The notes beneath the pieces were generated by a model. The model was not told the origin of the DNA. It saw only the letters and a program-made list of their open reading frames with translations, and did no database searches. Positions 1 to 40,519 of a stretch of DNA of 40,519 bases are shown here, piece after piece. The DNA comes from Acidobacteriota bacterium (GTDB lineage: Bacteria > Acidobacteriota > Terriglobia > Acidiferrales > UBA7541): positions 1-40,519 of the forward strand of contig QHYN01000209.1 of assembly GCA_003224145.1 (NCBI GenBank). The letters run 5' to 3'. How positions within the stretch are numbered: the first letter of the stretch is position 1; every line of letters starts with the position of its first letter. Made by a program: the position numbers and the translations under genes.

Positions 1-627
1 AAGATCGAGCCGTCCTCCGCCAGGGTCATGGAAATTCTGGAGTTTGTGAAGCTCAATGAAACGGATCCGCTCTATTTCGACGCCTCCTACTACGTCACGC
101 CGGAGGACGCCGGCGTGAAGGCTTATCAATTGCTCATGAACGCCATGGAAGAGTCCGGCTACGGAGCCATCGCCAAGCTCACCATGCACCAGCGCGAACA
201 TATCGTGGTGATTCGGCCCGGCTCCAAGGGCATGACCCTGCACACCATGTTCTATTCCGCTGAAATTCGCGCGGCGGAATCCGCTCCCGTCGGCAAGGTC
301 GAGCTGAAAGATCAGGAAAAGAAGCTCGCGCAACAACTGATCGAAAGCCTCGCCGCTCCCTTCGAGCCGCAGAAGTATCGCGACGAGTATCAGGACAACG
401 TGCGCGCCATGATTGCCGCCAAGCTCAAGGGCCAGGAAGTCACCGAAGTTGCTCACCCGCACCTGGCTCCGGTCATCGACTTGATGGAGGCTCTCAAAAA
501 GAGCCTTGCGGAAAAGCAAGCCCCGGCAGCGTCGTCTTCGGCCCCCGTGGGGAAGAAGCCTCCGGCGCGAGCTCTGCAGCCGGTTCCGGCCGTGCAAAAG
601 AAAGCAGGAAAGAAGGTAGCTGGTTAA
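1..627 (+). CDS. ku: Non-homologous end-joining protein Ku (3' part; 5' end outside the window)
   Basis: Bacterial Ku forms a homodimeric ring that binds DNA double-strand ends and recruits ligase LigD for end joining. The open frame runs from the first base of the window, reading KIEPSSARV before the first internal Met at 28. The segments MEILEFVKLNETDPLYFD and HQREHIVVIRPGSKGM are typical of the Ku core and bridge region. A Lys/Ala/Pro-rich tail of about 40 residues, as in many bacterial Ku proteins, ends the protein. Bacterial Ku is usually 260-300 residues, so roughly 60-90 N-terminal residues are missing because the window starts inside the gene. The next gene begins 6 bases after the stop, so the two are probably cotranscribed. 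No ligD is visible here. Confidence 0.92.
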   Translation, partial: KIEPSSARVMEILEFVKLNETDPLYFDASYYVTPEDAGVKAYQLLMNAMEESGYGAIAKLTMHQREHIVVIRPGSKGMTLHTMFYSAEIRAAESAPVGKVELKDQEKKLAQQLIESLAAPFEPQKYRDEYQDNVRAMIAAKLKGQEVTEVAHPHLAPVIDLMEALKKSLAEKQAPAASSSAPVGKKPPARALQPVPAVQKKAGKKVAG

Positions 628-633
628 TTCTTG

Positions 634-1518
634 ATGGGCGCGACGGAAAGATTCAACCCGGACGAGGTCCAGCGGATTCTGGGTCTGACCGGGAAGCAGT
701 TGGATTACTGGGACCGGTTGCGCCTTGTTTCACCCCGAAAAGAGCAAGGAAACCGCTTCTACGACTTCCGCGATCTCATTGGCCTGCGCACCGTAAAGCA
801 GTTGGTCGAAGAAGGAGTGCCAGCCAGCCGGCTGCGCCGTGCTCTTGCCGCGCTTCGCGAAAAGCTTTCTCAGGTGCAAGCGCCGCTGGCCGAGCTTCGC
901 GTCTTTTCCGATGGAAAAGATATCCTCGTGGAACGCGGTGGCGCACGCCTGGAACCGCTCTCGGGTCAATTCGCCCTGAATTTCGAAACCAGCGAATTGC
1001 ACGAAAGAGTGCGCGTCATGGCCAGGCCAGGACCCAACGCCGACGAATGGCTCGCCACCGCGCTCGAGTACGAAGCGGGAGAAGAGACAAGAGCCGAGGC
1101 AATTGATGCCTACGATCGTGCGCTGTGCATCGATCCCGAAAAACTCGACGCGCTGCTGAATTGCGGAACGCTCTGCTACGAAGAAGGAAATCTGAAAAAG
1201 GCAGCCGAATACTTTGGGCGCGCGTTGCAAGTGGATCCCGAAAACGCTCTGGCGCACTTCAATCTGGGAAGCGTCCTGGAGGAAGTCGGCAGACTGGAAG
1301 CGGCGCGCCTGCACCTGCGCCACGCGGTCAGGCTTGATCCAAGCTATCCCGACGCGCACTACAACCTGGCTTTTGTTTGCGAAAAGCTTGGCGCGTATAA
1401 CGAAGCGCGCAAGCATTGGGAAGCGTACGTCAGACTGGACCCCGCGAGCCCCTGGTGCAACTATGCCCGCCAGCGCCTCGCTTCTTCCAAGACGGCAAAA
1501 TCCGCTAGTAGGACATGA
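634..1518 (+). CDS. MerR-type helix-turn-helix / TPR-repeat fusion protein
   Basis: Residues about 5-75 resemble the MerR-family winged helix-turn-helix (FNPDEVQRILGLTGKQLDYW, then the wing and EEGVPASRLRRAL). Residues about 135-280 hold at least three tetratricopeptide repeats of about 34 residues ending in IDPE, VDPE and LDPS. A MerR-like DNA-binding domain joined to a TPR scaffold is a combination seen in Acidobacteria; the ligand and targets are unknown. No metal-binding cysteine pattern of MerR or CueR is seen, so metal sensing is unlikely. The ATG at 634 is preferred, with an in-frame TTG directly before it at 631 as the alternative. The gene sits 6 bases behind ku, so it may form an operon with it and could regulate or assist DNA repair; that is inference only. 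Confidence 0.8.
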   Translation: MGATERFNPDEVQRILGLTGKQLDYWDRLRLVSPRKEQGNRFYDFRDLIGLRTVKQLVEEGVPASRLRRALAALREKLSQVQAPLAELRVFSDGKDILVERGGARLEPLSGQFALNFETSELHERVRVMARPGPNADEWLATALEYEAGEETRAEAIDAYDRALCIDPEKLDALLNCGTLCYEEGNLKKAAEYFGRALQVDPENALAHFNLGSVLEEVGRLEAARLHLRHAVRLDPSYPDAHYNLAFVCEKLGAYNEARKHWEAYVRLDPASPWCNYARQRLASSKTAKSASRT

Positions 1519-1582
1519 GAGCGAACCACCATTGCGATGAGCGTACAAGGAGTCGAATCAGAATCCAGTTGAGGTCAGAGAA

Positions 1583-1852
1583 ATGTGCAGGAATATCAAG
1601 ACACTTTTCAACTTTGATCCGGCGGTCACCGACGAGGAGATTCGCGCGGCTTCGCTCCAGTTCGTGAGAAAAATCAGCGGCTTCCACAAACCGTCGAAAG
1701 CAAACGAAGCTGTATTCCACGCTGCCATCGATGAAATCGCTGGAATTTCTGCTCGCTTGATTCATTCCCTGGAAAGCAGCGCACCACCGCACAATCGCGA
1801 AGAGGCAGCCGCGCGAGCCAAAGCCCGCGCCGCGGCCAGGTTCGGCGGTTGA
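1583..1852 (+). CDS. DUF2277 family protein
   Basis: An 89-residue protein that matches my memory of the DUF2277 family along its length: it opens with MCRNIKTLFNFDP, followed by a helical EIRAASLQFVRKISGF segment, the conserved KPSKANEA motif and a C-terminal Arg/Ala-rich tail. The family is small, cytosolic, common in actinobacteria and acidobacteria, and without a known biochemical role. The length is normal for the family. A purine-rich stretch (gaggtcagagaa) precedes the ATG. It is separated from the MerR/TPR gene by 64 bases and is followed by the convergent tmRNA gene. Confidence 0.85.
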   Translation: MCRNIKTLFNFDPAVTDEEIRAASLQFVRKISGFHKPSKANEAVFHAAIDEIAGISARLIHSLESSAPPHNREEAAARAKARAAARFGG

Positions 1853-1905
1853 ATTTGCCGAACAAGGCTACTTGATACACGCGCCTAGATTACGCTTTAC
1901 AGGTT

Positions 1906-2285
1906 TGGTGGAGGCGGGGGGAGTCGAACCCCCGTCCGAAAAGCGCTGCGACACGAAGCCTACATGCTTATCTCGATTCGGTGTGCGGCCTGGCCCGCGA
2001 GGGCCTTCCGCGCGTTCGCCAGCCGCGGTCAGAATGAGCAAGAAACGTAGCCGGCTAGTCCGATGAATCTCGCCCGAACCTTACGGACCGAAAGGCTCGG
2101 GCCAGCTCACTGTGTGACGCCTCTTGCCGGGCCCGTGAGCAAAGCCCGGGGAAGCGTGCGCTTAATTAATTAAGCAGCAAGTGCCAAGTTGTGGTTGGCA
2201 GTTCTAGTTTCCACCAAGTTACGGGCAGGTGGGTCCCGGCATGCCTTCGGGCCGCGACAGCTTCCGTCGAAACCGTGTCGCCCCC
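1906..2285 (-). ncRNA. ssrA: Transfer-messenger RNA (tmRNA)
   Basis: tmRNA rescues stalled ribosomes, first acting as alanyl-tRNA and then as a short mRNA that adds a degradation tag. On the minus strand the 5' end reads GGGGGCGACACGGTTTCGAC, and the 3' end is a T-arm with GGTTCGACTCCCCC followed by CGCCTCCACCA. The two ends pair over seven positions with one G-U. The tag reading frame begins at the GCC resume codon at 2199 and encodes ANHNLALAA, so the tag is (A)ANHNLALAA, ending in the protease-recognised LAA. TAA at 2172-2170 is followed by TTAATTAAG, giving stops in other frames. The CCA end is encoded. Length is about 380 bases, a little above the usual 350-360. Confidence 0.95.
2170..2199 (-). 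other. tmRNA proteolysis-tag reading frame
   Basis: Nine sense codons GCC AAC CAC AAC TTG GCA CTT GCT GCT and a TAA stop encode ANHNLALAA. The C-terminal LAA is the degron recognised by ClpXP-type proteases. The resume codon is GCC, preceded by the sequence ACTAGAACT, which occupies the place of the resume-setting element in other tmRNAs. Confidence 0.88.
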
Positions 2286-2292
2286 TTGAGCT

Positions 2293-2298
2293 ATTATA
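2293..2298 (-). promoter_or_regulatory. -10 box of the ssrA promoter
   Basis: A perfect TATAAT on the minus strand lies 7 bases upstream of the mature 5' end of tmRNA at 2285, so transcription probably begins at or very near the mature end. I see no convincing TTGACA-like -35 box at the expected distance. Confidence 0.65.
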
Positions 2299-2481
2299 CC
2301 ACCTCTGATAGAGGCTGCTCCGGCGCCATTCGGTGACTTGGACGCCGGCCCTGTTGTCAGTTCACCGTCAACGATAAGCAACAATTGGGCACAGCGGTAC
2401 GGTTAGGCCGTTGACTGGAAAGCACCTACCTAACAGAATGCAAAGACGGGGGATTGCGGACGAAACATCGCCGAAACCGGT

Positions 2482-3276
2482 ATGGCACAAGAACCCAACG
2501 CCGTGGAACAAGCCATTGCGCGCGCTCTTCGCGATAACCTAGAGCGCCTTCAGCGCACTTCCGAAGAGCTGCATCATGCGGTCGGCGACATTGTGTCGGC
2601 TTGCGCCAGCAACAGACCCACCAACGCGCTCCCGCCGCTGCTTCGTGCGCAAACCTCGGCGGCTTCTCTGTTGGGGGCCCTGGAAGTTTTATCGAGATTC
2701 GTGGCCATGTCGCTCCAGACGGGTCCGCGTTCACCGCTGGAAGCGCAGATCACGGATTTGGTCGGCAGAGCAGCGCAAGAACCGCCTGCCGCCCCACAGC
2801 GCCCGGCGCCGTCTTTGCCCACGCCCATGGCCTCAAAAGTTCCGAGGGCGCCCGTTGTTGAAGAACCTTCCGCACGGTATGAGATACCGGATGAGGGAGA
2901 GGCACTCGAGCTATCGGAAACCGCTCCTCTGCCCGTCGGGGCCGAACAGGAATTCGGAGAAGAATTCGACGTCAACCGGCTCTCTCCGGAAGAACAAGAA
3001 TTGCACCGCCGCGCGAACCGCGTAGCCAAAGTTTCGATGCAGGACATCAAAATGCTCCGGCCGGAACAGGTGCGCTTAGGCCGCCAAAATAAAGATCTCT
3101 GCATCCGATTGAAAGACGACATTGAAAAAGCTCATCGAGAATACGACCGCCGCTTCAAACCGATCATGGACCACCCAGTTGATTATTTTTATCGCTGGAT
3201 GGTGGAGATTCTCGCCGATGGCGACCCGCACGCCCTGGGCGAGTATCCCTACGCCACGCCCGCGCGCCATCATTAA
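2482..3276 (+). CDS. Conserved hypothetical protein, helical N-terminus and charged C-terminal domain
   Basis: No named function recognised. Residues 1-85 are predicted mostly helical (VEQAIARALRDNLERLQRTS). Residues about 95-140 are Pro/Ala-rich and look like a linker, and 140-170 are acidic. Residues 175-264 form a compact charged domain with RANRVAKVSMQDIKMLRPEQV, then LCIRLKDDIEKAHREYDRRF and PVDYFYRWMVEILADGDPHA. I recall similar C-terminal domains in other acidobacterial and deltaproteobacterial proteins, sometimes near PilZ or response-regulator modules, but the role is not established. There is no signal peptide, so it is probably cytosolic. It ends 61 bases before the lytic transglycosylase gene on the same strand, so cotranscription is plausible. 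The ribosome site is weak. Confidence 0.65.
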   Translation: MAQEPNAVEQAIARALRDNLERLQRTSEELHHAVGDIVSACASNRPTNALPPLLRAQTSAASLLGALEVLSRFVAMSLQTGPRSPLEAQITDLVGRAAQEPPAAPQRPAPSLPTPMASKVPRAPVVEEPSARYEIPDEGEALELSETAPLPVGAEQEFGEEFDVNRLSPEEQELHRRANRVAKVSMQDIKMLRPEQVRLGRQNKDLCIRLKDDIEKAHREYDRRFKPIMDHPVDYFYRWMVEILADGDPHALGEYPYATPARHH

Positions 3277-3337
3277 TGGCGGGAGCTCGCGCTGTCGATG
3301 TGTCAGGACAGAGAATGGCGTACGATTGTGTGTTTCC

Positions 3338-5635
3338 ATGTCTCGTTCGCTGATTGCTTTGACGCTTGCATTCCTTCTGTCGGTGGGCAGCTCGTTTGAT
3401 CTTTTCGCTCAGCCTTCACAGCACAAACACAAATCGAAAAAGCCCGCCGCACCACCCTGCCGCACCGGTTGCAAACCGGAAACCGCAGCGCCGCAAGTAG
3501 CCGTGGAAACTCCGGAAGATGATGCGGCGCAAAAAGAGTTGTCCGAACTCGCCCGCGAGACGCATAACGGTACGCCGGGGGCGTACCAGAAGCTCTCCGC
3601 CTTCGCCGTAAAGAACACCACCAACGTGTGGGGCGCGCGCGCCGCGCTTGCACTCGGGTACGAGGACTTTTCCAAGAACCGCCATGCGCAAGCCCTTGGC
3701 TGGCTGCTCAAGGCGCAGAACGACACGCTTCTCCGCGAATACGCGTTGTACTGGACGGCGCAGGCGCAGCGCAACCTGGGGCGCAATCCGGATGCCTATA
3801 AAGTTCTTCAAACCCTCCAGCACGACTATCCCAACAGCACTTTGCGAGAGCAAGCCCTGGAATCTTTCGCCCCCACCGCCGTGCAACAGAGGCACGGGCA
3901 GGAGGCCCTGGATGCGCTCAATGCCTACGCCGGCACAACATCGAAGACCACGCTTCTTCTCGAACGCGGCGGGGCCTATCAGGCTCTTCATCAGTTGCCG
4001 CGCGCCGCGAAGGATTATCAAACGATCTTCTACAAATATCCTTTGTCCGATGAAGCCAAACCTGCCGGCGTCGCGATGACGCAAGTGATGCACGCCCTCG
4101 GGAAGGAATATTCTTATCCGGGCGCGGAAATGCAGGAGCAACGAGCGCAGGCATTTTACGACGCGCATAAGTGGAAGGAAGCGCGGGTAGAATTTGAAAA
4201 GCTGCTCACCATGCTTAAGGATCCGGAGAATCCGGCGCGGCAGCGCGCGCAGCTTCGCGTGGCACAATGCCGTGTGCAGTTGAAAGGTTCTCCCTCACTA
4301 ATCGCGTCGCTTAAGACTCCCGACCTGGATGTTGACGCCGAACGGTTGTACGCCTTGTCACAGGCATACCGCTCCGCGAAAAAAGAGTCGGAAATGTTCG
4401 CGGCGCTGAACTCCCTTGCGCAAACATACCCCGTCAGCAAATGGAATGAAGAAGGCTTGATGGCTGCGGGGAACTACCATTGGGTGGAATTGGAACGCGA
4501 GAAAGCTGCCATTGCCTACCAGCTTGTCCTCGACTCTTTCCCAAACGGCAGGAACGCCTTCAACTGTGAATGGCGCATTGCTTGGGTCGCCTACCTGGAT
4601 CATCAGCCGGATGCCGACGACCGCCTGACGAATTTTCTATTGAAGTATCCCACTTCTGCCAATGCCGTGGACGCGCTCTACTGGCTTGGCCGGAACTCGG
4701 AACGCGCAGGAAATCTCGCGCATGCCCGAAGCTTTTACAATAAAGCAGTCGATCGTTTCCCGCAGACGTATTTCGGCAACGCGGCCGCGGCTCGTCTTGC
4801 CAAAATAGGTCCCGGCGAGGAAAATCCAGCGGAGCTTCTGGAAAAAATTCCGCCAGCGCCGGCGCTTCGTCCCTTCGATGAGCCGATTCCGGTCGCTGCC
4901 GCGGACCGCTGGGCGCGCGCGCAGGCGCTTCGCGCGATTGCGTTCGACGCTTCCGCCGAACAGGAACTCAAAAACGCGTACTTTGCCAGCCCTTCGCCGC
5001 GTTTTCTGTTGGAAGCGGCGCAAGCGGCCTTCGACCAGGGACACTTTGGCGTGGGCATGGCCTACGCGCGGACCGTCATTCCAAATGCGGATGCCCGCAA
5101 ATTCAACGAAGTTCCTGTAGCTGCGTGGAAGGCGCTATTTCCGCTGCCTTACGAGGGGGCGTTGCGGCGCGAGGCTGCCAAGAATAATTTCGATCCCATG
5201 TTTGCCGCTGGTCTGATTCGCCAGGAGTCGACATTCCAGCCAGAAGCGGTCTCGCATGCCAATGCCATTGGCCTGATGCAAGTGCTTCCAAAGACAGGGA
5301 GGCTCCTCGCCAGGCAGATCAAAGTCCGGTATGTAAAGAACAAGCTCTTCGATCCAGACTACAACATCGAACTGGGCATGGTGTACATCGCGAACCTGGT
5401 GCAACAGTTCGGATCACTCGAGGCCGCCGCCGCAGCGTACAACGCTGGCGAAGACCGCATTTCTGCTTGGAAAACCGAGCGCAATTATGAAGAGATCCCG
5501 GAACTCGTCGAATCCATCCCTTTCTCGGAAACCCGCGACTACGTGCAAATCGTCTTGCGAAACGCCCAGCTCTACCGGATGATTTATGGTCAGCCGAGTG
5601 TGGCTTTGCAAGCGTTCGCCGGCCACGCCCGCTGA
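3338..5635 (+). CDS. Secreted soluble lytic murein transglycosylase with TPR-like superhelix
   Basis: The enzyme cleaves peptidoglycan between MurNAc and GlcNAc, giving a 1,6-anhydro product, and acts in the periplasm. The open frame extends back to 3122, but the ATG at 3338 is chosen because it begins a clean signal peptide (MSRSLIALTLAFLLSVGSSF...FAQ). The resulting length is 765 residues. Residues about 60-560 are helical TPR/Slt70-like repeats (for example ALGYEDFSKNRHAQALGWLL). The C-terminal SLT domain spans about 610-755. Its catalytic Glu is E630 in LIRQESTF, followed by AIGLMQVLPKTG and AAAAYNAGE. It is longer than Slt70 (about 620 mature residues) because of extra repeats. Upstream frame overlap with the previous gene is out of frame and not coding. 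Confidence 0.9.
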   Translation: MSRSLIALTLAFLLSVGSSFDLFAQPSQHKHKSKKPAAPPCRTGCKPETAAPQVAVETPEDDAAQKELSELARETHNGTPGAYQKLSAFAVKNTTNVWGARAALALGYEDFSKNRHAQALGWLLKAQNDTLLREYALYWTAQAQRNLGRNPDAYKVLQTLQHDYPNSTLREQALESFAPTAVQQRHGQEALDALNAYAGTTSKTTLLLERGGAYQALHQLPRAAKDYQTIFYKYPLSDEAKPAGVAMTQVMHALGKEYSYPGAEMQEQRAQAFYDAHKWKEARVEFEKLLTMLKDPENPARQRAQLRVAQCRVQLKGSPSLIASLKTPDLDVDAERLYALSQAYRSAKKESEMFAALNSLAQTYPVSKWNEEGLMAAGNYHWVELEREKAAIAYQLVLDSFPNGRNAFNCEWRIAWVAYLDHQPDADDRLTNFLLKYPTSANAVDALYWLGRNSERAGNLAHARSFYNKAVDRFPQTYFGNAAAARLAKIGPGEENPAELLEKIPPAPALRPFDEPIPVAAADRWARAQALRAIAFDASAEQELKNAYFASPSPRFLLEAAQAAFDQGHFGVGMAYARTVIPNADARKFNEVPVAAWKALFPLPYEGALRREAAKNNFDPMFAAGLIRQESTFQPEAVSHANAIGLMQVLPKTGRLLARQIKVRYVKNKLFDPDYNIELGMVYIANLVQQFGSLEAAAAAYNAGEDRISAWKTERNYEEIPELVESIPFSETRDYVQIVLRNAQLYRMIYGQPSVALQAFAGHAR

Positions 5636-5722
5636 AGAAAAATAAGCAACCGGCCGGATTTTCTTCGTGCGGACTCAGAATGCGCCTTTGCAGGCGCCAT
5701 TTCATCGACTTGGGAAGGTGCA

Positions 5723-6943
5723 ATGACGGCTCCCGATTCCACCATGGCTCAAATCTCGCGCCGCATGCTTTCCGCCAAGGCGGAACAATTCACGGAGTCC
5801 GTCATCCGCGAAATGACCCGGCTGGCCATAAAGCACGGGGCGGTGAATTTGTCTCAGGGCTTTCCCGATTTTGCTGCGCCGGAGGAAATCAAGGAAGCGG
5901 CGCGCAAAGCCATCGCGGATGACATCAATCAGTACGCCATTACCTGGGGCGCAAAGCCGCTGCGCGACGCCGTCGTTGAAAAGTTCGCGCGCACCCAGGG
6001 CGTCCGGTACGACCCGGAGCGTGAGATCACCGTCTGCTGCGGATCCACCGAAGCCATGATGTCCGCCATGATGGCGATCATCAATCCCGGAGATGAAATT
6101 GTCGTCTTCGAGCCGTTCTATGAGAATTATGGTCCGGACGCGATTCTGAGCGGCGCGACACCTCGCTTCGTCAAGCTGCGCCCGCCCGATTGGTCGTTTG
6201 ACGAAAAGGAGCTCTCCGCTGCATTCGGCCCGCATACCAAGGCCATCATTCTCAATACGCCGAATAATCCCACGGGCAAAGTGTTCACGCGCTCTGAACT
6301 CGAATTCATCCGCGACCTTTGCGTGCGCTGGAACGCTTATTGCATCACCGATGAAATCTACGAGCACATTCTCTACGACGGCGCTGAGCACATCTCCATG
6401 GCCGCCATTGATGGGATGCGCGACCACACGATTGTCATCAATGGTCTTTCGAAGACCTACAGTGTCACGGGATGGCGCGTAGGGTGGGTCCTGGCTCCGC
6501 CAGGGCCGACGCAACCCATTCGGAAAGTTCATGATTTCTTGACCGTTGGCGCGGCCGCGCCGCTCCAGCAGGCTGGCTCCATTGCGTTGCACTTCGCGCA
6601 GAGTTATTACGACAGGCTCGCGGCTTCTTACACGGCTAAGCGCGAGCGAATCCTGAAGATTCTCACTGCCGCGGGATTTACCGTGTTCAAGCCACGCGGA
6701 GCCTATTACGTCATGACCGACATCTCGCGGTTTGCGGATCCCGATCCTGCTCACTTTCCGGCCGACACCAAAGACGTCCGGTTCGCGAAGTACCTTGTCG
6801 AAAAGATTGGCGTTGCCGTGGTGCCAGGGTCGAGCTTTTACAATGATGCCCGCGACGGCGCATCGCAGGTCCGGTTTACCTTCTGCAAGAAGGAAGAAAC
6901 ACTTGCCGCCGCCGAGGAGAGGCTAACCAAACTGCACGCGTAG
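5723..6943 (+). CDS. PLP-dependent class I/II aminotransferase
   Basis: A fold-type I aminotransferase of 406 residues, close to the usual 390-400. It moves an amino group between an amino acid and a 2-oxo acid. Visible motifs are NLSQGFPDF near the N-terminus, CCGSTEAMMSAMMA (phosphate-binding loop), NNPTG at 181-185, TDEIYEHILYDG at 209-220 and the PLP Schiff-base lysine K244 in INGLSKTYSVTGWRVGW. The overall pattern is that of the kynurenine/methionine aminotransferase branch (KAT/YbdL-like) rather than classical AspC, but the substrate cannot be fixed from sequence. GGGAAGG sits 4 bases before the ATG. A 5-bp hairpin (5682-5697) separates it from the transglycosylase gene. Confidence 0.92.
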   Translation: MTAPDSTMAQISRRMLSAKAEQFTESVIREMTRLAIKHGAVNLSQGFPDFAAPEEIKEAARKAIADDINQYAITWGAKPLRDAVVEKFARTQGVRYDPEREITVCCGSTEAMMSAMMAIINPGDEIVVFEPFYENYGPDAILSGATPRFVKLRPPDWSFDEKELSAAFGPHTKAIILNTPNNPTGKVFTRSELEFIRDLCVRWNAYCITDEIYEHILYDGAEHISMAAIDGMRDHTIVINGLSKTYSVTGWRVGWVLAPPGPTQPIRKVHDFLTVGAAAPLQQAGSIALHFAQSYYDRLAASYTAKRERILKILTAAGFTVFKPRGAYYVMTDISRFADPDPAHFPADTKDVRFAKYLVEKIGVAVVPGSSFYNDARDGASQVRFTFCKKEETLAAAEERLTKLHA

Positions 6944-7034
6944 TGGATTTCCCTCTCGAACACTTGCAAACCACGGATTGCGGCTCATTGGCGCGGATAC
7001 TCTGTGCTAGAATCACGCCGCGTAGACCCAACTC

Positions 7035-7442
7035 ATGAAACTTAATCTCATTCCACCCGATACCAAGATGGAAGCCAATGGCGACGGCGCTGCGTTTGAC
7101 ATCTCCACAAGTGCGACGCGCACGTTCCTCTGCCTTCTCATGGTGACGGAACAGATTGAACAGGAATCGCTCGATGTTTCGATCTATGGGTCCACCGACA
7201 GCGAAACCTGGACCAAGAAGCCGCTCCTCAAGCTTCCGCAGCAGTTCTATCGCGGCAAAACCAAGCTAGTGCTGGACCTGTCGCTTCGGCCTGAAATCAA
7301 GTGCATACGAGCGCGCTGGGACGTCAACCGCTGGGGCCGGGGCGCGCCCCTTCCGATGTTTGTCGCCGGCTTGGAACTGGTGGAAATTCCCTCGATGTCG
7401 CGCGAAACTCCTGCGAAGGACGCGGCGACTGCCGCGAGGTGA
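7035..7442 (+). CDS. Conserved hypothetical protein, beta-sandwich-like
   Basis: A 135-residue protein with no recognised name. The sequence alternates short beta-strands (FLCLLMVTEQIEQESLDVSI, then YGSTDSETW, TKLVLDLS, CIRARWDVNRWG and VAGLELVEI), which suggests a small beta-sandwich of the discoidin/CBM type. There is no signal peptide. A basic/alanine-rich tail ends it. The ATG lacks a clear ribosome site. It follows the aminotransferase by 91 bases and is convergent with the MBL hydrolase, so it is probably the last gene of its transcript. Confidence 0.6.
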   Translation: MKLNLIPPDTKMEANGDGAAFDISTSATRTFLCLLMVTEQIEQESLDVSIYGSTDSETWTKKPLLKLPQQFYRGKTKLVLDLSLRPEIKCIRARWDVNRWGRGAPLPMFVAGLELVEIPSMSRETPAKDAATAAR

Positions 7443-7564
7443 ATCCGTAGGTGCCAAGTGTCCGTTAACGGCACATGGAAGCTAACGTTCAAAACCTCTG
7501 AACGGACAAGAACTAGCTAAATTCTATGTAAACTGTGCGCTTTCAGGAGGTTCAGGGCTTTTTA

Positions 7565-7615
7565 GGGGTAGGAGACTGACGGTCGGTTGCCCTGTGGTGG
7601 TTAGCCTCCTACCCC
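7565..7615. repeat. 10-bp perfect inverted repeat between convergent genes
   Basis: GGGGTAGGAG at 7565-7574 is matched by CTCCTACCCC at 7606-7615 with a 31-base loop. It lies midway between the ends of two convergent genes. A T-run (ctttttag) precedes the left arm, which on the minus strand gives an A-run, not a terminator tail. It may be a transcript-end hairpin or a dispersed palindromic repeat. Confidence 0.5.
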
Positions 7616-7699
7616 GCGAGTGGTCTTACTTGTATAGACGATTCCAGCCTCCAAATAGTTTCCTGTATCTTGCAAAATACCTTCTTTGGCTTTCCGGTC

Positions 7700-9103
7700 C
7701 TACCCATCGAGCGGGACCGTATCGAGGTAGCGCGCCACGGCTGCCTTCCACTTGAATCTTTCCTGGATCGCCGCCTGCAGCGCTTGTGCCGCTTCCGGCT
7801 CGCCGTGGGTTAGATAGGTCTGCTTCGGAGGGGCCGGGAGGGCAGTCAGCCAGCGGAGCAGTTCGCTCTTGCCTGCATGGGCGGAGAATTGGCCCATTTC
7901 CACGATTTCCGCGCAAACCGGCACGGCCTGACCGAAGAGATTCAGCGTTTTTGCTCCTTCTTGGAGAGCGCGGCCGCGTGTTCCCTCCGCCTGGAATCCT
8001 GCTAGGATGACCGCATTTCGGGCGTCCGGCAGCCTCTGCACCATGTGGTGCAGCACGCGCCCCCCGCTCACCATCCCGCTGGCGGAAATGATGATGCAGG
8101 GCGTCTTCACATTGTTGATGGCCTTGGATTCTTCCGGCGACCGAGTCAAGTGGAATTCATGCACGTTCAGGGGATCGCCTTTGCCATCGCTGCCTTCCTC
8201 CCGCACGAATTCCAGGTCGTGGTCCTCCTTGTGCTTGATGTAGAGGTCCGTCGCGCTGAGCGCCATCGGGCTATCCACATAGACCGGCAGGTGCAGAATG
8301 CGTTGCTGGTCTTCCAGTTGGTGCAGGTAGTACATGAATGTTTGCGTCCGCCCGATGGCGAACGCCGGAATCACGATGGACCCGCCGCGCTTGACCACGC
8401 GGTTCACGATTTGCGCCAGCAATTCCGCGGGGTCGCCTTCCTCGTGTTCCCGGTCGCCATAGGTGGATTCGCAGATCAGAACGTCCGCGTTCGATGTGGG
8501 CGTCGTCGGATCCTTCAAAATCACCTGGCCGTAACGCCCGATATCCCCGGAGAAAACTACGACAATTTTCTTGCCACCCTCGGTGATGGTCAGCTCCAGG
8601 CTGGAAGAACCGAGAATGTGCCCCGCGTCAAAGGACACGACATGAAACTGGGGACTGATGTCAAAGCCCCCGCTTCGCGGCATGGTTTTCAATTGTTTCA
8701 GGACGGGATCAACGTCCTCGGGGGTATAGAGCGACCGCGGCTCGGCATGACGGCTGTATTTCTTAAACTTGGCGTGTTCGGTTTCTTCTTCCTGCAGGTG
8801 CGCCGAGTCTTTGAGCAGAATCTCTGTCAGCTCGATGGTCGCGGGATTTGCAAAAATGGGGCCGCGATAGCCGTCTTTCACCAGGACGGGCAGCCAGCCC
8901 GTGTGGTCGAGGTGTGCGTGCGTGAGCACGGCGAAGTCGATCTGTTTGGGATCGACCGGCAGAGGTTTCCAGTTGCGGTCTTTCAGCTCGTTGGTGCCTT
9001 GGAACAGACCGCAATCCACGAGCAATCGCTTGCCCGCCGCTTCCACCAGATATTTCGAGCCGGTTACGCAACCTGCTGCGCCAAGAAAAGTAAGCTTTGC
9101 CAT
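7700..9103 (-). CDS. MBL-fold / beta-CASP RNA-processing-type hydrolase
   Basis: A 467-residue metallo-beta-lactamase-fold hydrolase with beta-CASP and C-terminal RMMBL regions, the architecture of RNA-cleaving enzymes such as the CPSF-73/Ysh1-like exonucleases. Metal ligands are seen in THAHLDHTG (H62, H64, D66, H67), FDAGHILGSSS, FSGDIGRYG and the late TYLTHGE. The beta-CASP segment includes VIPAFAIGRTQTFMYYL and ISASGMVSGGRVLHH. Family knowledge supports a zinc-dependent nuclease in the cytosol; the actual substrate is unknown. The start MAKLTFLGAAG at 9103 fits the conserved first strand, although no strong ribosome site precedes it. It is divergent from the gene at 9186. Confidence 0.9.
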   Translation of the reverse strand: MAKLTFLGAAGCVTGSKYLVEAAGKRLLVDCGLFQGTNELKDRNWKPLPVDPKQIDFAVLTHAHLDHTGWLPVLVKDGYRGPIFANPATIELTEILLKDSAHLQEEETEHAKFKKYSRHAEPRSLYTPEDVDPVLKQLKTMPRSGGFDISPQFHVVSFDAGHILGSSSLELTITEGGKKIVVVFSGDIGRYGQVILKDPTTPTSNADVLICESTYGDREHEEGDPAELLAQIVNRVVKRGGSIVIPAFAIGRTQTFMYYLHQLEDQQRILHLPVYVDSPMALSATDLYIKHKEDHDLEFVREEGSDGKGDPLNVHEFHLTRSPEESKAINNVKTPCIIISASGMVSGGRVLHHMVQRLPDARNAVILAGFQAEGTRGRALQEGAKTLNLFGQAVPVCAEIVEMGQFSAHAGKSELLRWLTALPAPPKQTYLTHGEPEAAQALQAAIQERFKWKAAVARYLDTVPLDG

Positions 9104-9185
9104 AGGCCACGTATTCTAAACGAACGTTTTCCTCAAACAACTCAATTCAAGGGGTAATACCCCAACGAGCTGAAATGGACAGGTA

Positions 9186-9983
9186 ATGAGACGAATTGCA
9201 CTCCACATGATGGCCCTGGCGTTTCTGAGCCTCATTCTTTCTGGATTTTGCCCGACGTCGAAAGCCTCACCCAGGGTCGTCCGTGTTTTTGTCGCTCTTG
9301 CCGACAATCAGCACCAAGGCATCATTCCAGTGCCGGCTGCTCTAGGCAATGGCAGCGATCCTCAGCGCAATCTCTACTGGGGCGCAGCTTACGGGGTCAA
9401 ATCGTTTTTCCGGGCCAGCAAGGAATGGGAACTCATTTGGTCTGGCCGCCCGTCGAAAGATGCGATTCTCGAACGCTGCATTTTCAAAAATCGCCAAGGG
9501 AATGTCTTCTTCATTGCGGATGCCTATGAAGGAAGCCAAATCAAATTGGCAGTGAGCGATTTTCTTTCTGCTGCCGCCGGAGGCAACAAAGAAGAGGTTT
9601 CGGTGGGCGTGAACTCAACCAAAACATCCATCTCCATTGGTGGCGAGGCGAACCTTATCGTCTACGTCGGGCACGACGCCTTCATGGATTTCCAGATTCC
9701 GCCGATTACCGGGGCCAAGGGAGCGAAACCACGTCGCACTATTGTCCTAGCGTGTGCTAGCAAAACCTTCTTCGCTCCTTACATCCGGCAGACCGGGGCC
9801 GAACCCTTACTTTGGACCACTGGGCTAATGGCTCCCGAGGCTTACACACTCAAAGCAGCTCTCGACGGATGGATAGCTGGGGAAAGTGACCAAGCGATAC
9901 GGCAGCGCGCTGCGCAGGCTTACAACAAGTATCAGAAGTGCGGGGAGAAGGCTGCGAGTCGGCTTTTTGTCACAGGATGGTGA
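9186..9983 (+). CDS. Secreted protein with possible clan-CD (caspase-like) peptidase fold
   Basis: A 265-residue protein with an N-terminal signal peptide (MRRIALHMMALAFLSLILSG). No formal family name recognised. The core has a strand with VRVFVALADNQHQG, a GNGSDPQRNLYWGAAYG segment, then LIVYVGHDAFMDF and RRTIVLACASKTFF. The order strand-Gly-His (H163), then about 27 residues on strand-Ala-Cys (C190), resembles the His/Cys dyad of caspases, gingipains and clostripain. The following PLLWTTGLMAPEAYTL is also strongly patterned. Periplasmic or extracellular location is inferred. It could instead be a non-enzymatic member of that fold. It is divergent from the MBL hydrolase, 82 bases away, with no obvious operon partner. 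Confidence 0.6.
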   Translation: MRRIALHMMALAFLSLILSGFCPTSKASPRVVRVFVALADNQHQGIIPVPAALGNGSDPQRNLYWGAAYGVKSFFRASKEWELIWSGRPSKDAILERCIFKNRQGNVFFIADAYEGSQIKLAVSDFLSAAAGGNKEEVSVGVNSTKTSISIGGEANLIVYVGHDAFMDFQIPPITGAKGAKPRRTIVLACASKTFFAPYIRQTGAEPLLWTTGLMAPEAYTLKAALDGWIAGESDQAIRQRAAQAYNKYQKCGEKAASRLFVTGW

Positions 9984-10277
9984 CGTAAATCAAAGTTGGT
10001 GGAGCCGATGGGATTCGAAATCCGCCAGCGATATGGAAACAAATGAGTCTTGCGGTGCAGCTCGGCCTTCTAAGGTATTGAAAGGAAAGGGAAGGAATTC
10101 TTAGTGCCTCCTTAATGCCCCTCAGAAATTCTTCATTTCTCCAGCGACCTATTAAGGGGAGCACAGGGTTGCACGGCTCACTCCCCCTCCAATTTAACCT
10201 TTTAGACTCAATGGTCTATGTAGATTTGCAGAATCGAAAGTAAGACCGCGTAAGATTACTTTTCATGCGTAACCATC
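9984..10277. other. Intergenic stretch with a tRNA 3'-end-like fragment
   Basis: No gene is supported here. The left part contains a tRNA 3'-end-like fragment (see 9994-10020). The rest is low-information sequence with a small AGAC/GTCT hairpin near 10204-10217. The stretch separates the housekeeping block from the minus-strand glycan locus. Confidence 0.5.
9994..10020 (-). other. tRNA 3'-end fragment, candidate attachment-site remnant
   Basis: On the minus strand this reads TTCGAATCCCATCGGCTCC followed by ACCA: a T-loop, half T-stem, acceptor strand and CCA typical of a tRNA 3' end. The 5' side of the T-stem and any anticodon or D-arm do not follow: the bases before the T-loop (CGGAT) cannot pair with CCCAT. 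It is therefore not a working tRNA. Such 3' fragments are what integration at a tRNA gene leaves behind. No integrase is visible in the window. Confidence 0.5.
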
Positions 10278-11987
10278 TTACCAAGACACCCGGACAACTT
10301 GCGGAACGTCGAGATCCACGCTCAGGGTCAAGTCACTCTGATTGATACCGTAAGCGGGTTCACCGTCTTTGACCCAACGCTCCCCGGACCAGTAGCCCTT
10401 CTCCACGTGGACGGCTTTCATCGCTGGCCAGCGAAATCCCGGGTCGTTAAGGGAGACACTGGCACGGTAACCCACGAGCAAGAACTCATGATCAGACGGA
10501 TGAAGAGCAATGACTTGACCATCTGCTTCGCCCGTGACGGTTACTTTGAATCCGTTAACATCCTCGGTCTGTGAAAACTTTTGGCTCGACAGGCGAGCCA
10601 TGAACACCTTCAACTTATCGGACGCAGCGTAATACGAGATCTGGGGTAGAGCCTTGGACAAAGAGGAATAAGCGTCGCGCAGCAGAAATGCCCCGTTCGC
10701 CAGGGAACCATCAGGCAAGACGTAGGGGGCGTAGGGCTCGGGGTACGAAACGGTCAAAGCCCAGGGCGAAAAGATAGGCGCGCCGAATTCACCAGCCGCG
10801 ACGTAAGCGAGGCGCGAAGCGATGGAGTTCGCGCCGCTGTTGGTTTCGGTGATCGATGGCAGGTTTCGACCCACTCGGTATCGCATGAGCGGCGCCCGCA
10901 GTTCATCAATGGATGCTTGCGAGGGCCGCGCACAACTATTGTCGGGCCGCCACTCTGCGCAGAGATAGGAGTTGATGCCGATGAACGAAATATTCGGACA
11001 GTTCTTTAAATAGGTTTCCACGTCCTCTCCAGGAGCCCCTCCGACCATCCAATCGGTAACCTGACCCCCTACAAAATTAAGAAAAAACGGAATGGGATAC
11101 ACTGCGGCGCCGGCATCGACAATGCGACGAATCCAGTTGTAACTCAGATCCCATGCGCTGAACTTCAAGTCGTCAGTAAACCCATTTTCAGCGAACCGTT
11201 TGTTGGCGGCGGGCGAATGATCGCGCCACCGCTTGGGGTTGTGCCTGTCGACTCCAAACGTGGCAATTTCATTCTCCACCTGGATCATCAGGATGGTGTG
11301 AGTTTGGGAGTCCACGTTCTTGATATGCTGGAGGAAAGCGCGGAATGCGGCGATTTCGCGGTCGATGATCGGTTCATAGGCGTACGAGGCCGCGTTGTGG
11401 TGGGCGATGCCGTCAGCATCCACAGCGCGCGGGTAGGTTTTCTCGTCGCTGACGATGTACATTGGCGCAAACATTTCACCGGTGAGATTCAGATAGATCG
11501 TCCCGTCGCCGCTGGCATAGTGGGCGAACCAGTTCAAAATCAGTTTCAGATGGTGCTGTTCCGCCAGGCGCTTGACGTGATCGAGATAAGAAAAGTCATA
11601 TACCCCTCTTTTCGGCTCCACCATCGACCACTTCATGGGGACTTTCAAGGCATTCAGGCCCACCTTCTCCGCGGCCGGATAGAGGTGGTCGTAAGCAGTT
11701 TCCGTTTCCTCATATCTTCCATAGATGAGATCCCACCAGGGGATCTCGACGGCAAGCACGGTGAAGGGCCTACCATCCACGTACAGGATCCTTCGCCCGT
11801 TTACCTCTTCGAAATGAGGCATCAAGTTCTGGCTGGTGGGGACTTGCCATACATCCATCCCGCCCGGCATTTTGGTCCCAGGAGTCGTCTGCGCCCACAA
11901 GCAAACTTGGGCAATCGTACACAAGAGTCCTGAGAGGGCCCCCGCGAACAACCTTAAGGGCCGTGCTCTGCGTGAGGTTAGGTGCAT
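10278..11987 (-). CDS. Secreted GH35/GH42-like (clan A) glycoside hydrolase
   Basis: A 569-residue secreted enzyme with a signal peptide (MHLTSRRARPLRLFAGALSG to ...LWAQ). The ATG at 11987 is chosen over the upstream TTG/ATG-like start at 12011 because AAAGGG precedes it at good spacing. The catalytic barrel spans about residues 60-420: ILYVDGRPFTVLAVEI opens it, the acid/base Glu is E240 in IQVENE, and the nucleophile is E381 in SITETNSG. The C-terminal 150 residues form a beta-rich domain like the DUF5597 domain attached to some GH35 beta-galactosidases. Likely action: removal of terminal beta-galactosyl (or related) units from oligosaccharides in the periplasm. It is the last gene of the LacI-controlled locus. 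Confidence 0.8.
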   Translation of the reverse strand: MHLTSRRARPLRLFAGALSGLLCTIAQVCLWAQTTPGTKMPGGMDVWQVPTSQNLMPHFEEVNGRRILYVDGRPFTVLAVEIPWWDLIYGRYEETETAYDHLYPAAEKVGLNALKVPMKWSMVEPKRGVYDFSYLDHVKRLAEQHHLKLILNWFAHYASGDGTIYLNLTGEMFAPMYIVSDEKTYPRAVDADGIAHHNAASYAYEPIIDREIAAFRAFLQHIKNVDSQTHTILMIQVENEIATFGVDRHNPKRWRDHSPAANKRFAENGFTDDLKFSAWDLSYNWIRRIVDAGAAVYPIPFFLNFVGGQVTDWMVGGAPGEDVETYLKNCPNISFIGINSYLCAEWRPDNSCARPSQASIDELRAPLMRYRVGRNLPSITETNSGANSIASRLAYVAAGEFGAPIFSPWALTVSYPEPYAPYVLPDGSLANGAFLLRDAYSSLSKALPQISYYAASDKLKVFMARLSSQKFSQTEDVNGFKVTVTGEADGQVIALHPSDHEFLLVGYRASVSLNDPGFRWPAMKAVHVEKGYWSGERWVKDGEPAYGINQSDLTLSVDLDVPQVVRVSW

Positions 11988-11996
11988 GATCGCCCT

Positions 11997-12048
11997 TTGT
12001 TGTCGCAACAATTAGCCGCTTCGCTAGGCTGCTCGGAGCTTAGCGAAG
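11997..12048 (-). other. Intercistronic hairpins between the GH42 and GH35-like genes
   Basis: Two inverted repeats fill the 76-base gap. CTTCGCTA (12019-12026) pairs with TAGCGAAG (12041-12048) over a 14-base loop that itself has a GCT/AGC pair. TTGTTG (11997-12002) pairs with CAACAA (12006-12011) over three bases and lies just upstream of the ribosome site of the GH35-like gene. There is no U-tract, so this looks more like a processing or stability hairpin than an intrinsic terminator. Confidence 0.55.
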
Positions 12049-12063
12049 ACCTTCGAATGACCA

Positions 12064-14214
12064 TCATCGTTCGGCGACAATCGCCAGGTCCCACGGCCCC
12101 AGCGTCAGATCTTGCCCTCGCCGGACAGACGTGTTGGTCAAGAGATCGGATCCATCGCCATATGGATACGTGAGGGACTGCTCTTGGCCAGAGAAATTCA
12201 GGTAGTAATGCTGCAACTTCCCTTGCGCGTTGCGGCCATGTCGAACCTTCACTGCTGTCGAAAGGTTTTGATCGGGGCCTGTCAAGTTGGCATTCTTGAG
12301 AACACTCCGAATGACTTCGCGCTGCAAAATGTCCGTCAGGACAGTGCTTTCGTAGGTCAAGGAGCCCTGGCCGAACTTGTTCCGTGTAATCGCCGGGAAA
12401 TGCCAGTAAGGATCGTCAAAAGAACTAACAATTTCGGCAGTGTCGGGTATCAGGAACTCTTCCCATACGGCACCCTTGTTTTGTCCACCAACTGTATATG
12501 GATCGGGCGTAAGCCGCACGGGTTGCGCGAGGTTGGTAAATTCCTGGTAGTGGAAGCCGGTAGCCGCGCGGAGAGGCCCCGGGGCCATAACGTCTCTCAC
12601 ACTGGAATACTGGTTCGTGAACCCGCTCTTGAAAGCCATCACGACGTGACCGCCGCTCTTGACGTAATCCGAAAGTAGCTGCAATACCTCATCGGGCGCG
12701 CTATAAAGAGGCGGAACCAGCAGCACTTTGTATTGAGAAAGCCGCGCGTCGCCAGCCTGTACAAAGTCTGGCTCGATATTCAGATCGTATAGCGCGCGGT
12801 ACATCTGCCGCAGAACAGTCATATAGTTGACGTGGTCGCTAAAAGGCATGTAGCCCAGCGCATTGGCTGAGTCAGCGCTGAACAGAATGGCGACCTTGTT
12901 GTCTTTTCTCAAATTCACGAGTTGAGGTCCAAGCTTTCTGAGTTCGCCCGCTACTCGTGACACTTCCGCATAAGTGCGGTTCGGCTCCAAATCGTGCGAG
13001 AGCACGCCCTTCCAATAGGTTTCCTGCCCATAATGGAGCGAGTGCCAATGCCAGTACTCCACCATGTTGGCCCCCGCCGCCAAATGGGTGTAGACCACGA
13101 GCCGCAACTGTCCCGGATACTGCGGGTATTGCGTCCGAGAATCCCATCCGATGGTTTGAGCATTCGTTTCCGTCACGAGATAATTTGTGTGCTTTAAAGA
13201 GCGCGCAAGATCCCCCGACATCCAGATGCCAAGAGCGTTGAGCCCCGTCTGCGTTGTGAAATAAGGGTTTTCCGCAGCGATGTCCAGAGTTCGTGCTATC
13301 GCCCATTGATCCAGGTTCGTGTGAATTCCGCCGCTAAAGTTCTGGGTAATGAATTGGTCTGGCCGCTTATATTCGTTCACAATCTTCGACTGCCAGGCAA
13401 GGTAATCGGTGACGATATCGTGCTGGAAGTTTTCCCACTCGAGCCGGTAGCCGGGATTGAGAATGCCGTTAGGCGGAGGAAGGTCTTCCCACGTGTCAAT
13501 CAGTTGCCCCCAGTAGACGAGGCCCCAGATCTTGTTGATCGTATCCGGTGTTTTGTATTTCTGCTTCAGACGCTCAAGGAAGGCGGCATTAGTGTACGGT
13601 GTCGGGACCCCGGTCGGAGCGGTCTCATTGTCGATCTGGTATCCAATCACCGCCGGATGGTCTTTGAAATGGCCGAGGATCTGGCGGATTATGCGTTCGG
13701 CGTGCTCCCGGAAATAGGGATTCAGGAAATCGTAATTCTGGCGGGGACCGTAGAAACCAAGTGGAATAGTGGACGGATATGTAGGGTCGTAGGGATTTTC
13801 CAACGGAGGCGCGGTTCCGTGATGGGTGACTAGGATTTCCGGATGCTCCTTATACAGCCACGTTGGAATGGAATAGGTGGGCGTGCCAAGAATCACCTTG
13901 ATGCCCGCCTGGTGCAGATGATCCAGGGCACGTTGCATCCAAGCAAACTGAAAATCTCCGTCGCGCGGCTCCCAACTGCTCCACGTCGATTCCCCGACGC
14001 GAACGACCGTGATGCCCGCCTTTCGCATCATCTCGATATCCTTGTCGAGACGGTCGTATGGCATATACTCCGGGTAGTACGCAACGCCGTACAGCACTGT
14101 ATCCATCTTATCGGGAGCAAACTTTGCCGTACTCTGAGCGAGGGCGGCAGGCGAGAACACCGCCAGCATGCTTGCTAAGAGCGGCGAGCTTACGCATTGC
14201 AGCCTTCGTCTCAT
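12064..14214 (-). CDS. Secreted GH42 beta-galactosidase
   Basis: A 716-residue family 42 glycoside hydrolase that hydrolyses terminal beta-D-galactosides. The start at 14214 is fixed by AAGGAG six bases upstream; the open frame begins 7 codons earlier. A signal peptide (MRRRLQCVSSPLLASMLAVF to AALAQ) sends it to the periplasm, whereas many GH42 enzymes are cytosolic. The barrel starts with LYGVAYYPEYMPYDRLDKDI. The acid/base is E197 in YQIDNE and the nucleophile E349 in YLVTETNAQ. The trimerisation (flavodoxin-like) domain follows from about 410 (KVAILFSADSANALGYMPF), then a short C-terminal beta domain. Length fits the family (650-750). It lies between the TonB receptor and the GH35-like gene, so it probably processes the imported glycan. 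Confidence 0.92.
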   Translation of the reverse strand: MRRRLQCVSSPLLASMLAVFSPAALAQSTAKFAPDKMDTVLYGVAYYPEYMPYDRLDKDIEMMRKAGITVVRVGESTWSSWEPRDGDFQFAWMQRALDHLHQAGIKVILGTPTYSIPTWLYKEHPEILVTHHGTAPPLENPYDPTYPSTIPLGFYGPRQNYDFLNPYFREHAERIIRQILGHFKDHPAVIGYQIDNETAPTGVPTPYTNAAFLERLKQKYKTPDTINKIWGLVYWGQLIDTWEDLPPPNGILNPGYRLEWENFQHDIVTDYLAWQSKIVNEYKRPDQFITQNFSGGIHTNLDQWAIARTLDIAAENPYFTTQTGLNALGIWMSGDLARSLKHTNYLVTETNAQTIGWDSRTQYPQYPGQLRLVVYTHLAAGANMVEYWHWHSLHYGQETYWKGVLSHDLEPNRTYAEVSRVAGELRKLGPQLVNLRKDNKVAILFSADSANALGYMPFSDHVNYMTVLRQMYRALYDLNIEPDFVQAGDARLSQYKVLLVPPLYSAPDEVLQLLSDYVKSGGHVVMAFKSGFTNQYSSVRDVMAPGPLRAATGFHYQEFTNLAQPVRLTPDPYTVGGQNKGAVWEEFLIPDTAEIVSSFDDPYWHFPAITRNKFGQGSLTYESTVLTDILQREVIRSVLKNANLTGPDQNLSTAVKVRHGRNAQGKLQHYYLNFSGQEQSLTYPYGDGSDLLTNTSVRRGQDLTLGPWDLAIVAER

Positions 14215-14369
14215 AGCAATCTCCTTGCTGGCCAATCAGTCTGGGCAGTCAGGTGCCAACGATGCTCGCTGGCAGAACGTAAAAACACCACATGTTGTAT
14301 AGCGCTTGGAGCTCGTTGTAAATGACCGACAGCGCCCCCGCTACATGCAGGCGTGCGTGTGAAGCAAAA

Positions 14370-14412
14370 GGCCGGGGTCGCCGAATCGAACATCTTTCGA
14401 ACTGCGGCCCCG
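14370..14412 (-). terminator. Stem-loop downstream of the first TonB receptor
   Basis: CGGGGTCGC and GCGGCCCCG flank a 22-base loop, pairing with one G-U. It sits 40-85 bases beyond the receptor stop codon on the minus strand and could end or protect its transcript. No U-run follows, so it may act through Rho or only as a 3' stabiliser. Confidence 0.35.
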
Positions 14413-14454
14413 CCACCGAGTGTACGTTATGCCGAACGGACAAGCAGCGCCCGC

Positions 14455-17400
14455 TCAGAAGTACAAGTGTAATCCAAGCTGGATCGTCCTGCTGTTCAGG
14501 GCCGTCCGGCTGATCTGTCCGAAGTTCCCTACCGTCGGATCCGCGTTCGGCTCTGCGAACTCCGGATGATTCGGCAGGTTGAAGAAATCCGCCGAGAAAG
14601 TGAGGCGCGTCTGTTCCCCGGCCGGAATCTTGAAGTCCTTCTGCACGGAGAAATCGAAATTGTCCACGCCTGGATTTCGGATTTTGGAGAAGTAGCGCGG
14701 CGCGTTCCCAAAAGCTTTGGCGACATCTCCCGGACCGGTGAATCCGGCATTCAACTTCAAGAAATTCGCGGGACAGGTTCCCGAGAAGTCAAATGCGCTC
14801 GTGTCAAACCAGTGTTGTGGTGTTTGCTGGAAACCGGACGGAAGCGGATTGCCGATCATGTTCGGACGATCCGAGAGAGTGTGTGCGGCGTTGCAATATC
14901 CATACGAGTTGTCGGTAATCCCGAAAGGAGAACCTGAACTGATCGTATAGATGGCGCTCATCCGCCAACCCCCGAGCACCTGGCCGCCGACTCCATTGTT
15001 GAGCCATCTCTTCCCCGGCCCAAATGGCAGCTCCACAATTGGCGCCACTGTTAGACGAGCCGGAATGTCTCCCGCGCTTACGGAGCGCTCCGCCCTGCGG
15101 TCGTAGAAGTCCTGTCCCAAAACGTCGAGAGACCAGAATCCGCCCCAATCCGAGGAGGAATCGTCGATCAGTTTGCTCCACGTGAAGTTCGTCAGCAGCG
15201 AGAATCCGTGCGAGAAGCGGTGATCCACTTTTGCCTGAAGGGAGTGATATATAGAACTCGAGAGTCCCCACCACCCGGGATTCACAACCAGATTCCAGAT
15301 GCCGGCTTCCTGTGCGGCAAGAGGCGAGCAATACGGACTGGTCGTGGCGCTATATCCGAGCTGTGCCGTGCTTTGCGGGCTCTGCTGGCAAATGTTATAG
15401 GCATAGTTGATCGGCAGGTGAGTGCCATGGCTGCCTACGTATCCGGCTTGAGCGATCGTGTTGCTGCCAATTTGTTTCTCCAGCGTGAAATTCCAAAGCT
15501 GAACGTAAGTAGGATATTGATGCCGCGGGGCCCAGGAGGAAAACGACACATTGCCGTTCACGGGCAGGGGAGCAGTGATAGCCGAAGGATCGGGACTCGT
15601 AACAGTGGGCAGATTTGACCAGTTTGTGACTTGAAATGTCGTGGTCGCCAGGAGATTCGGACCTGGCTGTCCGTCTCCGGCGCGTCCATGGCCCACGGTT
15701 CCCGGAAACATGATGCCGTAACCCCCGCGCACGACAAAGCCACCGCGCGCGTTCCACGCAAATCCTACCCGTGGTCCAAACTCCTTCTTCGACGGATCAA
15801 ACGTCGTGTCCGGCGCGTTCACGCCGAACTGTTCCCATTGAGCCGTGTACGGATTGAAGAACGCATCTCCGTGATGAATTTCGTGGTAGGACTGATCGTA
15901 CTGCCATCTCAATCCTAAGTTTAGCGTCAGCTTCGGTGTGAGCTTGAAGTCGTCCTGCACGAAAAATGAATAGGACCACGCGCGCGAAGAGACAAACGTG
16001 TTCTGCACCTGCACACTGCCGTTGTTCATTACCCCAAACAGGAAGTCTGCAAATCCGTTTCCCGTCTGCGACCCGGTGAAGGCGAATTGGCCTACCACGC
16101 CATTCGGCTGGTAATTATCGATGGAGTAGTGGCGGAACTCGGTGCCTGTCTTGATGCCGTGACGCCCGAGCAGTTTATTCACCACGTCGCTGAACTGAAG
16201 GGTCGAGGCAGGTTCATAGAGTATTTTATCGTTCTTGATACCGTCATAACCGGTTATGGCCACCCCCGGTGTACCGCACTTGGTTCCACCGGCGGTATCG
16301 GGGACGCTCGACAGACAATTGGGAATCCCGCTGATTCCGAAGTCGGAAGGCGATGCACCTCCCGCGCCGAACGGCGTTCGATCGCCGATGCGATGCAGGT
16401 AGCCGAAGCGGAAGTCGTTTACCAGCGTCGAGCTGAACGTGTGCGTCCAGCCTTCCGTTGTCGCGTAATCCGATGACCGCTGTGTCTGTTGGCCCGCAGG
16501 CCCAATAATGAGGTTGTAGCCGAGGAAGCGGCCCCTCTGCGTGTGCAGAACACCGAAAATCCGGTCGGCCTTTGAAAGGTTGAAGTCGATGCGAGGATCG
16601 AACCTATTTAAGGAAGTGCTACCCGGTGAACTCAGCGTCAGTGCGTCAGTGCCTATCCGCGCAGGAGTAGTCGACGTAGGCCATATTGCGAGCAAGTTCT
16701 GGGAGATTGCACTGATCTGGCCGGTGGGGATTTTGTTGAAAGGTACCGGCGTGGTCGTGCCCGGAAAGTGGATCTGCTGGCTCGCGGTTGTACAGTTGCC
16801 GGAACTGTCAAAACCCGTGGTACACAAAGCGGACAGGTCGCCGCCTCGGAAGCTGGCGTCGGGTACAGTGAGGCCTGCCGAAGCCGTGCTTCCGTGAAAA
16901 CGAATGCCCTGGTAGTCAGTGAAGAAGAACAACTTGTCTTTGATGATTGGGCCGCCCATGCTGCCCCCGAATTCATCGTAAGTAAACGGGTTCTTCCGCT
17001 GGGTAGGATCTTCGAAGAAATTCCTGGCATCAAGCTTCTGATTGCGGTTGTATTCGTACGCCGATCCGTGAAAGGCGTTCGTGCCGCTCTTGCTGACGGC
17101 GATCAGGATGGCGCCGCCGGCTTTGCCATATTCCGCCGACATAGTGTTTTGCTCGATGCGAAACTCTTGAATTGAGTCCACCGATGGACTCACGGCTGCT
17201 CCGCCAAAAACCGGCGCGGTGACCGTGCTGCCGTCCAGCGTGTAATCATCGCTGCGGGGGCGGCTGCCGCTGATGCGCACGTTACCGTAATTGCCGCAGC
17301 CGTCGCAGCCAGTCTGTTGCGACACCCCTGGAGCGAGCGAAAGTAAGCTGTACACGTTCCGGCCGGTCCCACCGGAGGTTGGCAGTTGTTCTAATTCCCT

Positions 17401-17835
17401 TTCGTTGACCGTCTGGCCAAGGTCGGACTGTTGCGTCTGCAACAAAGGCGAATTCTCGCCAGTCACTTCGACCGTTTCCACCGTTGCTCCCACTTCAAGC
17501 GTCAGGTTAATCTTGGGATTGGCATTCACTTCTAGTGCAACGCCTTTCACGACGGCTGTCTTGAATCCTTTCGCCCCGGCCTCCACGTCATATACGCCGG
17601 GATTCAGGCTGGTCGCCACGTACGCCCCCGCACTATTGGTGTTAAGGGTCACGACGATGTTTGTGTTGACGTTCGTGACTTTTACGGTTGCATCCGGAAC
17701 AACAGCGCCGCTCGAATCCGTGATCACGCCGCTGATTGTTCCAAACAGTCCTTGCGCCAGGATGTCAGGTGTAGACAGAACCAGCATGGAAAGAAAAAAG
17801 CCCAAACAGGCTCCAATTATCTTCACTCGTCTCAC
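14455..17835 (-). CDS. Oar-like TonB-dependent receptor of the glycan locus
   Basis: An outer-membrane, TonB-energised importer of 1126 residues. The GTG at 17835 is chosen because GGAGG lies five bases upstream; the ORF extends 13 codons further back. After a signal peptide (VKIIGACLGFFLSMLVLSTP to ILAQ) comes a carboxypeptidase-regulatory-like domain (GTISGVITDSSGAVVPDATV), then a plug with NVRISGSRPRSDDYTLDGS and DSIQEFRIEQNTMSAEYGKA, then a long beta-barrel ending in the terminal-aromatic strand IQLGLHLYF. This is the Acidobacteria receptor type often found beside glycoside hydrolases. It differs clearly from the two other receptors in the window. Context suggests it imports a galactose-containing oligosaccharide; substrate not shown by sequence. 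Confidence 0.9.
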   Translation of the reverse strand: MRRVKIIGACLGFFLSMLVLSTPDILAQGLFGTISGVITDSSGAVVPDATVKVTNVNTNIVVTLNTNSAGAYVATSLNPGVYDVEAGAKGFKTAVVKGVALEVNANPKINLTLEVGATVETVEVTGENSPLLQTQQSDLGQTVNERELEQLPTSGGTGRNVYSLLSLAPGVSQQTGCDGCGNYGNVRISGSRPRSDDYTLDGSTVTAPVFGGAAVSPSVDSIQEFRIEQNTMSAEYGKAGGAILIAVSKSGTNAFHGSAYEYNRNQKLDARNFFEDPTQRKNPFTYDEFGGSMGGPIIKDKLFFFTDYQGIRFHGSTASAGLTVPDASFRGGDLSALCTTGFDSSGNCTTASQQIHFPGTTTPVPFNKIPTGQISAISQNLLAIWPTSTTPARIGTDALTLSSPGSTSLNRFDPRIDFNLSKADRIFGVLHTQRGRFLGYNLIIGPAGQQTQRSSDYATTEGWTHTFSSTLVNDFRFGYLHRIGDRTPFGAGGASPSDFGISGIPNCLSSVPDTAGGTKCGTPGVAITGYDGIKNDKILYEPASTLQFSDVVNKLLGRHGIKTGTEFRHYSIDNYQPNGVVGQFAFTGSQTGNGFADFLFGVMNNGSVQVQNTFVSSRAWSYSFFVQDDFKLTPKLTLNLGLRWQYDQSYHEIHHGDAFFNPYTAQWEQFGVNAPDTTFDPSKKEFGPRVGFAWNARGGFVVRGGYGIMFPGTVGHGRAGDGQPGPNLLATTTFQVTNWSNLPTVTSPDPSAITAPLPVNGNVSFSSWAPRHQYPTYVQLWNFTLEKQIGSNTIAQAGYVGSHGTHLPINYAYNICQQSPQSTAQLGYSATTSPYCSPLAAQEAGIWNLVVNPGWWGLSSSIYHSLQAKVDHRFSHGFSLLTNFTWSKLIDDSSSDWGGFWSLDVLGQDFYDRRAERSVSAGDIPARLTVAPIVELPFGPGKRWLNNGVGGQVLGGWRMSAIYTISSGSPFGITDNSYGYCNAAHTLSDRPNMIGNPLPSGFQQTPQHWFDTSAFDFSGTCPANFLKLNAGFTGPGDVAKAFGNAPRYFSKIRNPGVDNFDFSVQKDFKIPAGEQTRLTFSADFFNLPNHPEFAEPNADPTVGNFGQISRTALNSRTIQLGLHLYF

Positions 17836-17934
17836 AAAGTCCTCCAAAATAAGCTGGCTTTCCGCAAGGATCAAAAGATGAAAACCGTTTGTAGGACCCC
17901 GTTCCCACCCCGGCGGAAACCGTTGTTTTTCCCC

Positions 17935-17952
17935 TGAGTATACGCTTACTCA
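17935..17952. promoter_or_regulatory. Candidate LacI-family operator over the receptor -10 box
   Basis: TGAGTATACGCTTACTCA is an 18-bp palindrome with perfect 6-bp arms and a central CG, the hallmark of LacI-family sites. It covers the predicted -10 box, a position expected to block transcription when bound. Confidence 0.5.
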
Positions 17953-17965
17953 AGAAGCTTGCTAA
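17937..17965 (-). promoter_or_regulatory. Predicted promoter of the first TonB receptor
   Basis: On the minus strand TTAGCA (17965-17960) and TATACT (17942-17937) are separated by 17 bases. The -10 box is about 100 bases upstream of the GTG start and lies inside the palindrome at 17935-17952. Confidence 0.45.
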
Positions 17966-18030
17966 AAACTGCTCCGTTTGACGATGTTTGTCAAGTCTTT
18001 TTTTTGGCGTTGCCTGACGTAGACGATTCC

Positions 18031-18046
18031 GGCAAACGCTTTCGCC
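18031..18046. promoter_or_regulatory. Candidate second LacI-family operator
   Basis: GGCAAACGCTTTCGCC matches its own reverse complement at 12 of 16 positions and fits the general LacI-family pattern AA-N-CG-N-TT around a central CG. It shares the ACGCTT core with the palindrome at 17935-17952 and lies about 90 bases upstream of it, a spacing that could allow looping. Confidence 0.45.
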
Positions 18047-18225
18047 ACTCCTGGTTTTTGTAAACTCACAAGTTGTCAGCGGACAGCTGGAAATTGCTCC
18101 CTGCGCGGGTACAACGTACACACATCGAGGGAGAAGGACGTTTTTAAAAAGCTTCGCTATTAGGGGCGCCAGCGCGCAAATCGGACAAAAGCGCGCAGGA
18201 TTACACGCTAGAAATTTCCGGAAAT

Positions 18226-19287
18226 CTAGGCGGTTCGGGAAACCAGCCGCCGCGCCTTCGCAGCTTTTTCTTCTGCGCTGCTCGATGCGGCAATGGCCGT
18301 CGACTTCCTCACCACCAAAGTGGTATGGAGAATGTATTCCTTATGTTTCAGCGACAAGGAATCACTCTCCACGTGGTTCAGCAAGGCCTGGAACGCCAGG
18401 TTCGCCAGCTCCGTTTGCGACATCTGCACCGTGGTCAGCGGCGGAATCATGAACTGCGCCATTCGAATGTCGTCGAAACCGACCAGTGAAAGATCTTCTG
18501 GAACGCGGATCCCATAATCAAATGCTTCCCGCATCACGCCGATCGCCGTCATATCGTTCGAGCAAAGTACTGCGGTCGGACGCTCGCGCACGCTGAGCAA
18601 TTCCAGCAGCGCGCGCATGCCGCCCTTCATGGTGTGATCGCCTTCAATGATCAGCTCCCTCGCGACTTTGAGCCCGATCTCTTGCATCGACTGTTCAAAG
18701 GCCGCTTTTCGCGCTACAGCAGACCTAAGGGCTAATGGTCCGCTCACAAACGCGATCCGTGTATGTCGTAAAGCCGCCAGGTGCTGCACCGCCTCACGGA
18801 TACCCTCCTGATATTGGACACGAATGTTGCTTACGCCGGGCATCCGCGGTCCCACATCCACGAACACCAGCGGCACCTTGCGAAAGCGAAGATCCCCGAT
18901 GAGCGAATCTTCCATACCAAAGGTAAGAATGGCCACGCCGTCGACTCTGCGCTCGATCATTCGGCGCACGGACATTTCCATTCGCTTGGGATCGTGTACC
19001 GTGGATGTTAGAAGGAGCTCGTAGTTGTGCTGGACAGCGAGATCCTCAAAACTCTGAACGATTTCTGGAAAGAAAGGATTCGTAATTTCGGAAACGATCA
19101 GGCCGAAAATCCGGCTTCTTCCCGAAACCAGCGCGCGCGCCTGCCTGTTCGGATAATACCCGAGTTCATTCACCACCCTCCACACGCGCTTCGCGAGTAG
19201 AGGATCGACTGTGGGAACACGATTGATCGTCCGCGACACGGTCGCGGTCGATACCTTGGCTCGTCTCGCGATTTCACGAATGTCCAT
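18226..19287 (-). CDS. LacI-family transcriptional regulator of the glycan locus
   Basis: A 353-residue regulator with the standard LacI layout: helix-turn-helix at residues 1-25 (MDIREIARRAKVSTATVSRT), hinge helix near 45-60 (YYPNRQARALVSGRS), and a periplasmic-binding-protein-like sensor domain from 61 to about 335 (IFGLIVSEITNPFFPEIVQS, VSLVGFDD-type motif LSLVGFDDIRMAQFM). Length is normal. It should be a dimeric repressor released by a sugar ligand. It is directly upstream of the TonB receptor and two glycosidases on the same strand and is the obvious regulator of them. A palindrome with central CG at 19331-19344 overlaps its own predicted -35 box, which suggests autoregulation. Confidence 0.9.
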   Translation of the reverse strand: MDIREIARRAKVSTATVSRTINRVPTVDPLLAKRVWRVVNELGYYPNRQARALVSGRSRIFGLIVSEITNPFFPEIVQSFEDLAVQHNYELLLTSTVHDPKRMEMSVRRMIERRVDGVAILTFGMEDSLIGDLRFRKVPLVFVDVGPRMPGVSNIRVQYQEGIREAVQHLAALRHTRIAFVSGPLALRSAVARKAAFEQSMQEIGLKVARELIIEGDHTMKGGMRALLELLSVRERPTAVLCSNDMTAIGVMREAFDYGIRVPEDLSLVGFDDIRMAQFMIPPLTTVQMSQTELANLAFQALLNHVESDSLSLKHKEYILHTTLVVRKSTAIAASSSAEEKAAKARRLVSRTA

Positions 19288-19310
19288 GGACTCGGCCCCG
19301 CTTCAACACC

Positions 19311-19344
19311 AATATATACTATCACATTTCAGAATACGTTTTCT
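19311..19344 (-). promoter_or_regulatory. Predicted promoter and operator of the LacI-type gene
   Basis: On the minus strand TATATT (19316-19311) can serve as the -10 box 24 bases upstream of the ATG. The expected -35 position (19339-19334) lies inside AGAATACGTTTTCT (19331-19344), a palindrome at 12 of 14 positions with a central CG and the ACGTTT core similar to the two candidate operators near 18 kb. Confidence 0.5.
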
Positions 19345-19518
19345 AGCGTGTTTTGCTTGATCCCCAAAAAATGCGTGCCCTAGCTTCGCCCCTCCTTCGA
19401 CTGGGCCTAGCCTCGACATCGCCACGCAGATCATCACGTTCCAACCGGGCGGGCAGGCATTGAGTCCATCTAGCTGGTCATAAATCCTGTCCTGAGCAGC
19501 TATCTTGCGGTCGTATTT

Positions 19519-19544
19519 GGCGATGGGTTTGATTCGCCATCGCC
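19519..19544. repeat. 8-bp perfect hairpin
   Basis: GGCGATGG (19519-19526) pairs with CCATCGCC (19537-19544) across a 10-base loop. There is no U-tract on either side. It lies in the gap between the LacI-type gene and the second TonB receptor. Confidence 0.5.
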
Positions 19545-19634
19545 CGCTTCATAAACCCAGGTGACTCAGTTGACCTTACACAGCTAGTTACACGAATTCG
19601 GGTTCAATCGGCCCGTTTTGGACGGTAGTCGGAG

Positions 19635-19671
19635 GGGAGTCGAACTCAATTGGACGGTTGGTTCGACTCCC
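19635..19671. repeat. 11-bp perfect inverted repeat carrying tRNA T-loop-like sequence
   Basis: GGGAGTCGAAC (19635-19645) pairs with GTTCGACTCCC (19661-19671) over 15 bases. The right arm with what follows (GGTTCGACTCCC then AAACGCTTCCGCCA) resembles a tRNA T-loop and acceptor end, but the T-stem has two mismatches. It lies 122 bases downstream of the second TonB receptor stop, where it could serve as a transcript end. Confidence 0.5.
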
Positions 19672-19793
19672 AAACGCTTCCGCCAGAGTATCCTGAATCA
19701 ACGGATTAAGCATTCGTCTCTATTCCTCCCAGAGTCTCGTCACAAAACGAACGAAGGGGAGTTCCAAAATTCCATCCGTATTCCTGGGCCGAT

Positions 19794-22700
19794 TCACCAA
19801 ATCGCCTTCAGGGCGAACTGAATCTGCCTCGAAGGGGTTTGCGTCGAGGTGATTAAGCCAGCGTTGCCGATGGCATTTCCTGTGGAATCGAAGATATTCC
19901 GGTTATCCAGAGGCGGTACAAAATTCGTATGATTCAGAAGATTGAAGAATTCGGCTCTAAACTGAACATTGAAGTTGTCAGAGATTCGCTTGATGTGGTT
20001 GTTCTTCAGTAGCGACGAATCGAGATTTATCAGTCCAGGACCGACCAGCGTGTTCCGCCCCAAATTGCCGCGAAGGGTAATCGGGTTCGGTACTGCGAAA
20101 CACTGCGTTTTGATGTAGTGGTTTGGATCCCCAGGATTGACGAGGGCACCGCAGCCTGGAGCGGAGACCAAGTTGGGCACATCAATGTTGGGGTCGATAC
20201 TCTTTACACCCAGGGCGTCCCCTGCAAAACCTGGAGTAAACGGTACTCCCGTACTTGCCTCGAACACTCCTCCGACTTGCCACCCTCCGAGCGCCCATGC
20301 CGTCACTCCGTGTGCCCATTTCGGTGTGCTCAATTCAAACGTGTAATTCACCTCCAGGTTATGGGCGACGTTAAAATCGGCCAAGCCACGATTCAATTTC
20401 ATGTTGAACCATAGTGGGCTGGAGATCGAGTTCGAATATTCATCTCCCACCAAGCTTCCTGAGGACGTGTCTATAGTTTTGCCCCACGTGTAGGAGCCCC
20501 CGATTTCTCCTCCGCTGCCAATCTTTGCTTTTACCTTGAGTTGGAGCGCATCGTAGAACGAGTTGCCTTGCCAGAAAGCGGCTGTAATCCGTCCGGCATT
20601 CGAGTTGAGTCGCGAACCGCTACCAGGAGGCGAGGGCCAGACATAACCCTGAGGAGTCAAAGACGGAAGAACGATGTCGGCGTCTTCTACTCGAAAGGGC
20701 TGGTGAACTCCGCGCGACCCCACATAGCCGACTCTCATGCTGATGTTTTGAGTCAAATCTTGCGCAAGCGTCAGGTTCCACTGCATTACGTAATTCCGGC
20801 GAGGACTAGAGTCAAAGAAACCCTGTCGAAATATATTTGAGGACGCAGCAATATCGAACGCGCCGGTTGGGAAAGAGTCTGGAGGCAGCGCGGTGGCGAC
20901 CCCAAGCTTGAAAAACGGAGCCGAAAAGAGTTCATTGAACATGACGGTGTAAGGGAGAGGGAGAACGTCGAACATTCCAAATCCAGAACTCAACACTGTC
21001 TTGGCGTCGGCGAAAGGGTCCCAGGAAAAACCTACGCGCGGCTCAAAATTTCGAAGGGTCGGGTTTGAGATCAGCGGGTCGCCCAGATGAGGTTGTGCAT
21101 CGGTGAGTTCCCGCAGAGCGGTTAACTTACCGTGTACTTCGGTAGGCACCGTCGCCGTCTCGTATCGCATCCCGAGATTGATCGTGAGGTTCGGACGCCA
21201 GCGCCAATCATCTTGCACGTACGCGCCAACAATCGTTTGGCGAAATCCTCGCTCGGAAATCGCGCCGGGAATAGCCACACTCAGCGAGAAAGGCGAGTTG
21301 GTCAGAAAATTGAAAAGTGAGTTGAACGAAAACTCTCCGCCCGTGTCAGAAACTGCCAAAACATTGTCCCGAACCCGCTCCAGGCCGAAACCAAATTTGA
21401 TTGCATGCGTCCCTCTGGTCAAGGCCACATCGTCATAGCCCTGCAGCGACGTCCAGTGGAAATGATAATTTGAACGGGTTCCCAGCCCGCCCGAGAAAAA
21501 CGTAAGCCCCGGTACTCCAATAGCAGCAGCGTTCAGACCCGGCACTGTGCTGAAAGACGAGTCTGCCACAAGCGCATTTCCGCTCGGGAATGTCAAGCCT
21601 GTTACCGCTACCACACGGCTCACTCCGAACCGAAAAGCATTGAACAGGCTCGGGCTGAGGATGTGCGCTTCGTGTGCAGTGAATACTTGGCGCCGAGAAT
21701 CGTACCCTGTTCTTTTGTCATTCAGTTCATCGGGTTGCCGCACCTTTCCGGCATCGAACATGTAGGTGCCGTAAAACAGGTCTTTTTCCGAAAACCTATG
21801 ATCAACCTTGGTCGTGAAATAGTTTTCCGGGGTCACTTGTTGGCCAGCGAAGGTGAAAATACCGGTATCACCTGTTCCCGCAACGCACGACGAGAAAGGG
21901 CACAGCAAAGCGCCATTAGGGAGCGGATAAAAAGCGTCAAGAAAGCGTGTGATTTGAGCGTTCACTGCTACTTTCGTTGTGGTGCTGCAGTCGGGGGGAG
22001 CGCATAGTTGCCCGCTCCGAGCAGCCTGCGAGGGCGTAGTATCCACCTGCGTGATTCCTTGAGACTGTCGCAGCCCCTCGTAAGCCACGAAAAAGAATGT
22101 CTTCCCCTTCGAAATGGGGCCGCCAACCGATCCGCCAAATTGATTGCGGCGGAAAGGTGGCTTCGCGGCGTCGAAGAAATTTCGCGCATCAAATGAGCTG
22201 TTGCGTAAGTATTCGAATACGTTGCCGTGAAAATTATTCGTGCCGGAACGTGTAGAAGCCGCAATAATTCCGCCCGATGATCGACCATACAGCGCCGGAT
22301 AATTGCTAGTCAAAACGGAAAACTGCTCCACGGCATCGGCTCCGAGATTAACGCCAAGTGCACTCCCCGGCGGACCGTTCACGTAATCATTCACGCTGAT
22401 CCCGTCCAGACGCGAGTCATTCTGGCGCGGCCGCCCACCAGAGATTGTCATCTGATTTCCGAAACCACGCTGCGCCTGACCGCTGGCTTGCGTGCGCGCG
22501 CTAGTCACTCCAGGCTCCAACGTGGCAAGATCGGAGGCTGAACGCCCGTTGAGAGGCAGATCGCTCACGTTCTTGGAACTTACGGTCCCGCTGACCCCGG
22601 ATGTACCTCCCTGCCCCTTGCCAGCTGCATTGCTGACCTGCGGCTGAAGGACAGTATTTGCTACCTGGTTCGTGCCGACACCAATGATCACCGTATCCTT

Positions 22701-22997
22701 TGCTTCAGCGAATCCAGGTGCAGAGACAGTTATCTCGTATGTTCCAGGTGAAAGGTTGCCTATGGTAAAAGAGCCGTCTTCATTCGCAATAGTCGCCTTC
22801 GTATCTCCGTTCCCCGTATTCTTAATCGTGATGTGTGCATTCGCAATGGGAGAGCCAGAAACTGCCGTTATTTTCCCCGAGAGCGAACTGGCTACGACTT
22901 GGGCCGGCGTCCTGGGTGATATCAGAATCACGAATAGCGCAAACGCCGCCCTGAACAAAAAGACTACTCTCCACTTTATCCCCAGACGAAAAACCAT
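19794..22997 (-). CDS. Oar-like TonB-dependent receptor (second)
   Basis: A 1067-residue outer-membrane receptor. GGAG lies seven bases before the ATG. After a signal peptide (ending near PRTPAQ) come a carboxypeptidase-regulatory-like domain (SLSGKITAVSGSPIANAHIT, SPGTYEITVSAPGF), a plug with LPLNGRSASDLATLEPGV, QMTISGGRPRQNDSRLDG and EQFSVLTSNYPALYGRSSGG, and a long barrel ending IQFALKAIW. It is closely similar in motif order to the receptor at 27329-30709 (both have NDY-NG-PGS-LG-NLG and FNVQFRAE-FN--NH-NF) and unlike the receptor at 14455. The cytochrome/propeller gene lies 206 bases upstream on the same strand. Substrate unknown. Confidence 0.9.
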   Translation of the reverse strand: MVFRLGIKWRVVFLFRAAFALFVILISPRTPAQVVASSLSGKITAVSGSPIANAHITIKNTGNGDTKATIANEDGSFTIGNLSPGTYEITVSAPGFAEAKDTVIIGVGTNQVANTVLQPQVSNAAGKGQGGTSGVSGTVSSKNVSDLPLNGRSASDLATLEPGVTSARTQASGQAQRGFGNQMTISGGRPRQNDSRLDGISVNDYVNGPPGSALGVNLGADAVEQFSVLTSNYPALYGRSSGGIIAASTRSGTNNFHGNVFEYLRNSSFDARNFFDAAKPPFRRNQFGGSVGGPISKGKTFFFVAYEGLRQSQGITQVDTTPSQAARSGQLCAPPDCSTTTKVAVNAQITRFLDAFYPLPNGALLCPFSSCVAGTGDTGIFTFAGQQVTPENYFTTKVDHRFSEKDLFYGTYMFDAGKVRQPDELNDKRTGYDSRRQVFTAHEAHILSPSLFNAFRFGVSRVVAVTGLTFPSGNALVADSSFSTVPGLNAAAIGVPGLTFFSGGLGTRSNYHFHWTSLQGYDDVALTRGTHAIKFGFGLERVRDNVLAVSDTGGEFSFNSLFNFLTNSPFSLSVAIPGAISERGFRQTIVGAYVQDDWRWRPNLTINLGMRYETATVPTEVHGKLTALRELTDAQPHLGDPLISNPTLRNFEPRVGFSWDPFADAKTVLSSGFGMFDVLPLPYTVMFNELFSAPFFKLGVATALPPDSFPTGAFDIAASSNIFRQGFFDSSPRRNYVMQWNLTLAQDLTQNISMRVGYVGSRGVHQPFRVEDADIVLPSLTPQGYVWPSPPGSGSRLNSNAGRITAAFWQGNSFYDALQLKVKAKIGSGGEIGGSYTWGKTIDTSSGSLVGDEYSNSISSPLWFNMKLNRGLADFNVAHNLEVNYTFELSTPKWAHGVTAWALGGWQVGGVFEASTGVPFTPGFAGDALGVKSIDPNIDVPNLVSAPGCGALVNPGDPNHYIKTQCFAVPNPITLRGNLGRNTLVGPGLINLDSSLLKNNHIKRISDNFNVQFRAEFFNLLNHTNFVPPLDNRNIFDSTGNAIGNAGLITSTQTPSRQIQFALKAIW

Positions 22998-23203
22998 GGA
23001 TTGACTCCGCAGATCTCCCTTTACTTGCGGTTGCTTCGCGTCATCGAAGTCTGCACATCGTCAGATGTTTTCAATGCCCCCGCGCGACTCCTTCTCAAGG
23101 ATTTCATGAGCGAGCGTACTATTATTGACCGGAGTCTCGCTCTCATCCCTTCATTCTGGTCGATCGACACTGACGTGCCGTAGTGATCCCACGAGCGCCA
23201 AGT

Positions 23204-25117
23204 TCAGCGGAGAACCAAGGTGTTGATCCGCTTGGGCACTTCTCCCACTGGAATCACAGCTACTGTCTTCAAAGTTCTCGCATCAATGACCGTCACCGAG
23301 GCGGCCCCGGAGTTCGAAACATAGACGAACTTGCTGTCGGGCGTGAAGGTGATCCACTCCGGCACCGAGCCAGTTGGTGAATGCCCCAGCGGGTGAACCT
23401 CAGGTAAAACTACATATCCCATTAACTTCAGGTCGGGCAGGGAATACTTGAAGACGGCGTTGGCAAGGGTGCTATTCACCCAAAGGGATTTTCCATCCGG
23501 GGCAACGCCGACGCCGTGCGAGGGAGTGTTCACGCGCCCCTCAGCGAACCCGAACCCGCCAGATTCATCCGGCAGTGTGATCCGGGCCACCTCCGCGTGC
23601 TTCTCGAAATCCACGACGGCAAAGCCATGGAAGTTGGAAAGTTGGACAAAAATACGGTGTGTCGATCCGTCAGGATTTGCCTCGAAAGTCATGGGGCGCA
23701 CGGGGTGATCGAATTGCAGCCGCCATGCGATTTGATCGGTCTGAAGATCAATCACTGTGGCCGACTTGCCCTCCAGCGATCCGCTAACGGCATACATGCC
23801 ATCAGGTGTGACGTAGACATTATGAACGCTATCGACGCGAATGCTTTTGACCCGGATCAATGAAACCGCGTCGATCACATCGACGGCCCCCTCCGGAGTG
23901 CGGATCCCCACCAGAACGCGGCGCCCATCTTTGGTGATAGACAGGTTGTTCGGACGGCCGCTCAGGGGCACTTTCCGCTGAATCTCTCCGCTCTTTCGGT
24001 CCACGACATCAAGTACGCTCTCCGATTCGTTGCTGACATAGATTCGCGCGCCGTCGGGAGAGAAAGCAATTCCATGCGGCAGTTCAATGCCAGAAATCAC
24101 CTGCACGACTTTGTTTGTGGTGGAATCGATGACATCGATCGTGTCTGCGGCGCTATTCGTGACGTAAATGAGTGCCATAGGTTTTGGCGAAGAGTCAGGA
24201 CCAACTCCGGCTCGAGTTCCCCGCACCCAGTCGGCAATCGTCAGCCAATCGGAGTCATTCTGGGACTGAAACTGATGGCCGCCTGAATGGAACGGATCAC
24301 CACCTGCTTCAGGAGCGAGCGGATGGATCAAGAGCCCGCTCGAACCGGGATCGCCGGGAACAACGTGCTGGAGAGCGTTTTGAAAATTGTGCTGGGTTTG
24401 CTCGTCATTCCAATTCGCGGCACCTGGTGACAGCTTCTCGAGGTGAAAGCTTCTGTTGTATTCCGAATGACAGCCGTAGCAGCGGGCGTGCCCCGGCCGT
24501 TCCTTCAAGAAAATTGGTTGCACCCTGGATTTGAAGAATTGAAAATCCAGGGCATCTGCCGCGGAACGAGAAGCCGGCGGGATGGGTGACAGTCCAGCCG
24601 AGCCGTGACGAACCCAATCGGCGATCATCTGCCATTCCGGGTCGTTCTGGGAACCCCAGAATTTCCCGCCTGCGTGCATTGGATCGCCGCCCGCTTCTTG
24701 GGTGAGCGGGTGAAGCAGCAGACGGCTTTTCAGCGGATCTTGAGGAGTCACCAAGTGTGAGACAACTTCAAAATTTTGCCGGGACTGTTCTTCAGTCCAC
24801 GAAGAATCCCCCGGCAAGAAGGGTTGGAGACGAAAACGAGTAGCCAGTGTGGAATGGCAATCATAACAGCGCACATTGCCTTGGCGCTTCTTGAGAAAAA
24901 TCGGCTCAATGCGGCTGCGATACTCCTCATAGCTAAGGGAAGTTTGTTCCTGCGCGCCGCCAGCGTTACGATCGGGAATCGATTGCGGCTCCCGGAGCTG
25001 TCTTCGTTTCTCGGGCGAACCCGACCCAGCCGCACCGATGGCGCCCCCCCACAGCGTGTGGACACTGAGGGTGACCAACAACAAGAAGTTCAAAATGTGC
25101 TTATCCGGCGTTCTCAC
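23204..25117 (-). CDS. Di-haem cytochrome c fused to a YVTN beta-propeller, secreted
   Basis: A 637-residue protein beginning at a GTG that shares four bases with the stop of a small upstream frame. A signal peptide covers about residues 1-28. Two haem c motifs are present, CYDCH (84-88) and CYGCH (213-217), each inside a repeated unit of about 110 residues: RIEPIFLKKRQGNVRCYDCH to MIADWVRHG, and RVQPIFLKERPGHARCYGCH to TIADWVRGT. Each unit also holds a conserved HPL--EAGGDP(M/F)H(A/S)GG, whose second His could be the distal haem ligand. Residues about 313-637 form a YVTN/NHL-type beta-propeller (LIYVTNSAADTIDVIDSTTN, SPDGARIYVSNESESVLDVV). A periplasmic electron-transfer or sensing role is likely; the redox partner is unknown. 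Confidence 0.85.
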   Translation of the reverse strand: MRTPDKHILNFLLLVTLSVHTLWGGAIGAAGSGSPEKRRQLREPQSIPDRNAGGAQEQTSLSYEEYRSRIEPIFLKKRQGNVRCYDCHSTLATRFRLQPFLPGDSSWTEEQSRQNFEVVSHLVTPQDPLKSRLLLHPLTQEAGGDPMHAGGKFWGSQNDPEWQMIADWVRHGSAGLSPIPPASRSAADALDFQFFKSRVQPIFLKERPGHARCYGCHSEYNRSFHLEKLSPGAANWNDEQTQHNFQNALQHVVPGDPGSSGLLIHPLAPEAGGDPFHSGGHQFQSQNDSDWLTIADWVRGTRAGVGPDSSPKPMALIYVTNSAADTIDVIDSTTNKVVQVISGIELPHGIAFSPDGARIYVSNESESVLDVVDRKSGEIQRKVPLSGRPNNLSITKDGRRVLVGIRTPEGAVDVIDAVSLIRVKSIRVDSVHNVYVTPDGMYAVSGSLEGKSATVIDLQTDQIAWRLQFDHPVRPMTFEANPDGSTHRIFVQLSNFHGFAVVDFEKHAEVARITLPDESGGFGFAEGRVNTPSHGVGVAPDGKSLWVNSTLANAVFKYSLPDLKLMGYVVLPEVHPLGHSPTGSVPEWITFTPDSKFVYVSNSGAASVTVIDARTLKTVAVIPVGEVPKRINTLVLR

Positions 25118-25121
25118 GCTT

Positions 25122-25283
25122 TCATCCAGGGGCTTGAACCACTGCCGGCTGATCGACCGTAAACCAGCAAACGAAACGTTCCGGAAATGGGATTGGGTTG
25201 CGGGTTCGGCTGCTCCGCTGTGGGTGCAGTCGCTGGTGCAAAATCCGCTGTTCCGAGAGCCGGTGTGGATCCGGGAGCTTCAT
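25122..25283 (-). CDS. Possible 53-residue leader ORF upstream of the cytochrome/propeller gene
   Basis: An ATG at 25283 has GGAGG eight bases upstream, the strongest ribosome site in this gap, and opens a frame (MKLPDPHRLSEQRIL...) that ends 4 bases before the cytochrome GTG start. The residues are Arg/Pro/His-rich with no recognised family. It might be a translated leader coupled to the next gene, or chance. A second overlapping frame (25114-25311) begins at GTG and ends in TGA overlapping the cytochrome start. Only one, if either, is likely to be real. Confidence 0.25.
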   Translation of the reverse strand: MKLPDPHRLSEQRILHQRLHPQRSSRTRNPIPFPERFVCWFTVDQPAVVQAPG

Positions 25284-25354
25284 TCGAAAAACCTCCACAG
25301 GATTTTTTCACGGCTATGAAAGAACTCGAGCCAAGAAATCGCTAACTTCGAAGC

Positions 25355-27118
25355 CTATTTTTTGAGAGCTTCGAATCGGAAATCGCCGGCTAGTATCTTT
25401 TGCATGCGCGTGTTGGCGTATTTCCAGGGATCGCGCGCATATTCCTCATAGCTTCCCGCCGCGTTGATGCCTGGAATATCCGGTATCCAATCTTCGGCCA
25501 GCAATTTGTCCGGATCGCCGCATTTTGCCGCCAATGTGCGTACATCCGGGTCGTCCAAGGAGGTCAAGTGCCCGCGGTCGACGATGGTCAGCCATTTGCC
25601 GGAAGTTCGCAAGTGCACCTTGTAGGTGATGAAGTAGTTCTGGATGTGAAAGTCGTGGCCATCGGGAAGATTGAGCTTTTCAGCAGATTCCTTCCACTTC
25701 TTCGGTGTGCCGAGCGAACCGGGATCGTGCCCGAGCTCGTTTCCGAGTCCCCAGTGGAATGCGCCGCTGCGGTAGCGCTCGTAAGTCAAGCAATAGACTC
25801 CTGCCGTGCCGCCGCCATAAAAATCCGTCGGATTGCGAAAATACTTGGGGTTGGTGCCCAGAGCGACTTCCCAGAGATTCCAGTAACCGGGATTGTCGTA
25901 ATGAGGGTAAGTGGTGTCGTTGATGTGAGGGTAGGTTTGAAATTCACGGATAACGTCGCCATATCGGCCTCCTCCTTTCACTTCCGTAATCTTACCGTCT
26001 TTGAGGTGAATTTCCATGTGCGGCCAAAAGCCGCCGGAGCCGTTGGTGCCCGCAATCACACCGTTGGCCTTGGCGTTGGGCGAACGGTCAATCCATTCGG
26101 GAAAGTTTTTGGGATAATTGTCGAAGTCCTGACCGTATTGACCAGTCGCGGAATCGGGGTACATCAGCAAATGACCCCGCCAGTAGATACCGCGCACCCA
26201 TCGCTTGGCCATCTCTTCAGAAACGCCCCAGGTTACATTGGTGCCTTCGGGATCTTGTACTTCGACCTTATCAACATCGGGAGTCACCATCGCGATGGTC
26301 TTTTTTTCAATCAACTGCCACAACTCAGCCGGAAAGGAAGAAACCTGACTGACAACCTCCCAGCTGTTGGTGAATGAACAGCGGCCCAGATATTTGCCTT
26401 CGAGCGGGGACATGGTGCGGGCGTAGAAAGCGCCGCCGGGATGACCCCAATATACGCCTTTGATTTTCGGATTCTTCTGCAAGTAATCGCGAATTGCCGC
26501 GCCGACGCTCTCATTCGAAAGTTTCTTCCACTTAGAGAGTAGTTCCGGCGTCATCTCGTCGCGCTTGGGGTAGAGCGAAGAATACAAGTCAGGATTTTTC
26601 AGTCTCAGCCACTCCTTCGGTACTTCCGGGTGAGCGAAAACCCGTTCGATCCAGTAGTACTTCGCCTCCATGAAACCTTCTTCGGCGCTGCGGATTTCCG
26701 TTTTCAATCGAATCTGTTCCGCATCCTCTTTGGAAACGCCGACCAGGGCGTAGTTCGGCACGATGTGCGCCTTCACGCCGCGTTCGGCGAGAGCTTTTAG
26801 GAGGGCTTCGACGACGAAATCTTCGGCCGTCGCGTCCGTAACGATCATAACTTCTTCGCCAGCCTGGAGCAGACCGAGGCCCAGTCCGGGAGAATTACCG
26901 CCGAATCCGGCGTTGTTTCGCACAAGGTCTCGCGCGTGGGGCAGAATCTCTTCGATGGATTTTGGTTTTTTCAAATAAGAGGGCCAGCGAGGCGCGGGAT
27001 AAGCCGCAGATTTGGGAGTCGAGTTCCTTTCTTGCGGCTGTGAACTTACCCTCGGAGTCAAAACTGCCAATAACGCGGAAAATGCGAACCACACCCACAT
27101 GGCGTGCAAAAACTTCAT
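25355..27118 (-). CDS. Secreted protein resembling M29 aminopeptidase / NicX-type metalloproteins
   Basis: A 587-residue protein with a signal peptide (MKFLHAMWVWFAFSALLAVL to VSSQ). No close family recognised with certainty. The layout recalls M29 aminopeptidases and the related NicX-type ring-opening dioxygenases: an N-terminal alpha/beta part with GEEVMIVTDATAEDFVVEAL, then in the C-terminal half EIHLKDGKITEVKGGGRYGD, NLWEVALGTNPKYF and GAFHWGLGNELGHD, matching the positions of the E-x-G-x-GTNP and H-x-G metal-site segments of that group. Known relatives are mostly cytosolic, so the signal peptide is unusual. A periplasmic metal-dependent hydrolase is the best guess. A TTAA-type repeat box lies 80-105 bases upstream. 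Confidence 0.6.
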   Translation of the reverse strand: MKFLHAMWVWFAFSALLAVLTPRVSSQPQERNSTPKSAAYPAPRWPSYLKKPKSIEEILPHARDLVRNNAGFGGNSPGLGLGLLQAGEEVMIVTDATAEDFVVEALLKALAERGVKAHIVPNYALVGVSKEDAEQIRLKTEIRSAEEGFMEAKYYWIERVFAHPEVPKEWLRLKNPDLYSSLYPKRDEMTPELLSKWKKLSNESVGAAIRDYLQKNPKIKGVYWGHPGGAFYARTMSPLEGKYLGRCSFTNSWEVVSQVSSFPAELWQLIEKKTIAMVTPDVDKVEVQDPEGTNVTWGVSEEMAKRWVRGIYWRGHLLMYPDSATGQYGQDFDNYPKNFPEWIDRSPNAKANGVIAGTNGSGGFWPHMEIHLKDGKITEVKGGGRYGDVIREFQTYPHINDTTYPHYDNPGYWNLWEVALGTNPKYFRNPTDFYGGGTAGVYCLTYERYRSGAFHWGLGNELGHDPGSLGTPKKWKESAEKLNLPDGHDFHIQNYFITYKVHLRTSGKWLTIVDRGHLTSLDDPDVRTLAAKCGDPDKLLAEDWIPDIPGINAAGSYEEYARDPWKYANTRMQKILAGDFRFEALKK

Positions 27119-27198
27119 AGGGCTTGAGTCCTCATCACGAGCGCGCTTCGATGCTCTCGAAGCAGTGCCTACTCTGCAATGCTACTTCGCAGATGCCC

Positions 27199-27224
27199 TG
27201 AAATAAAAATTAAGTTTCTGTTAT
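27199..27224. promoter_or_regulatory. Weak TTAA 11-bp direct-repeat box upstream of the M29-like gene
   Basis: TGAA (27199), TTAA (27210) and TTAT (27221) are spaced exactly 11 and 11 bases, with GTTTCTG between the second and third. The box is about 80 bases upstream of the ATG at 27118 and matches the two stronger boxes at 30760 and 35719 in spacing and in its TTTCT segment. Confidence 0.4.
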
Positions 27225-27328
27225 CTTGCGGAGCGCAAAATGCCCCAAGTTTACCGAAATTTACGACACAAGCAGCTGGCCCTTCGGGCCGTTTGTGCCC
27301 GTTCTTATGCTTCGCCTCGCACCTGAGA

Positions 27329-30300
27329 CTAGAAGATTATCTTGATCGCAAATTGAATTTCCCGTGCGGTTGTAGTAGTTCTCGAGAGCAAACCTGCCAC
27401 CCCAGTATCTGCTCCCGACGAATCGAAAATATCCGTGTTGTCGGGAGTCGTGGGAGGCGCGAAGTTGGCGTGGTTCATAATGTTGAAGATCTCGGCGCGG
27501 AACTGCACGTTGAAGTTCTCCGAGATCCTCTTGATGTGGTTGTTCTTGAACACGGAGAAGTCCAAATTCGTTATGCCCGGGCCGATCAAGATATTCCGAC
27601 CGGCATTGCCTCGGAGGTTGAAGCACTGCAGTGAGCTGGAATCCCCACCTACGCAATTCGCCGTCCAGAAGGCAAGGTCGGGTGCAGTGGGGATAGGGAG
27701 GCACTGCGTCTTGATGTAGTTGTTGGGGTTGCCCGGATTCACGAGCGACGAACACCCGGCACCGCCTAGACGGTTCGGGAAGGCCCAATCGTCGTTGTTC
27801 TGCGTAAGAGCAGGGTCATCGCCGGTCCCCCATGTCGGGGTGAACGGAACCCCGTCACTGACCGTAAAGATCAGCCCAAGTTCCCAGCCATCTGTGATCC
27901 AACGGGTCGGCCCAGAGAATGACTTGGCGGTAGGAATGTCCCAGGTGCCGTTGATCACAAGCGTGCGGCCGACATTGAAATCGGAAAGGCCGCGAACTAA
28001 CTTCATGTTGAACCAATTCAGACTTGAGATCGAGTTACCGAAGGCGTCGCCCGCCACCGTCGCGGAACTGGTATCAATGCTCTTGCCCCACGTGTATGTG
28101 CCTTGCATCTGAAAGCCATGGCTCATGCGCTTCGCCAATTGCAGCTCAAGCGCGTTAAAGTAAGACCGCCCTTGGTAGAACATTCCTCGAATGGAGCCAT
28201 AGTTATCGTTGATCCGGCTTGCGTTGGGGTCCCACAGATACCCTGCTGACGTGAGCGTTGGAAGGGCCATGTCGGCGTCATCCACGCGGAAGGGCTGATG
28301 CACACCGCGCGACCCCACGTAGGCAACCATGGCCGCCAGACTTGGCGTGAGCTGGTACTGCACATTGAGGTTCCACTGCGCAACGTAATTGCGCTTGGGA
28401 TTGGGATCAATATAGGTTGCGCGCAATTTGTTCGATGGCAGTGGCGGAAGATTGTTGAAGAATGAGCCGGTTCCCGGATTCTTAATGGAGGTATATTGGA
28501 AGAAAGGAGCCGCCAGTGTGGTCAGAAGTGTGAACTGATAAGGCAGCGGCAGTACATCAAATAACCCGGCACCGCCGCGGACGGCCATCTTTCCGGTACG
28601 GAACGGGTCCCAGGCAAATCCGATGCGCGGCTCGAAATTCTTGGTCGTGGGATTATTGAAGAAGGGGCCGGTCCCGGCACAGCCCGTGACAGCCACTCCA
28701 CATATGGGTTGTGCATCGGTGAGGTTTCTCAGGACCGCGATTTTTCCGTTGATCTCGGTTGGCACTCTGGTCATCTCGTAACGCAGGCCCAGATTCAGTG
28801 TCAGGTTGGGCTTCCACCGCCAGTCGTCTTGCACGTATACGCCGAAGAGGGTCTGACGAAGGTTGCGCGGTGAAAGGGTGCTGGCGATTCCCCCCTGGAA
28901 CCTGCTCGGTTCGTTCTGGAAGAAACTACTCCTTATAAATGCTCCAGTCGTTTTATCGAATTCCCCCAAGGACCCGAACTTGAAGATTCCATTTGGATCG
29001 GAAAGGGCCCTGATATTGAGCAGCATGCGCTCGACGGTGCCGCCGAATTTGATCGTATGGGTTCCTTTGTTGATGAAGGCGTCGTCATAGAACTGGAACG
29101 AATTCCAGCGGTAGTAATAAGCGGATTCCCCGCCCACCCCGCCCAAGAAGGGCGTAATTCCAGCGATAATCACCTGAGGTGCAGTGCGGCCCGAAAAAGT
29201 GCCCAAAGATGTGGCGGCTGCCTCCGGCACAAGAGCACTCAGGCCTTTGTTGTTGTTTACGACTTCGTTATTATAACCAAAGCGGATACTATTCGCGAAG
29301 GTTGTCTTGAAAAGGTGAGTCTCCTCGACGGCCACTATCTGCCTCGCGCTATTGCTGCCAAGCAAGACATCATTTACACCGTCGGGAGCCGTGTAAGGAG
29401 TTTTGTCGAACATGTAGGTGCCAGACAGGTTGTCCTTTTCGGATATTTTGTGAACGAGGCGGGTGGTGACGAAATTCTCGTTGACAATCTGCTGACCGGC
29501 GAAACTGTATTCCGCGATGTCTCCGTCCCCAAGAATGGGTCCATTGGGCAGATGAAAAAACACTAGGAACGCACTCGCGTTCAAATCGATGCCATTCGGA
29601 TCTGTACCGGGACCAGGTTGGAGCTGGTGCGTCAAGCATGGATTTGGAGGAGGTTGCGGGATGGAACACAATAACCCGGAGCGCGCCGCGAGGGACGGCA
29701 CCGTAGTAAGTGCCGTGATGCCCTTGGACTGCCGAATGCCTTCGTAGTCTGCAAAAAAGAATGTGCGGTTTTTCACGATCGGTCCCCCGATCGCGCCGCC
29801 AAACTGGTTGCGCTTGAAAGGCGGAGCCCCGCTCGGATCATCGAAAAAGTTCCTGGCGTCCAGCTTGCTGTTTCGGAGAAATTCGTAAACACTCCCGTGA
29901 AAACCATTGGTCCCGGAGCGGGTAACAGCGTTGACAACACCTCCGGAGGTTTTGCCGTACTCCGCCGAATAGTTGCTCGTGAGGACTGAGAACTCCTGAA
30001 TGGCGTCCACGCCCAGGTTTCCTCCCAGCACACTCCCAGGGGCGCCATTGGCGTAATCGTTGAGGCTAATGCCATCCAAACGATAATTATTCTGCTGCGG
30101 CCGCGCGCCGGAGATAGTCAACTGTTGTCCGAAACCGCGATTGCCACGATCGGCGCCCACCGCGAAAGTCGGCTGGGTCTGGATAGTGCTGACACCAGGC
30201 TGCAAGGCTGCCAAATCTGTCCAACTGCGGCCATTGAGGGGCAGCTCGCGAACCGTATTCGCGGATACGACAGCACTAATCTCGGAGCTGGCAAGTTGTA

Positions 30301-30709
30301 CAGCGGGGGCTTCCGTGGTGACCTCTACGACGGTTTTCGCAGCAGACCCGACATGCAGGCTGAGGTTGAAGACCTGCTGAGCGCCAACCGTAAGCGAGAT
30401 CCCCTTTCGAGCCTCAGTGTTGAACCCCCTCGCTGAAACCGTGATTTCGTACTCTCCGGGTAACAGGTTCGGGGCGGTGTAGAAACCGTCCGAATTCGTC
30501 GTAACCGTCGTGGTAATCCCGGTCGCCACGTTGGTGATGGAAACCTGCGCTTGAGGAATGGTTTTGTCGGAGGGATCGGTGATGGTGCCGAAGAGCGTTC
30601 CTCCGGCGACCTGCGCGTCAACTGGAACGGAAGACAGAATTCCGAAGATCAAAAGTAGAGCTAGCGCGCAGCCGAACGAAATTGCTATGGAAAGTCTTCG
30701 AGAGGACAC
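27329..30709 (-). CDS. Oar-like TonB-dependent receptor (third)
   Basis: A 1126-residue outer-membrane receptor with a GTG start behind GGGGGTG. The signal peptide is followed by a carboxypeptidase-regulatory-like domain (LFGTITDPSDKTIPQAQVSI), plug motifs LPLNGRSWTDLAALQPGV, QLTISGARPQQNNYRLDG and QEFSVLTSNYSAEYGKTSGG, and a barrel ending IQFAIKIIF. It is a paralogue of the receptor at 19794-22997. The kinase gene ends only 50 bases upstream, and a three-repeat TTAA box lies at that junction, so its expression is probably set by the neighbouring two-component system. Substrate unknown. Confidence 0.9.
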   Translation of the reverse strand: MSSRRLSIAISFGCALALLLIFGILSSVPVDAQVAGGTLFGTITDPSDKTIPQAQVSITNVATGITTTVTTNSDGFYTAPNLLPGEYEITVSARGFNTEARKGISLTVGAQQVFNLSLHVGSAAKTVVEVTTEAPAVQLASSEISAVVSANTVRELPLNGRSWTDLAALQPGVSTIQTQPTFAVGADRGNRGFGQQLTISGARPQQNNYRLDGISLNDYANGAPGSVLGGNLGVDAIQEFSVLTSNYSAEYGKTSGGVVNAVTRSGTNGFHGSVYEFLRNSKLDARNFFDDPSGAPPFKRNQFGGAIGGPIVKNRTFFFADYEGIRQSKGITALTTVPSLAARSGLLCSIPQPPPNPCLTHQLQPGPGTDPNGIDLNASAFLVFFHLPNGPILGDGDIAEYSFAGQQIVNENFVTTRLVHKISEKDNLSGTYMFDKTPYTAPDGVNDVLLGSNSARQIVAVEETHLFKTTFANSIRFGYNNEVVNNNKGLSALVPEAAATSLGTFSGRTAPQVIIAGITPFLGGVGGESAYYYRWNSFQFYDDAFINKGTHTIKFGGTVERMLLNIRALSDPNGIFKFGSLGEFDKTTGAFIRSSFFQNEPSRFQGGIASTLSPRNLRQTLFGVYVQDDWRWKPNLTLNLGLRYEMTRVPTEINGKIAVLRNLTDAQPICGVAVTGCAGTGPFFNNPTTKNFEPRIGFAWDPFRTGKMAVRGGAGLFDVLPLPYQFTLLTTLAAPFFQYTSIKNPGTGSFFNNLPPLPSNKLRATYIDPNPKRNYVAQWNLNVQYQLTPSLAAMVAYVGSRGVHQPFRVDDADMALPTLTSAGYLWDPNASRINDNYGSIRGMFYQGRSYFNALELQLAKRMSHGFQMQGTYTWGKSIDTSSATVAGDAFGNSISSLNWFNMKLVRGLSDFNVGRTLVINGTWDIPTAKSFSGPTRWITDGWELGLIFTVSDGVPFTPTWGTGDDPALTQNNDDWAFPNRLGGAGCSSLVNPGNPNNYIKTQCLPIPTAPDLAFWTANCVGGDSSSLQCFNLRGNAGRNILIGPGITNLDFSVFKNNHIKRISENFNVQFRAEIFNIMNHANFAPPTTPDNTDIFDSSGADTGVAGLLSRTTTTAREIQFAIKIIF

Positions 30710-30759
30710 TGGTTCACCCCCATTGAGGCGGAGACTAGTCCATAGTTTGAGGGTATGCC

Positions 30760-30785
30760 TTAACTCAACATTAATTTCTGTTTAG
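30760..30785. promoter_or_regulatory. TTAA 11-bp direct-repeat box upstream of the third TonB receptor
   Basis: TTAA at 30760, TTAA at 30771 and TTAG at 30782 are spaced exactly 11 bases. The box overlaps the stop and last codons of the kinase gene and is 51-76 bases upstream of the receptor start. OmpR-family regulators of the PmrA/QseB type bind such 11-bp direct repeats. Confidence 0.6.
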
Positions 30786-32190
30786 GTGGGGTTCCAGTGC
30801 TGCCTTTCATGGAGTTCGCCACCGGCAAAGTCACCGTGAAAGTTGAGCCGGCGCCCAACACGCTGCGACACTCGATGGAGCCACCCTGGGCCCCGGCGAT
30901 GGCTTGGGCGATGGCAAGGCCCAGCCCCCCACTGTGGGCATCGCCATTGCTGGAAGGTGCCGCGCGGTAGAAGCGTTCAAAAATGTGCGACAGGTGCTCG
31001 CTGGAAATCCCGATGCCTTGGTCTTCGAAACGGGCTTGGATCGCACCGTCCTGTTGCTTGAGAGTGACACGGATCTGAGTGTCATCGGAGGAATACTTGA
31101 TCGCATTGTCGAGAAAGATCAGAAAGAGTTCATGAAGGAAAGCCTCATCGCCCGAGTAGGCAATCTCCCGGCTTAAATCCCGCACAATCACAATATTTTT
31201 TGTGCGTGCCCGCGAGGTCCCCAGAGCACAAGCTTCTTCCAGAACCTCGTTGATGTAGAGAGGCTCGCAAGCCAAGTGCAGCTGTCCGGCATCTGCCATC
31301 GAGAGAGTGAACAATCCCTCCACAATCCGAGTGAGTTTCTTGAATTCGTCGTCGAGGGCGGAGAGAGTTGTTTGATACTCTTCGGCACTGCGGGGTTTGG
31401 ATAGAAGCAGTTCCGTCTCACCGTGGAGAACGGCAAGTGGTGTGCGCAGCTCGTGGGAGGCATCCGTCACAAATTGACGCAATTGACGGACGGCGGAATC
31501 AACGCTCTGCAAGAGTTGATTGAAAGTATCCGCCAGGCGGCCCAGCTCATCATGGGGCGAGTGTACCGGGAGAGGTGTCCAGAATCCTTCCCGATTGGTA
31601 ACCCGTTTTGCCATCAGAGCCGCATGTTGCGTGAGCGCCATGACAGGTTTGAGGCTTCTTCCCACATAAAATGCCGAGATCACCGCGGTCAACAATAGGC
31701 TCAGAAGAAAGAGAAGTAAGGCCACTCGGCCAAAACTGTCGAGTACTCTGTTGGTGCCAAAAGTAGGAATGGCCACCGCCAGGATTCGCGGCTGATTCCC
31801 CTGCTGAAAAGGGATGAATGCGATGTGCAGCGTTTCCCCGGAGCCGATAGCGGCAATCCCGAACACAGGGCCAGCGACGCTTGGTTTCAAGTCCTTCATG
31901 TCAATCGGAGTTGTCAGATTCTTTGAATGCTGGAGAACCTGACCCGCAGGCTCCAGGAGCTCGAAGAATTCGCCGGGGATATCCAGCCGGTCTACGTCTT
32001 TCGCATTGGGTTCGGTGACGATGTCAGCGATGATGGGCCTGGCAGTTTCGAGAAGCCGGCGGTTGATTTGCGCGGAAACTTCGTGGGCCAGTATGCCCCA
32101 GAATGCGAGGTAAGAAGCAGCAAGCAGCACTCCGACCACGCTGCAGAACAGCACCATCATACGGAAACGAAGCGTGCGCCCCTTCATCAT
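30760..32190 (-). CDS. Two-component sensor histidine kinase
   Basis: A 476-residue inner-membrane kinase. Transmembrane helices are seen at about 11-31 and 156-176, with a periplasmic sensor of about 120 residues between them. HAMP follows (about 177-235). The HisKA box has H246 in DASHELRTPLAVLHGE, the ATPase domain has FLIFLDNAIKYS (N box), FEDQGIGIS (G1), FERFYR (F box) and GGLGLAIA (G2). All catalytic parts are intact. It belongs to the group paired with OmpR/CusR-type regulators. Its ATG overlaps the stop of the response-regulator gene by 4 bases, so the two are translationally coupled. The last codons carry the TTAA box described separately. Signal sensed: unknown. Confidence 0.93.
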   Translation of the reverse strand: MMKGRTLRFRMMVLFCSVVGVLLAASYLAFWGILAHEVSAQINRRLLETARPIIADIVTEPNAKDVDRLDIPGEFFELLEPAGQVLQHSKNLTTPIDMKDLKPSVAGPVFGIAAIGSGETLHIAFIPFQQGNQPRILAVAIPTFGTNRVLDSFGRVALLLFLLSLLLTAVISAFYVGRSLKPVMALTQHAALMAKRVTNREGFWTPLPVHSPHDELGRLADTFNQLLQSVDSAVRQLRQFVTDASHELRTPLAVLHGETELLLSKPRSAEEYQTTLSALDDEFKKLTRIVEGLFTLSMADAGQLHLACEPLYINEVLEEACALGTSRARTKNIVIVRDLSREIAYSGDEAFLHELFLIFLDNAIKYSSDDTQIRVTLKQQDGAIQARFEDQGIGISSEHLSHIFERFYRAAPSSNGDAHSGGLGLAIAQAIAGAQGGSIECRSVLGAGSTFTVTLPVANSMKGSTGTPPKQKLMLS

Positions 32191-32861
32191 TCCGGCGTTC
32201 CTAGGCGGTAACCAACGCCGCGGACCGTATGAATCAATTTTGCGGATCGGTTTTGATCAATCTTCTGGCGCAATCGATTGACGTAGACTTCGACGAGGTT
32301 GGTCTCGCTATCAAAGTGCCGATCCCAGACATGTTCGACGATCTCGCTCCGCGTGACAAACTCCGGAGCGCGAAGCAAGAAGAGTTCGAGAAGAGCGAAC
32401 TCCTTGGAAGTCAGGGGAATGACTTCCTTGCCTCGGGTGGCGCGGCGGCGGTGGCGTTCCAACTCAAGATCCGCGTACCGAAGTTTGGCATTGCCGCTGT
32501 GGAGGCCTCGCCGAACCAGTGCCCGCACACGCGCAAGGAGTTCCGCCAAGACGAAGGGTTTGGTGAGATAGTCGTCCGCGCCCGCGTCCAAGCCTTCCAC
32601 TCTTTGCTCGACCAATCCCCGGGCCGTAAGCATCAGAATCGGCGCCTCCACTCCCTGCTGGCGCAACTCCCGGCAAACCTCGACGCCGCTGAGGCCGGGT
32701 AGTCTAACATCCAGAAGAATGGCGTCGTAAGGGACGTCCGTACCGAGTTCCAGGGCTTTCTCGCCTGATTCCGCGATGTCCACGGCGTAGGCGTTCTCGC
32801 GCAAAGCCCGTGCGATAAAGCTGGCTACCTTCCGCTCGTCTTCGACCAAAAGTAGGCGCAT
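32187..32861 (-). CDS. OmpR-family response regulator
   Basis: A 224-residue regulator of normal length. The receiver domain (1-118) has acidic residues in LLLVEDERK, the phosphorylated Asp D51 in LLDVRLPG, T79 in LMLTARG and K101 in YLTKPF. The C-terminal winged helix (about 130-222) shows LTSKEFALLELFLLRAPEFV, the recognition region TNLVEVYVNRLRQKID and IHTVRGVGYRLG. It is first in a two-gene operon with the kinase and is likely to bind the 11-bp TTAA repeats found three times in the window; that link is inference. The closest named relatives by pattern are CusR/QseB-type regulators. Confidence 0.94.
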   Translation of the reverse strand: MRLLLVEDERKVASFIARALRENAYAVDIAESGEKALELGTDVPYDAILLDVRLPGLSGVEVCRELRQQGVEAPILMLTARGLVEQRVEGLDAGADDYLTKPFVLAELLARVRALVRRGLHSGNAKLRYADLELERHRRRATRGKEVIPLTSKEFALLELFLLRAPEFVTRSEIVEHVWDRHFDSETNLVEVYVNRLRQKIDQNRSAKLIHTVRGVGYRLGTPE

Positions 32862-32970
32862 ACGACTCGCACAATATCATCGCACAACGTGAGGGGATCT
32901 TCTGCGAGACAATGGCGCACGGGAAGCCGCATCGGTTGTGGGCCCGTCGGCCGGCGCGAATTCGTGATCA

Positions 32971-34281
32971 TCACTTCAGATCATTCCGAATGACCTGGCC
33001 CCCCTTCATCACAAACTTCACCCGTTCGAGTTCGGTGATGTCCTTCAGCGGATCGGCGGATACCGCAATGATATCCGCATATTTGCCCTTCTCGAGGGAG
33101 CCAATCTGATCCTGCCATCCCATCATCTCCGCAGCGACCGTGGTCGCAGACTGAATGGCCTGGGAGGGTGTCATGCCGTATTTCACCAGATAGGCGAACT
33201 CCGCAGTCTGGGTTCCGTGCGGAAATGGTCCCACGCCGGTGCCAAAAGAGATCTTTACGCCGCGCGCGATCGCTAGCCGGCCACTCTTCTCCCGCAGGGC
33301 TTCCAGGCTGTATTTGCCTCTCGTTGCCTTGGCGTCCTTGATCGTATAGTCGGAGAGCGAGTAGTGATATGCCGTCAGTTCGAGGTAGATCCCCTTCTTC
33401 TTCATCGAGTCAGCAGTTGTTTCGTCGAGATCGATGGCGTGCTCAATCGTGTCCGTTCCGGCTTCCACGCAGTTTCGCAAACCCTCTCCCCCAAAAGCGT
33501 GGCAGGCTGCTTTCTTGCCGTGCCGATGCGCTTCATCCACGATGGCAAAAACCTCTTCCTTGGTAAAAGTGGGGTCACTCTTCAGTGCGCCGTCCGCTTC
33601 AAACTCATAGTCGGCGGTGGAGTGGAATTTGATCCAGTCGGCACCATAGTGGATCTGTTCCCGGACCGCCTGGCGAGCGGCCCAGGGGCTGTCCACCGTT
33701 TGGTAGTTTCGTGGCAAGTTCACTTCCGGCGACCCTAGTATGCCTTCACCTGTAGCAACGAGGCCCATGCTAGAAACCTGCATCCGTGGACCCTGGAAAA
33801 GGCCGCGATTGATGGCCTTCTTAATGTCCACGTCAGCATAGCCGCCGCCGTGGCTCATCAAATCGCGAATGGTGGTAAACCCAGCGCGGAGGTCTTTCTG
33901 GGCGTTGGCCAGCGCGAGCAGCGTTCGGTATTCCCGGGTGTCATTGATATTGCTGGCGAATGGCGGGCCGCCGGGCTTGATGCCGTCGAGCCCAAAGCCA
34001 AAGACGTGCGTATGTCCATCGATTAAACCGGGCAGTACCGTAGCGTTGCTCAGGTCTATGACTTGAGCTCCGGACGGAATCTGGACCCGGGCGGCGGGGC
34101 CAACTTCCGTGATCTTTTCGCCTTCGACCAGAATAATCTGATTTTCGGCCACCTGGCCGGAATGGCTGTCAAAGAGGCGGCCTGCGCGAATCGCAACGAC
34201 CCCGCGGGTTTGGGCATGCAGCGCCATCACGGGGGCCAACAGGAGAAGGGAATTTACCAACCGTAATTTCCAAGATCTCAA
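32971..34281 (-). CDS. Secreted amidohydrolase (imidazolonepropionase/Xaa-Pro dipeptidase-like) lacking the catalytic Asp
   Basis: A 436-residue metal-dependent hydrolase. A TTG at 34281 is chosen because GGAGG lies five bases upstream and a signal peptide follows at once (LRLVNSLLLLAPVMALHAQ). Metal ligands seen: H90 and H92 in LIDGHTHVFG, K218 in DWIKFHS (carboxylated Lys), H261 in ACHAFGG and H281 in TIEHAIDLD. The normal GTDAG motif is replaced by GTGVG at 347-351, so the catalytic Asp is Gly; a single base change (GAC to GGC) explains it. Similar secreted enzymes cleave Xaa-Pro or cyclic peptide substrates. The paralogue at 39864 is cut before this site. Activity may be lost or altered. 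Confidence 0.88.
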   Translation of the reverse strand: MRSWKLRLVNSLLLLAPVMALHAQTRGVVAIRAGRLFDSHSGQVAENQIILVEGEKITEVGPAARVQIPSGAQVIDLSNATVLPGLIDGHTHVFGFGLDGIKPGGPPFASNINDTREYRTLLALANAQKDLRAGFTTIRDLMSHGGGYADVDIKKAINRGLFQGPRMQVSSMGLVATGEGILGSPEVNLPRNYQTVDSPWAARQAVREQIHYGADWIKFHSTADYEFEADGALKSDPTFTKEEVFAIVDEAHRHGKKAACHAFGGEGLRNCVEAGTDTIEHAIDLDETTADSMKKKGIYLELTAYHYSLSDYTIKDAKATRGKYSLEALREKSGRLAIARGVKISFGTGVGPFPHGTQTAEFAYLVKYGMTPSQAIQSATTVAAEMMGWQDQIGSLEKGKYADIIAVSADPLKDITELERVKFVMKGGQVIRNDLK

Positions 34282-34426
34282 TTCAGCCTCCGCAAATTGC
34301 AGATTCGTTCTATCCCTTGAATTCTTGAGTCCCGCGGCGCAATCCACGAGATTGAGCAGGCTGCCGTGGTTGCCTCAATCTATTTCGCGGATGGTGAGCT
34401 GCATGCAAGTTCAAAGTACGAGCTAC

Positions 34427-35437
34427 TTAGTTGACTTCGAAGACCAAAACCTCGGCACTCGTCGTTCCGTGCTGCGGCACAGCCACGAAATACCGCTTGA
34501 GTTGAGGCACCAGCAGCGCGGTTCTCCCCATGGGCGCGGTAGCAATTTTTCCAATTAGTTTGTAGTTGTCGGCGTCGGACTGTTCATACACATCGGCGTC
34601 GCCATCGCACGCGGCATAGATGCGTTTGCTGGCAGGGTCATAAACAATGTCGTCCACACCTTTTGTAATCGGCAAGGCGGTGACTTCTTTGCCCGTCTGG
34701 GTATCCAGCACAGAAATCTGTCCGCTACGGCAGCCGATGAAAAGCCGGTGGTTCGCTTCATTGAAGGCCATGGCGACGTTGGTTTTACACTTTGTCAACG
34801 GCCAACTGGCGACGACTTCGCGCTTCTCCCGGTCCACGACGTCCACTTGGTTCTTGGCTTTGTTATTGACGTACATTTTTGGGCTGGAGTTCTCGAGCGC
34901 CATGGCTTCGAGAGTGTCCCCTTCAATCTTGATGTCCGCTAGCTTCTTTCCCGTAGTGGTATCAACGACGCTCAACAACGAAAATGTTTCGTGAACATCG
35001 CCTCCACCATTGTCGATGTAAAGGTATTTTGTTGCCGGGTCGTATCCAATGGAATCCGCGTCCTCCAGGAGTTTCACACTCGACAGCAATTTGTACGTCC
35101 TGCTGTCGAAGATCTTCAAATCTCCAGCCTCCCCGTCCGTAACGTAGAGCCGGCCCACGTTTTCACGATAGAGCACCGCGTGCGGCTTCTGGATTCCGCC
35201 GATGGTGTGGATCAGTTGGCCAGTCTTTATGTCAAAGACCAAGACCGATCTGTAACCCTCCGGCGTGGCGAAGAGCCGCTGACCCTTGAGATCGATCGCA
35301 AAATGGTCGAAGTTTCCTTTGACTTCGGGCGGCAGCTTGAAAGTTTGGACAAGCTTGAGCGGTGCAGTCTCCTGACACCGAGCTCTCACTCCGAATACGG
35401 TGAAAACTGCCATGAGGATCAAAAACCGTTTCTTCAT
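34427..35437 (-). CDS. Secreted YVTN-type beta-propeller protein
   Basis: A 336-residue protein with a signal peptide (MKKRFLILMAVFTVFGVRAR). AGGGAGA lies before the ATG. The body is a set of about seven beta-propeller blades of the YVTN/YncE type, each with a LYV(T/I)D or IYAACDGD-like strand (GRLYVTDGEAGDLKIFDSRT, KYLYIDNGGGDV, HRLFIGCRSGQISVLDTQTG). No catalytic motif is recognised. It is a clear paralogue of the protein at 37472-38491, sharing LIHTIG, PHA-L-R, DADSI-YDPAT-YLY and NVAMA blocks. It is divergent from the phosphatase operon and upstream of the amidohydrolase gene on the same strand. Role unknown; ligand binding in the periplasm is plausible. Confidence 0.8.
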   Translation of the reverse strand: MKKRFLILMAVFTVFGVRARCQETAPLKLVQTFKLPPEVKGNFDHFAIDLKGQRLFATPEGYRSVLVFDIKTGQLIHTIGGIQKPHAVLYRENVGRLYVTDGEAGDLKIFDSRTYKLLSSVKLLEDADSIGYDPATKYLYIDNGGGDVHETFSLLSVVDTTTGKKLADIKIEGDTLEAMALENSSPKMYVNNKAKNQVDVVDREKREVVASWPLTKCKTNVAMAFNEANHRLFIGCRSGQISVLDTQTGKEVTALPITKGVDDIVYDPASKRIYAACDGDADVYEQSDADNYKLIGKIATAPMGRTALLVPQLKRYFVAVPQHGTTSAEVLVFEVN

Positions 35438-35887
35438 ATTCTCTCCCTAAGTGTTGATGCTTTATTTTCCCTCTAGCACAATTACATGGCTCTGCCCGAA
35501 CTTGGTCCGGCCTTGCCTGAGACGCGGATAATTCAAAGCATGGCCGTGCCGGACAAAAGACGATAACGAACTGCCGCTGCGGAAAAGTCTCGGAAACCTC
35601 CAAAAATGCAGCGGAATTCCACCGAATTGGACTGGCACGTGAAGTGACTTTGCACCGCAGTTTGACCCCTGCCGCAGGCCACCACGGCGAAGCATAATTC
35701 ATTCGTCGCTATGCGAGCTTAAAACAGCATTAATTTCTATTTAACTGAAAGGTTCCCAAAAATGATTTTTGCCTGAAAACAAGCAGCTTAGGTCCATCTA
35801 CAGTTTCACGTTCACGATGAGGGGCTGAATGCGCCGTTGACTCGACAAGCAGGCTTCAAAGAGTATTAGCGGGTCGAAGGAAAACAG
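35438..35887. other. Divergent regulatory region between the two outward-facing gene groups
   Basis: A 450-base gap with no supported gene. It holds the TTAA repeat box (35719-35744) and a 6-bp hairpin CAAAAATGATTTTTG at 35757-35771. No strong sigma-70 promoter stands out, in keeping with an activator-dependent promoter. Confidence 0.5.
35719..35744. promoter_or_regulatory. TTAA 11-bp direct-repeat box upstream of the phosphatase operon
   Basis: Three perfect TTAA tetramers at 35719, 35730 and 35741, spaced 11 and 11 bases. The second repeat unit, TTAATTTCTAT, differs from that of the box at 30771 (TTAATTTCTGT) at one base. It lies 144-169 bases upstream of the TTG start at 35888 and could also act leftward on the gene starting at 35437. 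Confidence 0.62.
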
Positions 35888-37435
35888 TTGCAAGCAGACA
35901 GTGGGAAAAATCAATCCACGTTATCCGCTCTTTTGAGCGTTGCATTATTGTGCGCGATTTCGTTCTTGCTGCCATTCGGAGCAAGGGCGCAACGCGCTCA
36001 TGAGAACCGGTCGACTCCACGACGGCATTCGGTGCAGCACGTCTTGCTGCTCAGCATCGACGGCATGCATAGCCTGGATCTCGCTAATCTTGTCAAATAC
36101 CAACCCGAGTCGGCTCTTTCGAAATTGAGTCTGCACGCCGTTACCTATTCGAACGCTTTTACTTCCTTCCCCTCCAACTCATGGCCCGGACTGCTTTCCA
36201 TGGTGACGGGAGGTTCTCCGAATGTGACGGGTGTCATTTTTGAGAACTCTTACGATCGCAGTCTATCGCCCCCCGCTTCCGATTGCACCAAGATTGGAAC
36301 TCCCGTGATTTTCGATTCCTCAATCGACAAGAATCATGATGCAGTTGATGGCGGAGGAGGCATCGATCCCAATAAATTGCCGAGGGACCCAAAGAACGGC
36401 TGCTTCCCCGTGTTCCCCCACAGCTTCGTCCGGGTAAACACCATTTTCGAAGTCATTAAGAAGAGTGGCCGCCGTACTGCATGGTCTGACAAGCACCCGG
36501 CATATGATCTTGTGAATGGGCCGTCGGGTACGGGAGTGGATGACCTTTTCACGCCGGAAGTTCGATCTTTCCGAGGGACCAAGAGTATTGAATCGTACGA
36601 CGACCTTAAGGTGGCGGCGATCCTGAACGAAATCGATGGTAAAGATCACACCGGAACGCAACAAGTTGGCATTCCGGCAATTTACGGCATGAACTTCCAA
36701 TCGATCAGCGTTGCGCAGAAGACCAGCGGTGGGGGCTACGTCGATGCCAGCGGCCATCCAAGTCCGCTTTTAGAAGACGCCTTCACTCACACGGATCAGT
36801 CCATTGGAAGAATCATGGCCAGGCTGCGGGACCGCGGCTTGCTCGACTCCACGGTCGTAATCGTGACTGCCAAACACGGCGACTCCCCGATGGACCCTGC
36901 AAAGCTGCGGCATGCCGACCTGGAACTCATTCCGAAAACCGTTGCCGCGATCCACGAAGGTTTGTTGGCGTGTATCGAGCAGGATGGAAGTGTTGCGCTC
37001 CTTTGGCTCTCGGATCAGGACCGAACGCCTGATGTCGTCGATGCCCTGCGAAAAATCCAGACGGAGGCGGGCATCCAGGAAATCTATTCGGACGAATCAT
37101 TGAAGCTACTGTTTAACGATCCGAAGAGCGATCCGCGTGTGCCAGACATCATAATTCAGCCAACTCCAGGGCAAATCTATGTAGATACCGATAGCGCATT
37201 CATCGCAGAGCACGGCGGCAAAGCAGACACGGATCGGAATGTCCCGCTTCTTGTTTTTTACCGCAAGTTCAGCCGAAGTCAGATCAAGTTTCCAGTGCAG
37301 ACTTCGCAAATTGCCCCGACCATTCTCAAAGCGCTAGGGCTGGATCCGACTTCACTAGACGCGGTGAGAATCGAGAAGACTCCACTCTTGCCCGGGCTGA
37401 ATTTTGAGCAAATGTCTCGCCCGGCTGCACCGTAA
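35888..37435 (+). CDS. Secreted alkaline-phosphatase-superfamily (nucleotide pyrophosphatase/phosphodiesterase-like) enzyme
   Basis: A 515-residue secreted hydrolase. The TTG start at 35888 is supported by AAGGA six bases upstream and a signal peptide (LSALLSVALLCAISFLLPFG). Superfamily metal and nucleophile motifs: D58 in LLSIDGMH, FTSFPSNSWPGLLSMVTGG with S96 or S98 as nucleophile, DKHPAYD at 201-207, D303 in HTDQSIGRIM, H330 in VTAKHGDSP and a late EHGGKADTDRNVPLLV. This suggests two-metal hydrolysis of phosphomono- or diesters in the periplasm. It heads a plus-strand group with a propeller, an MFS transporter and an amidohydrolase. Substrate unknown. Confidence 0.88.
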   Translation: MQADSGKNQSTLSALLSVALLCAISFLLPFGARAQRAHENRSTPRRHSVQHVLLLSIDGMHSLDLANLVKYQPESALSKLSLHAVTYSNAFTSFPSNSWPGLLSMVTGGSPNVTGVIFENSYDRSLSPPASDCTKIGTPVIFDSSIDKNHDAVDGGGGIDPNKLPRDPKNGCFPVFPHSFVRVNTIFEVIKKSGRRTAWSDKHPAYDLVNGPSGTGVDDLFTPEVRSFRGTKSIESYDDLKVAAILNEIDGKDHTGTQQVGIPAIYGMNFQSISVAQKTSGGGYVDASGHPSPLLEDAFTHTDQSIGRIMARLRDRGLLDSTVVIVTAKHGDSPMDPAKLRHADLELIPKTVAAIHEGLLACIEQDGSVALLWLSDQDRTPDVVDALRKIQTEAGIQEIYSDESLKLLFNDPKSDPRVPDIIIQPTPGQIYVDTDSAFIAEHGGKADTDRNVPLLVFYRKFSRSQIKFPVQTSQIAPTILKALGLDPTSLDAVRIEKTPLLPGLNFEQMSRPAAP

Positions 37436-37471
37436 GAGAGTTGCATGCCACATTAATTTAGGGAGGAACAT

Positions 37472-38491
37472 ATGCATCGAATGCGGTTTGCCATCCTCAC
37501 CGTATTTGCCGCGCTGGCGGTCAGCCTGGCCGCGCAAGACAAAACGCCTTTGAAGCTGGTGGCCACCATCCCATTGCCCGGACTTCACGATGGCGATTTT
37601 GACCATTTTGCGCCGGATGTCGAAGGCCACCGGCTTTTCCTCACCGCGGAAGAAAACGAAAAGGTCCAGGTGCTCGACACCAGCAGCAATCAGCTCATTC
37701 ACACCATTGGGGATGTAAAGGCGCCCCACGCCATACTGTTTCGAAAGGATTTGAAAAAACTCTTCATCGTGGAGGGCGACGCCTCGGCGGTCAAAGTCTA
37801 CGACAGCGATAGCTACAAACTGGTTGGAGAGATCAAGTTATCCATCGACGCAGATTCCATCGCCTACGATCCCGCTACCAACTACCTCTATGTCGTGAAT
37901 GGCGGCCGAGAGGCACATACGCCGTATTCGTTGATCAGTGTAGTGGATACGAATAGCTCCAAGAAGCTGCGCGATATCAAAATTAACTCCAACCGCGTAG
38001 AAGCGATCGTGCTGGAGAAATCCGGACCACGCTTGTTCTGCAACATCACGGGTCAAAACGCCGTTGGCGTCCTCGACCGGAACAAGTCGGCCCTCACGGC
38101 TACGTGGCCTCTGCCAGCAGGTGATACGCAAAACGTGGCCATGGCCCTGGACGAAGCCGATCACCGCCTGTTCGTTGTCACCCGCAAGCCGGGAAAGTTG
38201 ATTGTCCTTGATTCGAACAGCGGCAAGATCATCACCAGCTTACCTGCTGTCGGAATGGTAGACGACATGAGTTTCGACACCAGGCAAAGACGCATTTACC
38301 TTGCTGGAGATCAATTTGTGGATGTTTTCGAGCAAGAGGACCCCGATCATTACGTTCTGCTGGCGAAAATTCCAGGAAGCTTTCGCGCCAAGACGGGCAT
38401 CCTGATACCCCAACTGAATCGGTACTATCTTGCTGCCCCGCATCACGGGGATAAGGAGGCTGAAGTGCGCGTGTACGAGGTGCAGCCCTAA
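37472..38491 (+). CDS. Secreted YVTN-type beta-propeller protein (paralogue)
   Basis: A 339-residue secreted propeller (signal peptide MHRMRFAILTVFAALAVSLA). GGGAGG lies five bases upstream of the ATG, and the leader ttaGGGAGG resembles that of the paralogue at 34427-35437. Blades are seen as HRLFLTAEENEKVQVLDTSS, KLFIVEGDASAVKVYDSDS, NYLYVVNGGREAH and HRLFVVTRKPGKLIVLDSNS. By eye the two proteins share roughly 40 percent of residues along their whole length. It is 36 bases after the phosphatase-like gene and 41 bases before the transporter gene, so it is very likely in one operon with them. No enzymatic residues recognised. Confidence 0.82.
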   Translation: MHRMRFAILTVFAALAVSLAAQDKTPLKLVATIPLPGLHDGDFDHFAPDVEGHRLFLTAEENEKVQVLDTSSNQLIHTIGDVKAPHAILFRKDLKKLFIVEGDASAVKVYDSDSYKLVGEIKLSIDADSIAYDPATNYLYVVNGGREAHTPYSLISVVDTNSSKKLRDIKINSNRVEAIVLEKSGPRLFCNITGQNAVGVLDRNKSALTATWPLPAGDTQNVAMALDEADHRLFVVTRKPGKLIVLDSNSGKIITSLPAVGMVDDMSFDTRQRRIYLAGDQFVDVFEQEDPDHYVLLAKIPGSFRAKTGILIPQLNRYYLAAPHHGDKEAEVRVYEVQP

Positions 38492-38532
38492 ACTACGCGT
38501 GGGCGGCGATTTGACGTTAAGTACATCTCCCC

Positions 38533-39867
38533 ATGGAACCCGCACATAACATCACGCAGAGGACAGAGGAACTCGAAGCGGGGCAGGAAATAAGTTCACG
38601 CGGTAGGTCGCAGCGCTGGTTTCGAATTATTCCTGTCGCGCTGGTAATGTACACGATTGCCTTCATCGACCGCACGAATATCTCCCTTGCCCTTCCGCGG
38701 ATCAGTCGCGATCTTCATCTGGATCCACAACAGGCGGGGACAGTCGCGGGCATTTTCTTCTGGGGTTATCTGGCACTGCAGATCCCCGGCGGCCATCTGG
38801 CCAAACATTGGAGCCCGAAGAAATTCATTAGCGTGCTGTTGGTAGCGTGGGCGACCTTCGCCTTGGGTTGCGGCCTGGTTCGCACATATCACGAACTCCT
38901 GTTGCTTCGGTTACTTCTCGGGGTGGCCGAAAGCGGAGTTTTTCCGGCAACGTTAATCCTTTTGTCGCACTGGTTCTCTCGCGCCGAACGCGCACGGGCC
39001 AATGCCTTTTGGTTGCTTTGTTTGCCGGGAGCAGTCATTGTTTCTTCACCATTTTCGGGATGGATGTTGGACCACTGGAATTGGAGGGTGATGCTGGTCG
39101 CCGAGGGATCGCTCCCGTTCTTATGGCTGGCTATCTGGCTGCTCTTCGTTCAAGACCATCCGGGAGAGGCTGCCTGGCTGCTAAAGAATGAACGGGATTC
39201 CCTCGTGGAAACTCTGCGTCGGGAATCTTCGGAATTGGAAAGTTCGGAAAATATCTCCTACCTGCGCGCGCTCTTGCGTCCTCAGGTATTTCTTCTGGCT
39301 GCTGTCTATTTTTGCTTTGTGAGCGGGCAGATGGGCTTGCTGTTCTGGCTGCCCAGTGCGATGGAGAAGTTCAAGAAATTGAGCAGTCTGCATACCGGGT
39401 TGCTATATACGCTACCGTTCATCGTCGGAGCTATTTCTCTTCAAATCTTCTCTCGTCATTCCGACAAGATGCACGAGCGCCCGCGGCATGCTGCGGTGGC
39501 CATGCTGTTCGGAGGATGTTGCATCCTGCTTGCGGTTGCGATCATTCCTCACTCTCTGCTAATTGCCTTCGCGTTCATCGCACTGAGCGGCGTGGGCGCT
39601 TACGGACCGATGGGCGCTTTCTGGGCCATACCGACAGAGACGCTGCCCGCCAAAATAGTCGGCTCGGTGATGGGCTTCGCCAATGCTATCGGCAATTTAG
39701 GAGCTTACTTCGCTCCACTCATTGTCGGATACCTCAACAAGAGAACAGGAAATTTTCTGTCAGGTTTTACATATCTGGGTCTGATCACTGTGGTCGCAGC
39801 CGGCCTCGCCATGCTGCTGAGGACCGCGCCCGCTCACCCGGTAACTGCGGCCTCGGAGGGCCAATGA
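38533..39867 (+). CDS. MFS transporter, anion:cation symporter (ACS) type
   Basis: A 444-residue inner-membrane transporter with about 12 hydrophobic segments in two halves. The first helix carries the ACS-family signature IAFIDRTNISLALP. The loop 2-3 region has LAKHWSPKKF, and helix 4-5 has LLGVAESGVFPATLILLSHWF followed by SRAERARANA. The second half begins near FLLAAVYFCFVSGQMGLLFW. ACS members carry organic anions such as tartrate, phthalate, hexuronates or galactonate, usually with protons. Here it probably takes up the product of the secreted enzymes around it. Its stop overlaps the start of the next gene by 4 bases (ATGA), indicating one transcript. Confidence 0.9.
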   Translation: MEPAHNITQRTEELEAGQEISSRGRSQRWFRIIPVALVMYTIAFIDRTNISLALPRISRDLHLDPQQAGTVAGIFFWGYLALQIPGGHLAKHWSPKKFISVLLVAWATFALGCGLVRTYHELLLLRLLLGVAESGVFPATLILLSHWFSRAERARANAFWLLCLPGAVIVSSPFSGWMLDHWNWRVMLVAEGSLPFLWLAIWLLFVQDHPGEAAWLLKNERDSLVETLRRESSELESSENISYLRALLRPQVFLLAAVYFCFVSGQMGLLFWLPSAMEKFKKLSSLHTGLLYTLPFIVGAISLQIFSRHSDKMHERPRHAAVAMLFGGCCILLAVAIIPHSLLIAFAFIALSGVGAYGPMGAFWAIPTETLPAKIVGSVMGFANAIGNLGAYFAPLIVGYLNKRTGNFLSGFTYLGLITVVAAGLAMLLRTAPAHPVTAASEGQ

Positions 39868-40519
39868 GCACTCAAGCCAATCGGCGGCAAACCAGATCGT
39901 TTTGGTTTGGGGCGTCGATCCTTCTCGCTATTTCTTTCTCTCCGGCCGCCCTACTGGCGCAAGAACCGCAAACGCCGCCACCCCCTTCTCTGCCGGCGCC
40001 TCAAAGTAGATCCGCGGAGAAACTGGCTATTCTTGCGGGGCGCGTGTTTGATGGAAAGTCCGATGACCTGAAAAAGCAACAAGTCATCTTGATTGAGGGC
40101 ACGCGAATCGTGCAGGCGGGATCAGCGAATGACGTGCACATCCCGCCGGGTACCGAGGTGCTTGATTTCACCAACGCGACTGTTCTGCCCGGGCTCATCG
40201 ATGGACACACGCACGTCTTCACTAGCGGCCCGGACCTCGATGAACAGATGCTGCGAGAGCCTCTGCAATACCGCTCGCTGGAGGCGCTCGTCAATGCCCA
40301 ACGCGATCTTTATGCCGGCTTCACCGCTCTTCGCGACCTGAAGACACTCGGCGGCATGTACGGAGACGTCGATTTGCGAAACGCCATCAACAACGGCCTG
40401 ATACAGGGCCCGCGCATGCAGGTATCCGGGCGAGGCTTCCAAACCACCGGAGGCTTTCGCCCCAAAGGCTACTCGCGCGACATTCCGCTGCCGTCAATGC
40501 TGGAGACGGTCGATTCACC
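39864..40519 (+). CDS. Secreted amidohydrolase (5' part; 3' end outside the window)
   Basis: The frame opens with ATG at 39864 inside the stop of the transporter gene and runs to the window end, 218 codons. A signal peptide (FWFGASILLAISFSPAALLA) is followed by a Pro-rich linker and an amidohydrolase N-terminal part: LAILAGRVFDGKSDD, ATVLPGLIDGHTHVF with the metal-binding HTH, AGFTALRDL and GLIQGPRMQVSGRGF. These match the amidohydrolase at 32971-34281 block by block, so the two are paralogues. The catalytic Lys, His and Asp region lies beyond the window, so it cannot be told whether this copy keeps the Asp that the other lacks. Confidence 0.88.
   Translation, partial: MSTQANRRQTRSFWFGASILLAISFSPAALLAQEPQTPPPPSLPAPQSRSAEKLAILAGRVFDGKSDDLKKQQVILIEGTRIVQAGSANDVHIPPGTEVLDFTNATVLPGLIDGHTHVFTSGPDLDEQMLREPLQYRSLEALVNAQRDLYAGFTALRDLKTLGGMYGDVDLRNAINNGLIQGPRMQVSGRGFQTTGGFRPKGYSRDIPLPSMLETVDS

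Follow-up and report, generated by a model that had tools for sequence, protein, structure and literature searches.

Two oriented direct-repeat boxes as predicted activator sites of an OmpR/PhoB-type two-component system in an Acidobacteriota bacterium

The window (the whole stretch of 40,519 nucleotides that was analyzed) encodes on its minus strand a TonB-dependent receptor, a sensor histidine kinase, a response regulator, an amidohydrolase, and a YncE-like beta-propeller protein, followed by a divergent group of phosphodiesterase, propeller, and MFS genes (Table 1). Two repeat elements, box 1 and box 2, precede the receptor gene and the propeller gene, respectively. The amidohydrolase gene was found in the corresponding operons of only some relatives.

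Table 1. Features of the locus and their coordinates in the window
Feature	Coordinates	Strand	Description
Weak third box	27199..27224		Rejected: units out of register by 1 bp, -10 lacking at 21/22 nt, matrix score below 14
TonB-dependent receptor	27329..30709	-	CarboxypepD_reg, plug, and OMP_b-brl_4 domains; predicted target 1
Predicted -10 TAGTCT	30732..30737	-	21 nt past box 1
Box 1	30759..30787	-	Sense strand ACCTAAACAGAAATTAATGTTGAGTTAAG; predicted response-regulator site, TonB-dependent receptor promoter
Sensor histidine kinase	30760..32190	-	HAMP, HisKA, HATPase_c; last codons (KQKLMLS*) encoded by box 1
Response regulator	32187..32861	-	Receiver and Trans_reg_C winged helix; predicted to recognize boxes 1 and 2
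Amidohydrolase	32971..34347	-	Xaa-Pro dipeptidase is the top NCBIfam model, at 349.9 bits (cut-off 500)
YncE-like beta-propeller protein	34427..35437	-	First gene of the predicted autoregulated operon
Predicted -10 TATGCT	35691..35696	-	21 nt past box 2
Box 2	35718..35746	-	Sense strand AGTTAAATAGAAATTAATGCTGTTTTAAG; predicted response-regulator site, propeller-amidohydrolase-regulator-kinase operon
Phosphodiesterase, propeller, and MFS genes	35888..39867	+	Divergent; on the side of box 2 without promoter geometry

In the window sequence the boxes read CTTAACTCAACATTAATTTCTGTTTAGGT (30759-30787) and CTTAAAACAGCATTAATTTCTATTTAACT (35718-35746), with the units TTAA, TTAA, and TTTA(G/A) at exact 11-bp steps. 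A preliminary description had placed three such units at 30760-30785 and 35719-35744, which was matched to the base, and its near-identical second unit, TTAATTTCT(G/A)T, is the middle unit of both boxes. The pattern TTAAN7TTAAN7TTA, with at most one mismatch, was expected 0.11 times per shuffled window, whereas two perfect plus-strand sites were observed; thus, the boxes are not due to chance. The suggested genome scan for the spaced repeats was carried out on the source genome (4.79 Mb in 359 contigs, roughly 95% complete). The longer motif TTAAN6ATTAATTTCTGTTTA, with up to three mismatches, matched only at boxes 1 and 2, and the reversed-pattern control gave no match in the whole genome. The 27 sites collected within the genus yielded the consensus CTTAAnnCARRATTAATTTCTGTTTAGST, in which two HTTAA half-sites lie 11 bp apart, start to start (CTTAA-N6-ATTAA in 26 of 27 sites and CTGAA in one). 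In transcriptional orientation, the site reads roughly ASCTAAACAGAAATTAATCTTGnnTTAAG.

Co-occurrence of the motif and the regulator was assessed in 399 genomes of the class. The regulator was present at an E value of ≤1e-90 in 47 genomes (66 to 100% identity) and the motif, with at most one mismatch, in 21, all of which carry the regulator (≥66% identity). Twenty of these 21 belong to the 47 regulator-positive genomes (Fisher p = 7e-20, with kinship not corrected and the genomes not phylogenetically independent); in the apparent exception, G106, the regulator is split between two contigs into pieces of 74% and 75% identity. The reversed motif occurred in none of the 399 genomes. Comparison of the boxes among relatives with the same regulator, as had been proposed, showed them to be conserved: in the window genus the motif was present in 12/12 regulator-positive and 0/24 regulator-negative genomes.

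The boxes also adjoin the regulator gene. A box lay within 3.2 kb of the regulator in 33 of 50 loci, compared with 5 of 45 flanking segments. No recognizable box was found near the regulator in the remaining 17 loci, in part on short contigs; these include G053, where regulator identity is 81%. Within the genus the boxes occupy two fixed places, one at the 3' end of the kinase gene before the receptor gene and the other upstream of the operon-opening propeller gene. A matrix built from the 27 sites also detected drifted boxes near the regulators of other genera and families; most of these are about 1.4 kb past the regulator gene, directly behind the kinase gene, and in one family the box is immediately upstream of the regulator gene and points away from it. 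Direct repeats at 11-bp steps that co-occur with the regulator gene and adjoin it are predicted to be its binding sites.

The regulator has a PF00072 receiver domain (97.9 bits; cut-off, 30.2) and a PF00486 winged helix (92.6 bits; cut-off, 26.2), and residues D8, D51, T79, and K101 are invariant; judged by sequence, it is a standard OmpR/PhoB-family protein. Assignment to PmrA (NF007928; 186.3 bits, cut-off 330), QseB (NF007663; 170.4 bits, cut-off 345), the CztR/SilR/CopR heavy-metal type (TIGR01387; 241.7 bits, cut-off 279.2), or PhoB (TIGR02154; 195.2 bits, cut-off 296.2) was rejected in each case. The earlier proposal that an OmpR-type regulator acts on the boxes agrees with the co-occurrence over 399 genomes and with the adjacency, while the likeness it drew to PmrA and QseB did not extend to identity, since the scores are below the cut-offs. 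The predicted structure of the kinase shows an ordinary catalytic core (mean pLDDT, 72.9), and the best 50 matches of this structure in the PDB gave no pointer to the inducing signal.

The recognition helix of the regulator (NLVEVYVNRLRQK) is almost identical to the helix (NLIEVYINRVRGK) of a paralog that is frequent in the genus and shares 55% identity with the regulator, and so the specificity is not explained by sequence alone. The presence of such OmpR-type paralogs would allow another DNA-binding protein to read the boxes. However, the regulator-negative genomes of the genus carry paralogs up to about 56% identical and yet lack the motif, and the regulator and kinase genes are the constant neighbors of the box while the remaining genes vary. 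Recognition by another protein is thus highly improbable.

Next, the orientation of the boxes was considered relative to potential -10 hexamers. On the strand opposite TTAATTTCTGTTTA, a TANNNT hexamer begins 21 nt (44 boxes) or 22 nt (15 boxes) beyond the box in 59 of 66 boxes, against a background of 0.9% per position; on the other strand it was found at these offsets in just 4 of 66, and no -10 at a fixed offset was seen. Among the lower-scoring boxes, many of them from other genera and families, 30 of 33 have TANNNT at 21 or 22 nt, indicating that the geometry is preserved where the box sequence has drifted. At box 1, the GTG start codon of the receptor gene (30709) is 28 nt downstream of the first base of TAGTCT, with GGGGGTGA in between and a Shine-Dalgarno sequence 16 nt after the -10 start; the arrangement is much as in relatives, in which the receptor start codon, with its Shine-Dalgarno sequence, follows about 28 to 34 nt after the -10. 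When the box core and the -10 were combined into one pattern, it matched only boxes 1 and 2 in the source genome and occurred in 37 of 46 regulator-positive but 2 of 34 regulator-negative genomes. By this geometry the box is functional in a single direction, a feature that the preliminary description had not noticed. The TTAA cores are themselves palindromic, so that box orientation is defined by the flanks and the -10.

Because the -10 is fixed at 21 or 22 nt and on one strand only, the box most likely serves as an activator site of the OmpR/PhoB type at the -35 region, the upstream edge of which it reaches in a fixed helical phase. The boxes of Salmonella PhoP are active at 12 or 23 nt and in the direct orientation only (PMC3335776). 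A repressor site, at which the bound regulator would block RNA polymerase at the -35 region, might be proposed instead, since the box extends into the place expected for the -35 hexamer. In the boxes inspected, however, that place is made up of the box end and variable sequence with no conserved TTGACA-like hexamer, so the unaided promoter is expected to be weak, and a fixed distance in a single orientation is what an activator requires, as for PhoP (PMC3335776). Repression is accordingly regarded as improbable.

In the window genus, box 1 overlaps the last codons and the stop codon of the kinase gene, which raises the question of whether coding for the kinase C terminus is the sole reason for its conservation. 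The near-identical box 2, however, is intergenic. In addition, 12 of 12 kinase tails keep the rare Leu codon TTA, which accounts for 3.6% of Leu codons in the window genes; the structural model shows this tail as disordered (pLDDT of about 30 to 35), and in other genera the kinase stop codon precedes the box. On these grounds coding constraint was rejected as the cause of box 1 conservation and can be given next to no credence. The kinase gene appears to have lengthened into the promoter downstream of it.

The direction of the boxes bears on which genes they may control. The preliminary description had assigned them to the receptor gene and to a phosphatase-like operon; the first assignment holds, whereas the -10 of box 2 points instead to the propeller-amidohydrolase-regulator-kinase operon. 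Box 2 as the driver of the phosphodiesterase-propeller-MFS operon found no support, as the box faces away and the -10 geometry is wrong. Control in both directions would still be conceivable for a box that sits between two divergent operons, with phosphodiesterase or propeller genes at that spot in most in-genus relatives. Against this, the strand that would serve the divergent operon is the one with TANNNT in 4/66 rather than 59/66 boxes, and several relatives carry a distinct promoter, TTGACT-N17-TAGCAT, some 100 bp beyond; the window itself shows no clear -10 at N17 on the phosphodiesterase side. Bidirectional control is therefore considered unlikely, if less so than the other alternatives above.

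A weaker copy of the box had been reported at 27199-27224, in front of an "M29-like" gene. This copy did not hold up: its first unit is 1 bp out of register with its second, no -10 occurs at 21 or 22 nt (a TAGCAT is found at 13), and its score is under the matrix threshold of 14. It was rejected as the same element. The 587-amino-acid gene downstream had no relative at an E value of ≤1e-100 in 60 related genomes, leaving its membership in the regulon unsupported. The regulon is thus predicted to comprise two promoters, one for the receptor gene and perhaps those behind it, the other for the regulator operon. The single system that had been thought to link receptor, secreted enzymes, propellers, and transporter is retained for these two promoters and dropped for the phosphodiesterase operon and the gene at the 27199 box.

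These results suggest that boxes 1 and 2 are activator sites of the regulator, which would drive the receptor gene and the regulator's own operon (a probability of about 0.9). The sequence and rarity of the boxes, their co-occurrence with and adjacency to the regulator gene, their orientation, the fixed distance to the -10, and conservation across families are observed. In the proposed mechanism, the kinase (30760-32190) would phosphorylate the regulator (32187-32861), and the phosphorylated regulator would bind head to tail on the three 11-bp units, reach the -35 region, and help RNA polymerase to start transcription, as PhoP and PhoB do. Box 1 would then drive the TonB-dependent receptor gene, and box 2 the propeller-amidohydrolase-regulator-kinase operon, giving positive autoregulation. 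Physical binding, the requirement for phosphorylation, and activation rather than repression are the steps that we infer.

The genes faced by the box differ among lineages. A TonB-dependent receptor gene follows the box or the kinase gene in the window genus and in at least two other genera. The same holds for two genomes from another family, which are nested among the window genus in the tree, likely by horizontal transfer. Across several other genera and families, the box points toward an OEP (TolC-type) gene, behind which lie genes for a periplasmic adaptor and an RND permease; the first gene at these RND-type loci is sometimes a YncE-like propeller, and the highest-scoring model for the pump is a multidrug RND one, below its cut-off. 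Other box-facing genes in the genus encode MmgE/PrpD, class-V aminotransferase, and dicarboxylate-symporter proteins. The regulator tree requires the receptor label to have changed at least twice. Its root is unsafe, with outgroup paralogs on long branches (one over 6), and so is the polarity of an efflux-to-receptor change. On balance we lean toward a portable cassette of regulator, kinase, box, and -10, with TolC-MFP-RND efflux as its output in several genera, that was redeployed in the window genus to receptor and propeller/catabolic genes, with the box becoming embedded in the kinase 3' end.

How the boxes compare with known systems was also considered. PmrA (BasR) boxes are a YTTAAK direct repeat in Salmonella and TTTAAG-N5-TTTAAG in Acinetobacter (PMC10927774). 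The system described here resembles PmrA in its OmpR-type regulator, its TTAA half-sites at 11-bp steps, and its CTTAA-N6-ATTAA core, but its boxes have a third unit and a long invariant flank (CAGAAATTAAT), orientation is fixed with the -10 at 21/22 nt, the genes it would control encode a TonB receptor or an RND pump, and the regulator reaches 186 of 330 bits. With Salmonella PhoP architectures I and III (PMC3335776) it shares an oriented single box, 11-bp half-sites, and a fixed helical distance to the -10; here, however, the half-site sequence differs, there are three units, the 21/22 nt are counted from the last unit, and the regulon is unrelated. The CusRS/CopRS models (TIGR01387/TIGR01386) are the best NCBIfam models for regulator and kinase, although both scores are below the cut-off (241.7 of 279.2 and 219.2 of 292.55), and distant members of the present system, like CusRS/CopRS, face a tripartite RND efflux operon. 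The CusR box of E. coli is an inverted repeat, whereas the site here is a direct repeat. In E. coli, the YncE beta-propeller is paired with the TonB receptor YncD/PqqU, and YncE-like propellers adjoin a TonB receptor here as well; however, the match of this receptor to the PqqU model is weak (24 bits; cut-off, 1200), and co-regulation is predicted to occur via a two-component system. Among the papers listed, a literature search for such a site in Acidobacteria showed nothing relevant. A new regulon of the known OmpR/PhoB type, like that of PmrA, PhoP, or PhoB and yet none of them, is well supported at the level of sequence comparison.

The analysis provides a predicted binding site, a promoter geometry, and a regulon that can be tested directly, all for a two-component system of a bacterial class in which the papers searched report no such site, and it indicates that a hunch from raw sequence can be checked through regulator/motif co-occurrence. 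It also presents a natural case in which one predicted regulator-promoter unit faces export genes or outer-membrane import genes, depending on the lineage.

The predicted response-regulator site, or box (three TTA units at 11-bp steps), is crossed by the kinase reading frame at 30760-30800 of the window and at the kinase 3' ends of related loci L034 to L044 and L107; thus, the final kinase residues (KQKLIL-) are set by a regulatory DNA element. TolC-MFP-RND efflux operons headed by YncE-like propeller genes (L049, L122, L127, L129, and L131) face the same box.

The receptor/glycosidase stretch adjoining the cluster contained no box and is a separate sugar-use locus. The 587-aa protein had no Pfam or NCBIfam matches and no relative at E ≤ 1e-100 among 60 related genomes.

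Features of the window and additional promoters (box plus −10 hexamer) in the genus
Feature	Position	Remark
tmRNA gene	1906-2285	tag ANHNLALAA
Two more TonB-dependent receptors, LacI-type regulator, GH42/GH35-like glycosidases	10278-23000	adjoin cluster
587-aa protein	25355-27118	flanked by receptor and propeller genes
Additional promoters	L144 (615, 3497), L150 (8648), L037 (329)	
Additional promoters	L040 (17993), L153 (8324), L039 (19109)	

Loci L107, L108, and L143, from genomes of another family (G350 and G152), carry the cluster type of the window genus, boxes included, with regulator identities of 83 to 88%, and place within that genus in the tree. This pattern points to likely horizontal transfer of the cluster.

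Genome G018 contains the whole cluster as two diverged copies (L038 and L043), each with boxes of its own. The additional promoters precede genes for MmgE/PrpD proteins, class-V aminotransferases, and sodium:dicarboxylate symporters, which suggests that the predicted regulon is broader and catabolic in the larger genomes of the genus.
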